Positions 1 through 64,000 of a DNA stretch of 64,000 nucleotides are shown piece after piece; within the stretch, counting starts at the first letter, position 1, and the number at the start of each line of letters is the position of its first letter. The notes under the pieces are model-generated. The model worked only from the letters and a program-made list of their open reading frames with translations. It had not been told where the DNA came from and searched no databases. Source of the stretch: Clostridia bacterium. GTDB lineage: Bacteria > Bacillota > Clostridia > Oscillospirales > Acutalibacteraceae. Where the stretch lies: positions 62,001 to 126,000 of the forward strand of contig JAFQRY010000014.1 of assembly GCA_017409845.1 (NCBI GenBank), written 5' to 3'. The translations under genes and the position numbers were made by a program.

Positions 1-1
1 T

Positions 2-1963
2 GTGAGCCGAATGAGCGAAATTGCAAACGAAAAGATGGAACAGAATGCACAGCGTCGCGAGCAGCTCGAGCGTGAACGTGAAGAAGCTGAAAAAGAAGAG
101 AAGGCGAAGGAGCCGTCAAAGAAAGTTTTCAATCCTCCGAAACAGCCGACTGTTGCGGTTGAAAATTTTGAGGATAATTTTATAACCGACGAATCGACCT
201 TTGCTCCCGTTGAGGAGCCCCCCATGCCCGAAATTCCCGTTGTGAGGCTTCCTGATTCCGCAAAGACCGATATTATTGAAGAAACAGTTGAAGAAGCAAT
301 AAAGCAGGAGAAAAAGAAACGCAGAAAAGCCGCTCCCGCAATGCCCGACGGAAACCCTGTTGATGAAGAAATACCCGTTGAAGTTCTTCCTGAAACGGAG
401 CAGGAGCAGCCCGATTATGTTTATCCGCCCATTGACTGTCTTAATGTTGTTGAAAATTCGGGCACGGGTGACAGCATGCTCGAAATGCAGCTCGGTGCAC
501 AGAAGCTTGTTTCCACTCTTGAAAGCTTCAAAATCAAAGCTGAAGTTACAAATATCTGCAGAGGACCTTCCGTTACAAGATACGAGCTTGTTCCGGAGGC
601 AGGTGTCAGAATTAATAAAATAACAACTCTTGCCGACGATATTGCTCTCCGCCTTGCCGCAACGAGCGTGCGTATCGAAGCTCCCATTCCCGGGAAAGCA
701 GCTATCGGAATTGAAATTCCCAACAGTGCAAAATCAATGGTATCAATGCGTGAAATCATTGATACTCCTCAATACAGAGAGGCGAAGAGCAAGCTTAATG
801 TTGCTCTCGGTAAGGATATTACGGGCAACATTATCTGTGCCGACCTTGCCAAAATGCCCCATCTTCTTGTTGCAGGTACAACCGGTTCGGGTAAATCGGT
901 TTGCCTCAATTCGATGATTGTCAGCATACTTTATAACGCAAAGCCCGATGAAGTAAAGCTTCTTATGATTGACCCCAAGATGGTTGAATTTACCATCTAT
1001 AACGGAATTGCACACCTTGAGGTTCCCGTTGTTTCCAATCCCAGAAAGGCTGCGGGTGCTCTCGGCTGGGCAGTCAGCGAAATGGAAAAGAGATACAAGC
1101 AGTTTTCCGAAAACAGCGTAAGGGATATCAAGGGCTTCAACAAGCTTTGCGAAACAAGGGATGACCTTGTTAAAATGCATCAGATTGTAATCTTCATTGA
1201 CGAGCTTTCGGACCTTATGATGGTATCTCCCAAAGAGGTTGAAGATTCCATTCAGCGACTTGCACAGATGGCGCGTGCCGCAGGTATCCACCTTGTTATT
1301 GCAACCCAAAGACCTTCGGTTGATGTTATCACGGGTATCATCAAGGCAAATATCCCCAGCCGAATCGCTCTTTCCGTTTCATCACAGGTTGACTCGAGAA
1401 CAATTCTTGATGCTGTAGGTGCTGAAAAGCTTCTGGGTAACGGTGATATGCTTTTCAATCCCGTAGGTGCATCAAAGCCCACCCGTGTTCAGGGCTGCTT
1501 TATATCCGATGCCGAGGTTGAAAGTGTTGTCAATCACATCAAGGCTCAGGCACAGACAACATATAACGAAGAAACCATGCACGAAATCGAAGCGAAGGCA
1601 GCTGCATCCGAAAACGCAAAGAAAAAGGATGTCGGCGGCAGCGAAGAAAACGACGGCGGCTGGGATCCAATTGTCAAGGATGCGGCAGAGGTTGTTATCA
1701 ACGCAGGCGGTGCTTCAACAACAATGCTTCAGAAAAAGCTTTCGCTCGGCTATGCGAGAGCATCAAGAATCATTGATGAACTTCACGATAAGGGCATTGT
1801 AGGTCCTGCAAACGGTGCAAAGCCCAGAGAGGTTCTGATTACAAAACAGCAGTGGTATGAAATGCAGGCACTCGCAGACGGTGCCGGTGAAGGTGCACCC
1901 AATATAGATGCAATCTTTGCCGATGACGATGATTTTGCAGGTGCGGAGGATGATTTTGAATAA
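2..1963 (+). CDS. ftsK: FtsK/SpoIIIE-type DNA translocase, 5' part missing
   Basis: ATP-driven DNA pump that moves chromosome ends through the closing division or sporulation septum. The visible 653 residues comprise an acidic/basic charged linker (about 1-130), the alpha-beta motor with Walker A GTTGSGKS at 292-299 and Walker B VIFIDE at 396-401, and a C-terminal winged-helix gamma domain (about 555-625, containing [10 protein letters not shown] and [12 protein letters not shown]) that reads oriented DNA motifs. The N-terminal membrane helices expected of the family are absent because the frame is open to the window edge; the GTG at base 2 is therefore not a trusted start. The stop is followed directly by the ygiQ-type gene, so the two are probably cotranscribed. 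FtsK versus SpoIIIE cannot be decided without the N terminus. Confidence 0.95.
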
Positions 1964-1964
1964 T

Positions 1965-3818
1965 ATGAACGGATTTTTACCCGTTACAAAAGAAGATATG
2001 ACCGCAAGGGGATGGGAACAAGCTGATTTTGTTTATGTCAGCGGCGATGCATATGTTGACCATCCCGCTTTCGGTGCGGCTATTATCACAAGAGTGCTTG
2101 AAAATGCAGGCTTCAGAGTTGCTTTTCTTGCACAGCCCGACTGGAAAAGTACAAAGGATTTTCAGCGTTTCGGCAGACCCAGACTCGGCTTCCTTGTCAG
2201 CAGCGGAAATATTGATTCAATGGTCGCTCACTATACAGCTGCAAAGAAAAAAAGAAGCTCTGATTATTACAGCCCCGGCGGAAAATTCGGTTTAAGACCT
2301 GACAGAGCTGTAATAGTTTATTGCAATAAAATCAGAGAAGCCTATGGCGATATTCCCATTGTTATCGGCGGGCTTGAAGCTTCATTGCGGCGATTTGCCC
2401 ATTATGATTACTGGGATGATAAAATTCGTCGCTCGATTCTGCTTGATGCTCAGGCTGATTTGCTTTCCTTCGGCATGGGTGAGCGTTCAATGGTTGAGAT
2501 TGCTCAAAGACTTGATTCGGGCGAAAATGTATCCGACATCCGTGATATCAGAGGCACCTGCTACAGCGTTGATGTTCGTGAAACTCCTTATTACGGAACG
2601 GAATGCCCGTCTTTTGAAAATGTTTGCAATTCAAAAAAAGAATATGCCGTTTCATGCCGTATTCAGCAGGATGAGCAGGATTTTTTCAGGGGAAGAGCTG
2701 TCAGACAAAGGCACGGAAGCAGAATGGTTGTGCAGAATCAGCCTGCAATTCCTCTTTCGCAGGAAGAGCTTGATGCCGTTTATGCACTTCCGTATATGAG
2801 AACATACCATCCCATGTATGAAGATGAGGGCGGAGTGCCGGGAATTGAAGAGGTTCGTTTTTCAATAGCACATAATCGCGGCTGTTTCGGCGGCTGCAAC
2901 TTCTGTTCTCTTGCGTTTCATCAGGGGAGATATATAACAACAAGAAGCAAGGAATCAATAGTCAACGAAGCAAAGCTTTTAACGGAGCTTCCCGATTTCA
3001 AGGGCTATATCCATGATATCGGCGGACCGACCGCCAATTTCCGGCATCCGTCATGCGACGGTCAGGAAAAGAGGGGACTCTGCAAGGGCAAAAAGTGTCT
3101 CGCTCCCACTGTTTGTCCCAATCTGAAATCAAATCACGAGGAATATCTCGATATACTGAGAACCGTTCGCTCTCTGCCGAAAATCAAAAAGGTTTTCATC
3201 CGCTCGGGCATAAGATATGACTATATGCTTGCGGATAAAAACGATGCGTTTTTCAGGGAGCTTGTGGCTCATCATGTCAGCGGTCAGCTTAAGGTTGCTC
3301 CGGAGCATTGCTCAGCAGCCGTGCTCGATAAAATGGGCAAGCCTCATATCGAAGCATATGTTGAATTTTCAAAAAGATATTTCAGATACAGCAAAAAAGA
3401 GGGCAAGGAGCAGTATCTTGTTCCGTATCTTATGTCATCGCATCCGGGAAGTACAATGAAGGATGCGGTTGAGCTTGCTCTTTTCCTAAAAAAAATCGGC
3501 ATAAGACCCGAGCAGGTGCAGGATTTTTATCCCACACCGGGTACTGTTTCAACATGCATGTTTTATACCGGTCTTGACCCTTACACAATGCAGGAGGTCT
3601 TTGTTGCCAAAGACCCTCATGAAAAAGCAATGCAGAGAGCCCTGCTTCAGTATTTTAATCCCAAAAATGCGGATCTTGTGCGTGAGGCGTTGAAAAAAGC
3701 AGGCAGGCATGACCTTATAGGCTACGGTGATAAATGTCTGGTTTACCCCAAAAAGCAGTCAGCCCCGTCAGAAAAAGGAAGGAGCAAAGGGAAATATGGG
3801 AAAAATTTTAAAAAATAA
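1965..3818 (+). CDS. YgiQ-family radical SAM protein (UPF0313)
   Basis: Large radical SAM protein of the YgiQ family, whose substrate is not established. An N-terminal segment with the family signature [16 protein letters not shown] (near residue 30) precedes a central radical SAM core with the [4Fe-4S] motif C307-x3-C311-x2-C314 ([10 protein letters not shown]). The C terminus is basic ([15 protein letters not shown]). The start chosen is ATG 1965, which gives the family-typical [12 protein letters not shown]; an in-frame ATG at 1950 overlaps the GGAGG and is less likely. The gene begins one base after the ftsK stop and its 3' end overlaps the next gene, so it sits inside an operon. Family assignment is secure; biochemical role is not. 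Confidence 0.9.
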
Positions 3819-4719
3819 AAAAATAATTTATCTTGTAATTATTTTGATTATATCCATAGTGTCTGCGATTTTCGGTGTTGATAATTACGATAAACTTTTT
3901 GACGGTGAACCGTTTGTCGGCACTCAGGTGCATGAGGTTGAGCCGACAGAATATATCAATGTTCACTATATTGATGTCGGTCAGGGAGATTGCTCACTTA
4001 TAGAATGCGGCGGCAAAACCATGCTTATTGATGCAGGCGAAAACGGACATGAAACCAAGGTTCTTGATTATCTTCGTTTGCAGAATATTGAAAAGCTCGA
4101 CTATATTATTGCATCCCATCAGCACTCCGATCATATCGGCGGCTTGCCCGAGGTGCTTGATGAAATCGGCACGGATATTATAATTATGCCCCGTCTTACA
4201 AAGGAGCAGACTCCTACCAACAGCACCTACACCGCATTCCTTAAATCCGTTAAAAATTCGGATGCTAAGGTTATTGCATCCGAAGTCGGTGCAAAATATT
4301 CTCTCGGTGACGCGGAATTTGAAATTCTCGGTCCGGTAACCGATGATGCCGAGGACCTCAATAACATGTCTGTTGTTGTGAAGCTGACCTACGGAGAGAA
4401 GTCATTCCTTTTCACGGGTGATGCCGAAAAGGAGGAAGAAAGAGAGATTCTTGCAACAGGTGCAGATCTTGACTGCGATGTGCTTAAAGTCGGTCATCAC
4501 GGCTCGGGTACATCCTCATCAACGGATTTCCTCAAAGCGGTAACACCTGAAATCTGTGTTATTCAGGTAGGTGCTGACAACGATTACGGCCATCCTCACG
4601 AGAATATTGTTGAGCGACTTGCAAAATATGCGGATGATATTTACCGCAATGACATCTGCGGTGATATCGTTATTTCAAGTGACGGAAAAACATTTAATGT
4701 TGTTTATGATAACCAATGA
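3796..4719 (+). CDS. ComEC-like MBL-fold hydrolase, membrane-anchored
   Basis: A 307-residue metallo-beta-lactamase-fold protein resembling the C-terminal hydrolase domain of ComEC/Rec2 but lacking its DNA channel. One N-terminal transmembrane segment (about 8-27) would place the hydrolase outside the membrane. Metal-binding signature H108-x-H110-x-D112-H113 ([10 protein letters not shown]) is intact, as are the downstream TGDAE and [11 protein letters not shown] motifs, so it should be catalytically competent. ATG 3796 has a good purine-rich RBS and overlaps the ygiQ-type stop by 23 bases. It is followed by a small membrane ORF and a DUF3006 gene; DUF3006 proteins are frequent neighbours of such MBL proteins. 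The substrate (nucleic acid, phosphodiester or other) is unknown. Confidence 0.88.
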
Positions 4720-4733
4720 CGAGGTGAGATAAA

Positions 4734-4955
4734 ATAAAAAGACTCCCTAAACACGAAGATTCCGAAGAAAAGCAAGCATATTATGACTATTTAAACCGCT
4801 GGAACAAAAATCATAAGATACACTATATTATAATTCTGACAGCCGTTTTTCTGCTTTTGGGTGTTTTGTTGTGTTGGCTCAAAAGCTCGGGGTTATTGGA
4901 TAAATTAATTGATTTGATATATATGATAATAATGAACGAAGAACCAATGAGGTGA
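4734..4955 (+). CDS. small single-pass membrane protein with apparent ATA start
   Basis: A 73-codon frame fills the gap between the MBL gene and the DUF3006 gene. A strong Shine-Dalgarno GAGGTGAG (4721-4728) lies 5 bases before codon ATA at 4734, exactly where ATG is expected; the frame has no ATG, GTG or TTG before the middle of its transmembrane helix. The product would be a charged cytoplasmic head (KRLPKHEDSEEKQAYYDYLNR), one hydrophobic helix (about residues 31-50, HYIIILTAVFLLLGVLLCWL) and a short tail. Its stop overlaps the RBS of the next gene, typical of translational coupling. It may be a true rare AUA start, a start-codon mutation that silences the gene, or a base error. No family was recognised. 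Confidence 0.6.
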   Translation: MKRLPKHEDSEEKQAYYDYLNRWNKNHKIHYIIILTAVFLLLGVLLCWLKSSGLLDKLIDLIYMIIMNEEPMR

Positions 4956-4960
4956 AAGCT

Positions 4961-5179
4961 ATGTTTTACAGCATTGACAGAATTGAAGAAGAGGTTGCGG
5001 TCTGTATCGGCGATGATGAAGAAATTCTCCTTCTTTCAACAGATAACATTATCGGCAGCTACTCCGAAGGCAGCATAATCAGAGAAACAGAAAACGATTA
5101 TTATGTTGTTGATGAAGAAGAGGAAGAAAGACGCAGAAATGCAAATTTTGAGCTTGCTGAAAGTCTTTTTGATGAATAA
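4961..5179 (+). CDS. DUF3006 family protein
   Basis: A 72-residue acidic protein with the DUF3006 pattern: YSIDRIEEEVAVCIGDDEE followed by a short beta-rich core and a Glu-rich, then Arg-rich, tail (EEEEERRRN). It is a small cytoplasmic protein of unknown function, commonly encoded beside ComEC-like MBL hydrolases, as it is here. ATG 4961 was chosen over the in-frame GTG 4952 because AGGTGA (4950-4955) then serves as RBS at proper spacing. The preceding small membrane ORF ends inside that RBS, so the three genes 3796-5179 look like one coupled unit, closed by the terminator just downstream. Confidence 0.75.
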   Translation: MFYSIDRIEEEVAVCIGDDEEILLLSTDNIIGSYSEGSIIRETENDYYVVDEEEEERRRNANFELAESLFDE

Positions 5180-5214
5180 ATATTAACAAAATAAAAATAT
5201 TTCAAAAAATGTGT

Positions 5215-5252
5215 CGGATTATTCAAATTATGCTTGAATAATCCGATTCTTT
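5215..5252 (+). terminator. rho-independent terminator
   Basis: Perfect 12-bp inverted repeat CGGATTATTCAA / TTGAATAATCCG (5215-5226 and 5234-5245) with a 7-base loop, followed by a T-rich stretch (ATTCTTTATT). It closes the ftsK-to-DUF3006 transcription unit ahead of miaB. Confidence 0.85.
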
Positions 5253-5300
5253 ATTATATAATAAATATTAATTATTTTATAATAATATGGAGGAGTACGC

Positions 5301-6734
5301 TTGGCGTTTAATTCCGATAAAAAAACAGTTGCCGTTCCTGCAGAGGAAGTCATAAGGCAAAAAGAATATATTCAGCTTGTGAGAAGTATTGTTGAGCAAA
5401 GGTTTGCCGATGCACCGAAGGCTTTTGTTCATACCTACGGCTGTCAGGGCAATGTGTCTGACGGTGAAAGACTCAAGGGCATGCTTGAGCAGATGGGCTA
5501 TGAAATGACCGAAGAGCTTGACGGTGCGGATCTTGTGCTTTACAACACCTGTGCCATCCGTGAGCATGCGGAAGACAGGGTTTTCGGCAATGTAGGTGCG
5601 TTGAAGCAGATGAAAACCGCAAACCGAGAAATGAAAATTCTGCTTTGCGGATGTATGATGCAGCAGGAGAGAGTGGCTCAGAAAATAAGAAAGAGCTACC
5701 CGTTTGTTGATATCGTTTTCGGAACCCATGTTATTCACAGACTTCCCGAGTTCTTATATATATCACTCAGTAAGGGCAAGAAGGTTTATGAGCTTCCCGA
5801 GCATGATGGCGTTATCTGCGAAGAGCTTCCCGTTCACCGCGACAGCGGCTTCAAAGCGTGGATTCCGATTATGTACGGCTGCAACAATTTCTGCACATAT
5901 TGCATTGTTCCCTATGTCAGAGGCAGAGAGCGGAGCCGTGACCCCGAGCTTATAATTGCCGAGGCGAAGGAGCTTGTTGCTCAGGGCTATAAAGAAATAA
6001 CCCTTCTCGGTCAGAATGTCAATTCATACGGTAAGCATCCCGATTACGGAATGAATTTTGCTTCTCTTCTCAGAGAGCTTGATGCAATCGAGGGAGATTT
6101 CATAATTCGCTTTATGACATCTCATCCGAAAGACTGCACCTATGAGCTGCTTGATGCAATGGCTCAGTGCAAAAAGGTTGCAAAGCACCTTCATCTTCCG
6201 TTCCAGAGCGGAAGCAACAGAGTGCTTGATGCCATGAACAGAAGATATACCCGTGAAAAATATCTTGACCTTCTTCGCTATGCCTATTCCGTTATGCCGG
6301 ATCTTTCGGTAACGAGCGATGTTATTGTCGGTTTTCCGGGAGAAACATATGAGGAATTCCGTGAAACCGTTTCAATGGTTGAAGAGGCGAATTTCACCTC
6401 GATGTATACTTTTATTTTTTCATCGAGAGAGGGAACGGTTGCATCGAAAATGCCCGACCCCGTTTCAAGAGAAGAAAAAGGAAAATGGTTCAGAGAGCTG
6501 CTTGATGCTCAGGAAAAAATTGCCGCAAAGAGAACCGCTTCAATGGTAGGCAAAACCTACCGCGTTCTTTGTGAGAGCGTAAGCAAGGGCGGGCTGATTG
6601 AAGGCAGAACGGGCGGCAACATCATTATCGAATTTCCTGCAGATAAATCCGTTATAGGTTCATTCCGCGAGGTTAAGGTCACGGAATCGCTCACATGGAT
6701 TCTGCGAGGAGAGCTTGTTAATACGGACGAGTAA
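5301..6734 (+). CDS. miaB: tRNA-2-methylthio-N6-isopentenyladenosine synthase MiaB
   Basis: Methylthiotransferase that converts i6A37 to ms2i6A37 in tRNAs reading UNN codons, using two [4Fe-4S] clusters and SAM. The N-terminal MTTase domain carries the three cluster cysteines C48, C84 and C118. The radical SAM domain has C194-x3-C198-x2-C201 (YGCNNFCTYC), and a TRAM domain ends the protein (about 405-470). Length (477) is usual. Translation starts at TTG 5301, seen from ATGGAGGAG five bases upstream and the absence of a better in-frame start. Its partner miaA lies four genes downstream, so both steps of ms2i6A37 synthesis are encoded in this segment. Confidence 0.96.
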   Translation: MAFNSDKKTVAVPAEEVIRQKEYIQLVRSIVEQRFADAPKAFVHTYGCQGNVSDGERLKGMLEQMGYEMTEELDGADLVLYNTCAIREHAEDRVFGNVGALKQMKTANREMKILLCGCMMQQERVAQKIRKSYPFVDIVFGTHVIHRLPEFLYISLSKGKKVYELPEHDGVICEELPVHRDSGFKAWIPIMYGCNNFCTYCIVPYVRGRERSRDPELIIAEAKELVAQGYKEITLLGQNVNSYGKHPDYGMNFASLLRELDAIEGDFIIRFMTSHPKDCTYELLDAMAQCKKVAKHLHLPFQSGSNRVLDAMNRRYTREKYLDLLRYAYSVMPDLSVTSDVIVGFPGETYEEFRETVSMVEEANFTSMYTFIFSSREGTVASKMPDPVSREEKGKWFRELLDAQEKIAAKRTASMVGKTYRVLCESVSKGGLIEGRTGGNIIIEFPADKSVIGSFREVKVTESLTWILRGELVNTDE

Positions 6735-6775
6735 TCGTATTATAATAAATTTTTCTAAAGTTAGGAGAAACAAAA

Positions 6776-7189
6776 ATGGATGTAATTGCAAAAGCAAGAG
6801 AGCTTGGTGCACTCCTCCAGCAGGACGAGCGTTATCTCAAGCTCATGGAAGCACAGAAGGCAAACGAAGAGGATACAGCTCTCAACGAGCTTATCGCAAG
6901 AATTCAGCTTGTTCAGATGTCATTCCAGCACGAAGCACAGAAGGAAGACAAAAACGAGCAGAAGCTTGAAGCATATGATAAGGAGTTCGGCGAAATCTAT
7001 ACTCAGATTATGGCTAACCCCAACATGCAGGCTTATGAAGCTGCAAGAGCAGAGATTGATAATCTTATGCAGTATATCAACAATATCTTTGTTCTTTGCC
7101 TCCAGGGTGAGGACCCCGCAACCTGCGAGCCTCAGCAGCACGATCACAACTGCAGCGGTGAATGCTCATCCTGCGGCGGCTGCCACTAA
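6776..7189 (+). CDS. YmcA/YlbF family protein with Cys-rich tail (RicA-like)
   Basis: A 137-residue, mostly helical protein of the YlbF/YmcA family. In Bacillus these proteins form the Ric (Y) complex, which carries [4Fe-4S] clusters and influences RNase Y-dependent mRNA maturation. The C terminus has C108, C117 and a tight cluster C126-x3-C130-x2-C133-x2-C136 ending in His137, a likely metal or Fe-S site. Gene order miaB-this-mutS-mutL matches the Bacillus miaB-ymcA-(cotE)-mutS-mutL order, which supports YmcA/RicA rather than YlbF/RicF. ATG 6776 follows a TTAGGAG RBS. A GC-rich hairpin lies just after the stop. Confidence 0.82.
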   Translation: MDVIAKARELGALLQQDERYLKLMEAQKANEEDTALNELIARIQLVQMSFQHEAQKEDKNEQKLEAYDKEFGEIYTQIMANPNMQAYEAARAEIDNLMQYINNIFVLCLQGEDPATCEPQQHDHNCSGECSSCGGCH

Positions 7190-7200
7190 GTTTTAAATTT

Positions 7201-7220
7201 GGGGCTGCTTTTGCAGCCCC
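7201..7220 (+). terminator. intercistronic GC hairpin
   Basis: Perfect 8-bp stem GGGGCTGC/GCAGCCCC with a TTTT loop, between the ymcA-like gene and mutS. The following sequence (GCAGAAGTTTTTG) is not a clean U-tract, so it may be a partial terminator or an mRNA 3'-end stabiliser rather than a full stop. Confidence 0.55.
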
Positions 7221-7250
7221 GCAGAAGTTTTTGAAAGGTATGGTAATTTC

Positions 7251-9854
7251 ATGGCAGAGCTTACCCCGATGATGAAACAGTATTTTCAGATAAAAGAGAA
7301 CTATCCCGACACGATTCTCATGTTCCGTCTGGGTGATTTCTATGAAATGTTTTTTGACGATGCAAAGCTTGTTTCCGCAGAGCTTGAGCTTGTTTTAACG
7401 GGCAGGGATTGCGGTCAGGAAGAAAGAGCACCCATGTGCGGTGTTCCGTTTCACAGTGCCGACTCCTATATTGCACGCCTTGTCGCAAAAGGCTATAAGG
7501 TTGCAATCTGCGAACAGCTTGAAGATCCCGCTCTTGCAAAAGGCATTGTCAAGAGAGACGTAACAAGAGTTCTCACTCCGGGCACCGTTATCGAAAGCAC
7601 GATGCTTGATGAAGGAAAAAATAATTTCCTTGCCTGCATTTGTGTGCTTAAGGATTGTGTGGGTCTTTGCTTTGCCGATATTTCCACAGGCAGCGTTCAT
7701 GCAACGCAGTTTGAAAGAAAAAATTCACAGCGAAGAATTATCAATGAGCTCGGCAGATTTGCTCCGAGTGAAATCATAATCAACTCCGCTGTTCTTGAGC
7801 TCACTCAGGTAACGGATTTTGTTAAAACAAGACTCCGTTCGTCATGTGACCTTCTTGACGAAGAATGCTTTGACCTTTCAAAAGCTTCCGCAACTCTGCT
7901 GAAGCATTTTGCGGTAACCTCACTTTCTCAGCTTTCGCTTGAAAATGCGGAGGGTGCGGTTTGCGCAATCGGTGCTTCAATGGACTATCTTAAAAGCGTT
8001 CAGAAAACAGAGCTTGAAAACATCAGAGCCATTGATTACTACGGTGAAAGCAGTTTTATGCGACTCGATGTTTCAACTTTGCGAAATCTCGAAATAACCG
8101 AAACCATGCGTAACAGAGAAAAGAGGGGCTCTCTTCTCTGGGTGCTCGATAAAACAAAGACCTCCATGGGCAAAAGAATGCTCCGCTCATGGCTTGAGCA
8201 GCCGCTTCTCAGCATTGCAAAAATAACAAAGCGACATAACGCGGTTGAGGAGCTTGTTGAAAATCCTTCAATGCGTGATGATATCATCGAAGCCCTGACA
8301 GGCTGTCAGGATATGGAAAGACTGATAACGAGAATTGCTTATTCAACGGCAAACGCAAGAGAGCTCAGAGGTCTTTCTTCAACGCTTACCAGGCTTCCCG
8401 CAATCAAAGAAATTCTGTCTTCATCAAAAAGCAGTTTTCTCTGCGAGCTTCAGAATGAAATTCTTCCTCTTGAAGAGCTTGCGGATACTATCGACAGAGC
8501 GATAGTTGAAGAACCGCCGTTTTCCGTTCGTGAAGGCGGAATGATAAAAGACGGCTTCAACGAAGAGCTCGACTCCCTGCGTGATATCGTTGCAAACGGC
8601 AAGGGATATATTGCCGATATTCAGCTCCGTGAGCAGGAGAGAACGGGAATCAAAAAGCTTAAAATCGGCTATAACCGTGTTTTCGGATATTATATTGAGG
8701 TTTCAAATTCATTCAAAGAGCTTGTGCCTGATGATTACATAAGAAAGCAGACTCTTACCAACTGTGAAAGATTCATTACGCAGGAGCTCAAGGAGCTTGA
8801 ATCAAAGGTTCTCGGTGCTCAGGAAAGAATAGTCCGTCTTGAATATGAAATTTTTGATTCCGTCAGAAAAAAAGCTGCCGAAAAGCTTTTTGAAATTCAG
8901 AAGACTGCATCGGCTGTTGCCGCGGTTGATGTTCTTTGTTCCTTTGCAAGGGTTGCAGGCGAAAATAATTATTGCTGTCCCGCAATGAACGCAGGTGACA
9001 GAATAGCAGTTACCGACGGCAGACATCCCGTTGTTGAAAAAATGATAGATTTTCCGTTTGTGCCCAACGATACCGTTCTTGACTGCGGCGATGACCGTTG
9101 CTCAATCATCACGGGTCCCAATATGGCGGGTAAATCAACATATATGCGTCAGGTTGCGTTGATTTGCCTTATGGCACAGGCAGGAAGCTTTGTTCCCGCA
9201 CTTTCGGCAGAGCTTTGCGTTGTTGACGGCATATTCACAAGAATCGGCGCATCAGACGATCTTGCTTCGGGCTCGTCAACCTTCATGGTTGAAATGACCG
9301 AGGTTGCCGATATTCTCAAAAACGCATCCTCAAAGAGCCTTATAATCTTTGATGAAATCGGCAGAGGCACTTCAACCTTTGACGGAATGAGTATCGCAAG
9401 AGCCGTTCTCGAATTTTCGGCGGACAAACGCAGACTCGGTGCAAAAACGCTTTTTGCAACGCATTATCACGAGCTTACCGAGCTTGAAGCAAGCGTTGCA
9501 GGTGTTAAAAATTATAACATTGCCGTCAAAAAGAGGGGAGACGACATAACCTTCCTTCGCAGAATCGTCAAGGGCTGTGCAGACGGCAGCTACGGTATTG
9601 AGGTTGCTAAGCTTGCAGGTGTTCCGGGCAGCGTTGTTGAGCGTGCAAAGGTTGTTCTCAAAGAGCTTGAGGGCGAAGGGCTCAGAGCTCCCGTACGCAT
9701 TCAGCATGAAGAACCCGAATTGCAGATGTCTTTCGGCTCTTCCAATGCAAACGATATAGTTGAAAAATTAAAGAAAACAGATGTGAATACTCTTACTCCC
9801 ATTGAAGCGATGAGTGTTCTTTATGATTTGGTAAAGCAGGCAAACAATAACTGA
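7251..9854 (+). CDS. mutS: DNA mismatch repair protein MutS
   Basis: Recognises mismatches and small loops and recruits MutL. The 867-residue protein has the normal MutS1 layout: mismatch-binding domain with the Phe-x-Glu wedge (GDFYEMF, near residue 28), connector, lever and clamp domains, and an ABC-type ATPase with Walker A GPNMAGKS at 622-629 and signature/Walker B region (ASGSSTFMVEM, LIIFDEIGRGTSTFDG). The C-terminal tail is short. ATG 7251 is preceded by GAAAGG at moderate distance. mutL follows after 21 bases, so the two form the standard repair operon. Confidence 0.97.
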   Translation: MAELTPMMKQYFQIKENYPDTILMFRLGDFYEMFFDDAKLVSAELELVLTGRDCGQEERAPMCGVPFHSADSYIARLVAKGYKVAICEQLEDPALAKGIVKRDVTRVLTPGTVIESTMLDEGKNNFLACICVLKDCVGLCFADISTGSVHATQFERKNSQRRIINELGRFAPSEIIINSAVLELTQVTDFVKTRLRSSCDLLDEECFDLSKASATLLKHFAVTSLSQLSLENAEGAVCAIGASMDYLKSVQKTELENIRAIDYYGESSFMRLDVSTLRNLEITETMRNREKRGSLLWVLDKTKTSMGKRMLRSWLEQPLLSIAKITKRHNAVEELVENPSMRDDIIEALTGCQDMERLITRIAYSTANARELRGLSSTLTRLPAIKEILSSSKSSFLCELQNEILPLEELADTIDRAIVEEPPFSVREGGMIKDGFNEELDSLRDIVANGKGYIADIQLREQERTGIKKLKIGYNRVFGYYIEVSNSFKELVPDDYIRKQTLTNCERFITQELKELESKVLGAQERIVRLEYEIFDSVRKKAAEKLFEIQKTASAVAAVDVLCSFARVAGENNYCCPAMNAGDRIAVTDGRHPVVEKMIDFPFVPNDTVLDCGDDRCSIITGPNMAGKSTYMRQVALICLMAQAGSFVPALSAELCVVDGIFTRIGASDDLASGSSTFMVEMTEVADILKNASSKSLIIFDEIGRGTSTFDGMSIARAVLEFSADKRRLGAKTLFATHYHELTELEASVAGVKNYNIAVKKRGDDITFLRRIVKGCADGSYGIEVAKLAGVPGSVVERAKVVLKELEGEGLRAPVRIQHEEPELQMSFGSSNANDIVEKLKKTDVNTLTPIEAMSVLYDLVKQANNN

Positions 9855-9875
9855 GAATAAAGGAGGTTTCTTGAA

Positions 9876-11831
9876 ATGCCGAAGATAAATGTGCTCCCCA
9901 AGCATCTTGCCGAGCTGATTGCAGCAGGCGAAGTAGTTGAAAGACCCGCTTCGGTTGTTAAGGAGCTTCTTGAAAATTCCATTGATGCAGGTGCCGACAA
10001 TATAACCGTTGAAATCAAGAACGGCGGGATATCTTACATAAGAATAACCGATAACGGAAGCGGCATCGAAAGGGCAGACATAAGAAATGCTTTTGTCAGC
10101 CATGCAACAAGCAAGATCTCAACCGCAGATGACCTTAACGGCATTTTCACCCTCGGCTTCAGAGGTGAGGCACTTGCAAGCGTAAGTGCCGTTGCAAGGG
10201 TTGAGGTTATGACAAAAACCGCCGATGATGAAAGCGGTACCCGATATGTTATCGAAAGCGGAGACGAAATTCTGCTTGACGATGCAGGTTGCCCCAAGGG
10301 CACAACAATAATCGTGCGAGACCTTTTTTATAAAACTCCCGCAAGAATGAAATTCCTCAAAAAGGATGTAACGGAGGCCAATGCCGTTGCAGGCGTTGTT
10401 GACAGACTTGCTCTTTCACATCCCGAAATTTCATTCAGATTCATCAGAGAAGGAAAACAGACTCTTATCACAAGCGGCAACGGTGATTTGCTGACATGCA
10501 TCCGCGAAGTGTTCGGAAAAGATTTTTCATCGGGACTTATTCCTGCTGAAAACAACGGTCAGGGAATAAGGGTCAGCGGCTACATATCAAAGCCCGTTGC
10601 ATCAAGACCCAACCGAAACATGCAGTTTTTCTTCATCAATAACCGACTGATAAAAACCGGCACGGGAAGTGCCGCACTCAGCGAAGCATATAAAAATTCT
10701 ATCATGGTGGGCAAATTCCCGTCATGTGTTTTAAATATTGAAATTGACCCTTCGCTTGTGGATGTCAATGTTCATCCTGCGAAAACCGAGGTCAGATTTT
10801 CGGATGAAAGATTTATCTTCAATGCAGTCTATTATGCCTGCAAAAATGCTCTTTCATCGGGAGATACTCCCAAACAGATAAAAGAAATATCCAAAACAGA
10901 CTATTACAAAGCTCCCGAAAAGCCGCCCGAGCAGCTTAAAATAACTCAGAAGCCTGCTCCTTCAGCGGATTTCTGGCAGCATATCCCTAAAAAAACGGAG
11001 CCCGTGCAGGTAACTCCGGTGAAGGTAAAGCCGCAGGAGCCTGAAATTAAGATTAATTTTGTCAGCCCTGCTCCCAAAAAGACGGAGTATGTTGAAAAAA
11101 CAACAACCGTTTCCGCTTTCAAAGCACCGGTTGAAGAAAAGAATGAAGAAGAAAAAATCGAAGATATTCTCCTTAATTCACCTTCGCAACCTGTCGAGGA
11201 AGAGCCTGCAGCGATAATCGCAGAAGAAAAAAACGAAGCCGATTCCGCATCGGAGTTCAACGAAGAAGAGTTTCATCTTATCGGTGAAGCATTCAGGACT
11301 TACATTATGTGTGAATACAAGGGAAAGCTTGTTGTTATTGACAAGCATGCCGCCCATGAACGCATTATTTATGAAAAGCTGAAGCGTGATAACGGAGAAA
11401 GAACTCCCCAACTTCTTCTCCTGCCCGTTACCGTCACTCTCTCAAAAGAAGAATATTCCGCAACGCTTGAAAACCTTGAACTTATCAATAATGCAGGTTT
11501 TGATGCCGAGGATTTCGGCAACGGCTGTGTTATCGTCAGAGAATGTCCCATGGAATTGGCTCCCGATGATGTTGCGGATGTTATCTGCGAAATTGCGGGG
11601 CGTTTTGTTGAAAAGAAGCAGGATGTCATGTTTGAAAAGCTTGACTGGATATTCCATTCCGTTGCATGCAGAAGTGCAATAAAAGCAGGTAATTTTACCT
11701 CACGCCTTGAAATGGAGCGTTTTGCAAAGCAGCTTCTTTCAATGCCCGATATAAGATACTGTCCCCACGGCAGACCCGTGCTTATTGAAATGACACAAAG
11801 AGAGCTGGAGAAAAACTTTGGAAGAATATAA
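9876..11831 (+). CDS. mutL: DNA mismatch repair protein MutL
   Basis: GHKL ATPase that links MutS to strand incision. The N-terminal ATPase carries ELLENSIDAGA, DNGSGI and GFRGEALAS. A long Pro/Glu/Lys-rich linker (about 345-460) follows. The C-terminal dimerisation domain contains a DQHA(x)2E(x)4E-type endonuclease motif, here D489-K-H-A-A-H-E495-R-I-I-Y-E500, plus ACRSAIKAG and CPHGRP, as expected in organisms lacking MutH. The second motif position is Lys instead of Gln, a conservative-looking change. AAGGAGG lies nine bases before ATG 9876. The 3' end overlaps miaA by 14 bases. Confidence 0.97.
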   Translation: MPKINVLPKHLAELIAAGEVVERPASVVKELLENSIDAGADNITVEIKNGGISYIRITDNGSGIERADIRNAFVSHATSKISTADDLNGIFTLGFRGEALASVSAVARVEVMTKTADDESGTRYVIESGDEILLDDAGCPKGTTIIVRDLFYKTPARMKFLKKDVTEANAVAGVVDRLALSHPEISFRFIREGKQTLITSGNGDLLTCIREVFGKDFSSGLIPAENNGQGIRVSGYISKPVASRPNRNMQFFFINNRLIKTGTGSAALSEAYKNSIMVGKFPSCVLNIEIDPSLVDVNVHPAKTEVRFSDERFIFNAVYYACKNALSSGDTPKQIKEISKTDYYKAPEKPPEQLKITQKPAPSADFWQHIPKKTEPVQVTPVKVKPQEPEIKINFVSPAPKKTEYVEKTTTVSAFKAPVEEKNEEEKIEDILLNSPSQPVEEEPAAIIAEEKNEADSASEFNEEEFHLIGEAFRTYIMCEYKGKLVVIDKHAAHERIIYEKLKRDNGERTPQLLLLPVTVTLSKEEYSATLENLELINNAGFDAEDFGNGCVIVRECPMELAPDDVADVICEIAGRFVEKKQDVMFEKLDWIFHSVACRSAIKAGNFTSRLEMERFAKQLLSMPDIRYCPHGRPVLIEMTQRELEKNFGRI

Positions 11832-12771
11832 AATACCTCTGATTGCGGTTGTAGGACCGACCGCATCGGGAAAAACCTCGCTTGCTGTTGAAATATGCAA
11901 GCGTTATAATGCCGAAGCGGTTTCGTGCGACTCGATGCAGATTTATAAAGGCATGGATATTGCTACCGCAAAGCCGACTGCCGAAGAAATGCAGGGAATA
12001 CCTCATCATCTTATCGGCTTTGTAAATCCCGATGAAACCTTCAGTGTTGCAAAATATTGCGAAACGGCAAAGGGTATTATCCGTGATATCCACGGCATAG
12101 GAAAAACGGCTGTGCTTGTCGGCGGAACGGGGCTTTATTACAGCTCTCTGACCGATAATATTGAGTTTTTACCCGAAGAAACCGATTTTGAATACCGTGA
12201 ATTTCTGAAAAAAAGAGCAAAAAAAGAGGGTGCCGGTGTTTTGCTTGAAGAGCTACATTCCATTGACCCCGAGGCGGCACAACAGCTCCACATAAACAAT
12301 CTCGGCAGAATTATCAGAGCTCTCGAAATACATCACACAACCGGAAAAACAAAAACGGTTCAGAATGAAGAATCAAGAAAAATTCCTTCACCGTTCAGAA
12401 CAACCGCAATTTGTCTTGATGCAAGAGACCGTCAGTTCCTTTATGACAGAATAAATAAACGCGTTGATATCATGCTTGAAAACGGACTTCTTGAAGAAGC
12501 AAGGGCGTTCTTTGAATCTCCTTTGGGAAGAACGGCAAAGCAAGCGATAGGCTATAAGGAACTGAACCCTTATTTTAGCGGTGAAAAAAGTCTTGATGAA
12601 TGCATAGAAAATTTGAAAATGCAGACAAGGCGTTATGCCAAACGCCAGCTTACCTGGTTCAGGCGTGACGAAAAAATAAAATTTCTTTATATTGATGATT
12701 ACACAAGTGCACATGAGCTTGTTGAGGCTGCATGTGAAATAATAGAAAGGAGTGTTGCCGATGAAGGGTAA
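11818..12771 (+). CDS. miaA: tRNA dimethylallyltransferase MiaA
   Basis: Transfers the isopentenyl group from DMAPP to A37 of tRNAs reading UNN codons; MiaB then methylthiolates the product. P-loop GPTASGKT spans residues 13-20, followed by the substrate motifs SCDSMQIYKGMDIATAKP and GGTGLYYSSL; the C-terminal helical region has the usual KRQLTWFRR. Length (317) is normal. The start is TTG 11818, inside the mutL 3' end, with GGAG nine bases upstream; no ATG gives the P-loop. It overlaps the next gene by 11 bases, so it is translationally coupled on both sides. Confidence 0.95.
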   Translation: MEEYKIPLIAVVGPTASGKTSLAVEICKRYNAEAVSCDSMQIYKGMDIATAKPTAEEMQGIPHHLIGFVNPDETFSVAKYCETAKGIIRDIHGIGKTAVLVGGTGLYYSSLTDNIEFLPEETDFEYREFLKKRAKKEGAGVLLEELHSIDPEAAQQLHINNLGRIIRALEIHHTTGKTKTVQNEESRKIPSPFRTTAICLDARDRQFLYDRINKRVDIMLENGLLEEARAFFESPLGRTAKQAIGYKELNPYFSGEKSLDECIENLKMQTRRYAKRQLTWFRRDEKIKFLYIDDYTSAHELVEAACEIIERSVADEG

Positions 12772-14002
12772 AGACCGCTTGCTTAAGGTTCTTGCGGCGG
12801 CAGCAGCCGTGATGGTTGTTTTGTTTTTTGCGGCTGAAATATATACTCTTGCCAATAAGGCATACAACACCCAGACGGCATATGAGCAAACCGTTCTTGA
12901 CACCATGGATGCCGAAATGTATGTTATCAGAGATGAAACAATACTCAATACCGCTTCAACAGGCGTTATTGTTCCTCTTGCCGATAATGCCGAAAGAGTC
13001 AGCAAGGGCAGCACTATTGCGGCATCCTTTCCGAGTGAGGCCGCAGCCGAAAATTATGTTAAGGTTCAGTCGCTCGGAATACGGCTTGAAGCATACAAAA
13101 AAATCGACAGTCAGCTCAGGCTTGCAAATATTGATATAGGCAAGCTTACGGACGAAATTGATTCCGAATTTGAATCCATGCTTGATGCGGCTTACAACAA
13201 CGATTATTCCAATCTTGCTCAGGTCAAGCTTTCCTTCAGCGAAAAGCTTTCAAGAAAGCAGATATCCTACGGAACAGAGGTTGACTGTGCTGAAAAAATT
13301 GCAGAGCTTCAAAATGAAATTTCAGCCTTGAATTCATCGGGAACACCGTCGGAAATAATTACCGCCGAAGAATCCGGTTATTATGTCAGCAAGCTTGACG
13401 GATACGAAAATGTTCTTACCTGCGATGACATTGAGGCAATCACCCCCGAAATGCTTGAAAAAGCCTACAGCGGAAAGAAAAACGAAGTTTCCGGTTCATC
13501 AATCGGAAAAATCATTGACGGATACAACTGGTATATTGCAACGGTAATTGAATCATCGGAAGCAGGAAGTTTTTCAAAAGGGAAAAGCTTCAGTCTGATG
13601 TTTGATGATTCGGGAAGAAATCCCGTCAGAACCGTTGTTCATTATGTCAAAAATTTTGACGAAGCAAAAACTCTTGTTGTTTTCAGATGCAATCTGATGA
13701 ATGAAGAGCTGACCACACTTCGAAGGGTTAACGGAAAAATAGTTCTTAATCAGTTTACTGGTCTGAAGGTCAACAGAGATGCGGTCCGTCTTGATGAAGA
13801 AGGTAACGCGGGCGTGTTTGTCCGTACGGGAAACATGGTTAATTTCAGAAGCCTCAACATTGTTTATTCCGATGAGGATTTTGTCATTGCCGTCAAGCCC
13901 TCTTCCGACAGCGGAATAAAGCTGAGTCATACACATCTCAAATTGTACGATGAAATAATTATTTCGGGAAAGGAGCTTTCGGATGGAATGGTTATCAGAT
14001 GA
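12761..14002 (+). CDS. HlyD-like membrane-anchored protein of the division cluster
   Basis: A 413-residue protein with one N-terminal transmembrane helix (about 9-28) and a large extracytoplasmic part. The region after the anchor (AEMYVIRDETILNTASTGVIVPLADNAERVSKGSTIA) resembles the barrel-sandwich half of HlyD/membrane-fusion adaptors; a helical stretch (about 100-190) and a second beta-rich part follow. No transporter gene is adjacent. It sits directly before yggS, sepF and divIVA, so a role at the division site or cell envelope is plausible but inferred. ATG 12761 was chosen because AAGGAG ends eight bases upstream; it overlaps miaA by 11 bases and the next gene by 20. Confidence 0.72.
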   Translation: MKGKDRLLKVLAAAAAVMVVLFFAAEIYTLANKAYNTQTAYEQTVLDTMDAEMYVIRDETILNTASTGVIVPLADNAERVSKGSTIAASFPSEAAAENYVKVQSLGIRLEAYKKIDSQLRLANIDIGKLTDEIDSEFESMLDAAYNNDYSNLAQVKLSFSEKLSRKQISYGTEVDCAEKIAELQNEISALNSSGTPSEIITAEESGYYVSKLDGYENVLTCDDIEAITPEMLEKAYSGKKNEVSGSSIGKIIDGYNWYIATVIESSEAGSFSKGKSFSLMFDDSGRNPVRTVVHYVKNFDEAKTLVVFRCNLMNEELTTLRRVNGKIVLNQFTGLKVNRDAVRLDEEGNAGVFVRTGNMVNFRSLNIVYSDEDFVIAVKPSSDSGIKLSHTHLKLYDEIIISGKELSDGMVIR

Positions 14003-14708
14003 GCAGAGATTTTCGGCTATCGAAGAAAATCTGAAAATAATCAATGAAGAAATTGCCGCAGCAGCTATTGCTTCGGGCAGAAATCAGCAGGATGTCAATC
14101 TCATGGCGGTAACAAAAACCGTTGAAAGCCGGTTTATCAATCACGCAATCGGTTGCGGAATAAAGCTTATCGGCGAAAACAAGGTTCAGGAAATTCTGCT
14201 TAAAGAACCAGAGCTCAATCTTTCGGACTGCAAGGCACATCTCATAGGTCATCTGCAGTCAAACAAGGTTAAAAAGATAGTCGGAAAGGTTGAAACAATT
14301 CAGTCTGTGGATTCTGTTTCAATCGCAAAAGAAATCGGCAAGCGATCGCTTGAGGCAGGAATAACAACAAAAATTCTGCTTGAAGTCAATGCCGGAAGCG
14401 AAGAAAGCAAGTTCGGCTTTTCCGCAGATGAGCTTTTTGAAAGAGCGTGTGAAATATCCGGAATTGACGGCGTTTCGATTGACGGGTTGATGTGCGTTGC
14501 TCCGATTTGCGAAAAAGAAGCCGAAATCCGTGCTGTTTTTTCAAATATGCACCGTATGTTTATTGACATCGGAGCAAAAAAAATAGATAATATAAATATG
14601 AATGTTCTCTCGATGGGAATGTCAGGTGACTACAAAGAAGCGATTCTTGAAGGTGCGAATCTCGTAAGAGTGGGCTCTGCGATTTTCGGCATGAGAATCT
14701 ACAGATAA
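13983..14708 (+). CDS. yggS: YggS family PLP-binding protein (PLPBP)
   Basis: Pyridoxal-phosphate homeostasis protein with an alanine-racemase-type N-terminal TIM-barrel fold but no known enzymatic activity. The Schiff-base lysine is K45 in LMAVTKT; HLIGHLQSNK and the phosphate-binding SMGMSGDYKEAI are intact. Length (241) is usual. ATG 13983 follows AAAGGAG and overlaps the upstream gene by 20 bases. A position just before sepF is widespread in Gram-positive division clusters, which fits here. Confidence 0.93.
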   Translation: MEWLSDEQRFSAIEENLKIINEEIAAAAIASGRNQQDVNLMAVTKTVESRFINHAIGCGIKLIGENKVQEILLKEPELNLSDCKAHLIGHLQSNKVKKIVGKVETIQSVDSVSIAKEIGKRSLEAGITTKILLEVNAGSEESKFGFSADELFERACEISGIDGVSIDGLMCVAPICEKEAEIRAVFSNMHRMFIDIGAKKIDNINMNVLSMGMSGDYKEAILEGANLVRVGSAIFGMRIYR

Positions 14709-14726
14709 TTTAGGAGGAAATTTAAA

Positions 14727-15230
14727 ATGGGTTTCAAAGAAAAGTTCAAGCAGTTTATCAATGTTACGGATGACGATTATATCGACAGTGCAGAAGGCAA
14801 CTACAACGATGATTTTGATTATCAGCCTTCACAGCCCGAAGCTCCCGCTCCCGCTGCCCGTCAGTCATCACAGAGAGTAAGAAGCGAAAGAACAAGCTCA
14901 GCCTCAAACAATGTTGTCAATATCAATTCATCAAAGCCCTCGGCAAGCCAGCCGAAGCCTCATGTTGTTTTTCAGAAGATTGACAGATTTGAAGAGGTCG
15001 GAGAGGTTGCGGATATTCTTAACGACAAAAGAATTGTAATTCTCAATCTTGAAACATGCCCTAATGATGTTTCACAGAGAATTATTGATTTCCTTTACGG
15101 CGTTGCTTATGCCAATCACGGCGATTTCAAAAAGGTTGCCGGCAGAGCATATATCATTACACCCTATAATGTGCCCGTTTCAGGTGAGCTTCTTGATGAA
15201 CTCAGCAATATGGGCGGCGAACAGTATTAA
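14727..15230 (+). CDS. sepF: cell division protein SepF
   Basis: Membrane-associated partner of FtsZ that bundles protofilaments at the septum. The N terminus (MGFKEKFKQFINVT) is an amphipathic membrane-targeting helix, followed by an acidic and then Pro/Ser-rich linker (about 15-80) and a C-terminal SepF domain (about 82-165, FEEVGEVADILNDKRIVILNL through GRAYIITPYNVPVSGEL). Total 167 residues. TAGGAGGAAA precedes ATG 14727. It lies between yggS and divIVA, the classic arrangement, though ylmG and ylmH found in many relatives are missing here. Confidence 0.94.
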   Translation: MGFKEKFKQFINVTDDDYIDSAEGNYNDDFDYQPSQPEAPAPAARQSSQRVRSERTSSASNNVVNINSSKPSASQPKPHVVFQKIDRFEEVGEVADILNDKRIVILNLETCPNDVSQRIIDFLYGVAYANHGDFKKVAGRAYIITPYNVPVSGELLDELSNMGGEQY

Positions 15231-15262
15231 TTCGTAAAATAAGAGAGGAAAAGGTGAACAGC

Positions 15263-16594
15263 ATGCTTACCACAGAACAGATTTTAAACGCAAAATTCAC
15301 TCCCGTAAGCAAGGGTACATACAGTGCAGAGGAGGTTGATGCATTCCTCAACACAGTTGCCGCTTCATATGAAAATTCTCTTAACAGCAATCAGGAGCTT
15401 ATCAAGAAAATCAGCATTCTTGCCGATAAAATCGAAAGCTACCGCAACGATGAAGAAGCAATAAAGCTTGCACTTCTTGATGCACATAAAATGGCTGAAA
15501 ACGTTAATAAGTCAGCAAACGAAAAGGCAGAAACTCTTGTTTCTGAGGCTGAAGGCAGAGCAAAGATTATTCTTGACGGTGCAAACAGACAGTCAGCTCA
15601 GATGATTGACGATGCTAAAGAAAAGGCAAAGGAGATTGTTGACAACGCAAGAACAGCTGTTGCATCCCTTACCGAAAGAGCACAGATTGAAACGGACAAT
15701 ACTATTGCAGAAGCAAAGAAAAAGGCTGCTGAAATTGTTGCGAATGCCGAAGAAAAGGGCAGAGAAATTATCGGCACAAGCAAGCAGTCATATGAATTCT
15801 ATTCTGCAGAGCTTGAAAAGATTCAGGCAGAAACTTCAAAGTTCAAGGCAACTATCGAAGAAATCTGCAAAGGCCAGCTTAATCTTCTCGGTGATATACC
15901 CGGCTCATTTGCTGCTGTTGTTTCGGCAGCGGCAGCCATCCCCGCAGCGGCTCCCGTAATGGCGGAAGAGCCTGCAGAGGAAGAAGTTACTGTTGAGGAG
16001 ACTGTTGAAGAAACAGTTGCGGAAGAGCCCGTCGTTGATGCTTTTGATGAAATAATCGAAGAAATCAATGATGCAGAGCCTGAGAGTGTTGTTGAAGAAC
16101 CCGAGGCAGTTGAGGATGAGCCCGAAGAAGAGGAGCATGATGCATCTGCACTTGCACTTATGGCTGAAATCAACGGACTTGCAGCTGATGTTATGAATGT
16201 TGTTGAAGAAACTGCAGCGGAAGAACCCGTTTACGAAGAAGAACTTGCTTTTGAAGAAGAGTTTGCTCCTGTAGAAGAAGCTTTTGCTGCGGAAGAAGAG
16301 GAAGATGACCTTTTCAGCCTTATCGACGATGTTGAGTTTGACGGTATTTCCGAGCCTGATTCAATTCCTTCAAGCCTTGATGATCTTATTCCCGATGTTG
16401 CTTTTGATAATGCTTCCGAAGATGACGAGGAAATGTTTGCGCCTGCTTTTGGCGGTGATGCATCAGAGCTTCAGCCCGCGGAAGAAGATGATGATGAATT
16501 CGAAGGTTTTCAGATTGACCTCGATTCAATCGAAGACGATAATGACGATGACGATGATATAACATCCCTTTTTGATTCACTTTTTGATGACTGA
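15263..16594 (+). CDS. divIVA: DivIVA-domain protein with long acidic tail
   Basis: Polar/septal scaffold protein. Residues 1-60 form the DivIVA lipid-binding domain (LTTEQILNAKFTPVSKGTYSAEEVDAFL); about 60-200 is an Ala/Glu/Lys-rich coiled coil. From about residue 225 onward the protein is almost pure Glu/Asp/Ala/Val, with short hydrophobic punctuation (LFSLIDDVEFD, DSIPSSLDDLIPD) and an Asp-run ending ITSLFDSLFDD. At 443 residues it is far longer than Bacillus DivIVA (164), because of that tail. ATG 15263 is preferred over GTG 15254, with AAAGG eight bases upstream. Tail function is unknown. Confidence 0.9.
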   Translation: MLTTEQILNAKFTPVSKGTYSAEEVDAFLNTVAASYENSLNSNQELIKKISILADKIESYRNDEEAIKLALLDAHKMAENVNKSANEKAETLVSEAEGRAKIILDGANRQSAQMIDDAKEKAKEIVDNARTAVASLTERAQIETDNTIAEAKKKAAEIVANAEEKGREIIGTSKQSYEFYSAELEKIQAETSKFKATIEEICKGQLNLLGDIPGSFAAVVSAAAAIPAAAPVMAEEPAEEEVTVEETVEETVAEEPVVDAFDEIIEEINDAEPESVVEEPEAVEDEPEEEEHDASALALMAEINGLAADVMNVVEETAAEEPVYEEELAFEEEFAPVEEAFAAEEEEDDLFSLIDDVEFDGISEPDSIPSSLDDLIPDVAFDNASEDDEEMFAPAFGGDASELQPAEEDDDEFEGFQIDLDSIEDDNDDDDDITSLFDSLFDD

Positions 16595-16611
16595 TAATTT
16601 GTGAGGTTTTT

Positions 16612-17103
16612 ATGTTTCAGGCGGTTTCTCTGGCGATAATAGCGGTTCTGACCGTTATTGACCGTTTAACAAAATATGCGGCGGTTGCAACTGTTAAGGT
16701 TGACGGACCGAAAGAGTTTCTTTTTGGTCTTTTCAATTTTACCTATGTTGAAAACACGGGGGCGGCATTCAGTCTTTTTTCGGACAAAACCGATTCCTTG
16801 TCAATTCTTACCGTTCTTTTTCTTGCGGTGATGTTGTTTTTGCTGCTGAAAAAGACCTTCAGCTCAAAGTTTCTTAATGCAAGTCTGCTTCTTGTGATTG
16901 CAGGCGGTCTCGGAAATCTTATTGACAGACTGTGTTACGGCTATGTGATTGATTTTATTGAGCCTCTGTTTGTCGATTTTGCTGTTTTTAATTTTGCCGA
17001 TTGCTGCATAACCGTCGGAGCATTTATGATTATCGCTTATGAAATTTACGAAATAATTTCCGAACGGAAGAAAAAGGCAGGAACAGATGATTCAACCGAT
17101 TAA
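16612..17103 (+). CDS. lspA: lipoprotein signal peptidase LspA
   Basis: Aspartyl peptidase that removes signal peptides from prolipoproteins in the membrane. The 163-residue protein has four hydrophobic segments and the family motifs NTGAAFS (near residue 48), GNLIDR and FNFAD; by alignment with characterised LspA the catalytic pair should be D114 (YVIDFI) and D130 (FNFADCC). A short GTGAGG serves as RBS. It overlaps rluD by 17 bases, the usual lspA-rluD pairing. Confidence 0.95.
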   Translation: MFQAVSLAIIAVLTVIDRLTKYAAVATVKVDGPKEFLFGLFNFTYVENTGAAFSLFSDKTDSLSILTVLFLAVMLFLLLKKTFSSKFLNASLLLVIAGGLGNLIDRLCYGYVIDFIEPLFVDFAVFNFADCCITVGAFMIIAYEIYEIISERKKKAGTDDSTD

Positions 17104-18031
17104 TTCAATAGAATATAATGAGCCTGTTTCTCTTGTGATTGATGCCGACTGCGAAGGCAGCAGGCTCGACAGAATTCTTTCCGATGTTCTTTGTGAATAT
17201 TCACGTTCTTTTGTTCAGAATCTTTTTTTGAACGGACTTGTTACATGCAACGGCAGGGAGGTTACAAAAAGTTTCAAGCCAAAAAGCGGAAACATTATTG
17301 AATTTACCGTTCCCGAACCAAGGGAAATTTCTCTTGAGCCTCAGAATATTCCACTTGATATTGTATATGAGGATGATGATTTGCTTGTTGTAAACAAGCC
17401 GAGAGGAATGGTTGTTCATCCTGCTCCGGGAAATTATGATTCAACGCTTGTCAATGCTCTTTTGTGGCATTGCAAAGGTAATCTTTCCGGTATCAACGGG
17501 GTTATAAGACCGGGGATTGTTCACAGAATAGATAAAGACACAAGCGGACTTCTTCTTGTTGCGAAAAATGATAATGCTCATGTTTCTCTTTCACAGCAGA
17601 TAAGCGTTCATTCGCTTGACAGAGAATACCGTGCTGTTATCCACGGACATCTTAAGGAAGAAAAAGGGACTGTTGATGCACCGATCGGCAGAAATCCCAA
17701 TGACCGCAAAAAAATGTGTGTCACAAATCAGAATTCCAAAAATGCGGTAACGCATTATGAAGTGCTTGAAGAATACAGAGATTTTTCGTTTGTTGCACTT
17801 AAGCTTGAAACGGGCAGAACACATCAGATCAGAGTTCACATGGCTTATCTCGGTCATCCCGTTGCAGGTGATCCGATTTATGGCCCCAAAAACGGTGTGA
17901 CTTCTTTGAACGGTCAGTGCCTTCATGCGGGAATAATAGGATTTGACCACCCGTCAACTGGTGAGCATATCCGGCTTGAAGCACCTTTGCCTGATTATTT
18001 TACGGATTTTATTCGGAGATTGAAAAAATAA
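17087..18031 (+). CDS. rluD: RluD-family 23S rRNA pseudouridine synthase
   Basis: Converts uridines in large-subunit rRNA to pseudouridine. An N-terminal S4-like RNA-binding domain (about 20-75) precedes the catalytic domain with motif GIVHRIDKDTSGL, in which D149 is the expected nucleophile, then LETGRTHQIRVH. Length 314 is normal. It begins inside lspA and its stop overlaps the next start (TAATG). Which uridines it modifies cannot be told from sequence alone; RluD is the closest family name. Confidence 0.92.
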   Translation: MIQPINSIEYNEPVSLVIDADCEGSRLDRILSDVLCEYSRSFVQNLFLNGLVTCNGREVTKSFKPKSGNIIEFTVPEPREISLEPQNIPLDIVYEDDDLLVVNKPRGMVVHPAPGNYDSTLVNALLWHCKGNLSGINGVIRPGIVHRIDKDTSGLLLVAKNDNAHVSLSQQISVHSLDREYRAVIHGHLKEEKGTVDAPIGRNPNDRKKMCVTNQNSKNAVTHYEVLEEYRDFSFVALKLETGRTHQIRVHMAYLGHPVAGDPIYGPKNGVTSLNGQCLHAGIIGFDHPSTGEHIRLEAPLPDYFTDFIRRLKK

Positions 18032-18861
18032 TGGATAAAAAAATAAGCTTTTCAGATTGGCTTATCGCCTCAGATATTGACGGAACGCTGAATAACAAGC
18101 TTCGCCGTCTTCCGAAAAGAAACGAAGCAGCCATCAAAAAATTTGTTTCCATGGGCGGACGATTTACCCTTGCGTCGGGCAGAAATCCGCAGTCAATGGA
18201 GAAGCATTTCAGGCGACTTCCTATTGCAGTAACACCAGCGGTGGTTATTAACGGTGCCGGAATATATGATTTTCAGAAAAACGAAATGATTTATTTCAGT
18301 GCTATGAGCGACGAGGGAATGAGACTTGCAATTGAAGCCGCAAAGAAATTTCCGATGGTTGATGTGATTATTGTTGCAAAAGATATAATTTATATAACGG
18401 GTTCAGGCTGGTTCGGCAGATTTTTTGTTGCCAACGACAGCCTTGATCATAAGCACATCAGAAATATTTCCGATGTTCCGAAAGAAGATTGGGGAAAGGT
18501 AATATTTTCGGGCTTGCCGATGCATATTACAAAGGTCAGAAAACATTTTGAGTCGATGACAGATCCGGATCTGACTCTGATGTCCTCTTCTGTTGCAAGC
18601 TTTGAAATTCTTGCAAGGAACACCCATAAAGGAACTGCGGTGCTTAAGCTTGCGGAAATACTCGGGATTGATAAATCCCATACAGGAGCAATCGGCGATT
18701 ATTTCAACGATTTTGATATGTTGAAAACCGTTGGTGTTCCTGCCTGCTGCGGTCAGGCTCCGAAAGAGCTTAAGGATATTTCGGAATTTGTTGCCTGCCA
18801 TTGCAATAAGGGTGCGGTTGCCGATTTTCTTGAATACATAGAAAAGAAAGAAAATAAATAA
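18031..18861 (+). CDS. Cof-type HAD-superfamily hydrolase
   Basis: HAD phosphatase of subfamily IIB, probably acting on sugar phosphates or nucleotides. Catalytic Asp pair D15/D17 lies in ASDIDGTL; motif II is in TLASGRNP; the Mg-binding motif IV is GDYFNDFDML near residue 230. A C2-type cap lies between. Length 276 fits the family. ATG 18031 overlaps the rluD stop by one base. The substrate is not predictable. Confidence 0.9.
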   Translation: MDKKISFSDWLIASDIDGTLNNKLRRLPKRNEAAIKKFVSMGGRFTLASGRNPQSMEKHFRRLPIAVTPAVVINGAGIYDFQKNEMIYFSAMSDEGMRLAIEAAKKFPMVDVIIVAKDIIYITGSGWFGRFFVANDSLDHKHIRNISDVPKEDWGKVIFSGLPMHITKVRKHFESMTDPDLTLMSSSVASFEILARNTHKGTAVLKLAEILGIDKSHTGAIGDYFNDFDMLKTVGVPACCGQAPKELKDISEFVACHCNKGAVADFLEYIEKKENK

Positions 18862-18890
18862 TAACATATATTATACAGGAGGTATCTGCT

Positions 18891-19733
18891 ATGGATGCAG
18901 CTATCAGAAAACAGTTAAAAATCACAGCATGCAAAGCAAGAATGGGTATCATTGAGGGCGTGTTCAATGCAAAGTCGGGTCATCCCGGCGGTTCACTCTC
19001 ATGTGTTGATATCGTTACCTATCTTTATTTCAATCACATGAAGGTTGATCCTCAGAATCCCAAGGATGAAAACAGAGACAGATTCGTTCTCTCGAAGGGT
19101 CATGCAGCACCTGCACTCTATTCCGTGCTTGCTCTCAAAGGCTTTTTCCCTGAAGAGAATATCAAAACTCTCAGAAAGAGCGATTCAATGCTTCAGGGTC
19201 ATCCCAGCATGAAATACACTCCCGGCGTTGATATGTGCACCGGTTCACTCGGTCAGGGCATCTCAACCGCATGCGGAATGGCACTTGCCGCAAAGCTCGG
19301 CAATAAGTCATACAGAGTTTATACAGTTCTCGGTGACGGCGAAATTCAGGAAGGACAGGTCTGGGAAGCAGCAATGTTTGCATCAGCAAAAGGTCTTGAT
19401 AATCTTGTTGCTGTTGTTGATAACAACGGTCTTCAGATTGACGGTAAGATTTCCGAGGTCAACTCACCCTATCCCATCGCAGAAAAATTCAAGTCATTCG
19501 GCTGGAATGTAATTGAAATCAGTGCACACAGCTTTGATGAAATAGATGCAGCCTTCATGGCTGCCGCCGAATTCAAGGGCAAGCCCTCAGTTATCGTTGC
19601 AAACAGCGTTAAGGGCAAGGGTGTTTCATTTATGGAAGATCAGGTTTCATGGCACGGCACAGCTCCCAATGCAGAGCAGTATGAGCAGGCTATGAGCGAA
19701 CTTAAACAGGCTCTTGCAGAGCTTGAAGCCTAA
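18891..19733 (+). CDS. transketolase, N-terminal (ThDP-binding) subunit
   Basis: Encodes the N-terminal half of a split transketolase, an arrangement common in Clostridia and archaea. It binds thiamine diphosphate through GDGEIQEGQVWEAAMFAS and the later VVDNNGLQIDG, and carries the conserved SGHPGGSLSCVD near residue 25. Length 280. CAGGAGG precedes ATG 18891. The C-terminal half follows immediately, and both must assemble for C2-ketol transfer in the nonoxidative pentose phosphate pathway. Confidence 0.95.
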   Translation: MDAAIRKQLKITACKARMGIIEGVFNAKSGHPGGSLSCVDIVTYLYFNHMKVDPQNPKDENRDRFVLSKGHAAPALYSVLALKGFFPEENIKTLRKSDSMLQGHPSMKYTPGVDMCTGSLGQGISTACGMALAAKLGNKSYRVYTVLGDGEIQEGQVWEAAMFASAKGLDNLVAVVDNNGLQIDGKISEVNSPYPIAEKFKSFGWNVIEISAHSFDEIDAAFMAAAEFKGKPSVIVANSVKGKGVSFMEDQVSWHGTAPNAEQYEQAMSELKQALAELEA

Positions 19734-19753
19734 TGAAAGGATCGGTGGATAAA

Positions 19754-20701
19754 ATGGCTGATATTATTAAGACCGCAACCCGTGATGCATACGGAAAGGC
19801 TCTTGTTGAGCTTGGCGATATAAACGATAAAGTTGTTGTTCTTGATGCCGACCTTGCTGCGGCAACAAAAACAGGAATGTTCAAAAAGGCACATCCCGAA
19901 AAATTCTTTGACTGCGGTATTGCCGAGGGCAATATGATGGGCGTTGCAGCAGGTCTTGCAGCATCGGGTTATACTGTTTTTGCAAGCACTTTTGCTATGT
20001 TTGCAGCAGGAAGAGCCTATGAGCAGGTCAGAAACTCAATTGCATATCCTCATCTTAATGTCAAAATCGGTGCAACTCATGCGGGTATTTCCGTTGGTGA
20101 AGACGGTGCAAGCCATCAGTGCTGCGAGGATATCGCTCTTATGAGAGCTGTTCCCGGTATGACAATTATCAATCCTGCAGATGATGTTGAAGCAAGAGCA
20201 GCTGTTCTTGCCGCAGCAGAGTATGAAGGTCCCGTTTATATGAGATTCGGCCGTCTTGCAGTGCCCAGAATTTTTGATGAAGATTATAAATTCGAGTGGG
20301 GCAAGGCTGTTGTTCTCAACGAAGGAACAGATGTTACAATCTGTGCAACAGGTCTTATGGTAAATGAAGCAATCGAAGCTCAGAAAATCCTTGCAGAGCA
20401 GGGCATCAGTGCGGAGGTTATCAATGTTCACACAATCAAGCCTCTTGATGCGGAAACGATTCTTAAGTCTGCCGCAAAGACAGGTGCAATCGTAACAGCA
20501 GAGGAGCACAGCGTTATCGGCGGTCTCGGAAGTGCGGTTGCAGAGGCAGTTTGCGAAAATCCCAATCCCGTTCCCGTTGTTAAGCTCGGCGTTAACGATG
20601 TTTTCGGAAAATCAGGCCCCGCAGTGGAACTTCTTCATATTTACGGACTTGATGCACAGAATATAGTTGAAAAGGCAAAGCAGGCCATTTCAATGAAATA
20701 A
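19754..20701 (+). CDS. transketolase, C-terminal subunit
   Basis: Second half of the split transketolase: pyrimidine-binding domain (about 1-165, with FDCGIAEGNMMGVAAGLA containing the conserved Glu) and the C-terminal regulatory-type domain (about 185-310). ATG 19754 (MADIIKTATR) is preferred because GGTGG lies five bases upstream; the in-frame ATG 19733 overlaps the previous stop and would add seven residues that do not look like the family. A hairpin follows the gene. Confidence 0.94.
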   Translation: MADIIKTATRDAYGKALVELGDINDKVVVLDADLAAATKTGMFKKAHPEKFFDCGIAEGNMMGVAAGLAASGYTVFASTFAMFAAGRAYEQVRNSIAYPHLNVKIGATHAGISVGEDGASHQCCEDIALMRAVPGMTIINPADDVEARAAVLAAAEYEGPVYMRFGRLAVPRIFDEDYKFEWGKAVVLNEGTDVTICATGLMVNEAIEAQKILAEQGISAEVINVHTIKPLDAETILKSAAKTGAIVTAEEHSVIGGLGSAVAEAVCENPNPVPVVKLGVNDVFGKSGPAVELLHIYGLDAQNIVEKAKQAISMK

Positions 20702-20712
20702 CATGATTTCAA

Positions 20713-20746
20713 ATGAAAGGAACCTGTTCTCGCGGGTTCCTTTCAT
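20713..20746 (+). terminator. terminator-like hairpin after transketolase
   Basis: Perfect 12-bp inverted repeat ATGAAAGGAACC / GGTTCCTTTCAT (20713-20724 and 20735-20746) with a 10-base loop. There is no good U-tract after it, so termination efficiency is uncertain. It separates the transketolase genes from the unknown gene at 20793 and argues against the far-upstream start of that gene. Confidence 0.6.
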
Positions 20747-20792
20747 CTGCTTTATGAGGTGTCAGAATTTGGAAAAATCCGAAGGAAAGAGA

Positions 20793-22616
20793 ATGTCGCC
20801 AAAGCTTAAAGCGGCTCTTGCTTCAGCTGCGGCAGCCATAGCTGTGATCTGTGCAGTTGTGGTTATTACTCAGATTATCAGTTCTTCGCATCCTGCAAAT
20901 GACAGTACCTTTGTTTACCGTTCGGGCGGCAAAATTACCGTGAGAATAGACGGAAAAGAAAAAGTCATTACTGATCTGAGTGCAGGGAATTTCAAGTGTG
21001 ACGAAGAAAATAACAGAGTTATTTATACCGTGGCATCTTCGCGGTATGACGGTCTTTATGACCTTTGCTATATCGAAAAACGCAGAAGCGAGTTGATTGA
21101 ACCCAAAATAATTGATGTGGGTGTTGAAGATGACTTCAGCGTTGTTTCGGGGAAAATATATTATCTGAAAAAGAATATAAGTGCAGGCGCGAATGACGGC
21201 TGCGTTTGTGATATAAAGAGCAATACAATAGAAACATTTTCCGGGAATGTTGAAAGCATATACGCTTTTGGTGCTTCGGGTAAGGTATATTTTACCAAAA
21301 TGCACGGCAGCAACAAGGTTCTTTACTCGTGTGAAAACGGTTCTCCTGAAGAGGTATGCCGTGATATTGTTAATATTTTTTGCTATAACAATACCGAAAA
21401 GCCGCATATTATTTACGAAAGAAAATCGCAGATCAATACGGGTATGACAGAGCTTTATATTGCCTATGACGGCTCGGAGCCCGAAATGATATGCGATAAC
21501 ACATATCTTGTTATGTTTGATGATTACACACCGGGCGGAAATCTGTATTATTTCACCTCGTCTGATGAGAGCATTTCATGGACTGCTGTTATTTCCGATG
21601 AATATGCCGAAAGCGATAAATCGGTTATAAAGCCCTTGAGAGACAGCTTTCTTGCCATTCTCGGAATATCTTCCGAATATAACGATGCATTCAAGCTGTG
21701 GCAGGAAAAGCTTATCAGAGATGAAATCAGGGCGGCACTCAATGAATCAAGCGAAAACGGCGAATTTTCCGCACCTGTTTTTACTGCATTTGCATATAAC
21801 GAAAACGGAACTCATAAGGTTGCCGAAAAGCTTGATCCGGCAAATGTTTATACCGTGTCGGATTTCGGAGACCCGAAAATAATATATGAAAGCACTGAAA
21901 TTGTTGCAAATCAGACCGACATGGCTACTCTTGTAAGTATTGCTCAGAGAAGCACTATGGATGAAGTCATAGAATATGCACGGAGTATTGTTGCCGAGAG
22001 TGTTGAATCAAAGGGAATGGCTTATGCCGCATGGTCGGGCACAGGCTTCGTCAGCTATGAGCTTGAGGGTTACGACAACAAGAAAACACTGTTTTCATTT
22101 ACCGATAACGGCTCAAGAATATTTGCTTTTGTGCGTGATACCAGGGGCGAGCTTCTCAGTCTTTATACGAACAGTATCAACGACAAGCTTATGCCGTCGG
22201 CAGGAATAAATATTGACAACGGAATCTCAAGCTATAAAATTGTTGATGATGCGGTTGTTTATATGAAGGCTGATATCGGCAAAAATACCGGAGATTTATA
22301 TTCGTATGACGGTGAAAGCACAGTTAAGCTGTCAAATGCAGCCAATGCATTTACGGTTGAAAAGACAGGCGAAATAATCATTATCAAAAACCATGATCTT
22401 AAGGTGCCGCAGCCGCTTGCCGATTATTATGTTTCGCTTGAAGAAGGGGAAAGCCTTATAGGTGAAAACATTATAGTTTCAACCTTTACTGCAGAAGAAG
22501 ACGGAAAAACGGCTTATATTGCCGCAACCGAAAACGGAAATGCTCTTAATGTTTATGCTGACGGAGAAAATTCGGTCATCGCAGAAAATGTTGATGAAAT
22601 TTTACTTTTTGAATGA
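20793..22616 (+). CDS. unknown membrane-anchored extracytoplasmic protein
   Basis: A 607-residue protein (from ATG 20793, GAAGGA upstream; TTG 20769 with GAGGTG is an equally fair start). One transmembrane helix (about 8-30) precedes a large exported part with repeated short beta-strand blocks of the form GGKITVRIDGK, NNRVIYTVAS, SGKIYYLKK, GKVYFTKM and GNLYYFTSS, spaced 40-60 residues apart. These suggest a beta-propeller like those in DUF5050-type proteins; the middle (about 310-350) is helical. I recognise no catalytic motif. It is followed four bases before its end by the coiled-coil gene frame and then the fumarase-type gene. Confidence 0.75.
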   Translation: MSPKLKAALASAAAAIAVICAVVVITQIISSSHPANDSTFVYRSGGKITVRIDGKEKVITDLSAGNFKCDEENNRVIYTVASSRYDGLYDLCYIEKRRSELIEPKIIDVGVEDDFSVVSGKIYYLKKNISAGANDGCVCDIKSNTIETFSGNVESIYAFGASGKVYFTKMHGSNKVLYSCENGSPEEVCRDIVNIFCYNNTEKPHIIYERKSQINTGMTELYIAYDGSEPEMICDNTYLVMFDDYTPGGNLYYFTSSDESISWTAVISDEYAESDKSVIKPLRDSFLAILGISSEYNDAFKLWQEKLIRDEIRAALNESSENGEFSAPVFTAFAYNENGTHKVAEKLDPANVYTVSDFGDPKIIYESTEIVANQTDMATLVSIAQRSTMDEVIEYARSIVAESVESKGMAYAAWSGTGFVSYELEGYDNKKTLFSFTDNGSRIFAFVRDTRGELLSLYTNSINDKLMPSAGINIDNGISSYKIVDDAVVYMKADIGKNTGDLYSYDGESTVKLSNAANAFTVEKTGEIIIIKNHDLKVPQPLADYYVSLEEGESLIGENIIVSTFTAEEDGKTAYIAATENGNALNVYADGENSVIAENVDEILLFE

Positions 22617-22636
22617 TGCGAAAGGATGTTGAAAAT

Positions 22637-23242
22637 ATGGGTTCAGATAATATTTTGAAGAAATCGGTTATCGGCGGTTTTAAAAAGGAGGGCGTGCTCA
22701 ATTATGTTGAGCAGCTCCAGACTGAAATTGTTGCACTCAAAAAGGAGCTTAACGAAAGCTCGGCATGCAAAAGAGAGCTTGATACGGTCAGCCGTGCAAA
22801 GGATACTGCCGAAAACGAGCTCCATATGCTCAGAGAAGAAAATGAGGCTCTCAAGGCTGAAAATGCAGCACTTATTGAGCGTAACGCCGCTGCTTCTCTT
22901 AAATTGGAGGAAGCGGAAGTGACAATTTCGGATTACAAAAACAAACTCAGCCTTTGTGAAGAAAAGATTGCGTTGATAGAAGCAAGATTTTCCGAAATTG
23001 AAAAGAGCTATTCCGAATACGGCGATGCTATCAGTAACGCCAGAAATTCTGCGGCGGAAATCTATGCAAAAGCAGGTGCGGAGGTTGAAAAGGCAAAAAA
23101 TGAAGTTGCAGATGCAAATGACCGCATAAAAACTGCATGCGTTAATTTTGAAAGCTCTGCCGCATCACTCAAAGCAAGTGCAAACAATCTTATCGAAGTG
23201 CTTTCAGCCATTTCTGCGAATATCGGTATCGGGGAAGAATAA
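22637..23242 (+). CDS. coiled-coil protein, DivIVA-like
   Basis: A 201-residue protein opening with KKSVIGGFKKEGVLNYVEQLQTEIVALKKEL, which resembles the short N-terminal GF-x-K-x-x-V-x-x-Y motif of DivIVA/GpsB proteins, followed by a long heptad-type coiled coil (about 25-125) and an Ala-rich helical tail. No enzymatic motif. ATG 22637 has AAAGGA ten bases upstream. It lies between the unknown anchored protein and a fumarase-type subunit. A scaffold role is inferred only from composition. Confidence 0.75.
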   Translation: MGSDNILKKSVIGGFKKEGVLNYVEQLQTEIVALKKELNESSACKRELDTVSRAKDTAENELHMLREENEALKAENAALIERNAAASLKLEEAEVTISDYKNKLSLCEEKIALIEARFSEIEKSYSEYGDAISNARNSAAEIYAKAGAEVEKAKNEVADANDRIKTACVNFESSAASLKASANNLIEVLSAISANIGIGEE

Positions 23243-23243
23243 T

Positions 23244-23771
23244 ATGGCAGAATACAGCATAAAAATTAATGAAATCAAAAACCGTGCATCCGAATTAAGT
23301 GCAGGTGACAGAGTTCTTCTCAGCGGAACGGTTTATACATCAAGAGATGCCGCACACAAACGGATTTTTGAGCTTCTTGATTCGGGCGAAAAGCTTCCGT
23401 TTGAGCTTGACGGAGCATGCATTTATTTTGCGGGGCCGACTCCGACACCCGAAGGTATGGTTATCGGAAGCTGCGGACCCACCACATCCGGCAGAATGGA
23501 TGTTTATTCTCCGCGTTTGCTTGACCTCGGTCTCGCTGCAATGATAGGTAAGGGCGAAAGAAACAAAGCGGTCTGCGATGCGATTGTCAGAAATAAAGCG
23601 GTTTATTTTTGTGCGGTTGGCGGTGCGGGAGCCCTTTGTGCAAAACAGATTAAAGAATGCAAAGAAATTGCTTTTAAGGATCTCGGCTGCGAAAGTGTAA
23701 AAAGACTTGAGCTTGAAGACTTTCCTGTGATAGTGGCAATTGATTCTCATGGCGGTAATTTATTTAAATAA
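23244..23771 (+). CDS. fumarate hydratase class I / tartrate dehydratase beta-type subunit
   Basis: A 175-residue protein matching the beta subunit (C-terminal domain) of class I fumarases and L-tartrate dehydratase: VLLSGTVYTSRDAAHKRI, then the signature GPTTSGRMD within IGSCGPTTSGRMDVYSP, then MIGKGERN and FCAVGGAGAL. In two-subunit enzymes this chain pairs with an Fe-S alpha subunit, normally encoded directly upstream. Here the upstream gene is a coiled-coil protein and no alpha subunit is in the window. ATG 23244 begins one base after the upstream stop. Cofactor-binding alpha must be elsewhere or absent. Confidence 0.88.
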   Translation: MAEYSIKINEIKNRASELSAGDRVLLSGTVYTSRDAAHKRIFELLDSGEKLPFELDGACIYFAGPTPTPEGMVIGSCGPTTSGRMDVYSPRLLDLGLAAMIGKGERNKAVCDAIVRNKAVYFCAVGGAGALCAKQIKECKEIAFKDLGCESVKRLELEDFPVIVAIDSHGGNLFK

Positions 23772-23780
23772 CGGAATAAA

Positions 23781-23815
23781 AAACGCTTTCTCATAAGAGA
23801 AGGCGTTTATTTTTT
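23781..23815 (+). terminator. rho-independent terminator
   Basis: Stem AAACGCTTTCTC / GAGAAGGCGTTT (23781-23792 and 23797-23808; one T-G wobble) with an ATAA loop and a following ATTTTTT tract. It ends the fumarase-type unit; the permease RBS begins immediately after. Confidence 0.85.
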
Positions 23816-23825
23816 GGTGATTTTT

Positions 23826-24821
23826 ATGCTGATGATTTATTTTACTGTGTTTGTTACACTTGCGGTTGCTTTCGTAAACGGATGGACCGATGCACCCAAC
23901 GCAATTGCCTCCTGCGTTTCAACAGGCTGTCTTAAGCTGAAGCATGCGGTTCTTGTGGCAGCTGCAGCGGATTTCACGGGAGCAATGGTAATGGGATTCC
24001 TCAGCAGTAAGGTTGCAGAAACCGTTATGAATATTGCCGATTTCGGAACGGACGGAAAAACTGCGGTTATTGCACTTTGTGCTGCCATGTGCTCGGTTGT
24101 GATATGGGCTGTTTCTGCATGGAAATTCGGAATACCTACAAGTGAAAGTCATGCTCTTATAGCAGCCCTGACGGGAGCCGCAGTTGCCGTTAACGGCGGA
24201 TTTTCTGGCGTTGATGCCGGGGCATGGAGCAAAATTATAAAAGGACTTTTTGTTTCTCTTGCAGTCGGTTTTTTTGCAGGCTTTTCATTTTCAAAACTGA
24301 CGGAATATGTATTCAGAAACACAGAAAAACATAAATCCGAAAAAATATTCAGGTATTCGCAGATTGCCTCAGGTGTGCTTATGGCGTTCATGCACGGTGC
24401 TCAGGATTCACAGAAGTTTGCGGGAATTCTGGGGCTTATTCTTTCTGCATCGGGAATCGGCATTTCTGAAAATAAATTTGTAATGCTCGCAGTATCATCG
24501 GTTGCGATTGCCGCAGGCACGGCGACGGGAGGGGAGAGAATAATAAAAAAGGTCGGCAGCGATATGGTGAAGTTGCGGATAGACCAGGGCTTTTCTGCGG
24601 ATATATCGGGTGCTCTCTGTCTTTTTATCTCAACCATTCTCGGCTTTCCCGTAAGCACAACTCATACCAAAACCTCTGCAGTAATCGGAGTTGGCTTTGC
24701 GGATAATATAAAATCCGTTAACATCAGAGTGGTCGGAGAAATGATCGCTGCGTGGCTTTTTACCTTCCCCGGTTGCGGCGTTATGGGCTGGGCGGTAACA
24801 CATCTTCTGATAAGAGTATAA
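23826..24821 (+). CDS. PiT-family inorganic phosphate transporter
   Basis: Low-affinity phosphate:cation symporter. A 331-residue polytopic membrane protein with both PiT signature repeats: N-terminal FVNGWTDAPNAIASCVSTG and C-terminal GAQDSQKFAGI, plus the paired PTSESHALI and PVSTTHTKTSAVIG sites. About ten hydrophobic segments. ATG 23826 uses GGTGA five bases upstream, which lies within the tail of the preceding terminator, so an internal promoter is not obvious. No PhoU-like gene is adjacent. Confidence 0.93.
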   Translation: MLMIYFTVFVTLAVAFVNGWTDAPNAIASCVSTGCLKLKHAVLVAAAADFTGAMVMGFLSSKVAETVMNIADFGTDGKTAVIALCAAMCSVVIWAVSAWKFGIPTSESHALIAALTGAAVAVNGGFSGVDAGAWSKIIKGLFVSLAVGFFAGFSFSKLTEYVFRNTEKHKSEKIFRYSQIASGVLMAFMHGAQDSQKFAGILGLILSASGIGISENKFVMLAVSSVAIAAGTATGGERIIKKVGSDMVKLRIDQGFSADISGALCLFISTILGFPVSTTHTKTSAVIGVGFADNIKSVNIRVVGEMIAAWLFTFPGCGVMGWAVTHLLIRV

Positions 24822-24827
24822 AAAATT

Positions 24828-24856
24828 CAGCCTGCAGATTTTGTTTCTGCAGACTG
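24828..24856. terminator. bidirectional terminator between convergent genes
   Basis: CAGCCTGCAGA / TCTGCAGACTG, 10 of 11 paired, with a 7-base loop. Reading the minus strand it is followed by a T-run (GAATTTTTTAT), which fits as the terminator of the SulP-like gene; the plus-strand tail is weak. Confidence 0.7.
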
Positions 24857-24862
24857 ATTGAG

Positions 24863-26032
24863 TTAACCTGTTATTGCTTCGGCTGTTTTCGGTTTACGGA
24901 AAACAAAGTGATAAATAACATATAAAACCGCTGAAATGAGTATGCCGTAAACATATCCGAAATACAGTGTTGATGCAAACGAAAGAATAAAGAATAATAC
25001 CGAAGAAAAAGAGCTGAACGCTTCCTTGATTTTTCTCCATTCAACGCTCTCCCATGCACCGACTATCATTATAACCGCGAGTGAGTGAAGGGGAACTCGT
25101 TCGGATAAGGATAAAATCATGAATAATAAAGAAAGAATCGCTGCTCCGATGCCTGCTGTCCATTTTTTATCTGCAGGTCTTGTGCCGTAAGGCAAGATTA
25201 ATCCGAGAGAAGATCCGCAAACGGTATTCAAAATTGCAGTGCATTTTTGTGTGTCTTTATCATTATCGGATTTTTGCAACGAATAAACGGTGATAACAGA
25301 AATTGCAATTCCGCAAATTATTGCGGCAGGAATGTTTATATTTCCGGTTTCGGAAAAGAACAGGATATATTCTTTGTCATATAAATAATTACCGCCGATT
25401 TCATTGATTGCGGTTCTGAAATCCGAAGGATTAAGGAACAGATTAAGAATAAGAGTAACAATAACCGCTATAAACGGGGCTTTTACATAGCTGCAGAGCT
25501 TTTTGAATTTTCTAGGAAAGGTTATCATTATAACCATAACAACCGTTCCGTAAAGCACGCCGCGCCAGTTGGGATGGAAACCGAGTGAAAGATATGATGA
25601 AATCATTTCTTTAACAGTATTACCCGTTGCACCTATTCCGAAATAATGCGTTGTCAGCATAATGGTAACCGAAAGTGCGGTTGAAAGCATAAGTCCCGTT
25701 GTTACGGAATTGTCACGGATGCTGATTTGCTTGGGAATAAAGAAATAAATCGCTGATAACAACCCTCCGATTAAGCAGGCAAGTGAAAGCGTTGCAGTTC
25801 CGAAAGAAAGTGAGGCATACATCAGAACAAGAAACACGGAAAATGAAGGCATTTTCTTTTTCGGTGTGTTTCCCGAGCCAATAAGTGCAGCCACAAATGC
25901 CAATCTCATTCCGTATAAATAATTAAAACCCATAAATACGGCACCGCATAACGATACGGGTAACACTCCTGTAAAAATCCTCAGAGTGTTTAATATATAA
26001 TTTTTGATTGCTTGTTTCTTTTCAACTGTCAA
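24863..26032 (-). CDS. SulP-like polytopic permease without STAS domain
   Basis: A 389-residue membrane protein with about ten hydrophobic segments. The C-terminal half follows the SulP (SLC26) pattern: NTVCGSSLGLILPYGTRP, then a conserved AGIGAAILSLLF stretch, HSLAVIMIVGAWESVEWRKIKEAF and a terminal double helix GYVYGILISAVLYVIY. The cytoplasmic STAS domain that usually follows is missing; the protein ends 15 residues after the last helix. Substrate could be sulfate or another anion, but divergence makes this uncertain. Start is TTG 26032, with GGAG ten bases upstream on the minus strand. It is convergent with the phosphate permease. Confidence 0.7.
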   Translation of the reverse strand: MTVEKKQAIKNYILNTLRIFTGVLPVSLCGAVFMGFNYLYGMRLAFVAALIGSGNTPKKKMPSFSVFLVLMYASLSFGTATLSLACLIGGLLSAIYFFIPKQISIRDNSVTTGLMLSTALSVTIMLTTHYFGIGATGNTVKEMISSYLSLGFHPNWRGVLYGTVVMVIMITFPRKFKKLCSYVKAPFIAVIVTLILNLFLNPSDFRTAINEIGGNYLYDKEYILFFSETGNINIPAAIICGIAISVITVYSLQKSDNDKDTQKCTAILNTVCGSSLGLILPYGTRPADKKWTAGIGAAILSLLFMILSLSERVPLHSLAVIMIVGAWESVEWRKIKEAFSSFSSVLFFILSFASTLYFGYVYGILISAVLYVIYHFVFRKPKTAEAITG

Positions 26033-26149
26033 AACAAATAATCTCCGTTCGATGAAATTCTTATAATAGTTTACATTAAAATCAAATTCTATACAAGCCT
26101 TTTCTGAATTTTTTTAAATAAACTATAGTAAAGAATAAAAAATTATGCT

Positions 26150-26155
26150 AGAATA
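26150..26155 (+). promoter_or_regulatory. possible extended -10 promoter for the MBL gene at 26186
   Basis: TGCTAGAAT forms an extended -10 box (TGn-TAGAAT) 31 bases before the start codon. No good -35 is seen 17 bases upstream, so this is tentative. Confidence 0.35.
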
Positions 26156-26185
26156 TATAAGATTAAGCTTTTTACGGAGATTTGA

Positions 26186-27184
26186 ATGAAAAAGATAAAC
26201 GCAAAAAAAATTGCAACATGGATTATCGTGCCTCTTATGGCGGCGATTTTTATTCTTGATATTGCCACCGTTGTTATCGGAAATAACTATTGCAGAGATT
26301 ATACCTTCACAAAAGAAACATTTGATTACTCAAACGGTGATGACAGAATTCACTTTCTCAACACAGCTAATTCCGATTCGATTCTGATTGAATCCAACGG
26401 AATGTTTGCTCTCGTTGATGCGGGCGAGGGTAATAATAATCCCAGAAGAAAAACAGAATATAAAGGCTATGAAAAAGAAGTTTGCGACTATATAAAAAAG
26501 ACATGCAAAACTGACAGCGGAGTTTATCTTGATTTTATTCTCGGCACTCATTGCCACTATGACCATATCGGTTCGTTTGAAGCTCTTATAAAAGATCCTG
26601 CGATTTCAATCGGAAAGGCATATTTCAAGGTTTTTAATCCTGAAATTGCAAAAGAATATGAGGTTGAAAGATGGAAAATAGGTGAAACATACAACAGCAT
26701 TATTGATGCGTTGAATCAAAAATCCGTTCCCGTAATCAGCGATCTTCCCGATAAACCTTTTGAATTCGGCGATTTCACACTGCAGTTTTATAATACCGTA
26801 ACTCCCGAAGCTCTTGCGGGTAAGGGCGAGAATGCGGCAAGTGTCGGCGTTAAGATAACCAAGGGCGAAAAATCGGTTTTTCTTGCTGCGGATATAACCG
26901 AATCAACGGGGCTTGAACAGATTCTTGAAGACGAAATAGGCGATGTTGATATTCTCAAAGCAGGGCATCATGGCTATTACGGTTCATCCTCTGAGGGTTT
27001 CCTTGAAAAGCTCAGTCCCGAAGTGATTATTATTACAAATCAGCTTGGTAAGGTTTATCCCAACATCAAATGGAATTTCACAATGAGAGCAAGGGTACCG
27101 TTTTTTGCAACATACGATAACAACGGAATAATCGTCACTCTTGCGGATAACGGAGAAATATCATTCACAAACGATATTCATTGA
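26186..27184 (+). CDS. second anchored ComEC-like MBL-fold hydrolase
   Basis: A 332-residue protein with an N-terminal transmembrane helix (about 10-31) and an external metallo-beta-lactamase domain. The metal signature H122-x-H124-x-D126-H127 (THCHYDHIGS) is intact, and a ComEC-type GHHGYYGSSS motif follows near residue 260. It is a distant paralogue of the protein at 3796 but is a single-gene unit without a DUF3006 partner. ATG 26186 has ACGGAGA upstream. Substrate unknown. Confidence 0.87.
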   Translation: MKKINAKKIATWIIVPLMAAIFILDIATVVIGNNYCRDYTFTKETFDYSNGDDRIHFLNTANSDSILIESNGMFALVDAGEGNNNPRRKTEYKGYEKEVCDYIKKTCKTDSGVYLDFILGTHCHYDHIGSFEALIKDPAISIGKAYFKVFNPEIAKEYEVERWKIGETYNSIIDALNQKSVPVISDLPDKPFEFGDFTLQFYNTVTPEALAGKGENAASVGVKITKGEKSVFLAADITESTGLEQILEDEIGDVDILKAGHHGYYGSSSEGFLEKLSPEVIIITNQLGKVYPNIKWNFTMRARVPFFATYDNNGIIVTLADNGEISFTNDIH

Positions 27185-27226
27185 TTGTTAAAATATTAAT
27201 GTTTTATTAAGGAATGTCTTATTAAA

Positions 27227-27255
27227 TTGACAAAAGGATTTTTTGCTGATAATAT
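27227..27255 (+). promoter_or_regulatory. sigma-A promoter of the acyl-CoA ligase-cyclophilin unit
   Basis: TTGACA (27227-27232), 17-bp spacer, TAATAT (27250-27255), with TGA just before the -10 (extended -10). It lies about 50 bases ahead of the ligase start. Confidence 0.8.
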
Positions 27256-27306
27256 ATCATAGGAAAAAACGGCGGTATAATAATTATTTGAGAATAGGGA
27301 AAGATT

Positions 27307-28938
27307 ATGAATTTAACCTGTTATGATTATCTGAAGGTTTCTGCCAGAAGAAACGGAGATTTCAATGCCGTTCAGGCTTTCGGCACAAAAACCAAATTAT
27401 CAAAGTTAATAAAGGATATTGATGCGGTTGCTGCATATATCAACTCTATCGGCATTAAGCAGGGTGATGTTGTAACTGTTTTTCTGCCCAATGTTGTTCA
27501 TGCGTTCACAACTTTTTATGCACTCAATAAAATAGGCGTCATCGCCAATATCGTTCATCCTCTGACTTCTCCCGAAGCTCTGAAGGAAATAATGGATACT
27601 GCAGAATCAAAAGCGATTTTTATTCTGGATATCATTGCGGCAAAATATGCCGATATGATTAACAAATCAGGCGTTCCGTGCATTATGTGCTCAAACTCTG
27701 ATTATATTATGGCACCTGTTGTTCCCGCTTTCAAGGTTTTTGAAAAGATTAAGGGAAAGGGAATTGATGCTTTTAAAAACAGCATCAAGTATTCAAAAGC
27801 TGTTTCAAAGGGTGCGACCCTCAAAGCGGTTGAATGCCATGACGGCTCCAAAACAGCCGTTTATCTTCACGGTGGCGGAACAACCGGCAAGAGTAAAACA
27901 ATCATGCTTTCAAGCAATAATCTTAACAGTCTTGCCGAAAAGCTCAATACTCTCGATGTGCCTCATAAGCCCGGTGAAGAGTATTCAATTATGGTTCTTC
28001 CCATTTTCCATGCTTTCGGTCTCGGAATTGCCATGCATTTCCCTCTTACGCACGGTTTTACTTCAATTCCCGTGCCCCAGTTTGACGCCGACAGCGTGTG
28101 CAAGATGATGAAAAAGAATAAGGTAACCTTTCTTCTCGGTGTTCCCAATATGTATAAAAAGCTTATGGAATCCGAGCTTTTTGAAGGTCCGCATCTCAAG
28201 AATCTTCGTCTTGTTTTCTGTGGCGGCGACTTTCTTGCCGAAAGACTTGTCAAGGAATTCAACAAAAAGGTTGCGAAATACGGCGGTAAAGGCAAGCTTT
28301 TCAGAGGCTACGGTCTTACTGAGGTTTCATCGGTTTGCAGCGTAAATACTTACGAAAACTGCCGTGAGGATTCAATAGGTAAGCCTCTCGGTGATATAAC
28401 CGTTGAAATATGGGATGAAATGCACAGGCGTGTTCCTGCAGGTCAGACGGGTGAAATCGTTGTTAAGGGCGATACGGTTATGCAGGGATATTTTAACGGT
28501 AAAGATACAGTCAGAAATGACGGCATTCATATTGATTCCTCGGGCAACAGATGGGTGCTTACGGGTGATCTCGGATATATGGATTCCGACGGATTTATTT
28601 TCTTTACCGGCAGAAAGAAAAGAATGATAATCATTTCGGGATACAATGTTTATCCCGCAGATATAGAAAATGTTGTGCTTCAGCTTCCGTTTATCGGCGA
28701 AGCATGTGCCGTTCAGGGTTATCAGAAGAATAAGCCATGCGTCAAGCTTTGCGTAACTCTTAATCAGTCAATGAATAAAGAGCAGGCGATTGACAAGATT
28801 CAGCTTTATTGCAAAAAGAATCTTGCTAAATTTTCTTGCCCGAGAAAAATAGAAATTCTCGACAGCTTCCCCAGAACCAAAATGGCAAAGGTTGACTTTA
28901 TGAAGCTTTCGGATAAATACAACCCCAACGAAAAGTGA
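27307..28938 (+). CDS. AMP-forming acyl-CoA synthetase-like adenylating enzyme
   Basis: Class I adenylate-forming enzyme that should activate a carboxylic acid as acyl-AMP and then usually acyl-CoA. The 543-residue chain has the phosphate-binding loop YLHGGGTTGKSKTIMLSSNN (near residue 180), the adenine-binding FRGYGLTEVSS, the ribose-binding LTGDLGYMD, the hinge GRKKRMIIISGYNVYPADIE and a C-terminal Lys in FPRTKMAKVDF that would complete adenylation. The loop has Gly-Gly before TTGKSK where many ligases have Ser/Thr. A cyclophilin gene follows after nine bases. Fatty acids are a likely but unproven substrate. Confidence 0.88.
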   Translation: MNLTCYDYLKVSARRNGDFNAVQAFGTKTKLSKLIKDIDAVAAYINSIGIKQGDVVTVFLPNVVHAFTTFYALNKIGVIANIVHPLTSPEALKEIMDTAESKAIFILDIIAAKYADMINKSGVPCIMCSNSDYIMAPVVPAFKVFEKIKGKGIDAFKNSIKYSKAVSKGATLKAVECHDGSKTAVYLHGGGTTGKSKTIMLSSNNLNSLAEKLNTLDVPHKPGEEYSIMVLPIFHAFGLGIAMHFPLTHGFTSIPVPQFDADSVCKMMKKNKVTFLLGVPNMYKKLMESELFEGPHLKNLRLVFCGGDFLAERLVKEFNKKVAKYGGKGKLFRGYGLTEVSSVCSVNTYENCREDSIGKPLGDITVEIWDEMHRRVPAGQTGEIVVKGDTVMQGYFNGKDTVRNDGIHIDSSGNRWVLTGDLGYMDSDGFIFFTGRKKRMIIISGYNVYPADIENVVLQLPFIGEACAVQGYQKNKPCVKLCVTLNQSMNKEQAIDKIQLYCKKNLAKFSCPRKIEILDSFPRTKMAKVDFMKLSDKYNPNEK

Positions 28939-28947
28939 GGAATTTAA

Positions 28948-29544
28948 ATGAGCAAGCAGATAAGAGCCCTTCAGCAGGGCGATACGGTTGCTGTTATGAA
29001 AACAACTCTCGGTGAGATAAAGATTCTTCTTTTCCCCGATGCAGCACCCAAAACCGTTGAAAATTTTACAACACATGCAAAGAACGGATATTATAACGGA
29101 ATTATTTTTCACCGTGTTATTCCCGATTTTATGATTCAGGGCGGTGACCCTACCGGAACAGGCAGAGGCGGCGAGAGCATCTGGGGCAGAAGCTTTGAGG
29201 ATGAATTCAGCGTTGATTATCATAATATCAGAGGTGCCCTTTCGATGGCAAACGCAGGTCCTTTGACCAACGGAAGCCAGTTCTTTATCGTTCAGGCAAA
29301 AGAGGTTGATGCGGGTCTTCTCTCTCAGATGGAGCAGCTTTCAGACAGAGGCTTTCCCACGGAATGCGTAGAAGATTACAAGGCTCTCGGCGGCACCCCT
29401 TGGCTTGATTTCAAGCATACAGTTTTCGGTCAGGTTGTTGAGGGCATGGAAACCGTTGATGCTATTGCAGCGGTTAAAACAAGCTACGGTGACAAGCCCG
29501 TTGAGGATGTTGTTATCCTCGGAATTGATATTGAAACAGTATAA
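28948..29544 (+). CDS. cyclophilin-type peptidyl-prolyl cis-trans isomerase
   Basis: Cytoplasmic prolyl isomerase (198 residues, no signal peptide). Catalytic-core motifs [39 protein letters not shown] and the substrate-binding Phe/Trp region ([20 protein letters not shown]) are intact. A 25-residue insertion (about 116-140) sits between the core and the FKHTVFG strand, longer than in small bacterial cyclophilins. GTGAGGA precedes ATG 28948, nine bases after the ligase gene. Confidence 0.93.
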
Positions 29545-29550
29545 TGCAAA

Positions 29551-29595
29551 ATCCCCCGGTATCCGGAATGCTCCGTATACCGGGGGATGATTTTT
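29551..29595. terminator. strong bidirectional terminator
   Basis: Long GC stem ATCCCCCGGTAT-C-CGGA / TCCG-T-ATACCGGGGGAT (29551-29587) with one mismatch and an ATGC loop, followed by a TTTTT run on the plus strand. It separates the convergent cyclophilin and PHP genes. Confidence 0.9.
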
Positions 29596-29600
29596 ATGCT

Positions 29601-31199
29601 TTAGAATAAGTTAAGAACGATTCTGCCGATAAGACCGCCGTATCTGTCAACAAGAGCAAAGAGGAAGTCAAAGAAGCCGAAATCGAGAATGAATTCATCA
29701 CCGCTGTCGGTTGCTTTATCAGCGTTGAGCGTGAAGCCTTCTGTATAGATTACACCGCCTTCGCCAAAGATTTCTGCTCTGACATAGCCTTTGATAACGT
29801 TTTCATAATCGTTGAGGTCAAATGCCGTGTCATCAGCTTTGGTTGTTGCAATAAGCTTTCCGTCTGAAATCCAGCGGATAAGAAGAGCGTTTTCCGAATC
29901 AATTGTAATTGTGTCTTCTGCTTCGTTAACGGTGATTGATTTCACTTCGGGTCTTGTTGCCGTTGCAACAAAGCCTTCATCGTCAAGGGATGTGTAGCTT
30001 ACGCCGACATTGCCGTCATCAGATGAGTTTGCGATTTCCTCGCATTCGGCGTCATACTGTGCAACGAGAGCTGAAATAGTTTTATAAAGCTCTGTTTCAC
30101 CGTAGAATTTTTTGAGTCCTTCCGCAATCTGAGCAAGCTCATCACGGTTATGGATACATGTGCTCTGAGGAAGAACCTCGCCGTTAAGGAGAGCTTTCTT
30201 TACATTTGCGGATGTTTTTGCTTCGGCAAGAACAATAAGGCTGCCGGTGTCAATTTTATCAAGCTGGTGTGCATCGCTTGTAGCAATGGCGGTAACGGTT
30301 TTGCCCGATTTCGCAGCTTTGGCAAGCATGATATCCCAGAGCTTTCTTTCGTATCTTGTTCTGCCGTCACCTTTGCTGTTGATATCAATGCCGATGCAGG
30401 ATTCATAATTGTTGATGTAACCGTAGAATTTGTTGATGTAATAATTGTATGACCAATTATCCATGTTATAGGCATCTTCCTGATAAAGCTCATAGCGTGC
30501 CTGAGTATATTCGCCGGGATGGTTTATAACTGAAAGTGCACCTGCCTTGTCGGCACCGGTGATTGCGTTTCTGTAGCCGCTGGGGAAGTTGCAGTTGAAT
30601 TCGCCGAACCAGCTGTTAACATGGGCGTTGATTGAAACGGCATTGTTTTCAACACCATAAGGAATACGGAGAATTTCATGTCCGTCTTCCATGACAAGAT
30701 AATCGTCTGTTCCGTTGTTTTTCATTTCATATTTAACGCCGCCGGCAAATGCACCGCTCTGCTCAAGATAATCAAGATTACCGTCTGATTTTCCGAAAAG
30801 AGTCATAACCTTGGTGATGAATTTTGAACCGAGAGTGCTGTCAGTCCAGCTCATATCCGAAACACCGTGGTCGGTGATGGAAACGATGTCATATCCCGTG
30901 AGATAGTGACGCTCAAGTGAAGCGGTTAAAGTATCATCGCCGTCGCTTGCGTTTGTATGAGTGTGGAGAGCGGCTTTATACTGCTTGACAGTAGCCCAGT
31001 TGATATTATCATAGGGATTTGTGATTGTATAGCCGCCGACTGCAGGCACATCAGTACCGGGAGCATCCGAAGGAGTGGTCACATCTGAGGGAGTTGACAC
31101 ATCCGAAGGTGTTGAGCTTGCGGCAAACGCAAAGGGTATACCTGAAATCAGCATGACCGATGCAAGAATAACCGCAACGGCATTTTTGAAGTTTTTCAT
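29601..31199 (-). CDS. secreted PHP-domain protein
   Basis: A 532-residue exported protein. A signal peptide (about 1-27, ending PFAFA) is followed by a linker in which TPSDV/TPSDA recurs three times. The PHP (polymerase and histidinol phosphatase) fold begins with H79-T-H81 (ALHTHTNASDG), then D110-H111 (SITDHGV) and later a TAIATSDAHQLD motif; these residues would bind metals for phosphoester hydrolysis. A C-terminal beta domain (about 400-500) ends in a hydrophobic/aromatic tail DFGFFDFLFALVDR...IVLNLF. GGAGG precedes ATG 31199. Substrate unknown; secreted PHP proteins are not well characterised. Confidence 0.85.
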   Translation of the reverse strand: MKNFKNAVAVILASVMLISGIPFAFAASSTPSDVSTPSDVTTPSDAPGTDVPAVGGYTITNPYDNINWATVKQYKAALHTHTNASDGDDTLTASLERHYLTGYDIVSITDHGVSDMSWTDSTLGSKFITKVMTLFGKSDGNLDYLEQSGAFAGGVKYEMKNNGTDDYLVMEDGHEILRIPYGVENNAVSINAHVNSWFGEFNCNFPSGYRNAITGADKAGALSVINHPGEYTQARYELYQEDAYNMDNWSYNYYINKFYGYINNYESCIGIDINSKGDGRTRYERKLWDIMLAKAAKSGKTVTAIATSDAHQLDKIDTGSLIVLAEAKTSANVKKALLNGEVLPQSTCIHNRDELAQIAEGLKKFYGETELYKTISALVAQYDAECEEIANSSDDGNVGVSYTSLDDEGFVATATRPEVKSITVNEAEDTITIDSENALLIRWISDGKLIATTKADDTAFDLNDYENVIKGYVRAEIFGEGGVIYTEGFTLNADKATDSGDEFILDFGFFDFLFALVDRYGGLIGRIVLNLF

Positions 31200-31243
31200 T
31201 TACTTTTACCTCCGTTAGAATTTTGATGAATAATATTAAAAGT

Positions 31244-31272
31244 ATTATATCAAATTCAATTTTATTTGTAAA
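31244..31272 (-). promoter_or_regulatory. sigma-A promoter of the PHP gene
   Basis: On the minus strand: TTTACA (31267-31272), 17-bp spacer, TATAAT (31244-31249), extended by TGA before the -10. About 45 bases ahead of the start codon. Confidence 0.75.
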
Positions 31273-31324
31273 TACTTAACAAAAAAATAATGCTATTTTT
31301 GTGAATATGAAAGGTTGTTGATGT

Positions 31325-31353
31325 TTGATATTTTTTAATATATATGTTATTAT
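31325..31353 (+). promoter_or_regulatory. sigma-A promoter of the propeller-GH43-lipase operon
   Basis: TTGATA (31325-31330), 17-bp spacer, TATTAT (31348-31353), about 33 bases before the start of the first gene. It is divergent from the PHP promoter. Confidence 0.65.
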
Positions 31354-31385
31354 AAAGACATGCTTTTTATAAAGGAGAAATCACG

Positions 31386-32243
31386 ATGTTTATTGTAAGA
31401 AAAATCTGGTCATTTATTACCTTACCGCTTTTGCTTATAACGCTGCTCACAACTCCCGCTGCAAGCAGCACCGAAAGTGCTCAGCTTGTTTCCGAGAATG
31501 CTTTTGTGTTTGAAAAAGCACTGCTTATGGGTCAGGGTATTGCAACAGACGGCGAATACTACTATACAAGCGGTGCAATAACCGCTCTTAAGCTTACGGC
31601 ACTTGCAAAATTCACATTTGAGGATATGGAAATTGTTGACAGCCATATCAACCCTCTTCCCGATGAATGCACCGAAAGAGGCAATGACCATATCGGCGGA
31701 ATAAGTGTCTACAACGGAAAAATTTATGCTTCGGTTGAAGACAGTGAGGATTATCTTTCACCCTGCATTGTTGTATTTGACTGCGAAACCCTTGAGCCCA
31801 CAGGTGAAATCTATGACCTGCCGAATGATATTTTTGATGACGGTGTTCCCTGGTGTGCGGTTGACGGCGAAACTGGAATGCTTTACGCATCAAAGTGGAC
31901 TGACATAAATTCTGTTTATGTTTATGATATTGCAAATTCAATGAGCTTTGTCAAAGAAATTAAGCTTTCAGAAACCATCCACCGCATTCAGGGCGGAGAA
32001 TTCTATAAAGGTAAGCTTTATCTTTCACACGATATTGAAGATAACGGCAACTTCAAAAACATTCTCGGCGTTGATATAAATACAGGTGCGGTTGAAGTTG
32101 CAGCAATCCGTGATGTCGGCGGAGACAATATCGAGGCTGAGGGTCTGACTTTTTATCCCGCAGAAGACGGTTCGGTTATGCATGTTCTTGACTATAACAA
32201 GGTAATCGGTATTTTTGTGCGTCATTATAAAGTTAATTTCTGA
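31386..32243 (+). CDS. secreted beta-propeller-like protein, function unknown
   Basis: A 285-residue protein with a signal peptide (about 1-27) and repeated beta-strand blocks such as GQGIATDGEYYYTS, GGISVYNGKIYASVED, CAVDGETGMLYASKW and GGEFYKGKLYLSHDI, typical of a small beta-propeller. No lipobox or transmembrane anchor, so likely released. Paired Asp/Asn loops could bind calcium or a glycan. It is first in an operon with GH43 (10-base gap) and a lipase-like gene (13-base gap), which suggests a role in binding or sensing the same substrate. AAAGGAG precedes ATG 31386. Confidence 0.78.
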   Translation: MFIVRKIWSFITLPLLLITLLTTPAASSTESAQLVSENAFVFEKALLMGQGIATDGEYYYTSGAITALKLTALAKFTFEDMEIVDSHINPLPDECTERGNDHIGGISVYNGKIYASVEDSEDYLSPCIVVFDCETLEPTGEIYDLPNDIFDDGVPWCAVDGETGMLYASKWTDINSVYVYDIANSMSFVKEIKLSETIHRIQGGEFYKGKLYLSHDIEDNGNFKNILGVDINTGAVEVAAIRDVGGDNIEAEGLTFYPAEDGSVMHVLDYNKVIGIFVRHYKVNF

Positions 32244-32253
32244 GGTAAAAAAT

Positions 32254-33102
32254 ATGAATTTCAAGGATATTAATATCAGAGATCCTTTTGTTCTTCCATA
32301 TGACGGGAAATATTATCTTTACGGAACAAGAGGCGAAACCGCATGGACGAAGGCATACGGACTTGATGTTTATGTGAGCGATGACCTTGAAAACTGGAGC
32401 GAACCGCATGAATGCTTTTCCGTTCCCGAAAATTTCTGGGGAGAAAAAAATATCTGGGCACCCGAGGTTCATCTGTATAACGGCATTTTTTATATGTTTG
32501 TTTCGTTCTATTCGGAAAAAAGAAGCAGGGCAACTCAGATTTTAAAGAGTAATTCTCCCATGGGTCCCTTCCTTCCGTTTACGGACGATGCAATAACTCC
32601 GATTGGATGGAGATGCCTTGACGGAACGTTTTATGTTGACAAAAACGGCGATCCGTATATCGTTTTTTGCCGTGAGTGGGTGCAGGTTACAGACGGAGAA
32701 ATCCATGCCATGAAGCTGAAAAAGGATTTGTCTGCACCTGACGGAGACCCTGTTCTGCTGTTTAAAGCATCTGAACCTGAGTGGGCAGAAAAGGACAGAG
32801 ATAAATATATCACCGACGGCCCGTTCATGTATCGCACAAAAGAGGGCAGACTTCTTATGATATGGTCAACCTTTACTCATAAGGGGTATGTTCAGGCGGT
32901 TGCGTATTCCGATAACGGCGAAATTGACGGCAACTGGAAGCACGAAAAACCGATGTTTGAAGAGGACGGCGGACACGGAATGATATTTGATGCTTATGAC
33001 AGCAAAAAATATCTTATTCTTCATTCGCCAAACGAGAATCCGCTTGAAAGACCCGTTCTTCTTGAAATAACAGAAGAAAACGGAAGTCTTAAGCTTATCT
33101 GA
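32254..33102 (+). CDS. GH43-family glycoside hydrolase, no signal peptide
   Basis: A 282-residue five-bladed propeller enzyme of the GH43 clan (arabinofuranosidase/xylosidase types). The likely base is D10 (IRDPFVL) and the likely pKa-modulating Asp is D123 (CLDGTFYVDKNGDPY). The position where GH43 enzymes usually have the acid Glu (EGP) reads ITDGPFMYRTKEG, i.e. D188, a feature I recall from some subfamilies. No signal peptide, unlike both operon neighbours, so it should act on imported oligosaccharides. ATG 32254 follows GAGGTAA. Confidence 0.85.
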   Translation: MNFKDINIRDPFVLPYDGKYYLYGTRGETAWTKAYGLDVYVSDDLENWSEPHECFSVPENFWGEKNIWAPEVHLYNGIFYMFVSFYSEKRSRATQILKSNSPMGPFLPFTDDAITPIGWRCLDGTFYVDKNGDPYIVFCREWVQVTDGEIHAMKLKKDLSAPDGDPVLLFKASEPEWAEKDRDKYITDGPFMYRTKEGRLLMIWSTFTHKGYVQAVAYSDNGEIDGNWKHEKPMFEEDGGHGMIFDAYDSKKYLILHSPNENPLERPVLLEITEENGSLKLI

Positions 33103-33115
33103 AAGAGGTTTTGAA

Positions 33116-34579
33116 ATGAAAAAAGTTTTAAGCTTGTTGCTTGCAGTTTCAATGCTTGCGGCAATTATTGTGCCTGCTTTTGCACAGGAAAAATCAGAAA
33201 CACACAATCCCGATGAATGCGGAAATGTTCCCGTTATTATAGTAAGGGGAATGGATTTCGGCGGACTTTATGTTGATCTCGGAACCGAAAACGAAACTCC
33301 TGCAATCAATACCGATGTGGGAATGATTGTCAAGGGTGCACTCAAAGCAATCGGAATGAGTATTATCAGATTTGATTTTGATTATTTTATTGACGGTGTA
33401 ATTGAGCTTGCAAACGGCATTTTCAAAAATTTTACAATGGATGAAAACGGAGATTCGCTTTATAATGTCAGCGTGCCTAAATACCCCGAAAGTGCCGACA
33501 ATTATCAGAATCTCTGCGATGGAGAAGGCTTTGAATACGGCATGGTCAGAACCTGCATTGAAGCCTTCGGTGAAGGTCATACATACTATATAAATTATGA
33601 TTGGCGTCTTGATCCCTATGTTGTTGCCGATGATATCAACGCCGCTGTTGAGGCTGCAACAAAGAAAACCGGACATGATAAGGTCAATATTGTCTGCTGC
33701 AGCATGGGCGGCATAATGACGGTTGCTTATCTTGATGAATACGGATATGATAAGGTCAACAGATGTTTGTTTATGTCATCAACCTTCTGCGGTGCACAGG
33801 TTGCATCTGATTTGCTTTGCGGCAAGGTTGAGATAGAGCCCGAAAATCTTTATAACATGCTCAGAAATCTGACATCGGATAATAAATTCCTTTCATTCCT
33901 TATTGACGCCCTTGACTTTATGGGAGTTTTCAAAGGTGTAACCGCTCTTACCGATTATATTTTTGATAATTATAAGGAAGAAGTATACAAAGATACGATT
34001 ATCCCCGTTTTCGGCAAAATGCTGACTCTCTGGGGTCTTGTTCAGCCCGAAGACTATGAAAACGCAATAAATTATATTTTTGGCGGCAGAACAGCAGAGA
34101 ATGCAGCATTCCTTAAGCGCGCAGATGCACTCCGCGAGCTTATGGACGGCAGAACGGCTCTTATCAACGAAATGATTGATAACGGAGTTGAGATTGCCGT
34201 TGTTGCTCATTACGGTACACCCGTTGTTCCCGTTTATGAAAACTCACATTTCAACGGTGACGGAACGCTCGAAACATATCAGATGTCGGGATATGCGACC
34301 GTTGCACCTTACGGAGAAACTCTCGGAGATAACTACGTTGCCGAAAAGCCGGAATATCTTTCACCCGACAGAGTTGTTGACCTTTCAACAGCACTTTTCC
34401 CCGAATATACTTATATTATCAGGGGTGCACCGCATGTTGCGGGCTCTTACGGAACGGATTATGCCGATTTCCTTGTGTGGCTTCTCAGCTATGACGGTGA
34501 ATTTTATGCAGGTGCGAGTGAAAAATATCCGCAGTTTATGATATCGGATTCCGCACAGACACTCAGTTCATTTGAATAA
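33116..34579 (+). CDS. secreted lipase/esterase-like alpha/beta hydrolase (LCAT-like)
   Basis: A 487-residue exported alpha/beta hydrolase. Signal peptide about 1-23 (ending PAFA). The nucleophile elbow is V-x-I-V-C-C-S196-M-G-G, so the first Gly of the usual GxSxG is Cys; the general layout, with YINYDWRLDP before and a late His in IRGAPHVAGSYG, resembles the LCAT/phospholipid acyltransferase-type lipase family. Between them is a helical cap (about 220-370). It is last in the operon with the propeller and GH43 genes, before a strong terminator. Lipid, acetyl- or feruloyl-ester substrates are all possible. Confidence 0.8.
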   Translation: MKKVLSLLLAVSMLAAIIVPAFAQEKSETHNPDECGNVPVIIVRGMDFGGLYVDLGTENETPAINTDVGMIVKGALKAIGMSIIRFDFDYFIDGVIELANGIFKNFTMDENGDSLYNVSVPKYPESADNYQNLCDGEGFEYGMVRTCIEAFGEGHTYYINYDWRLDPYVVADDINAAVEAATKKTGHDKVNIVCCSMGGIMTVAYLDEYGYDKVNRCLFMSSTFCGAQVASDLLCGKVEIEPENLYNMLRNLTSDNKFLSFLIDALDFMGVFKGVTALTDYIFDNYKEEVYKDTIIPVFGKMLTLWGLVQPEDYENAINYIFGGRTAENAAFLKRADALRELMDGRTALINEMIDNGVEIAVVAHYGTPVVPVYENSHFNGDGTLETYQMSGYATVAPYGETLGDNYVAEKPEYLSPDRVVDLSTALFPEYTYIIRGAPHVAGSYGTDYADFLVWLLSYDGEFYAGASEKYPQFMISDSAQTLSSFE

Positions 34580-34586
34580 AAAATTA

Positions 34587-34620
34587 CAGCGTGTACCGTG
34601 AAAGTACACGCTGATTTTTT
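34587..34620 (+). terminator. rho-independent terminator
   Basis: Perfect 10-bp stem CAGCGTGTAC / GTACACGCTG (34587-34596, 34604-34613), 7-base loop, then ATTTTTTT. It closes the propeller-GH43-lipase operon and abuts the stop of the convergent phosphatase gene. Confidence 0.92.
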
Positions 34621-35300
34621 TACTCAAGATGACCTGTATCATTTATGTATTCAAAAACAGTATCGCCGTATTTATTGGTGCCTTCTTTATAAAAAATAAC
34701 CTTCGTCACACCCGTATTCTGAATACTGATATCAAAAGCAGGAGCTTCCTCGAATCCCATAATATGAAAAATAAGAATTGTAAGAAATGCCGCATGAGCA
34801 ACAATAGCAACCTTTTCTCCGCTTGTATGCCGTGAATGCAGATAATCCATAACGGATTTTGCTCTGTCAAATATTTCAGCTTCATTTTCAAATGTGCTGT
34901 GACAAACTCTCGGGTCATCTTTGCTTATTCCTTGTGCAAGACATGCCGTTTTGCAGAATTCTTTCATTTCTTCAACGGTAATTCCGTCATATTCCGGAGA
35001 GATTCCGACCTCCGAAAGCACGGGAAGAATGTTGAGCGGCTTTGATGAATTCTGATGCCTGAGAATACCGTCTGCGGTGCTGATTGCTCTTATGAGACCG
35101 CTTGAATAAATATAATCGAAATCGGTCATGCTCAGGCACCGACCGACAAGATCAGCCTGAATCATTCCTTTCTCGGTGAGAAGAGGGTCATTTGATTCTT
35201 TTAATGTAAGTTCATCCTTGTCATAGCCTGCATTGCCCATGCTCTGACCGTGACGGATAAGATAAAGTTCAAGCTCAACAATCGGTTTTATGTTTTCCAT
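34620..35300 (-). CDS. histidine phosphatase family protein
   Basis: A 226-residue phosphoglycerate-mutase-like phosphatase. The catalytic His is H17 in LYLIRHGQSMGN; the second motif SSGLIRAISTADGIL and the late VAIVAHAAFLTILIF supply the other Arg and His. No signal peptide. The substrate could be a small phospho-metabolite or alpha-ribazole phosphate; nothing nearby decides. GGAGG lies before ATG 35300 on the minus strand. Confidence 0.9.
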   Translation of the reverse strand: MENIKPIVELELYLIRHGQSMGNAGYDKDELTLKESNDPLLTEKGMIQADLVGRCLSMTDFDYIYSSGLIRAISTADGILRHQNSSKPLNILPVLSEVGISPEYDGITVEEMKEFCKTACLAQGISKDDPRVCHSTFENEAEIFDRAKSVMDYLHSRHTSGEKVAIVAHAAFLTILIFHIMGFEEAPAFDISIQNTGVTKVIFYKEGTNKYGDTVFEYINDTGHLE

Positions 35301-35375
35301 CAGACAACCTCCGCTTAAAATATATAATGATTATATTGAAAATAAAGTGAAAAGTCAATCTCACAAACAGGTTTC

Positions 35376-35404
35376 TTGACATTGCGGGATTAAAATATTA
35401 ATAT
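35376..35404 (+). promoter_or_regulatory. sigma-A promoter of thiN
   Basis: TTGACA (35376-35381), 17-bp spacer, TAATAT (35399-35404), about 30 bases before the ATG. A TATAAT five bases further on is at poor spacing. Confidence 0.65.
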
Positions 35405-35436
35405 ATAATCACAAAAATAATTTAAGGAAGTTTCAT

Positions 35437-36048
35437 ATGGCTGTTTGTTATGTCGTTGGTGCGGGTGATTGCACTTTACTTGATTTTGAAAAGAAAAGCG
35501 GAGATCTGATTATCGCTGCAGACGGGGGATATAAATATCTTGCTTCTGCAGGAATAAAGCCCGATATTCTTGTAGGCGATTTTGATTCGCTCGGTGATAT
35601 CCCTGAAAACGAAAATATTGTCAGGCTTAATCCCGTCAAGGATATAACCGATATGGATGCCGCTGTCGGAATCGGAATTGAAAAAGGATATTCCGAGTTT
35701 GTTATTTACGGTGCACTCGGCGGAAGATTTGACCATTCACTTGCGAATGTTCAGTTGCTTGCCCGTCTTTCACAGCAAGGAAAAAAAGCGGAGCTTCGCA
35801 ACGGCGAAACCGTTATAACTGCCGTGACCGACGGAAAAATAACGTTTGATTCATCACATAAAGGCTATGTTTCTGTTTTTTCACACAGCGATATATGCGG
35901 AAAAGTCTGCATAAGAGGCCTTAAATACACTCTTGAAGATGCAGCGCTGAAAAATACTTTTACTCTCGGAATAAGTAATGAATTTATCGGCTCTGAGAGC
36001 GAAATAATCATAGAAAAAGGAACTGCAATTATCATTTATAATCCTTGA
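35437..36048 (+). CDS. thiN: thiamine pyrophosphokinase
   Basis: Transfers pyrophosphate from ATP to thiamine to give thiamine diphosphate, the cofactor of the transketolase and IolD also encoded in this window. The 203-residue protein shows family motifs IAADGGYKYL, GIKPDILVGDFDS, KDITDMDAA and YGALGGRFDHSLAN, and the C-terminal beta domain with SNEFIG. AAGGAAG precedes ATG 35437. It is a single-gene unit with its own promoter; no TPP riboswitch is seen in the short leader. Confidence 0.94.
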   Translation: MAVCYVVGAGDCTLLDFEKKSGDLIIAADGGYKYLASAGIKPDILVGDFDSLGDIPENENIVRLNPVKDITDMDAAVGIGIEKGYSEFVIYGALGGRFDHSLANVQLLARLSQQGKKAELRNGETVITAVTDGKITFDSSHKGYVSVFSHSDICGKVCIRGLKYTLEDAALKNTFTLGISNEFIGSESEIIIEKGTAIIIYNP

Positions 36049-36052
36049 TTGC

Positions 36053-36082
36053 TTGACATAGCGTTCGGAAAAGTGATAAAAT
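36053..36082 (+). promoter_or_regulatory. sigma-A promoter of the metallophosphoesterase gene
   Basis: TTGACA (36053-36058), 18-bp spacer, TAAAAT (36077-36082) with TGA before the -10; about 30 bases before the start. The -35 begins five bases after the thiN stop. Confidence 0.75.
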
Positions 36083-36111
36083 AGCAATCATAATTATGGG
36101 AGGTAAATTAT

Positions 36112-37548
36112 ATGAAAAAAACATCAAAAAGATTTCTTTCGCTTATTCTTGCGGTTGTTGTGATTTTTGCTGCAACCGTTCCGTCTTTTGCGGCAGGTGA
36201 TTTGCTCTGGGAGCATGTCTGGAATGAAGAATACAACAACGGTGTTATCCTTTTTCCCGGCAGCAATAACAGCGAAATGAATGTTTCCTGGTATTCGGCA
36301 ACCGAAAGCGAGCCCAGGGTTATTGTTGATGAAGGTCTGATTATTGATTCGGATGCAAAGGAATACAAAGGATATTCAGTAGCTGCTCCCGACGGTGACT
36401 GGTCAAACAAAGTGACAATTACAGGTCTCGAAAGCGGCAAAACATATTCATATCAGTGCATCAGTGAAGGTTTTGTTTCAAATGTTTATACCTTCTCAAC
36501 AGATGCAAATGAAAATGAATTTTCGGCAGTATATATGACGGATATTCATACAAGCCATGATGATGCAAATCCTGACGGAATAAAAAACACTGCGGAAATT
36601 TTCAACAGCACTCTCAGCGAGGCGGCTTCAAGAAAAAAGATTTCACTTCTTCTTTCGGCAGGCGATCAGGCTTCGGAGGGATATGAGACCGAATATAAAG
36701 GCTATTCGTCAGCACTTGCACTCAAGAGCTTCCCTGTTGCAACAACAATCGGTAACCATGATCGCAAGGGTGTTGCATATAAAACCTTTAAAAATGTGCC
36801 CAACGAGAGAACGAATAACATGGTTGCTTCCTATATCGGCGGTGACTATTGGTTCACAAAGGGTGATGTTCTTTTTCTTGTAATGGACAGCAATAACGCA
36901 AGCGGTATGGACCACAGAGCTTTTGTTAAAGAGGCGGTAAAAGCAAATCCCGATGCAAAGTGGAAGGTTATGATGATGCATCACGACCTCTACAGCGGCA
37001 GAATTCCCCACAGAGAAAGTGAAAATGAGCTTCTCAGAATGCTCTGGGGACCCATTGCGGATGAATTTGCAATTGACCTTGTTCTTCTCGGACACAGCCA
37101 TTACTATACGGTTACAAACGTGCTCTATAACGGCAAAACCGTTTCCGATTACGAACAGACAATGACCGATCCCGAAGGAACGGTTTATATGGTATCGGGT
37201 TCAATCACAAGACCCAGAGATGATGAAGATATAGGACTTAATGATGAGTGGATCGGCTATGCAAACACTCCCGACAACAGAGTAATCTACAATATCCTCG
37301 ATTTTACCGAAGATTCCATTACGGTTTCATCCTATTATAAGGGTGAGGCGGAAGCCTTCAACAGCTACAGCATTGTTAAAACAACAAAAGAAGGCGGACA
37401 TCCCGTGCAGATCCTTCCCTCAATCTTTGACGGCTTTGTGAGATTTGTCGGCACTGTTTACGGACTTTTCAATAACATCGGTGTTTACGGAGATCTTAAA
37501 GATGCCGGCTTTGATGTTGATTTCTTTGAAGTTGTTTTCAATAACTGA
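36112..37548 (+). CDS. secreted calcineurin-type metallophosphoesterase
   Basis: A 478-residue exported phosphoesterase. Signal peptide about 1-27 (ending PSFA). Residues about 45-130 look like the fibronectin-type domain found at the N terminus of purple acid phosphatases (GLESGKTYSYQCIS). The catalytic domain has all metal motifs: D144-x-H146, G-D185-Q, G-N215-H216-D, MMHHDLYSG and LGHSHYY. The C terminus is a hydrophobic/aromatic tail (from about 440). Likely releases phosphate from organic phosphates outside the cell; the phosphate permease elsewhere in the window would fit. GGGAGG precedes ATG 36112. Confidence 0.9.
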   Translation: MKKTSKRFLSLILAVVVIFAATVPSFAAGDLLWEHVWNEEYNNGVILFPGSNNSEMNVSWYSATESEPRVIVDEGLIIDSDAKEYKGYSVAAPDGDWSNKVTITGLESGKTYSYQCISEGFVSNVYTFSTDANENEFSAVYMTDIHTSHDDANPDGIKNTAEIFNSTLSEAASRKKISLLLSAGDQASEGYETEYKGYSSALALKSFPVATTIGNHDRKGVAYKTFKNVPNERTNNMVASYIGGDYWFTKGDVLFLVMDSNNASGMDHRAFVKEAVKANPDAKWKVMMMHHDLYSGRIPHRESENELLRMLWGPIADEFAIDLVLLGHSHYYTVTNVLYNGKTVSDYEQTMTDPEGTVYMVSGSITRPRDDEDIGLNDEWIGYANTPDNRVIYNILDFTEDSITVSSYYKGEAEAFNSYSIVKTTKEGGHPVQILPSIFDGFVRFVGTVYGLFNNIGVYGDLKDAGFDVDFFEVVFNN

Positions 37549-37558
37549 TTAGAAAAAT

Positions 37559-37588
37559 GACCCCCGAAAGAAGATTCTTTCGGGGGTC
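37559..37588 (-). terminator. terminator of the iolD-iolE operon
   Basis: Perfect GC-rich inverted repeat GACCCCCGAAAGAA / TTCTTTCGGGGGTC. On the minus strand it is followed by TCATTTTTCT, on the plus strand only by a weak tract, so it mainly serves the iol genes while also sealing the phosphoesterase transcript. Confidence 0.8.
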
Positions 37589-37600
37589 TGCTGCATTTTA

Positions 37601-38494
37601 TCAAAGTCCTGTTTTTTCGTTGATGTATTTTCTTGCCATGCATGCATATTCATAGGGATTTGCCTTGGCGGGATCCTGCTCTGCTTCAACAACAACCCAG
37701 CCTTCATATCCTGCTTCATCAAGGATGTCAAACACGGGTGTGAAGTCGAAATCGCCGTCACCGGGAACGGTGAATGAGCCTGCTCTTACGCAGTCAAGGA
37801 AGCTCCAGCCCTTTTCTTTGCCCTCGTTGATAACATCCTGACGGATGCTCTTGAGGTGAACATGCTTTACTCTGTTTACATATTTTTTGAGAACGCCGAT
37901 TGCATCCTCGCCCGAGAATGAAAGATGACCGGTATCATAAAGAAGATAAACAAGGTCGGGATCTGTGATTTCCATGAGCTTGTCAATTTCTTCTTCGGTC
38001 TGAACACCTGTGCCCATATGATGGTGAACGGTGAAATACATTCCTTTTTCTTTTGCAAGTCTGCCCATTTCATTGAAGCCCTTAGCAATAAACTCCCACT
38101 GTTCGTCTGTATAAACGGGCTTGTCACCGAAAATGCTCAGAGCTTTGCCTTGAATGGAGTTGCCCTGCTCGGAAGCACCGATAACCTTTGCTCCGAGAGC
38201 GTGAAGAAAATCTCTGTGCTTTATGAATGCTTCGATTGTTGCTTCATAGCCTTCTAAAAGAAGAAGGGATGAAAACCACGCATTGCAGATTCTGAGACCT
38301 CTTACATCAAGCTTGTGCTTGAGAGTTTCAACATCCTTGGGATATTTATTGCCGATTTCGCTGCCCTTGTAGCCGCTGAGTGCCATTTCGCTGACACACT
38401 GCTCAAATGTGTTTTCCGCACCGAGGTCGGGAAGGTCATCGTTTGTCCATGCGATAGGAGCTATCGCAAGATTTACTTTATCTTTGTTAAGCAT
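37601..38494 (-). CDS. iolE: inosose dehydratase IolE
   Basis: Second step of myo-inositol catabolism: dehydrates scyllo-inosose to 3D-trihydroxycyclohexane-1,2-dione, the substrate of IolD. The 297-residue TIM-barrel sequence has the family hallmark LAIAPIAWTNDDLPDLG and ENTFEQCVSEMALSGYKGSEIGNKYP in separate blocks, plus metal ligands in HHHMGTG, YDTGHL and HLKS. GGAGG precedes ATG 38494. It follows iolD by 18 bases on the same strand. The dehydrogenase, kinase and aldolase genes of the pathway are not in the window. Confidence 0.93.
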   Translation of the reverse strand: MLNKDKVNLAIAPIAWTNDDLPDLGAENTFEQCVSEMALSGYKGSEIGNKYPKDVETLKHKLDVRGLRICNAWFSSLLLLEGYEATIEAFIKHRDFLHALGAKVIGASEQGNSIQGKALSIFGDKPVYTDEQWEFIAKGFNEMGRLAKEKGMYFTVHHHMGTGVQTEEEIDKLMEITDPDLVYLLYDTGHLSFSGEDAIGVLKKYVNRVKHVHLKSIRQDVINEGKEKGWSFLDCVRAGSFTVPGDGDFDFTPVFDILDEAGYEGWVVVEAEQDPAKANPYEYACMARKYINEKTGL

Positions 38495-38512
38495 TTTATA
38501 TTCCTCCGTATA

Positions 38513-40366
38513 TCAATAAAGTCTTGCTTTTGCAATATTTTCCTTCATGTCTTCATAGGCAGCCTGAACCTTTTCGCTTGTTGAAACTTCGGCAACGCCG
38601 ACTCTCCACCATGCATCGTAGCCGTCACTCATGCTGCCGTGAGCGACCTTGATATCGAAAAGGCAGGGAACTGTCTGCTTCTTTGAATCCTTTATAGCAT
38701 CCCTGAGCTCGGCAACGCTTGTAACGGTGTATGCCTTACAGCCGTAGCCCTCTGCGATTTTAGCAAAGTCAATGGGAACAATCGGACCGTCAAGCATGCC
38801 GGTGAGCGGATTTCTTGCAAGGAACTGAGTGCCGAAGGTATCCGTACCCTGATTATTCTGAAGATTTTCTATGCAGCCCCAGCCCGAGTTATCAAAGAGC
38901 ATAACGTTGATTTTTGTGCCTTCCATAACAGCTGTATAAAGCTCGCTGTGAAGCATAAGGAAGCTGCCGTCACCGACCATGGTGTAAACTTCTCTGTCGG
39001 GCTCTGCAAGCTTAACGCCGAGTGCACCGCATATTTCATAGCCCATGCAGGAGAAGCCGTATTCCATGTGGTAAGTTTTAGGAACGGATGCCCTCCAGAG
39101 TCTCTGCATGCAGCCGGGAAGACTGCCCGATGAACCGATTGCAATTGCGTTTTTATCAATAAGCTTGTTGATTTCACCGAGTGCTCTTGTCTGAGAAAGA
39201 CCTTCTTTCAGATACATGCTGTACATACGGTCAACTTCAGCGTTGTATTCTTCTTTTATCTGTGCAAGCTCGTCTCCCCAGTTTGAATAATATTCTCTGA
39301 CGGAAAGAGCTCCCATGATATCGAGCATTGCAGTTTTTGCATCAGCAATAACGGATGTTGCATCCATCTTGAAGGCATCAAATGATGAAACGTTGATTGA
39401 AAGTATTCTCACATCAGGATTCTGGAAGCCCCATTTTGATGCGGTTGTGAAGTCGGTAAGACGGGTGCCGACGGCTATGATGAGGTCAGCCTGCTTTGCA
39501 ACAGCGTTTGCGGCAGGACCGCCCGTAACGCCTACACCGCCCATGTTGAGGGGAAGATCCCAGCGGATATTACCCTTGCCTGCCTGAGTTTCGCCAATGG
39601 GGATGTTGAATTTTTCAGCAAAGAACTGTGCTGTTTCCCATGCTTCCGAATATGTAACACCGCCGCCTACAATAATCATGGGCTTTTCGCTTCTCATTAT
39701 TTCCTTGACTGCTGATTCGATTTCTCTGTGGCTCGGTGAGCGTCTGTCAAGATACCATACTCTCTTTTTGAGGAAGTAGTCGGGGTAATCAAACGCTTCG
39801 CCTTCAACATCCTGAGGCATTGCAAGACAAACAGCACCTGTTTCCGCAGGGTCGGTAAGAACACGCATTGCATTGAGACAAGCGGTCATAAGCTGTTCGG
39901 GTCTTGAAATTCTGTCCCAATATTTGCAAACTGCCTTGAATGCATCGTTGGCAGTAACGGTATAGTTTGTCGGCTGCTCGATCTGCTGAAGAACGGGATC
40001 AGGCTGACGGCATGCAAAAGAATCGCCGGGAAGCAGGAGCAGGGGAATGCGGTTTGCGGTTGCGGTTCCTGCAGCGGTGACCATGTTGAGAGCACCGGGA
40101 CCGATTGATGATGTACATGCAATAATCTGACGGCGGTTTTTCTGCTTTGCAAATGCAATTGCAGCATGAGCCATGCCTTGCTCGTTATGCCCCTGATAGA
40201 ATTTGAGGCTGTGTCCGCCCTGCTCAAGAGCCTGACCTATTCCGACAACGCAGCCGTGGCCGAAAATGCCGAAAATGCCGTCAACAAATTTTGTTTCAAC
40301 TCCGTCAAAGCTGATATACTGATTATCAAGGAATTTAACGAGAGCTTGTGACATTGTAAGCTTCAT
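38513..40366 (-). CDS. iolD: 3D-(3,5/4)-trihydroxycyclohexane-1,2-dione hydrolase IolD
   Basis: Thiamine-diphosphate-dependent ring-opening enzyme of inositol catabolism. The 617-residue chain has the acetolactate-synthase-like three-domain layout: N-terminal pyrimidine domain (GIFGIFGHGCVVGIGQAL, with the following GHNEQGMAHAAIAFA holding the catalytic Glu), central domain (PMIIVGGGVTYSEA) and C-terminal ThDP domain with GDGSFLMLHSE...NSGWGCIENLQ. AAGGAGA precedes ATG 40366. A consensus promoter lies 75-110 bases upstream. It forms a two-gene operon with iolE. Confidence 0.95.
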   Translation of the reverse strand: MKLTMSQALVKFLDNQYISFDGVETKFVDGIFGIFGHGCVVGIGQALEQGGHSLKFYQGHNEQGMAHAAIAFAKQKNRRQIIACTSSIGPGALNMVTAAGTATANRIPLLLLPGDSFACRQPDPVLQQIEQPTNYTVTANDAFKAVCKYWDRISRPEQLMTACLNAMRVLTDPAETGAVCLAMPQDVEGEAFDYPDYFLKKRVWYLDRRSPSHREIESAVKEIMRSEKPMIIVGGGVTYSEAWETAQFFAEKFNIPIGETQAGKGNIRWDLPLNMGGVGVTGGPAANAVAKQADLIIAVGTRLTDFTTASKWGFQNPDVRILSINVSSFDAFKMDATSVIADAKTAMLDIMGALSVREYYSNWGDELAQIKEEYNAEVDRMYSMYLKEGLSQTRALGEINKLIDKNAIAIGSSGSLPGCMQRLWRASVPKTYHMEYGFSCMGYEICGALGVKLAEPDREVYTMVGDGSFLMLHSELYTAVMEGTKINVMLFDNSGWGCIENLQNNQGTDTFGTQFLARNPLTGMLDGPIVPIDFAKIAEGYGCKAYTVTSVAELRDAIKDSKKQTVPCLFDIKVAHGSMSDGYDAWWRVGVAEVSTSEKVQAAYEDMKENIAKARLY

Positions 40367-40446
40367 ATTATTTCTCCTTCTTGCAAAAAATGCGTTTTTG
40401 AGGGTAAAAAATTCTGAAACAAGTCAAAAATGACATTATTAAATTT

Positions 40447-40475
40447 ATTATATACCATATATAGTGATATTTCAA
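40447..40475 (-). promoter_or_regulatory. sigma-A promoter of iolD-iolE
   Basis: On the minus strand: TTGAAA (40470-40475), 17-bp spacer, TATAAT (40447-40452). The leader to the iolD start is about 75 bases and contains CAAGTCAAAAATGACATT, a weak inverted repeat that could be an operator; no regulator gene is adjacent. Confidence 0.85.
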
Positions 40476-40529
40476 GCAGATTCGTCCAAAATAAGTATAA
40501 GAAAATGTTAAAATTTTTTCTGAAAAGAC

Positions 40530-40558
40530 TTGACAATTGCGGAGAAATAATATATTAT
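40530..40558 (+). promoter_or_regulatory. sigma-A promoter of tRNA-Lys
   Basis: TTGACA (40530-40535), 17-bp spacer, TATTAT (40553-40558), ending 36 bases before the mature tRNA 5' end. It is divergent from the iol promoter. Confidence 0.85.
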
Positions 40559-40594
40559 ATTGGAGCGTCAAAAAAACGCATATAACAAATAAAT

Positions 40595-40670
40595 GATCCA
40601 TTAGCTCAGCAGGCAGAGCACTTGACTTTTAATCAAGGTGTCCGGAGTTCGAATCTCCGATGGATCACCA
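40595..40670 (+). tRNA. tRNA-Lys (anticodon TTT)
   Basis: A 76-nt cloverleaf: acceptor stem GATCCAT/ATGGATC, D-arm GCTC/GAGC, anticodon stem CTTGA/TCAAG with loop CTTTTAA (anticodon TTT at 40628-40630), variable GTGTC, T-arm CGGAG-TTCGAAT-CTCCG, discriminator A and encoded CCA. All stems pair perfectly. It reads AAA and AAG codons. It has its own promoter and terminator, so it is a single-gene unit. Confidence 0.97.
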
Positions 40671-40702
40671 AAAGCTCCGTAGCAGCAGCTGCGGAGCTTT
40701 TT
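40671..40702. terminator. terminator of tRNA-Lys, bidirectional
   Basis: AAAGCTCCG / CGGAGCTTT with an inner GCAG/CTGC stem, then TTTTTA on the plus strand. It starts directly after the CCA. On the minus strand the AGCTTTTGG tail could also stop the Agr-like kinase transcript arriving from 40724. Confidence 0.88.
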
Positions 40703-40723
40703 ATCGTTTACTTATTAATAGTT

Positions 40724-42010
40724 TCAGTTTTCAATCATTACGGTGACCACAAAAATTCCTTTAGCAGAATCGTAATCAAAAGCTATATCTCCATTATATT
40801 TTTTTACAGTTCGCTTAACACTTTTCAATCCAAAACCATGCAGGCGTTTGTTGCTTTTCGTGGTTTCCGTTATATCTCCTCTTTCGTTTAAAGGGTTACG
40901 GTCACAACTGTTTGAAATAATAATAACTGAAAAATTATTTCTGAAATCAGTTTCAAAAGAGATATGCTTTTCTTTCGCAACGCTGACAGCTTCTACGGCA
41001 TTGTCGAGAAGATTTCCGAGAATTGTCACCGTGTCATAGTATTCAACGCAGGACAGATTGTTGTTTTTAATATCAAACTCAAAATCAATCCCGTTAATCT
41101 TACATTCGGTAATATATTTATTAACAATAACATCAACAATTCTGTTGCCGCTGTGACAAACGTTGCTGTATTCCGAAAGCTTCTTAATCATTTCGGAAAT
41201 GTAGGTGTCTATCTGCGGATTAGTATTAAGATTTTTGATGGTGGCAAGATGATTTTTTGCATCGTGGGCATATATGCGAAGATTATCATTCTGCTTTTCG
41301 AGGACATCATAATAAACCATATCGGTTTTGATTTTATCCTGCTCCTGTTGAAGCAGCAGCAATTTGTTTTCTCTTTGTGCGTTAAACCGATAAGCGAAAA
41401 ATACAAGGATTGTTGCGAGAAACAACAGTAAGCTTACTCCTGCAAGAATTATCTGATTTTTATACTCTATAACTTCATTAAGACTGATATACCAGAAACC
41501 GATTACGGCAACCGAAGTTATTATCGGGAAAATGTAGAATGTAGCAGGTGTTTTAATTGTCTGGTTGTTTTTATCGGCAAATCTTGCGAGCAACATCGCA
41601 ATCAAAAAATATAATATTTTGCTTATTATTATTTCAACTGTGAGAATAATAGGCTCAGATTCATAGTTGGTTATATATGTTTCGGTCAGCGACGAAATAA
41701 CGAAAATAGTTATAAGCTCAATAATCGTTGATACTGCAACAAGAAGCAGTGAATAAAACACCGCCCGCACTTTCTTTATTTTGAAAAAACAAAGTGCAAA
41801 AGTAAGGTTTGCAACAAACGAAAAAAGAACATTGAGCCAAACCGTACTTACGGCAAAAATGTTAATCAATGCTCCGATTTCAAATAAAACTGCACCTGAA
41901 ATTATTGTTATCGGCAACGAAGTTTTTCTTTCCGACACAGAGCTGAAAAACAATGTTGAAATAAGCAGTTCAACAAAAAACGTGAAAATGAAAAGCAGGT
42001 TTAACAACAC
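40724..42010 (-). CDS. GHKL sensor histidine kinase, AgrC-like
   Basis: A 428-residue kinase. The N-terminal half is a membrane sensor with six or seven hydrophobic helices (about 4-205). A coiled linker (about 208-245) leads to H249-D-x-x-N-H254 (YAHDAKNHLATI), the phosphoacceptor motif of AgrC/HPK10-type kinases, and a GHKL ATPase with ILGNLLDNAVEA and GFGLKSVKR. GTG 42010 follows AGGAGA by eight bases; it starts two bases after its regulator ends. Such kinases usually sense peptides, but no AgrB protease or peptide precursor gene is visible in the window. Confidence 0.9.
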   Translation of the reverse strand: MLLNLLFIFTFFVELLISTLFFSSVSERKTSLPITIISGAVLFEIGALINIFAVSTVWLNVLFSFVANLTFALCFFKIKKVRAVFYSLLLVAVSTIIELITIFVISSLTETYITNYESEPIILTVEIIISKILYFLIAMLLARFADKNNQTIKTPATFYIFPIITSVAVIGFWYISLNEVIEYKNQIILAGVSLLLFLATILVFFAYRFNAQRENKLLLLQQEQDKIKTDMVYYDVLEKQNDNLRIYAHDAKNHLATIKNLNTNPQIDTYISEMIKKLSEYSNVCHSGNRIVDVIVNKYITECKINGIDFEFDIKNNNLSCVEYYDTVTILGNLLDNAVEAVSVAKEKHISFETDFRNNFSVIIISNSCDRNPLNERGDITETTKSNKRLHGFGLKSVKRTVKKYNGDIAFDYDSAKGIFVVTVMIEN

Positions 42011-42012
42011 AA

Positions 42013-42711
42013 CTACCGTCTCCTTAAATAAGCAAACCAGAATTTATGAAAGTCTGCCTGACGCCTTGAAGCAATCGGAATTCTGATTTTGTTTTCGAGA
42101 ATCAGTTCATCATATCTGTAGCTTGATACATAATGAAGATTCACAATATAAGATTTATGGACTCTGTAGAAAAATGAGTTCTGCAATATTTCGCACCAAT
42201 CGTCAAAAGATTCCCGTGTAGTATAGTTGCCGTCTTTTGTGGCGAGCGTAACCTGACGGTTGATTCTTTCAACATAAATCACGTCATCGGTCAGAATGCG
42301 TTTTTGCTCATTGTTGGCATAAAGATAAAAATCAACATAGCTTTCATCAATGTATTCCATTGCTTTGTCAAGACCCGATTTCAGTCTTGTCGGGTCAATC
42401 GGTTTTTCAAAAAATCTGAAAGCACGCAAATCCATCGCCTCATCCTGATAATCCTTGAACGATGTGACGAAAAAAATGACCACTTTGTTGTTGCGTTCTT
42501 TCAAAACTTTTGCAAGTGATATTCCGTCAATTTCATCCATTTGAATATCAAGAAATGCAAGCTGATAAACACACTCGTTTGAAATAATGTTTTGCGGATT
42601 GTATTCGGTATCAATTTCAAAGTTTATGTTTTTGCTTTTCATATACTCTTCAATATGTACTTTCAGATTATCAACATATTGAATTTCATCATCGCAGATA
42701 AGTATTCTCAT
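42013..42711 (-). CDS. LytTR-family response regulator, AgrA-like
   Basis: A 232-residue regulator: receiver domain about 1-120 with phosphoacceptor D55 (FLDIQMDE) and DD pair ICDDE, and a LytTR DNA-binding domain about 135-230 (VIYVERINRQVTLATKDG, YRVHKSYIVNLHYV). ATG 42711 is chosen because GGTGAT precedes it and MRILICDDE is the natural receiver start; the open frame extends upstream without an RBS. It is promoter-proximal in a two-gene operon with the AgrC-like kinase. Confidence 0.92.
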   Translation of the reverse strand: MRILICDDEIQYVDNLKVHIEEYMKSKNINFEIDTEYNPQNIISNECVYQLAFLDIQMDEIDGISLAKVLKERNNKVVIFFVTSFKDYQDEAMDLRAFRFFEKPIDPTRLKSGLDKAMEYIDESYVDFYLYANNEQKRILTDDVIYVERINRQVTLATKDGNYTTRESFDDWCEILQNSFFYRVHKSYIVNLHYVSSYRYDELILENKIRIPIASRRQADFHKFWFAYLRRR

Positions 42712-42727
42712 TTTTATCACCACAATA

Positions 42728-42756
42728 AGTATATCATATAATTTATTCTTCATCAA
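42728..42756 (-). promoter_or_regulatory. sigma-A promoter of the LytTR regulator-kinase pair
   Basis: On the minus strand: TTGATG (42751-42756), 17-bp spacer, TATACT (42728-42733), extended by TGA. The leader would be very short (about 10 bases to the ATG). Confidence 0.6.
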
Positions 42757-42820
42757 TCTGCATTTCGACAATAAAAATCAGCAGTTCGGCAAAACCGGCA
42801 GATAACAATGTGCGGCAATT

Positions 42821-42836
42821 CTTACAAAATCGTAAG
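42821..42836 (+). promoter_or_regulatory. inverted-repeat operator before the OmpR-type regulator
   Basis: CTTACAAAATCGTAAG: two CTTAC/GTAAG arms separated by 6 bases. It ends 10 bases before the -35 box of the regulator promoter. A near-identical copy lies at 44506-44521 before the ABC ATPase. It is probably the binding site of the regulator encoded at 42915, giving autoregulation. Confidence 0.75.
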
Positions 42837-42846
42837 ATTCTTTATG

Positions 42847-42875
42847 TTGAAAAAAGAACGGAAAACCTATATAAT
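42847..42875 (+). promoter_or_regulatory. sigma-A promoter of the OmpR-type two-component operon
   Basis: TTGAAA (42847-42852), 17-bp spacer, TATAAT (42870-42875), 39 bases ahead of the start codon. The inverted-repeat operator lies just upstream. Confidence 0.85.
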
Positions 42876-42914
42876 AAAAATGAATTATGAGCAAAAAATA
42901 CAGGCAGGTGAATT

Positions 42915-43580
42915 ATGAAACAGAGAATATTGCTTGTTGAGGACGATTCGTTTCTGCGTGACGGATTGACTGAAGTTTTGCAAGGCGAAGGTTATGAGGT
43001 AATAAGTTCCGATAACTGTATGAAAGCCCGTGAGCTGATGAAGTTTTTCTCTTTCAATTTAATTATGTTTGATGTTATGCTCCCTGACGGCAGCGGTCTT
43101 GAGCTTTGCACCGAGCTTCGTGCGGCGGGCAATAATGTTCCCGTTCTGTTTCTGACTGCTTGCGATGATGAAATTCAGATTGTGCGTGGACTTGATGCAG
43201 GTGCGGATGATTATGTCACAAAACCGTTCAGGCTCCGTGAACTTCTTTCAAGAATCCGTGCATTGCTCCGCAGAACATCGGCTGTTACGGTTTACAACAG
43301 TGATGATATAACAATCGACACGCTGAATATGTCTGTGAGAAAAAACGGAGAAAATATTTTTGTGACTCCAACTGAATTTCAGATTCTTTCCGTCCTTATC
43401 CGCAACAGCGGAATTATCGTTACCCGTTCACAGCTTCTGCAGAACATCTGGGACAGCGACGGAAACTACATTGATGACAATACTCTTTCGGTTCACATGA
43501 GCCGTCTGCGTGACAAAATCGGAAGCGGTCACATTGTTACCGTAAGAGGCATCGGCTACAGATGGGAGGACTCAAAATGA
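42915..43580 (+). CDS. OmpR/PhoB-family response regulator
   Basis: A 221-residue regulator: receiver domain with D9-D11 acidic pocket (VEDDS), phosphoacceptor D53 (MFDVMLPDG) and the conserved Lys in DDYVTKPF, then an OmpR-type winged helix (about 125-220, TPTEFQILSVLIRNSG through DDNTLSVHMSRLRDKIG). AGGCAGGTGA precedes ATG 42915. It overlaps its kinase gene by four bases (ATGA). A matching operator before this gene and before the ABC operon indicates what it controls. Confidence 0.95.
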   Translation: MKQRILLVEDDSFLRDGLTEVLQGEGYEVISSDNCMKARELMKFFSFNLIMFDVMLPDGSGLELCTELRAAGNNVPVLFLTACDDEIQIVRGLDAGADDYVTKPFRLRELLSRIRALLRRTSAVTVYNSDDITIDTLNMSVRKNGENIFVTPTEFQILSVLIRNSGIIVTRSQLLQNIWDSDGNYIDDNTLSVHMSRLRDKIGSGHIVTVRGIGYRWEDSK

Positions 43581-44473
43581 TTCCGTTTCTGATTTGCACA
43601 ATCGCTGTTTTGATTGTTGCAACAACTATTTTTATCATATTGAACGCAAGAAAAAACAAGCAGATAAATAATCTCAAAGAGAATATCGAGAGCTTTATTG
43701 AAGGCGGAGAAAAGGCTGAATACAGCACCGCCGACAGCAATTTTGCACGCCTTCAGAATGCTGTTGCAGAGCTTGAAAATCTGTTGCTTCTTGAAAAAAG
43801 CAACTCAGAATCTCAGGCAAAAAGCAATGCCGATTTTGTTGCTGACATTTCACATCAACTCAAAACTCCGCTCGCGGGACTTCGACTTTACTGCGAAATG
43901 GAGCAGAGTACGACACCAACCGCTTACACAGAAAAAGAGCTTCAGCTGATTGCAAAAATGGAGAGTCTTGTTTTCAATCTTTTAAGGCTTGAGAAAATTA
44001 AAAGCGATGCATACGAAATGAAGTTTGTCGAACAAAGTCTTGATGAAATCATTGGTGAAATTATCGGTAATTTCAAACCGCTGTTTCCCGAAAAAGAATT
44101 CATTATAAACGGCACGGCAGATTTTCGGTTCGACAAGGAATGGATGATTGAGGCAATCGGAAATATTATCAAAAATGCGTGTGAACATACCGGAACTGAC
44201 GGCAGAATTACTGTTTCTGTTTCACAAAACGAAGGCTCTGTCACGCTTGTTATTGAAGATAACGGCGGCGGAGTGCCGAAAGAACAGCTTCCGCTTTTGT
44301 TCAACCGTTTTTACCGTGCGGAAAATGCCGCACCCGAAAGTGCTGGCATTGGTCTTGCAATATCAAAGGCGATTTTTGAAAAGCATCACGCAACCGTTAC
44401 TGCCGAAAACGGCAAAGACGGCTTGAAAATTAGTGTATGTTTTCCATTGATAAATGCAAATTTAAAAATGTAA
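43577..44473 (+). CDS. HisKA-type sensor histidine kinase with minimal sensor
   Basis: A 298-residue kinase with a single N-terminal transmembrane helix (about 2-22) and almost no extracellular part, then a coiled linker, HisKA domain with H93 (ADISHQLKTPLAG) and a HATPase_c domain (NIIKNACEHT, IEDNGGGVP, SAGIGLAISKAI). A kinase without an external sensor next to an ABC transporter resembles Bce-type systems, in which the transporter itself does the sensing; that analogy is inference. ATG 43577 follows GGAGGA and overlaps the regulator stop. Confidence 0.93.
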   Translation: MIPFLICTIAVLIVATTIFIILNARKNKQINNLKENIESFIEGGEKAEYSTADSNFARLQNAVAELENLLLLEKSNSESQAKSNADFVADISHQLKTPLAGLRLYCEMEQSTTPTAYTEKELQLIAKMESLVFNLLRLEKIKSDAYEMKFVEQSLDEIIGEIIGNFKPLFPEKEFIINGTADFRFDKEWMIEAIGNIIKNACEHTGTDGRITVSVSQNEGSVTLVIEDNGGGVPKEQLPLLFNRFYRAENAAPESAGIGLAISKAIFEKHHATVTAENGKDGLKISVCFPLINANLKM

Positions 44474-44475
44474 AG

Positions 44476-44500
44476 TCCGAAGATTTTCTTCGGATTTTTT
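44476..44500 (+). terminator. rho-independent terminator after the kinase gene
   Basis: Stem TCCGAAGA / TCTTCGGA with a TTT loop and a TTTTTT tail (44476-44500). It separates the two-component operon from the ABC operon, which therefore needs its own promoter. Confidence 0.9.
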
Positions 44501-44505
44501 CTTAT

Positions 44506-44521
44506 CTTACGAAATTGTAAG
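44506..44521 (+). promoter_or_regulatory. second copy of the inverted-repeat operator
   Basis: CTTACGAAATTGTAAG, matching the 42821 site at 14 of 16 positions, with both arms unchanged and the same bases continuing downstream (GTT against ATT, then TT). Its centre lies 40.5 bases before the -10 of the ABC operon, against 41.5 at the two-component promoter. Probable binding site for the regulator encoded at 42915. Confidence 0.75.
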
Positions 44522-44553
44522 GTTATTGTCACGATTTTGAAAGAATCGGGGTT

Positions 44554-44559
44554 TATAAT
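44554..44559 (+). promoter_or_regulatory. -10 box of the ABC transporter operon
   Basis: TATAAT, 31 bases before the ATPase start. The hexamer 17 bases upstream (ACGATT) is a poor -35; TTGTCA at 44526 is at 22-bp spacing. A weak -35 under an operator is the usual arrangement for an activated promoter. Confidence 0.65.
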
Positions 44560-44590
44560 GAACTCATCAAAGATGCAAAGGAGCAATTTT

Positions 44591-45274
44591 ATGAATATCA
44601 TCGAATGTGTAGATTTAAGAAAAGAATACTTAAGCGGAGAAAATATTGTTAATGCAGTTGACGGAATAACCGTTGCTTTTGAGCAGGGTGAATTCTGTGC
44701 GATAACGGGACCGAGCGGCTCGGGCAAATCAACACTTCTTCATGTTCTGAGCAGCCTTGAAAATCCCACAAGCGGAGATGTAATCTATAACGGCAAAAAG
44801 CTTTCGGGTTATAACGATAACCAGCTTTCCGTTCTTCGCCGCAGACGTTTCGGATTTGTATTTCAGGCATATAATCTTGTTCAGGAACTTACGGGATATG
44901 AAAACATAGTTCTGCCCGTTATGCTTGATAAGAAAAAGGTTGACGAAGCTTATATAAACAAAGTTATTGATGTTCTCGGAATCGGAGACAGACTTGAACA
45001 TTTGCCGTCGGCACTTTCAGGCGGTCAGCAGCAGAGAATCGCCATTGCCCGTGCACTTGCCAATAAGCCGTCAATCCTTTTTGCCGATGAACCTACGGGT
45101 AATCTTGACGGCAAAAGCGGGCGTGAGGTCCTCTCTCTTCTCAAATATGTCAGCAAGGAATTCGGAATCACGCTTATTCTTGTTACCCACGATCTCAATG
45201 TTGCAGAGCAGGCAGAAAGAATCATCTCAATTGAAGACGGTAAAATTGTAAGAGATACAAAAAGCAGTATTTAA
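44591..45274 (+). CDS. ABC transporter ATP-binding protein (MacB/LolD type)
   Basis: A 227-residue ATPase that powers the FtsX-type permeases downstream. Walker A GPSGSGKST (near residue 38), Q-loop FVFQAYNL, signature LSGGQQQRIAIARAL, Walker B ILFADEPTGNLD and H-loop LVTHD are all intact. ATG 44591 (MNIIECVDLRKEY) has AAAGGAG seven bases upstream; earlier in-frame ATGs lack RBSs and overlap the promoter. It is the first gene of a four-gene operon and lies under the operator shared with the two-component genes. Confidence 0.96.
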   Translation: MNIIECVDLRKEYLSGENIVNAVDGITVAFEQGEFCAITGPSGSGKSTLLHVLSSLENPTSGDVIYNGKKLSGYNDNQLSVLRRRRFGFVFQAYNLVQELTGYENIVLPVMLDKKKVDEAYINKVIDVLGIGDRLEHLPSALSGGQQQRIAIARALANKPSILFADEPTGNLDGKSGREVLSLLKYVSKEFGITLILVTHDLNVAEQAERIISIEDGKIVRDTKSSI

Positions 45275-45288
45275 TATTCAAAATATCA

Positions 45289-45360
45289 GTGGGGCGGCTT
45301 GCCCTCAAGCCGCCGTAAAATTCATGTAAATTTCGGTGGGATGCAGGCATCCCGCCCTAC
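45289..45360. repeat. fold-back palindromic element in the ABC operon
   Basis: A 72-bp element with imperfect ends (GTGGGGCGG / CCGCCCTAC) and two internal hairpins: GGCGGCTTG-CCCT-CAAGCCGCC (45293-45314, perfect) and GGTGGGATGC-AG-GCATCCCGCC (45335-45356, one wobble). It is much richer in GC than its surroundings and fills the gap between ATPase and first permease. It looks like a REP- or MITE-type dispersed repeat; no second copy is in this window. Confidence 0.65.
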
Positions 45361-45390
45361 ATAGATGTGTTTCAAAAGAGGGGATAAAAG

Positions 45391-48165
45391 ATGAAACAGA
45401 AAAAATTAACGGTAAATAAATTGGCTTTCGGTAACCTCAAAGCAAGAAAAAAGCAATATACTTTAATGATTATCGGCATTGTTCTTGCAATGATTTTTTC
45501 ATCGGGGGTTATGTTTTTTATTTTCTGCCTGAGCTCGTCAATTCAGGAGCTTAACGATAAAAAAATCGGCAGGCAGGATGCCATACTTAATGCTTCTCAG
45601 AATTATGATATGGATTATCTGTTTGAAAGCAAAACTGTCAAAGATCACGGCTTTGCATATATTATCGGCTACGGCTACACCGATGAAAAGTCGCCCGAGC
45701 AGGGAACTTCGGTTGCAAGGCTTGATGATAAAGCGGAAGAAATATCCTATATCAAAGCAAAAGAAGGCAGAATGCCTGAGAAAAAAGGCGAAATCGCAAT
45801 TGAATACGATGCACTCAACAGACTCGGTCTTTTTTACTCTGAAATCGGTGACAAAATAACCCTTAAATTCAGAATTGCCGACGGTGAAAACTATCTTTAC
45901 GAAGAAACAGAAAAAACCTATACACTGGTCGGAAAACTGTGGGATAAAAGACCTAATATCGAATACAACTACGGCGACAGAAGCTTTTATCCCTCCGCCG
46001 TTGTCAGTAGTGAAGAAACTGTTGACCTCGGTGGAAAAGAAAACATTCTTTGTTTTCTTACCATAAAAAATGCAAATCTTCCGCTCGACAGTTTTATGGA
46101 AGCAGCAAAAAATGCAGGCATTGAAGTTGATGGAAATTTTGATAACTATAACTGTATCCTTACAACTTCAAACCGTTGGTATTTCAGCGAAAAACATGAT
46201 ATTCAGTCATCAATTATTTTAGCGATTATTCTTTCTGTTGTACTTATGATTGCTTCGTGCACCGGAATTGTTAACGCATTCAATACAAATCTTCTTGAAA
46301 GAAAAAAGCAGATAGGCATGCTTCGTGCCGTAGGTGCAACAAAACGGCAGATTATTAAAATTTTCGGAAGAGAAGCTTTCCTGATTGCTGCCGTAACAAC
46401 ACCCGTAAGCCTTGCGGTTTCATATTTTTCGGTTAAATCAATTATCGGTGCAATGGGCGATAATTTTGTGTTTATCCCCGAATGGTGGGTTCTTATTGTG
46501 TGCGGATTATTCGGTGTTGTCTGCGTTATGGCGGCGGCTTTTATTCCGCTTTATATTGCTTCAAGAGTTTCTCCCATGCAGGCAATACGCAACACCGAAC
46601 TGATGCGTAAGGTGAAAAACAAACGTATCCGTTCAAAAAAGGAATTCAATGCCCCTAAGCTTATCGCAAAAAGAAATCTTGTTTTTTACAGAAAGAAGCA
46701 AGCGGCAGTCAGCGTTATTCTTATCGCAACCATTGTTTTCACAAGCCTCGGTTTTTCACTTCTCTCATATACGTTGAAATATGATATGGGGCCGCATCAG
46801 CCGGGTGATTATCACATTCAGAACCAGACGGGTTATTCCCGTTCCGTTAATATCCGTTCAAGCAAGGGCTTCAGCGAAAACGACAGACAGGAAATTCTTT
46901 CTCATCTTTATGTTTCAGATATAGTCGGAAGAAAAGAAGCGTATGTCCATATTCTTACAGATGAATACACGGATTATATGCGTGTTGTAGATTATACAGA
47001 TTCTATAAGATTTGAAACTGACGGAGGTATGTTCAACCGCAGCTTTGAAGAATATCTGAATGTATACGGTAAAACCGAATATGAGTTTTACTCAAATATC
47101 CGCAAAGAGCTCGGATACAGTGAGCATCTTTTTCCTGCAGAAATCAGTTCGTTTGAGCTCAGCGATTTTCTGCAAGGTATGGAAAATGCTGTCTATGAGG
47201 GCGAAATCAATATTGATAAACTGAATTCCGGTGAGGAAATTGTTCTGTATGCACCTGAAAGACTCGGTTTTCACAGAGGTGATGATACATACGGCACGCT
47301 TGATATGGATAAATACGAAAGCGGTGAAGTGTTAATACACGGACTTGAAGATGAAGATATAAAAGCAACCGCTGAGCGTGATTATAAGGTCGGCGATACA
47401 ATAAAAATCAGCACTCTTATAAGTAACACTTACCCTGAGGATGATAACCATCTGCCGAAAGACACAGAAAGATATGACCGCGAAGTTAAAATTGCCGCAA
47501 TTATTACGGATTATTCTGACGGAAGCGGCGGCTTTTTCAGAGGAGATTATCTTGATTTGGTAACAACGCTTGAAGGCTTTGATAAAATCGTTCCCGATTA
47601 CCGTTACTGGTCATTTGATGTCAACCTTAATGCAGAGTGCACTCCTGAGATTGACGAGGAAATGACGGCATTTCTGAAAAGCTTCAATGCGGGAAATGAC
47701 GGCAGCGGATATTTTCATTCGAAGTTTGCAACCAATAAAGAAAATCGCAAAACCGTTGCAGGTGTTCTTGTTGCGATTCTTTCAATTGCAATTCTTTTCT
47801 TCTGCATTTGTGCAAGCGTAATCAATAATCAGCTTACCGCACAAATCAGAGAAAACAAGCGTGAAATCGGAACTCTGCGTGCGGTAGGTGCAAGTGCAAG
47901 AGAGCTTACGCAATCTTATTTCAGAGAGCTCCTTTCGATGTTCGGCTGGGGATGCGGTGCAGGCTTCGGCCTGTATACGGTAATATGGTTTGTTATGTAT
48001 CTTGTTGATAAATATATCGACTTTGGTTCAAGATATTATCCTTATCAGATATGGGAAGCAATCCTGATATGTCTTCTGCTTCTTGCAATCTGCTTTATAA
48101 ATCTTTATTCCAAGGTCAAAAAGCAGATGAAATACAGCATTGTTGAAAATATCAGGGAGCTGTAA
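45391..48165 (+). CDS. ABC permease, double FtsX type (first of two)
   Basis: A 924-residue permease built as two four-helix FtsX-type halves. Helix 1 (about 22-45), first external domain (about 46-270), helices 2-4 with LERKKQIGMLRAVGATKRQIIKIF between; then helix 5 (about 440-460), second external domain (about 465-785), helices 6-8 with RENKREIGTLRAVGASARELTQSY. The C terminus is YSIVENIREL. The N terminus (KLTVNKLAFGNLKARKKQY) is nearly the same as in the next gene, so the two arose by tandem duplication. Likely moves or senses peptides, lipids or antibiotics rather than small solutes. AGAGGGG precedes ATG 45391. Confidence 0.92.
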   Translation: MKQKKLTVNKLAFGNLKARKKQYTLMIIGIVLAMIFSSGVMFFIFCLSSSIQELNDKKIGRQDAILNASQNYDMDYLFESKTVKDHGFAYIIGYGYTDEKSPEQGTSVARLDDKAEEISYIKAKEGRMPEKKGEIAIEYDALNRLGLFYSEIGDKITLKFRIADGENYLYEETEKTYTLVGKLWDKRPNIEYNYGDRSFYPSAVVSSEETVDLGGKENILCFLTIKNANLPLDSFMEAAKNAGIEVDGNFDNYNCILTTSNRWYFSEKHDIQSSIILAIILSVVLMIASCTGIVNAFNTNLLERKKQIGMLRAVGATKRQIIKIFGREAFLIAAVTTPVSLAVSYFSVKSIIGAMGDNFVFIPEWWVLIVCGLFGVVCVMAAAFIPLYIASRVSPMQAIRNTELMRKVKNKRIRSKKEFNAPKLIAKRNLVFYRKKQAAVSVILIATIVFTSLGFSLLSYTLKYDMGPHQPGDYHIQNQTGYSRSVNIRSSKGFSENDRQEILSHLYVSDIVGRKEAYVHILTDEYTDYMRVVDYTDSIRFETDGGMFNRSFEEYLNVYGKTEYEFYSNIRKELGYSEHLFPAEISSFELSDFLQGMENAVYEGEINIDKLNSGEEIVLYAPERLGFHRGDDTYGTLDMDKYESGEVLIHGLEDEDIKATAERDYKVGDTIKISTLISNTYPEDDNHLPKDTERYDREVKIAAIITDYSDGSGGFFRGDYLDLVTTLEGFDKIVPDYRYWSFDVNLNAECTPEIDEEMTAFLKSFNAGNDGSGYFHSKFATNKENRKTVAGVLVAILSIAILFFCICASVINNQLTAQIRENKREIGTLRAVGASARELTQSYFRELLSMFGWGCGAGFGLYTVIWFVMYLVDKYIDFGSRYYPYQIWEAILICLLLLAICFINLYSKVKKQMKYSIVENIREL

Positions 48166-48167
48166 AT

Positions 48168-48277
48168 GAGCCTTCCCCTTGAGGGGAAGGTGGCGGCGAA
48201 GCCGTCGGATGAGGTGTGAAAAATAAACCTGCCACCTCATCAGTCACTTCGTGACAGCTTCTCCTCAAGGAGAAGCC
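48168..48277. repeat. MITE-like fold-back element between the two permease genes
   Basis: About 110 bp starting GCCTTCCCCTTGAGGGGAAGG and ending CTTCTCCTCAAGGAGAAGCC, with inner arms GATGAGGTG / CACCTCATC and small hairpins GGCGGCGAAGCCGTC and GTCACTTCGTGAC. From memory, sequences of this design recur in many gut Clostridia genomes. It begins within three bases of the upstream stop and ends about 20 bases before the downstream start; the RBS GGAGGAC is outside it. It carries no gene. Confidence 0.75.
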
Positions 48278-48298
48278 GTTTAACGAAAGGAGGACAAA

Positions 48299-51160
48299 AT
48301 GAAACGAAAAAAACTGACGATCAATAAACTTGCTTTCGGCAATCTGAAAGCAAGAAAAAAGCAATATTCATTGATGATTATCGGCATTATTCTTGCAATG
48401 GTTTTTACAAGTGCTGCAATGTTTTTTGCAGTATGCAATGAGGATTCAAGACAAGAAAGAAAATGGATTTCTGTCGGAAGGCAGGATTTCATTCTCAAAA
48501 AATGCGACGGCTTTGACCTTGAGAGCTTCAAACAGGATGGATCTGTTATTGACTACGCAACCTTCGAGGTTATTGCCTACGGTTATTCGCCAGATGACGA
48601 TTTTGATGACGGCATGGGCATTGCCGTTCACAATGAAAAATCAAGAGAGCTTTCGTATTTTTATTTTCTTGACGGCAGATATCCCGAAACGGAAAACGAG
48701 ATTGCAATCGAGAGTGATGCACTTTTCCGGATGAATTTATATGATGCTGAAATCGGCGATGAAATAACTCTCAATCTCCGTGCGGCAGACGGCGACGGAT
48801 TTCTTGAAAAAGAAACTCAGAAAACATACACCCTTGTCGGTATTCTCAAAGACAGAAGATATACCTATGAAGAAGGATATATGCTGAATTTCAATGATGA
48901 ATGTCCCGAATATCCCGCCGCAATTGTATATGACGGTGCTCAGGTGGAAATCGGCGGCAGACCTGCAATAATCGGGCTTGTTGATTTTAACTATGACGGC
49001 AAAACAAGCAACGAAAAATTTTATGACAGCTACAAGGAATATCTCAGGCAAAGCGGTGCAAAGCCATATCAGTCAAAGATACTTTCAAACGTAAATCCGG
49101 TTGATTATGATAATTATGTTGATGACGGTTATATTATCTACACCTCGGGTGAACATATTATGAATGACTGGGCTCTGGCTGACATGAAGCAGATAACCGA
49201 CCTCGGCACGGTGCTTGCCGCCGTGCTTGCGGTTGCATCGTGCTTCGGCGTTATCAATGCATTCAACACCAATCTTCAGGAGAGAAGAAAGCAAATCGGA
49301 ATGCTCCGTGCTGTCGGTGCAACAAAGCGGCAGATTATCACCGTTTTCGGCAGAGAGGCACTGTTGATAAGCCTTGTCTGTGCACCGCTCAGCGTTGCCC
49401 TCGGCTATTTTACAGTCCGGATTTTCTCGTATTTAATGGGTGAAATTTATATTTTCAATCCCGAGTGGTATGTTGTAATCGGTATCGGGATTCTCGGAAT
49501 TTGCTTTGTTATGGCGGCAGCACTCGTTCCTCTTTTTTATGCTGCAAGAGTAACACCCATGCAGGCTATCAGAAATACCGAGCTTGGCAGGAAAATGAAA
49601 AACAAAAAAATAAAGTCCGTAAAAGACTTTAACTCGCAAAAGCTCATTGCAAAAAGAAGCCTTGTTTTCCACCGCTTCAGGCAGGTGAGTGTGAGCCTTA
49701 TTCTGATTGCAACAATCATTGTCAGCTGCTTCTGCGTTTCGCTTCTTGAATATTACACAGAAAAAACTGAAGATGAATATGACTACAGAGTTCATTCATT
49801 CGGCTCTCCCGAATATGCTTTTGCAAACTTCTTTTATGATTTTGATTCTATGCTGAAAGAAAACGATGTTGATGATATTTCGTCAAACCGTCATGTTGTA
49901 AACGCAACGGGAAGGCTTGAATATGCGGTCAACTGGCTTGCTGACGGAGAATATCCCGGATTCCTCAAGCTTGCCGAATTTAACAGAGCCGTAAACTACG
50001 ATAAATATGAACACGGTTTCGGCGAGGGTGAAAATCTTAAACCCGAGGAAATTGTTGAATACTATGAAAACGGACCTGAGTATTCTGAGGAATACCTTGA
50101 ATTCAGAGAAGCTGTGGATTATGAGGCTGAGCCTTTTGCAGCAAAAATTCAGACTGACAGCGAAAAAAACATACTTTCTCTCGAAAAATATATTCTTGAC
50201 GGCGAAATTGATATCGGCAAGCTTGATTCGGGCGAAGAAGTTATTCTTGTTGTGCCTGAAGAAATAGCTTACAGTATAAAATATAACTCCGACGGCTCAT
50301 ATGCAAGCTACGGTCATGATTATATCACCGACGGATATTATGCAAACTACAGGTCGGGATACACCGAAATTCTTCGTGAAAAAATGCCGTTCAAAGCAGG
50401 CGAAAACATAAAATTGAGTATGCTGTTTAATTATGATAAAAAAGAAAACAAAATTCTTGAACACGAAAAAGCCTATGACTATGAATATGAAAGAAACGAC
50501 AGGGAAGTGAAAATCGGTGCAATCATTTCAAAGTATCCGTTCAGCGGTTTCTGGAACAGATTGCCTATGTTCTTAACCACAAATCAGGGCGTATCGGAAT
50601 TCGGCTGTCCGCTTCGCTATGAATTTATTGACATAAATACAGTTGATGAAATGACACCTGAAATCGAAGAAGAAATTGAAGCTTTCTTCCGTGCGGCTGA
50701 GTATGAATTTGATTCAAATTACCGTATGCAGGAGCTTAAGAAAACTGAAATGAAAACTCTTGTTGCAGGTATTTCATCAATAATTCTTCTTCTTTTCTGT
50801 ATTGCGGCAAGCCTTGTCAACAATGCACTGACATCAAAAATCCGTGAAAGTAAGCGTGAAATCGGAACCCTGCGTGCAGTTGGTGCAAGTGCAAAAGAAC
50901 TGACCATGATATATATTCATCAGCTTCTTTCAATGTTCGGAATGGGATGCGGTCTTGGCTTCGGATTTTATACGGTTGTATTTTTCTCTGCAAAGCTTAT
51001 ATGTAAATACGGTGTTCATATTATGTTCCCGTTTGAATTCCGTGTTATTACAGCTGCTGCAATATGCCTTGTGTTATTTGCGATTTGCTCACTCAATCTT
51101 TATTCAAAAATCAAAAAGCAGATGAAGTACAGTATAGTTGAAAATATCAGGGAGTTATAA
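48299..51160 (+). CDS. ABC permease, double FtsX type (second of two)
   Basis: A 953-residue paralogue of the preceding permease with the same eight-helix, two-external-domain plan: LQERRKQIGMLRAVGATKRQI in the first half, RESKREIGTLRAVGASAKELTM in the second, and the same C-terminal YSIVENIREL. The membrane parts are close to the neighbour while the external domains have diverged strongly (this one is richer in Tyr, Glu and Asp), as expected if the pair forms a heterodimer with ligand-specific external surfaces. AAAGGAGG precedes ATG 48299. Only five bases separate it from the following anchored protein. Confidence 0.92.
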   Translation: MKRKKLTINKLAFGNLKARKKQYSLMIIGIILAMVFTSAAMFFAVCNEDSRQERKWISVGRQDFILKKCDGFDLESFKQDGSVIDYATFEVIAYGYSPDDDFDDGMGIAVHNEKSRELSYFYFLDGRYPETENEIAIESDALFRMNLYDAEIGDEITLNLRAADGDGFLEKETQKTYTLVGILKDRRYTYEEGYMLNFNDECPEYPAAIVYDGAQVEIGGRPAIIGLVDFNYDGKTSNEKFYDSYKEYLRQSGAKPYQSKILSNVNPVDYDNYVDDGYIIYTSGEHIMNDWALADMKQITDLGTVLAAVLAVASCFGVINAFNTNLQERRKQIGMLRAVGATKRQIITVFGREALLISLVCAPLSVALGYFTVRIFSYLMGEIYIFNPEWYVVIGIGILGICFVMAAALVPLFYAARVTPMQAIRNTELGRKMKNKKIKSVKDFNSQKLIAKRSLVFHRFRQVSVSLILIATIIVSCFCVSLLEYYTEKTEDEYDYRVHSFGSPEYAFANFFYDFDSMLKENDVDDISSNRHVVNATGRLEYAVNWLADGEYPGFLKLAEFNRAVNYDKYEHGFGEGENLKPEEIVEYYENGPEYSEEYLEFREAVDYEAEPFAAKIQTDSEKNILSLEKYILDGEIDIGKLDSGEEVILVVPEEIAYSIKYNSDGSYASYGHDYITDGYYANYRSGYTEILREKMPFKAGENIKLSMLFNYDKKENKILEHEKAYDYEYERNDREVKIGAIISKYPFSGFWNRLPMFLTTNQGVSEFGCPLRYEFIDINTVDEMTPEIEEEIEAFFRAAEYEFDSNYRMQELKKTEMKTLVAGISSIILLLFCIAASLVNNALTSKIRESKREIGTLRAVGASAKELTMIYIHQLLSMFGMGCGLGFGFYTVVFFSAKLICKYGVHIMFPFEFRVITAAAICLVLFAICSLNLYSKIKKQMKYSIVENIREL

Positions 51161-51165
51161 TATCT

Positions 51166-52461
51166 ATGAAAAAATATATATTGTTTATATTATGTGTTTT
51201 TCTTTGCCTTGCACCTTTAACCACGGCTTTTGCCGAGGAAACGCCCTCACAGCCTAAGGTCATGGTTACGGATTATAAAACCGACGGAGAACTCAAAGCA
51301 GGTAATACGGCGAAAATATCAATCACACTCACAAACAAAAGCAAAACCGATTATGTTGAAAATATGAAGCTGACATTCTCGGATCCGAGCGGCGATATTG
51401 TTCCCGTCAGTGTTGCTTCAGGCTTTGTTGACAAACTCGGAGCAAAAAAATCCGTCACATGGGATATTGATATCAGTGTTTCGGAATCGGCAAAAGACGG
51501 TAACCATGCCGTTAACATAATGTGCGAATTTGAAAGCAAATCCGGAGGAGGGTCATCATCAGATGTAATTAATCTTGATGTAATCGGTAAAAAAGAAACC
51601 GAAACCGCTGCCATACCTCAGGATACCTCTCAGCCCCGTCTTATGGTTACGGATTATACAGTTGAAAACGGCAGTATCATTCCGGGTGAAAGCAGAAATG
51701 TGAGCATTACAATCAAAAACACAAGTCCTTCAAAGGCAGTAAGCAACATAAAGCTTTCTCTTGCCGATGAAAGCGGTGAACTCAAAACGGACGGTATGGG
51801 CACCGCTTATGTCAAGAGCATTTCAGCAAACGGCATTTATGTGTGGACTGTCGGACTGACTGCCGTTCACACGGCAAAAACAGGTGAGCATCCGCTGACT
51901 CTTTCAATGGAATATGAGGACTCAAATCATACCGGTTATACCGCAAGCGATGTAATCAGGGTCAGCGTAAGGCAAAGCGTTATGCTGAAATATGATTCTG
52001 CAAGACTCCCGTCAAAATCAATTCAGGGCGAAACCGTAACCGTCAGCATAAATCTTATGAATACGGGCAAAAGCACAATTCATAATGCAATGATTGATGT
52101 TGATGTCAAAGGGCTTGACAGCGGCGGCACGGTGCTTGTCGGCGAAATCACCCAGGGAGAAAGCAAGGCGGGAAATGTAAATCTGCGTGTGAGCAACGAA
52201 ATTCTCGGCAAGGTTGAAGGTAAAATAACAATCAGTTATGAAGATGATTTCGGCGGTGCCTACACCGAAACAGTCGACGTTTCAACCGTTATTGAAGAAA
52301 AAGTTATCAAAGCCGATAGCGAAGAAGAGGAAGAAAAGAAAAATCCTCTGTGGTGGCTGTTTATGCTTGTCGGAGCAATCATCGGTGGAGCACTCGGCTT
52401 CGGAATACCGTATGCAATCCGATCTGACAAGCAGCGAAAAGAGGATGAAAAGAGGCTCTGA
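51166..52461 (+). CDS. exported Ig-repeat protein with C-terminal membrane anchor
   Basis: A 431-residue protein with a signal peptide (about 1-23), three Ig-like repeats of roughly 110 residues (starting near MVTDYKTDGELKAGN, LMVTDYTVENGSIIPG and MLKYDSARLPSKSIQG), a charged Glu-rich stretch (EKVIKADSEEEEEKKN), one transmembrane helix (about 393-415, WWLFMLVGAIIGGALGFGIPYAI) and a basic tail. The repeats resemble COG1361/CARDB-type domains seen in exported proteins next to MacB-type transporters. Close coupling to the second permease (five-base gap) suggests an external partner of the transporter. Specific function unknown. Confidence 0.82.
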   Translation: MKKYILFILCVFLCLAPLTTAFAEETPSQPKVMVTDYKTDGELKAGNTAKISITLTNKSKTDYVENMKLTFSDPSGDIVPVSVASGFVDKLGAKKSVTWDIDISVSESAKDGNHAVNIMCEFESKSGGGSSSDVINLDVIGKKETETAAIPQDTSQPRLMVTDYTVENGSIIPGESRNVSITIKNTSPSKAVSNIKLSLADESGELKTDGMGTAYVKSISANGIYVWTVGLTAVHTAKTGEHPLTLSMEYEDSNHTGYTASDVIRVSVRQSVMLKYDSARLPSKSIQGETVTVSINLMNTGKSTIHNAMIDVDVKGLDSGGTVLVGEITQGESKAGNVNLRVSNEILGKVEGKITISYEDDFGGAYTETVDVSTVIEEKVIKADSEEEEEKKNPLWWLFMLVGAIIGGALGFGIPYAIRSDKQRKEDEKRL

Positions 52462-52513
52462 TTAATCCTCTGTGATATTTTGCAGACTTATCCCTCCTTG
52501 AAACAACCTCATG

Positions 52514-52542
52514 TTGCAATATTTATATATTTGTGATATAAT
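52514..52542 (+). promoter_or_regulatory. sigma-A promoter of the GH3-GDPD unit
   Basis: TTGCAA (52514-52519), 17-bp spacer, TATAAT (52537-52542), extended by TGA. About 37 bases before the GH3 start. Confidence 0.8.
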
Positions 52543-52578
52543 ATTGACAAATTAAGGTTGATTCAAGGAGGGAATGCT

Positions 52579-55074
52579 ATGAATAATGCATCAAAAGGAA
52601 TGCTCAGACGGATAATCTCTGCGATTCTTGCTGTTGTAATTTGTTTTTCGGCATCAGTCAGTGTGTTTGCGGCGTCCGATCTTATCTCGGAAACAACAAC
52701 GCAGAAATCCGTTGAAATTGCAAAGAAAATTGAATCCGAAGGAATTGTTCTTCTTGAAAACGAAGATGATATTCTTCCTCTGAAGAATAAAAAGGTCAAC
52801 GTTTTCGGTGCTGCTTCCTGTTCAATTGCATTTGCGGGAGCTGCAGGCTCGGGTGCTGTGCGTTCATCGGATGCAATCGGTTTTTATGATGCTCTTGATA
52901 ACGCAGGGATAGAGTATAATAAAAATATTTATAATCTTTATGCAGCTCACACGGGAACGATGTTTGATCTCGGCTTTCTGAGCTATGTCATTACCGTGCT
53001 CAAGCAGTTTTTTGGCGGCGGTCAGTCTGAAATGCCGATAAACAGAATTAGCGAAAAGAAAATGGAAGAGGCTGTTGCATTTTCGGATACTGCAATCATT
53101 GTTATCGGAAGAGTGGGAACAGAGATGAAGGATCTCAGCGTTGAACAGCTCAACCTGAGTGACGATGAAAAGAAAATGATTGACAGGGTTTGTGAAGAAT
53201 TTCCGAATGTTATTGTTGTGTTCAACATTTCAAATATTATGGATATGTCATGGCTTGAGGATTATGACAGCATCAAGGCTTCCATGATAATGTGGCTTCC
53301 AGGTGAGGTCGGAACAGACAGCGTCGGCAAGGTGCTTTCAGGTGAGGTGAATCCCTCGGGAAAGCTTGTTGATACAATTTCTTACGATATTGAAGATCAC
53401 CCCGCATCCGAAAATTTCGGAAACTATATGTATAAGGGCGTTTTTGGAATTCCGAAGTATTTTGTTAACTACAACGAAGGAATTTATGTCGGCTACAGAT
53501 ATTTCGAAACCTTCGCACCCGAAAAAGTAATGTATCCCTTCGGTTACGGTCTTTCATATACCGATTTCGACTGGACAGTAAAATCCTTTGATTATAACCG
53601 TGAAGAAATAACCGTAAAGGTTAATGTGAAAAACACGGGCGAGCGTGCAGGTAAGGATGTTGTTCAGCTGTATTTCTCGGCACCTTATTATGAAGGCGGT
53701 GTCGAGAAGAGTGCAATTGAGCTTGCTGCATACGCAAAAACAAAAGAGCTTGCTCCGGGTAAGAGCGAAACTCTTGAAATTTCCTTTGATATTGAAGACA
53801 TGGCATCCTATGATTCCGCAAAGGAGCAGGCATGGGTGCTTGATAAGGGTGAATATAAAATTCATATTGCTCACGATGTGAGAAATATTGAAAAAACTTA
53901 TAAGTATTATGTTTCCGAAAAGAAGGTTTACAAAACCGATTCCGCTTCGGGCAACGAAGTCAAAAATCTTTTTGAGTTTGCCGAAGGCGACCTCACATAC
54001 TTCTCACGCTCAGATCCCGACGGAACATATCCCGCACCGCCCGAAACCTATATGGCAACAACTGCTGTTCTCAACAGCGATAAAAGACCGGATCCTGTAA
54101 AAGAAGGGGAGGCACCGAAAACGGGCGTTCGCTACAAGGACGGAGTAATAACTCTCAGCGATGTGGCGGCAGATGAAAGCCTATGGGATGCTTTCCTTGA
54201 CCAGCTTACGGTCAGCGAAATGATAAGCCTTGTATCCGACTGCGGTTACGAAACAACGGGTCTTGACAGGCTCGGTATTCCCGGCACATCCGACAATGAC
54301 GGTCCCTCATGCATAAAGGGCAGCGGCGGACTTCTTTATACCGATTGCGGTCTTGCTTTTCCCGTCGCAACTGCTCTTGCCTGCACATGGAATGATGAGC
54401 TTGCAGAAGATTTCGGTGATATAATCGGTGAAGAAGGCGTTCAGCTCGGAACACATGTCTGGTATGCACCCGGCTGCAATCTTCACCGCAGTCCTCAGGG
54501 CGGCAGAAATAACGAATATTATTCAGAAGACCCGCTTCTTTCGGGTAAGATGTCAGCGGCAGTAACAAGAGGTGTTCAGTCCCACGGTATTATTGTTACC
54601 GTAAAGCACTTTGCTGCCAATGACCAGGAAACCAACAGACAGTCAAACGGACTTTATACATGGCTCAGCGAGCAGTCGCTGCGTGAGCTTTATCTTGAAC
54701 CGTTTGAGATTTCCGTGAAAGAGGGCGGAGCAAAAGGAATCATGTCTGCCTATAACAGAATAGGCGATCAGTGGTGCGGCGGAAGCAAGGCACTCCTCGT
54801 TGACCTTCTGAGAAACGAATGGGGCTTCGACGGCTTTGTTATAACCGATGCAAGCATTGACCTGACCGGTGAGGGCTATCTTGACCCTGCACTTGCGGTT
54901 TATGCCCGAAACAGCGGAATACTGACCATGCTTTATGTTATTTCCGCTCCACAGACCATTATTTCGATGAAGCTTGCATATGCAAAAGACCCGATAGGCT
55001 TCGGCAATGCGTTAAGACTTTGCGTTTATGATCTCTGCCGTATGAAGATTCAGTCAAATGCCTTTGAAGGCTGA
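52579..55074 (+). CDS. secreted GH3 glycoside hydrolase with permuted domain order
   Basis: An 831-residue exported GH3 enzyme in which the usual order is reversed. After the signal peptide (about 1-31) comes the alpha/beta sandwich (about 50-285, GIVLLENEDDILPLKNKKVNVFG), then a fibronectin-type domain (about 310-440, MYPFGYGLSYTDF, NVKNTGERAGKDVVQLYFS), then the (beta/alpha)8 barrel (about 540-800) with K676-H677 (TVKHFAANDQE) and nucleophile D757 (GFVITDAS). Permuted GH3 enzymes are known in ruminococci. An unusual hydrophobic stretch LGFLSYVITVLKQFFGGG (near residue 135) interrupts the sandwich domain. AAGGAGG precedes ATG 52579. The GDPD gene follows after 60 bases. Confidence 0.88.
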   Translation: MNNASKGMLRRIISAILAVVICFSASVSVFAASDLISETTTQKSVEIAKKIESEGIVLLENEDDILPLKNKKVNVFGAASCSIAFAGAAGSGAVRSSDAIGFYDALDNAGIEYNKNIYNLYAAHTGTMFDLGFLSYVITVLKQFFGGGQSEMPINRISEKKMEEAVAFSDTAIIVIGRVGTEMKDLSVEQLNLSDDEKKMIDRVCEEFPNVIVVFNISNIMDMSWLEDYDSIKASMIMWLPGEVGTDSVGKVLSGEVNPSGKLVDTISYDIEDHPASENFGNYMYKGVFGIPKYFVNYNEGIYVGYRYFETFAPEKVMYPFGYGLSYTDFDWTVKSFDYNREEITVKVNVKNTGERAGKDVVQLYFSAPYYEGGVEKSAIELAAYAKTKELAPGKSETLEISFDIEDMASYDSAKEQAWVLDKGEYKIHIAHDVRNIEKTYKYYVSEKKVYKTDSASGNEVKNLFEFAEGDLTYFSRSDPDGTYPAPPETYMATTAVLNSDKRPDPVKEGEAPKTGVRYKDGVITLSDVAADESLWDAFLDQLTVSEMISLVSDCGYETTGLDRLGIPGTSDNDGPSCIKGSGGLLYTDCGLAFPVATALACTWNDELAEDFGDIIGEEGVQLGTHVWYAPGCNLHRSPQGGRNNEYYSEDPLLSGKMSAAVTRGVQSHGIIVTVKHFAANDQETNRQSNGLYTWLSEQSLRELYLEPFEISVKEGGAKGIMSAYNRIGDQWCGGSKALLVDLLRNEWGFDGFVITDASIDLTGEGYLDPALAVYARNSGILTMLYVISAPQTIISMKLAYAKDPIGFGNALRLCVYDLCRMKIQSNAFEG

Positions 55075-55134
55075 AACTATCAAGCTTTTTCTGCTGAAAA
55101 TATGTATCTCTGAATATGAAAGGAAGTTATTCTC

Positions 55135-55983
55135 ATGTTAAGCATTATCAATAAGATTATCACACTCATACTTGTTCCGATTTATTTCTGTACCATTTCC
55201 CCGACATATCCGTTTGTTGTTTTGTTTAACCAGCCCAAGGAGCTTGTTTCACTTTCCGAAAACGGAGTCGGCTCTGCTGAAGATCCCGTATATCTGACGG
55301 CACACAGAGGTCTCCATGCTCTCGCACCCGAAAACTCGCTTCCTTCATTTGAAGAAGCGGTCAACAACGGCTATTATTCCGCGGAATGCGATATTCAGCT
55401 CACAAAAGACAATAAGTGGGTTGTTATCCATAATGCAGAGGTTGACGGCAGATTCTGCCAGTACGGAAAAATAAATGAGCTTACTCTTGAGGAGCTCAAA
55501 ACCTTCAGCTATATGTCAGGTGCCAATGTCTGGAAATATAAGGATTCACGCATACCGACACTTGAAGAGTATCTTGATGTATTTGTCGGCACGGAAACAA
55601 GACCTCAGATTGAAATCGGTATCGAAAATTACGATTTGCTTTATACGATTGTTGATGCGATAAATGAAAGGGGTCTTGCAGACCAGGCTATCGTGCTTAC
55701 TTATAATCTGAAGCAGCTCAGCATGATCCATGAGCTCAACCCTGATATCGAACTCTGGTATCTTGTGGATGAAATGACTCCCGAAATCATTGCGGAAGCA
55801 AAGGCGCTCGGCGATAATGTATGGCTTTCTGCAAGCTATGAAAAGAATACCGAAGAAAACATAAAGCTTTGCATAAGCGAAGGAATCAATTTCTCTCTCT
55901 TTACCGTCAACTCGGTTGAGGAAGCCAAAAAGCTTTATGATATGGGCGTCAGATACATAGAAACCGATATACTGTGCAATTGA
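55135..55983 (+). CDS. membrane-anchored glycerophosphodiester phosphodiesterase
   Basis: Hydrolyses glycerophosphodiesters to glycerol-3-phosphate and an alcohol. N-terminal hydrophobic helix (about 5-31), then the GDPD barrel with H57-R58 (AHRGLHALAPENS), E84 and D86 (AECDIQL) and H99 (VVIHN), the residues expected for catalysis and metal binding. The usual HD is HN here. Later EIGIEN and a C-terminal GVRYIETDI strand close the barrel. Length 282. It probably acts outside the membrane on deacylated phospholipids or teichoic-acid-like polymers. GAAAGGAAG precedes ATG 55135. Confidence 0.92.
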   Translation: MLSIINKIITLILVPIYFCTISPTYPFVVLFNQPKELVSLSENGVGSAEDPVYLTAHRGLHALAPENSLPSFEEAVNNGYYSAECDIQLTKDNKWVVIHNAEVDGRFCQYGKINELTLEELKTFSYMSGANVWKYKDSRIPTLEEYLDVFVGTETRPQIEIGIENYDLLYTIVDAINERGLADQAIVLTYNLKQLSMIHELNPDIELWYLVDEMTPEIIAEAKALGDNVWLSASYEKNTEENIKLCISEGINFSLFTVNSVEEAKKLYDMGVRYIETDILCN

Positions 55984-56008
55984 CCCGCATAATTAAAATC
56001 TGAAAAAG

Positions 56009-56037
56009 CAGGGCGGAGAAAATCTCTGCCCTGTTTT
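56009..56037 (+). terminator. rho-independent terminator
   Basis: Stem CAGGGCGGAGA / TCTCTGCCCTG (one G-T wobble), 3-base loop, followed by TTTTGCT. It closes the GH3-GDPD unit. Confidence 0.85.
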
Positions 56038-56083
56038 GCTGTCGTGTATTGTATATAAATCTTTGTGTTTGTTTCAGCAATAC

Positions 56084-56112
56084 TTGAATTGACTGAAAGA
56101 ATGATATATAAT
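56084..56112 (+). promoter_or_regulatory. sigma-A promoter of the B12-type radical SAM gene
   Basis: TTGAAT (56084-56089), 17-bp spacer, TATAAT (56107-56112), about 78 bases before the ATG. Confidence 0.75.
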
Positions 56113-56189
56113 TTTTATCTGAAAATAACAATTATCAATGCGGAATACCTTGAAGGTAAATCTATCCTCAGCTGATATAAAGGTGAAAA

Positions 56190-57866
56190 ATGAAGGTTAT
56201 TATTTCATGTCTTAATTCCAGATATATCCATGCTTCGCTTTCTCCGTGGTGTTTGCTTGCGGGAATTCGTGAATTCTCAAAAAATAAGCATGATGCTTTT
56301 GTGATGGAAAGCACGGTCAACGCCGATGCAGAAAGCTTTGCATGGAAAATCATAAATGAAAGCCCTGATGTTGTAGCTTTTTCATGCTATATATGGAATA
56401 TAACCGCAACTCTCGGAATCTGCCGTATTATAAAACAAAACCATAACTGCAAAATAGTGCTCGGAGGTCCCGAGGTTGCATACTGCCCTGCAAATATTCT
56501 TGAAAAGTATGATTTTGCGGATTATGTGCTTTCGGGTGAGGGTGAATGGGTTTTTCCGGATTTTCTTGATAATATCAACGGAGATTTGAGTGCCGTACCG
56601 GGTGTTACCTGCAGAAAAAACGGCTGTATTGTCACAACCCCCGAAAAAGAATATGCAGATACTCCTCCGTCACCCTATTGTGATGAGTTTTTCAAAACTC
56701 TCGACGGAAGAATAACTTATATTGAAACAGCAAGAGGCTGCCCCTACCGCTGTGCCTTCTGCCTTTCGGGCAGGTGCTCATCGCTCAGGTTTTTCGATAC
56801 GGAAAGAATAAAGAACGATATAATAAGTCTGTCCCAAAGCGGCACACAGACTGTGAAATTCGTTGACCGCACATTTAATGCCGATGCGAAAAGAGCCGAC
56901 GATATTCTTCTGTTTATCAAGGAGCATTACGGTAAGGAGATACCGGATAATGTGTGTTTCCATTTTGAAATCGCAGGAGACATTTTAAGGGAAAGCACGC
57001 TCGGAATTTTATCGTCCATGCCACGCGGTGCCGTGCAGCTTGAGATCGGGGTTCAGTCCTTTAACAAAGAAACCTTGAAAGCAATAAACCGTAAAACCGA
57101 CATAAAAAGGCTTGTTGATAACATCCGTAAGCTTATCAGTTTCAATAACATGCATATCCATATTGATCTTATTGCGGGGCTCACGGGTGAAAGCTTTGAA
57201 AGCTTCAGAAACAGCTTCAACACCGCTTATTATCTTAAAGCCCATATGCTTCAGCTTGGATTTCTTAAGCTTCTTTTCGGTACGGATATGCGTGAGAACA
57301 AGCAAAAATATCCCTGCACATTCAATGATGAGCCGCCCTACGAAGTAACATCAACTCCGTGGCTTTCAAGCGAAGAGATAAAAAAGCTTAAAAACTGTGA
57401 AGATGCGGTTGACAGACTGTATAACAGCGGCCGCTTTCTGTTGACCCTTGATTATCTTACGGATGAAGTCGGCATTTCACCGTTTGATATTTTCAATGAT
57501 TTCGGAAATTCCGTAAACGGCAGCAGAATGCGTCTGAGTGACTACGCTCAAAAGCTTTTTGAATTCTTCGGTGACAGATGCGACAAGGAAAAATTAAGGG
57601 AAAAGATCCTTTGCGATTTGCTCTGCTGCTCATCATCGGTGCAGATTCCCGATACTTTGAAAATCAGGGATCCGTTATACAAGAAGGTTAAGAAATACTT
57701 TATTGAAAATGTGGATAAAAACATAAAAACGGCAATCCTTTATTCGGAAAACAGGGTATTTGCCGTCAATCAGAGCAAAGAAAAAAACCTTCATAACAGG
57801 TATGAAGGTGATTTCTATGATTTAGATAAATCGGACGGTGACATCATTATTCCGTATACAGAGTAA
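56190..57866 (+). CDS. B12-binding-domain radical SAM protein, DUF4080 type
   Basis: A 558-residue radical SAM protein. The N-terminal Rossmann-type cobalamin-binding domain (about 1-140, VVAFSCYIWNITATLGICRII, IVLGGPEVAYCP) lacks a clear DxHxxG cobalamin motif, so it may bind B12 base-off weakly or not at all. The radical SAM core has C184-x3-C188-x2-C191 (ARGCPYRCAFC). A C-terminal region (about 390-555) corresponds to DUF4080. Methylation or rearrangement of an unknown substrate is the family expectation. AAAGGTGA precedes ATG 56190. The 3' end overlaps the convergent hydrolase gene by 20 bases. Confidence 0.85.
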   Translation: MKVIISCLNSRYIHASLSPWCLLAGIREFSKNKHDAFVMESTVNADAESFAWKIINESPDVVAFSCYIWNITATLGICRIIKQNHNCKIVLGGPEVAYCPANILEKYDFADYVLSGEGEWVFPDFLDNINGDLSAVPGVTCRKNGCIVTTPEKEYADTPPSPYCDEFFKTLDGRITYIETARGCPYRCAFCLSGRCSSLRFFDTERIKNDIISLSQSGTQTVKFVDRTFNADAKRADDILLFIKEHYGKEIPDNVCFHFEIAGDILRESTLGILSSMPRGAVQLEIGVQSFNKETLKAINRKTDIKRLVDNIRKLISFNNMHIHIDLIAGLTGESFESFRNSFNTAYYLKAHMLQLGFLKLLFGTDMRENKQKYPCTFNDEPPYEVTSTPWLSSEEIKKLKNCEDAVDRLYNSGRFLLTLDYLTDEVGISPFDIFNDFGNSVNGSRMRLSDYAQKLFEFFGDRCDKEKLREKILCDLLCCSSSVQIPDTLKIRDPLYKKVKKYFIENVDKNIKTAILYSENRVFAVNQSKEKNLHNRYEGDFYDLDKSDGDIIIPYTE

Positions 57867-60300
57867 CGGGTCCGTAAAGACCGCCCGAAACAAAGTCTTT
57901 TGCAAATTCAATCTCGGGTTCAAAATAAGGAGATAGTTTGCTGATGCTCCACCTGTCAAAATAATCGGTATGAACATACCAATTTGCCGATGTGTTGATA
58001 ACAACAATTTTCAGTTTGTTGTTTTCTTTGAGTATACCTGCAGGAATATTTAATCTGAACGGAGACATCAAAGCAGCTCCGAGACAATGTCCGTTAATAA
58101 ACACCTGAGCCGCATGATGAACTTCTCCGAGCTCAATTCTGCCTTTTCGTCCGCTTTTTTCGGGTGGAAGAGAAAATACGGTTTCATAAATGCAGCTTCC
58201 CGAGTAAGCCTTGCCGATGAGATATGACCAGTCACCCAAAATGACGGGGACTGCATTTTTCGGATGCTCAATGCATTCGAATCCGTTTTCTCCGCAGGTG
58301 AGCTCAAGTTCTTTGCGGAAAAGAAAACCGTCGGTAATACAGAATTTATCAAGAAATTCGTTTTCGTCTGCCGCAACAAAGTTTTCGTCTGTCAGCAGTA
58401 TCACGGCAGTTTCGCCTATGGCAAGAGTAAGCTCCAGAAGCTTTTCTTTGCTTTCAAAGCGTGTAAGCGCATCGTTTATCAGATCAAGCAGGTATCCGTC
58501 TGATGAAGGCAGATGAATACGGTAATTGCCGTTTTCACCGTATTCGCGGAACAAAATGAAAAGCTCTGCATTTCCGACTTTTCTGTGCATCGCCCGTAAG
58601 CCGCAGCCTTCAATGCGTATAACGGGATTAAGCTCGCAAGGATTATGTGAAACTCTGCCGCCGCCTCTGATGAAACGATTCAGCACCGCCTGCGACTCCT
58701 CCAGAACAAACGCACCTTCGGGAATGATGATGTTTTTGTATGCCGCGATGCCGATCCGCAGGCAGCCTTCATCTGCTCCGTCGGCACTCTGAATAACATC
58801 GTTATCGACAATGTCGAAATCTACATTCAGATCTTCAAGCTTTCTGCCGAGACTGTCGAATTCCTTTGCCGTTGCCTCTGCTCTGAGACCGCCCTGAAAA
58901 TCAGGGGCAGGGTAGTAAAGCCCCGTTTCATAAACCCGTTCACCGAGCGTTGAAAGATACGACAGCCGTTCTGTATAGCTGTTGAACTGACCGAGAAAAC
59001 GGTAATATGGCTGGCTCTCCGTGAAAACGGGAAGCTCCTGAGCGAGAAGAGCACCCTTTCGTCCGAGCGGAAAATTGAACAGATTAAATATGTTGATGCC
59101 TCTGACCGCCTGATATCCTACCGTGTAGCGCATCAAATCATAACTTATTGCGGCACCTGCAACTCCGAATATTTCGCTCATTGCAAGCTTTGAACCGTTT
59201 TGTGCAGCGGCAGATGATGCATATCGCGGAAAGAAGCCGTTATAAGCGTTATAATCATTTTTTTCTGCGATTTTGTTTTCAGGATAAAGCTGACGCCAAA
59301 TGACATCAACACCGGGTATATCAAAGCACCGCAGAGAACGCATAAGATTAAAATTTCCGCCTCCCTGCATGCAGCCGAGAGGATTGTGATCCTTATCCAT
59401 GTGACCGGTAAAGGCTGTACCGTGACGGTTTGCCCACTCCTTGCAGGTAAGAAGATAATTTTCACAGAACGTTCTGCTGCACAAATCGTACCAACGGTGC
59501 AGTATATGAACATTTTTATCCGTTACATCGGTATTATCACTTATAAGTGGGAGATACGGCAACACGGATTCTCCGTAGGCAGCTTCATATTTCTCAGCAA
59601 GCTTTGTGCTGAATGCTGAAGAGGGTGCTTTGGGCTCATCCGTAAATACGGCGGTAACGCTTTTGCCGAGTAAATTCTTCATTGAGGCTGCATATTTCTT
59701 GTGAGTGATTTCAAGAAAATATTCCGTTGCAGCCTTGTTGAATAAATCGGGATAGCCTTTGTCTTCTGCGATTTCTTTTTCTGTTACATACTCCGTAACA
59801 ACCGAGTCCGAAGTGAATTCATACCCTTCCTCAATAAATATACTTTCATTCAGAAACGCCGCGAGAACATCAGGCGTTGTTTTTTTATACACATCTCCTG
59901 CCCGAAAAAAGCGTTTGTGGGTTTTTATTTCTTCTTGTGCATATTCGGGATGATCCTTGATAACCTTTCCGCATGCACCGCCCGAGGGCCATCCTCCTTC
60001 ATCGTAAATCCAGCAGATCATGCCGAGTTTTTCTGCTTTTTCAGCGGCATATGCACAAAGCTCAAAAAAAGCTTCGGAAAGATAGTCGGGAGCAAGAGGT
60101 GTAGGCATGCTGTCTGGGCGGAAATTCTGCGGCTCAGGCAGAATATAAAATGCTCTTATTCCGAGAGTCTGCATTTCTGCAAGCTGAGTATCAATTATAT
60201 CGCGGCTGCATCGGTCGTTCCACACCCAGACATACACGGGAGAATGAGATATATCGGGAGAAATAAAGCTGTTTATATCAAAATTATGATTGTTGTTCAT
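57847..60300 (-). CDS. large cytoplasmic glycoside hydrolase, GH106-like
   Basis: An 817-residue hydrolase without a signal peptide. N-terminal (beta/alpha)8-type domain with YVWVWNDRCSRDIIDTQL, CWIYDEGGWPSG and TAVFTDEPKAP; the motif Y-D-E-x-G-W-P-S-G is typical of GH106 alpha-L-rhamnosidase and related proteins. A jelly-roll/galactose-binding domain ends the protein (about 700-815, ELGEVHHAAQVFINGHCLGAALMSPFRLNIP). It probably cleaves imported oligosaccharides delivered by the MFS gene just upstream (18-base gap). Exact family and sugar need a profile search. Confidence 0.75.
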   Translation of the reverse strand: MNNNHNFDINSFISPDISHSPVYVWVWNDRCSRDIIDTQLAEMQTLGIRAFYILPEPQNFRPDSMPTPLAPDYLSEAFFELCAYAAEKAEKLGMICWIYDEGGWPSGGACGKVIKDHPEYAQEEIKTHKRFFRAGDVYKKTTPDVLAAFLNESIFIEEGYEFTSDSVVTEYVTEKEIAEDKGYPDLFNKAATEYFLEITHKKYAASMKNLLGKSVTAVFTDEPKAPSSAFSTKLAEKYEAAYGESVLPYLPLISDNTDVTDKNVHILHRWYDLCSRTFCENYLLTCKEWANRHGTAFTGHMDKDHNPLGCMQGGGNFNLMRSLRCFDIPGVDVIWRQLYPENKIAEKNDYNAYNGFFPRYASSAAAQNGSKLAMSEIFGVAGAAISYDLMRYTVGYQAVRGINIFNLFNFPLGRKGALLAQELPVFTESQPYYRFLGQFNSYTERLSYLSTLGERVYETGLYYPAPDFQGGLRAEATAKEFDSLGRKLEDLNVDFDIVDNDVIQSADGADEGCLRIGIAAYKNIIIPEGAFVLEESQAVLNRFIRGGGRVSHNPCELNPVIRIEGCGLRAMHRKVGNAELFILFREYGENGNYRIHLPSSDGYLLDLINDALTRFESKEKLLELTLAIGETAVILLTDENFVAADENEFLDKFCITDGFLFRKELELTCGENGFECIEHPKNAVPVILGDWSYLIGKAYSGSCIYETVFSLPPEKSGRKGRIELGEVHHAAQVFINGHCLGAALMSPFRLNIPAGILKENNKLKIVVINTSANWYVHTDYFDRWSISKLSPYFEPEIEFAKDFVSGGLYGPVTLYTE

Positions 60301-60318
60301 TTTCGGTCCATCCTTGAT

Positions 60319-61497
60319 TCAGACATTTGCGTTATAATTATTATGCTTTTTCAGACGGTTTACAAAGCATCTGAGTGCGATAACCATTATCACATAGATT
60401 ACCGCAAGCAGAATGGGATAAACTCCGATGCCGAAAAGTTTGCTGATAAGACTTACTGCAGGAGGAGCAAGCATAACGCCGATATAAGCAAATGCTATCT
60501 GCGAGCCCATAACAGATTGCGAAACTTCTTTGCCGAAGTTGTGCGGTGTCAGATGTATCATGTTGGGATATATTGAACCATTGCCGAGACCTACAAGGAA
60601 TAAACCGACAACCGTAACAGTACCGGGCAGGGGGAGAAGCAGAATTGCAATTGCGGGAGCAAGAATCAGAGTGCCTGCACCGATGCGTTTCCATGTGCTC
60701 ATTTTTTCTGAAAGCAGACCTGAAACGAATCGCCCGATTGACATTCCGGCATAATATACGGTCAGGGCGAGTGCACCGTGCTCCGTGCGGAATCCTTTTT
60801 CAGCAACAAGATATGTGCTGCCCCAGACTCCGCAGGCATATTCGATTGCATTTGTCGTGAGCATGATAATCCAGACTTGACGGACCTCAGGCTTTTTTGC
60901 CAACTGAATAAGAGTGAGATTAACGGTGCTTTCATCATCGGCTTGCTCTGGCGATGACGATTTTTTCCACATGGGAACAGATATAAGAAGAAGCAGAGTG
61001 ATGACTGCCTGAACATAAAATGCATATCGGTAACCGCTTCGCCAGCCTGTATTGCTCAGAGCCTGTGACATAAGATAAGGGCTGAGACTTACACCGACAC
61101 CGTAGAAGCAATGCAGAAAATTCATGTGGCTTGCTTTGAAATGAAGAGCAACATAGTTGTTGAGCCCGGAATCAATCGCACCCGCACCGAGTCCGAGGAT
61201 AACAGCGAGCGGTATCATCATCCAAAAAGAAGATACAAAAGAGAAGCCGAGCATAGCTGCCGCCGTCATAGCCGTGCTGAAAGCCGTAACTCGTGCTGTG
61301 CCGAGCTTGTTGAGAATTCCCGCGCTGAACATGCTTGATAAAACAGTGCAGCCCGAAATAATAAAAGTTAATACGCTTACCGCTTCAACGGGAATGTTCA
61401 TTTCCGAATGAACAGCAGGCCAGGCAGAGCCGATAAGAGAATCGGGAACACCAAGACCGATGAATGCTATGTATATTACCGCCAAAAGAAAAAACAT
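60319..61497 (-). CDS. MFS transporter
   Basis: A 392-residue major-facilitator protein with about 12 hydrophobic segments, the loop motif GILNKLGTARV between helices 2 and 3 in place of the usual GxxxDRxGRR, and an acidic loop (SSPEQADDEST) in the middle. It resembles fucose/sugar-type permeases (FucP-like), but the substrate is not certain. ATG 61497 is preferred over the upstream frame start because GGAGG lies directly before it. It is promoter-proximal to the GH106-like hydrolase, so it likely imports that enzyme's substrate. Confidence 0.85.
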   Translation of the reverse strand: MFFLLAVIYIAFIGLGVPDSLIGSAWPAVHSEMNIPVEAVSVLTFIISGCTVLSSMFSAGILNKLGTARVTAFSTAMTAAAMLGFSFVSSFWMMIPLAVILGLGAGAIDSGLNNYVALHFKASHMNFLHCFYGVGVSLSPYLMSQALSNTGWRSGYRYAFYVQAVITLLLLISVPMWKKSSSPEQADDESTVNLTLIQLAKKPEVRQVWIIMLTTNAIEYACGVWGSTYLVAEKGFRTEHGALALTVYYAGMSIGRFVSGLLSEKMSTWKRIGAGTLILAPAIAILLLPLPGTVTVVGLFLVGLGNGSIYPNMIHLTPHNFGKEVSQSVMGSQIAFAYIGVMLAPPAVSLISKLFGIGVYPILLAVIYVIMVIALRCFVNRLKKHNNYNANV

Positions 61498-61588
61498 ATA
61501 ACCTCCGAAGAAAAAGCCTGATGACCGCACAAAACATAGTTTATCTTATTGATATTATTTCTGATTTCACCGTCACGATTATTTACTA

Positions 61589-61617
61589 ATTTTATCATTG
61601 CAGTTACATGCTGTCAA
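61589..61617 (-). promoter_or_regulatory. sigma-A promoter of the MFS-GH106-like operon
   Basis: On the minus strand: TTGACA (61612-61617), 17-bp spacer, TAAAAT (61589-61594). The leader to the MFS start is about 85 bases. Its -35 lies 13 bases from the -35 of the divergent promoter. Confidence 0.75.
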
Positions 61618-61630
61618 GGTTGTTTTGGGA

Positions 61631-61659
61631 TTGACTTGAATGCTGTTTGGATATATAAT
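61631..61659 (+). promoter_or_regulatory. sigma-A promoter of the SGNH esterase gene
   Basis: TTGACT (61631-61636), 17-bp spacer, TATAAT (61654-61659), about 35 bases before the ATG. Back to back with the MFS promoter. Confidence 0.85.
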
Positions 61660-61693
61660 AAATTAAATCAAAATATATGGGAGAAATATATAT

Positions 61694-63913
61694 ATGATCA
61701 GAAAAGTTTTGGCTGTTGTTATTGCGTTTACTCTTACTCTGTCTGCGATAATTCCCGCTTACTCCGCAGATTCCGATGTAAGTGTTTATTCTTTTTATAC
61801 CGATAATATGCTGTTCAGACAGAACGAAGAAGCTGTTATTGCCGGTACGGCAGAAAAAGGAAGCGTAATAATCGCAGAGCTCTTTGACAGCGGAATGAAT
61901 TCCGCAGCAAGGGGAGAAGCAATCGCGGATGATAACCGTGAATTTTCGGTTGCTTTTCCTGCTCCCGAAGGCAGTTTTGAGGAGTATACCGTTGTTATCA
62001 AAGCTGACGGCAAAGAAATAAAAACATTAAAAAATGTTGTTTTCGGTGAACTCTGGCTTGCAAGCGGACAGAGCAATATGCAGTATCCTCTTGCCCAGGC
62101 AATTAATTACGCAGAAGCAATCGAAAAATATAAATCTCAGAGCGAAAAGCTCCGCGTGCTTGTCACACCGGATTATTCTCAACTTAATGATACTAAAGGT
62201 CAGATTCCGTCACAGCCTTTGAAGGATATTCCGGATTCACATTGGATTACGGGAAGTGATGAGCATATAGGCGGGGTCAGTGCGGTTGCTTATTTTTTTG
62301 CCAACAAAATGATCGAAGAGCTTGATATTCCCGTTGGAATACTCAATGTTTCGCTCGGCGGCTCAACCATTGCGAGCTGGATTTCAAGAGAATCTGTTGA
62401 AAGCAACGAGCAGGTGAAGAATGATTTTATAACCTACGGAAAATATGTTGAGCTTTCGGATTGGGATAAAGAAAAACGAAGCATTTATTATGAAATGTCC
62501 ACGAATTATAATCTCAGAATTGAAGCTCTCCGCCATTTCAGGCTTTCGGGAATGATATGGTATCAGGGTGAAACCGATATCGGATGGACAGGCGATGCAT
62601 ATTCAAGAGCATTTGATTTGCTTCAGCGGTCATATACCGATCTTTTCTGCTATAATGATGGTTTGCTTCCCGTTGTGTTTACTCAGCTTGCCTCCTATTT
62701 CTATTCGGAAGAGGGATGGGAGCTTCCTTCAAGAAATGTTGATTTCTCGGAAATACAGCAGAATGAGCCCGATTCGAGAGCTCTTATTTCAATCTATGAT
62801 ATTCCTCTTACTTATTTTCCCGAGGTAGGTGTTATTCATCCCGGCAGCAAGCGTGAAGTCGGCGAAAGAATGGCACATTCCGCACTTGGCCTTTTGTATG
62901 ACAAGGATGATACATACACAGCCGCAACCGTTGTTAAATCTGAAATCAAGGAATCGGCAATTCATGTTACATTCAGAAATACGGGCGACGGACTGATGCA
63001 GAGCGGAGAAAAGCTCAAGGGCTTTTCGCTTTGCGGTGAAGACGGAATATATGTCAAAGCCAATGCGGAAATAACAGGCAGCAACACAATCAGAATATGG
63101 AATGAAGATATTCCTTCTCCGCTTTCTGCCGCATATGCATATTCGGTGAATAATGAAAAATCAAATCTTTATTCATCTGTAAACGGTGATTTTGCCATGC
63201 CGGTAAGTCCTTTTGTTACGGTCAGAAGCATCGGCACGAAATATTGGTCTGAAAAAACATGGGCAGATTGCGATGATATGCAGCTCTGGCATACGGTTGA
63301 TGATTTGAACAGCGGCTTTTATCCCTCGTGGAAATCGGAAAACTCAACAGTCACGATAGAAAATTCGGTGTTGAAAACCGAGTCTGCTGACAGCACTTTT
63401 TCGTTAAGCCCGGTTCTTTCATACGAAGACGGCATCAAGCAGACAGGCTTCCGTGATTCGGATAATGATTATTCTGTGTTCGGAAGAGTTTCGTTATGCG
63501 TCAAAAACAGCGGAAGTTCTCCGGTTACGCTTGATTGCATCAGGTTTATCAAAAACAGCTATTTATGGTATTCGGCATCTGTAGCGGATACCCTGACTGA
63601 CAGCGTAGTTATTCCTGCCGATAATGAGTGGCATAAAATTACTTTTGATCTTAACAGAGTTTATCTTAATGGCAATGAATTCGGTATTTCGTTTTCAAAC
63701 AGTGTGCTGTCTGAAGTGAATGATATTGAATTTTGTTTTGCTTCGGAAGGCGGCACTTCGATGCTTCAGATTGATGAAATCCGTTTTTCACCTTCTGACG
63801 AGGATCCCGGAATCAGATTTGAAGCCGACATCAATGCGGCAAAAACAGTTTTGGATTATATTTCGGCATTGTTTGTTAATTTCATCGGAATGATCGTTTC
63901 AGTTTTCAGATAA
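61694..63913 (+). CDS. secreted sialate O-acetylesterase-type SGNH hydrolase
   Basis: A 739-residue exported esterase. Signal peptide about 1-25 (ending YSA). The SASA/SGNH catalytic domain has block I G125-Q-S127-N (WLASGQSNMQ), the oxyanion Gly in NVSLGGSTIASWI, Asn/Trp in IWYQGETDIGW and the late His in GVIHPGSK. A C-terminal beta-sandwich of carbohydrate-binding appearance (about 540-710) and a hydrophobic tail (AAKTVLDYISALFVNFIG) end the protein. It removes acetyl groups from sialic acids or plant polysaccharides in related enzymes; substrate here is not decided. GGGAGA precedes ATG 61694. Confidence 0.88.
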   Translation: MIRKVLAVVIAFTLTLSAIIPAYSADSDVSVYSFYTDNMLFRQNEEAVIAGTAEKGSVIIAELFDSGMNSAARGEAIADDNREFSVAFPAPEGSFEEYTVVIKADGKEIKTLKNVVFGELWLASGQSNMQYPLAQAINYAEAIEKYKSQSEKLRVLVTPDYSQLNDTKGQIPSQPLKDIPDSHWITGSDEHIGGVSAVAYFFANKMIEELDIPVGILNVSLGGSTIASWISRESVESNEQVKNDFITYGKYVELSDWDKEKRSIYYEMSTNYNLRIEALRHFRLSGMIWYQGETDIGWTGDAYSRAFDLLQRSYTDLFCYNDGLLPVVFTQLASYFYSEEGWELPSRNVDFSEIQQNEPDSRALISIYDIPLTYFPEVGVIHPGSKREVGERMAHSALGLLYDKDDTYTAATVVKSEIKESAIHVTFRNTGDGLMQSGEKLKGFSLCGEDGIYVKANAEITGSNTIRIWNEDIPSPLSAAYAYSVNNEKSNLYSSVNGDFAMPVSPFVTVRSIGTKYWSEKTWADCDDMQLWHTVDDLNSGFYPSWKSENSTVTIENSVLKTESADSTFSLSPVLSYEDGIKQTGFRDSDNDYSVFGRVSLCVKNSGSSPVTLDCIRFIKNSYLWYSASVADTLTDSVVIPADNEWHKITFDLNRVYLNGNEFGISFSNSVLSEVNDIEFCFASEGGTSMLQIDEIRFSPSDEDPGIRFEADINAAKTVLDYISALFVNFIGMIVSVFR

Positions 63914-63920
63914 ATACTTG

Positions 63921-63957
63921 TCCGAAGAAGTGCTTTGTGCATTTCTTCGGATATTTT
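63921..63957 (+). terminator. rho-independent terminator
   Basis: Stem TCCGAAGAAGTGC / GCATTTCTTCGGA (one G-T wobble), 5-base loop, followed by TATTTTT. It ends the esterase transcript. Confidence 0.88.
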
Positions 63958-63969
63958 TAAAATTAGGAC

Positions 63970-63998
63970 TTGCAATTTCAAAGTAAATATGATATTAT
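63970..63998 (+). promoter_or_regulatory. sigma-A promoter leading out of the window
   Basis: TTGCAA (63970-63975), 17-bp spacer, TATTAT (63993-63998), extended by TGA. It probably drives a forward gene that begins just beyond base 64000. Confidence 0.65.
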
Positions 63999-64000
63999 AA

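Follow-up and report, generated by a model that had tools for sequence, protein, structure and literature searches.

Background

The described systems that come closest to the locus reported here combine an ABC ATPase with a permease of the FtsX superfamily. YbbAP-TesA, a Type VII ABC system of E. coli (PDB 9GE6-9GE8), is built around YbbP, an internally duplicated permease of 10 helices that carries two ATPases as a single chain, and has a soluble esterase as partner; the cited sections of its description mention no two-component system (PMC12646458). In the BceAB-BceRS modules, the permease BceB has 10 helices and one large ectodomain, located between helices 7 and 8, and the cited part of the description includes no adaptor (PMC5985334). 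The MacAB-type pumps, and YknXYZ and SpMacAB of Gram-positives, have a single operon for the ATPase, the FtsX permease and a partner anchored outside the cytoplasm, according to that source (PMC5985334).

Organization of the locus

The module was studied in a stretch of 64,000 nucleotides from a Clostridia bacterium (assembly GCA_017409845.1, contig JAFQRY010000014.1), to which we refer as the window. The features are:

42821-42836, + strand: inverted repeat CTTACAAAATCGTAAG, putative operator for the response regulator, upstream of the regulator gene and 33 nt before TATAAT
42915-43580, + strand: OmpR-type response regulator, 221 aa (Pfam Response_reg and Trans_reg_C)
43562-44473, + strand: histidine kinase, 303 aa (HisKA and HATPase_c), one N-terminal membrane helix and no external domain
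44472-44498, + strand: terminator-like hairpin 3' of the kinase gene (consensus scan), its sequence kept in most close relatives compared
44506-44521, + strand: inverted repeat CTTACGAAATTGTAAG, putative operator for the response regulator, before the transporter operon
44591-45274, + strand: ABC ATPase of the MacB/LolD/YbbA group, 227 aa from ATG (Pfam ABC_tran)
45391-48165, + strand: P1, fused FtsX-FtsX permease, 924 aa, 8 membrane helices and two ectodomains (Pfam, hydropathy)
48299-51160, + strand: P2, fused FtsX-FtsX permease, 953 aa (Pfam; mean model pLDDT 79.8; top fold match YbbP)
51166-52461, + strand: Ig protein, 431 aa, with signal peptide, three Ig-like domains and a C-terminal membrane helix with charged tail

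The composition given in the earlier note, i.e. an ATPase, two paralogous eight-helix permeases, an Ig protein and a two-component system with a sensor-less kinase, was borne out by open reading frames, Pfam, hydropathy and structure models. The genes follow each other on the plus strand in the order regulator, kinase, ATPase, P1, P2 and Ig protein (ORF list), the Ig gene starting 5 bases past the P2 stop; the ORF list also holds an alternative ATPase frame of 245 aa that starts from TTG at 44537. P1 and P2 each contain two FtsX stretches (Pfam) and are 41% identical to each other. The top NCBIfam scores of the ATPase were those of LolD and MacB, both below cut-off, and its PDB matches were MacB, PsdA, LolD, YbbA and BceA.

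Directly 5' of the module, after a tRNA-Lys gene, lies a minus-strand pair encoding a GHKL kinase and a LytTR regulator (40595-42771), which resembles agr-type sensing genes. The GH3 protein encoded downstream (52558-55074) has its domains reversed, the Pfam GH3 C-terminal domain (63-334) standing ahead of the GH3 N-terminal domain (599-766), and its gene did not recur in the neighbour tables of the relatives. The spacers before P1 (45275-45390) and between P1 and P2 (48166-48298) are palindrome-rich and are missing from the related genome G021, where the spacers measure about 6 and 30 bp. The idea that the P1-P2 palindromic spacer is a dispersed repeat was discarded, as its 23-base core (≤ 2 mismatches) occurs a single time in the own genome.

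Conservation and distribution of the module

A scan with the alignment of the Ig protein recovered 61 loci, all from uncultured or metagenome assemblies and mostly labelled Clostridia, Oscillospiraceae, Ruminococcaceae or Eubacteriales. In 55 of the 61, the Ig gene is preceded by a permease ORF in the same orientation, at a distance of no more than about 500 bp; five of the gaps measure 370-501 bp and some apparent overlaps reflect over-extended ORF starts. The six exceptions comprise two contigs broken off within the Ig gene (L049, L087), a remnant of 131 residues (L093) and three distant relatives (L097, L099, L100) in which the order is ATPase-Ig-permease. Where an ATPase was in view (44 loci), the kinase was found in 36 and the regulator in 35 cases; several loci without them are cut by the locus or contig end, and in L053, L071 and L090 the two-component system is absent from view despite room upstream.

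The genome samples gave a similar picture. Among 60 relatives, the own genome included, the permease was recovered from 10 (E up to 1e-20) and the Ig protein from 14, and all 10 genomes with the permease have the Ig protein. In an even sample of the order (394 genomes), a full-length permease (E 3.3e-225 or better) and a strong Ig match (E 2e-93 or better) occurred in the same seven genomes, again including the own genome. In a sample of the class (391 genomes) the permease was found at E up to 1e-100 only in the genome of the window, and one other genome (G613) gave an Ig match at E up to 1e-60, which is part of an ATPase-Ig-MacB operon. Copy numbers per genome in the order and class samples are lower bounds, no more than two permease and four Ig candidates having been scored in each. 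Loss of the Ig gene from the side of these permeases in relatives had been named beforehand as what would speak against the module; because of the 55 of 61 loci and the shared seven of 394 genomes, this objection falls, and the expected co-occurrence of the two-component genes with the transporter genes was likewise recovered in most loci with an ATPase in view. A conserved resistance or cargo gene beside the module was absent from the neighbour tables of the relatives.

Several further observations concern the surroundings of the modules. In genome G002, a C-terminal Ig remnant of 131 residues (L030:9951-10764) is found next to tRNA-Lys and to genes related to those at 36112-40366 of the window; this is the place where the window carries the module, and G002 has a complete module elsewhere. 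Similar ORFs occur beside or between modules in G027 and G032 (L025:3494-5092, L028:3106-4773), which, from a motif, we take to be serine recombinases. A small ORF of 127 aa between the kinase and ATPase genes is common to L054 (at 5182) and L056 (at 1667) and has no match to the module proteins of the window.

Fold and number of the permeases

Hydropathy gave 8 segments for P1 and several overlapping segments for P2; in a second pass over the relatives, 63 of 71 permeases had 8 segments, seven had 7 and one had 9. The P2 model has eight long membrane helices and ectodomains at roughly 60-290 and 489-806. Its top PDB match, YbbP (E 7.5e-17), extends over nearly the whole chain, with a TM-score of 0.42-0.43 by query length and an rmsd of 12-13 A, values that indicate likeness of topology, not close superposition; MacB, LolC/E and BceB follow. 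The profile matches of the permease in the PDB were MacB, YtrF and PsdB.

Of the 44 loci with an ATPase in view, 25 have one permease ORF, 16 have two, 2 have three and 1 has four; these counts include fragments and become 26, 16, 1 and 1 after correction by hand, since in L085 and in L071 a single permease is split into two pieces. The split genes (L071:7095-9880, L085:7136-9988) are apparently broken, and one of the four permeases of L070 lies 5' of the ATPase. Because the permease resembles YbbP, a single-chain pseudodimer, and one-permease operons are the commonest (25 of 44 as counted), the heterodimer of P1 and P2 that the earlier note had envisaged is judged unnecessary from gene counts and fold comparison; two permease genes would not by themselves imply one.

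The Ig protein

Pfam recognised NEW3 (PF10633) and CARDB (PF07705) in the Ig protein, and hydropathy a signal-peptide-like segment and a C-terminal segment (394-418). In the model, a signal helix is followed by three domains of beta-sandwich type and, at the C-terminus, by a helix (396-430); its mean pLDDT is 83.7 and its pTM 0.44, so that the domain arrangement is uncertain. In the module family the mean pairwise identity is 0.63 for the membrane helix and 0.60 for the tail, and 0.35, 0.47 and 0.55 for the Ig domains, of which the first has only half occupancy across 37 proteins. SH3_3-type domains bind peptidoglycan, and a bacterial SH3_3 domain was matched in four of the 37 relatives; a hydrolase or enzymatic domain was found in none of the 37 scanned.

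More distant members came from the order sample, in all its 28 weaker matches (E about 1e-38 to 1e-15), and in one case from the class sample. In 25 of these 29, the Ig gene sits between an ABC ATPase gene and one for an FtsX (MacB-like) permease of 431-520 aa; in three (L039, L116, L130) the ATPase adjoins the Ig gene and the contig ends before the next gene, and in one (L117) there is a weak ATPase match on one side and no FtsX permease. The 25 placements suggest that an adaptor-like position is general to this protein group, in two transporter architectures, and the earlier proposal that the Ig protein takes the place of an adaptor gains support from them. The protein is encoded with an ATPase and an FtsX permease and is predicted to be exported and anchored, as an adaptor would be. 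Homology to MacA/HlyD was rejected, as Pfam finds Ig-type domains instead; a search against PDB sequences gave no match at E up to 0.01, and adaptors were absent among the 50 matches listed for the fold search with the model. In Clostridia the group appears to be a common substitute for MacA-type adaptors, and Pfam recognises its members only as CARDB/NEW3 proteins.

The two-component system and its putative operators

The sensor-less kinase BceS has two membrane helices and depends on the transporter for sensing peptide antibiotics, and the regulator of BceAB-type modules acts on the promoter of the transporter. The kinase in the window has a single hydropathy segment (residues 1-31), and one segment was likewise found in 36 of 37 relatives, the exception (L040) being cut at its 5' end by the contig. 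Neither the BceAB-type permease plan nor the two-helix kinase plan fits the module, with its eight permease helices, two ectodomains and one predicted kinase helix.

A CTTAC-N6-GTAAG inverted repeat precedes the regulator gene and, behind the terminator-like hairpin, the ATPase gene. Searched without mismatches in the 2.53-Mb genome, CTTACNNAATNGTAAG occurs at these two sites and nowhere else, and its reversed control pattern occurs once. Sites that deviate from a consensus in no more than 3 of 16 positions lie upstream of the ATPase in 38 of 42 relatives and of the regulator in 20 of 33; the consensus was picked from such sites, and the relatives do not count as independent of each other. When these regions were shuffled in a simple way, 3 mismatches were reached in 0.1% (ATPase) and not once (regulator). 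One of the four relatives that miss the ATPase site, L047, has it inside an over-extended ORF. In a search 24-37 nt past the ATPase site, the -10-like hexamer with the best fit (0-2 mismatches) begins at 32 nt in 35 of 38 cases, and TATAAT stands at 33 nt from the regulator site in only 9 of 20. The earlier note had tied the two-component system to the transporter, and a putative operator that is shared by the two genes and conserved argues in its favour.

Apparent exchange of permeases on a constant chassis

The window and G021 are 99% identical in the regulator, 96% in the kinase and 88% in P2, and 52% in P1; G021 and G002 are 97% identical in P1 and 70% in P2, and the two modules of G016 are 93% identical in P1 and 38% in P2 (43% by another aligner). 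A comparison of 42 operons yielded 21 pairs with ATPases ≥ 97% and Ig proteins ≥ 80% identical, and in 16 of these near-identical-chassis pairs one or more permeases are without a counterpart above 55%. The pairs overlap in their members and are no independent samples, several stand at 51-54% and unequal permease numbers are included. In L068 and L073, for instance, regulator, kinase, ATPase and Ig protein are 96%, 88%, 97% and 95% identical, and the permease 40%. Average-linkage clustering at 55% gave 35 permease types. L074, L077 and L081, whose 3' flanks share 83-94% nucleotide identity and which therefore occupy one chromosomal site, carry a second permease of type T30, T11 and T30, respectively. 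Type combinations recur (11-29-32, 11-32, 29-30, 29-11, 29-31, 29-31-32 and 32 alone), and T11 stands first in L069, L080 and L089 and second in L077 and L083.

Breakpoints were read from gapped alignments of the swapped genes. DNA identity is mostly 0.8-1.0 outside these genes and in their first 30-110 and last 30-65 nt, and about 0.2-0.6 inside; the junctions are in frame and located in the gene ends. They are clearest in L068/L073 and the G016 pair; L077/L081 has shorter kept ends, and its 3' flank is only 0.53-0.77 identical for about 200 nt, then rising. Third-position identity at identical residues among operons of the window's genus was 0.61 in the first 40 codons, 0.73 in the last 23 and 0.51-0.52 inside, and against other genera 0.46, 0.52 and 0.43-0.45, respectively; the excess at the 5' end is thus genus-specific, whereas values at the 3' end are slightly higher in both comparisons, an effect that could be due to constraint.

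From these alignments, the permeases appear to have been swapped between genomes as nearly whole genes on a constant chassis, and recombination through the conserved gene ends is the simplest reading of the swaps; perhaps the swapping serves different envelope-attacking compounds. Positive selection on the ectodomains was rejected as the source of the diversity: in ten close permease pairs omega was 0.05-0.34 in every region. This purifying selection within a type indicates that the types are stable proteins, not runaway variants. We put forward, tentatively and with slightly less than even confidence, that these are ABC sensing machines which evolve by cassette exchange: permease types that are old, and each conserved in its own right, would enter, leave and replace one another by recombination through their conserved gene ends, in operons of one to four permeases that share one near-invariant ATPase, an Ig-repeat relay protein and a sensor-less two-component switch for their read-out. 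If true, cassette exchange lets specificity change without re-evolving the signalling.

Functional interpretation

Gene set and order, co-conservation, permease exchange and operator conservation are read from sequence, and the stoichiometry, docking mode, signalling route, regulator action at both sites and class of substrates given below are inferred. The locus may be a Type VII ABC machine (MacB/YbbAP/BceAB-like) that regulates itself, combines exchangeable permeases with constant chassis parts (regulator, sensor-less kinase, ATPase and Ig anchor), and senses and removes envelope-active compounds, a reading on which we are evenly divided. Each eight-helix permease would be a fused pseudodimer that presumably binds two copies of the ATPase to form a complete transporter, and for that reason P1 and P2 would make two machines of different specificity with one shared motor. 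With its membrane helix and tail docked on the constant parts of the complex and its rod reaching towards the wall, the Ig protein would fill the role of a MacA-type adaptor. The state of the permease would be relayed within the membrane to the kinase, and the regulator, via the two CTTAC-N6-GTAAG operators, would turn up its own gene and the ATPase-permease-Ig operon. Its probable task would be the sensing and removal of compounds that act on the envelope (antimicrobial peptides, antibiotics, lipids), the type of permease deciding which.

In favour of this model, next to the co-conservation, adaptor-like position, fold, permease-exchange and operator results given above, are the Ig membrane helix and tail, which are the best-conserved parts of the Ig protein, and the one-helix kinase in 36 of 37 relatives; against it stand the un-Bce-like single helix of that kinase, the loose match to YbbP, which has 10 helices, the loci with no two-component system in view (L053, L071, L090), the lack of a conserved resistance or cargo gene next to the module and the uncultured origin of all loci from the scan with the Ig alignment. 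The exchange of permeases provides a natural swap experiment on a question raised by Bce-type modules, namely how a sensor-less kinase can read out a transporter. Since the chassis stays similar while a whole permease is replaced, the signal read by the kinase must reside either in the permease's conserved membrane parts and ends or in the helix and tail of the Ig protein, which leaves few candidates, all open to testing. The range of permease types might also reveal what compounds these gut bacteria encounter.

Rather unlikely, in our estimate, but the strongest of the alternatives, is an export or trafficking machine (LolCDE- or YbbAP-like), in which every type of permease would let go of an endogenous cargo of its own (a lipoprotein, peptide or lipid), to be received or displayed at the wall by the Ig protein, and the two-component system would report envelope load, not antibiotics. 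The fold matches (YbbP, then MacB and LolC/E), the best ATPase scores with LolD and MacB models, even if below cut-offs, and the purifying selection on the types, as expected of dedicated cargo machines, all agree with such a role; the neighbours displayed, however, hold no conserved cargo gene, and wholesale permease swaps on one chassis would be easier to explain with exogenous ligands. An FtsEX-like regulator of wall remodelling, with permeases and Ig protein mechanically activating cell-wall enzymes and the types matching different partners, agrees with the FtsX superfamily membership and the SH3_3 domain of four in 37 Ig relatives, but is improbable given Ig proteins devoid of hydrolase or enzymatic domains among those scanned, neighbour tables devoid of a conserved hydrolase and a sensor-less two-component system that would not be expected. 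That the exchange is an artefact, either of chimeric metagenome joins between near-identical modules or of fast permease divergence, is suggested by the uncultured origin of all loci from the Ig-alignment scan and by contigs that do break at near-identical modules (G027), but is just as improbable, because identities of counterparts within a chassis group fall in separate bands in several pairs (about 38-44% versus 77-97%), divergence within types is slow and constrained, the junctions are in frame in gene ends, and T11 takes different array positions in several assemblies.

Comparison with known systems

Returning to the envelope-sensing model, the module shares with the Type VII (MacB-superfamily) systems the FtsX-type domain, the ectodomain after the first helix and the MacB/LolD-type ATPase. 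Transporters of this superfamily use their ATP cycle to power work outside the cytoplasm (mechanotransmission). YbbAP-TesA resembles it in having two FtsX halves and two ectodomains per chain, a separate ATPase and an extracytoplasmic partner, as far as the cited sections describe (PMC12646458). In contrast to that system, the module here has 8 helices, a membrane-anchored Ig partner, a two-component system and permease arrays; ORFs and Pfam gave no TesA-like gene within it. With BceAB-BceRS it has in common that an FtsX-superfamily permease, an ATPase and a two-component system are encoded together and that the kinase lacks a large external domain, according to the part of the source cited (PMC5985334); it differs in its 8 helices, two ectodomains, Ig protein and one-helix kinase with a HisKA match. 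This comparison, by analogy with the system as partly described in that source (PMC5985334), supports the signalling logic and not membership, since helix number and ectodomain plan differ. Compared with MacAB, YknXYZ and SpMacAB, which have a like operon plan, the partner here is an Ig-repeat rod and not a MacA/HlyD protein by sequence or fold.

A further likeness is to the ATPase-Ig(CARDB/NEW3)-MacB-like operons of Clostridia, for which we know of no name: they have a related Ig partner, an FtsX permease and, in fitting operons, an ATPase that is 40-47% identical. They differ in their single FtsX unit of 431-520 aa, the order ATPase-Ig-permease and Ig proteins of 449-1298 aa, and a regulator/kinase pair of another type (kinases of 449-901 aa) is in view in 8 of 26. 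The earlier note knew of no described system with exactly this composition; this holds in so far as the full-text literature yielded no characterised system of the same composition (a search weak for subscription journals, which are mostly outside its coverage), although the parts are of known kind. Judged by its sequence, the module is a conserved and apparently self-regulated Type VII ABC system that joins parts of known kind.
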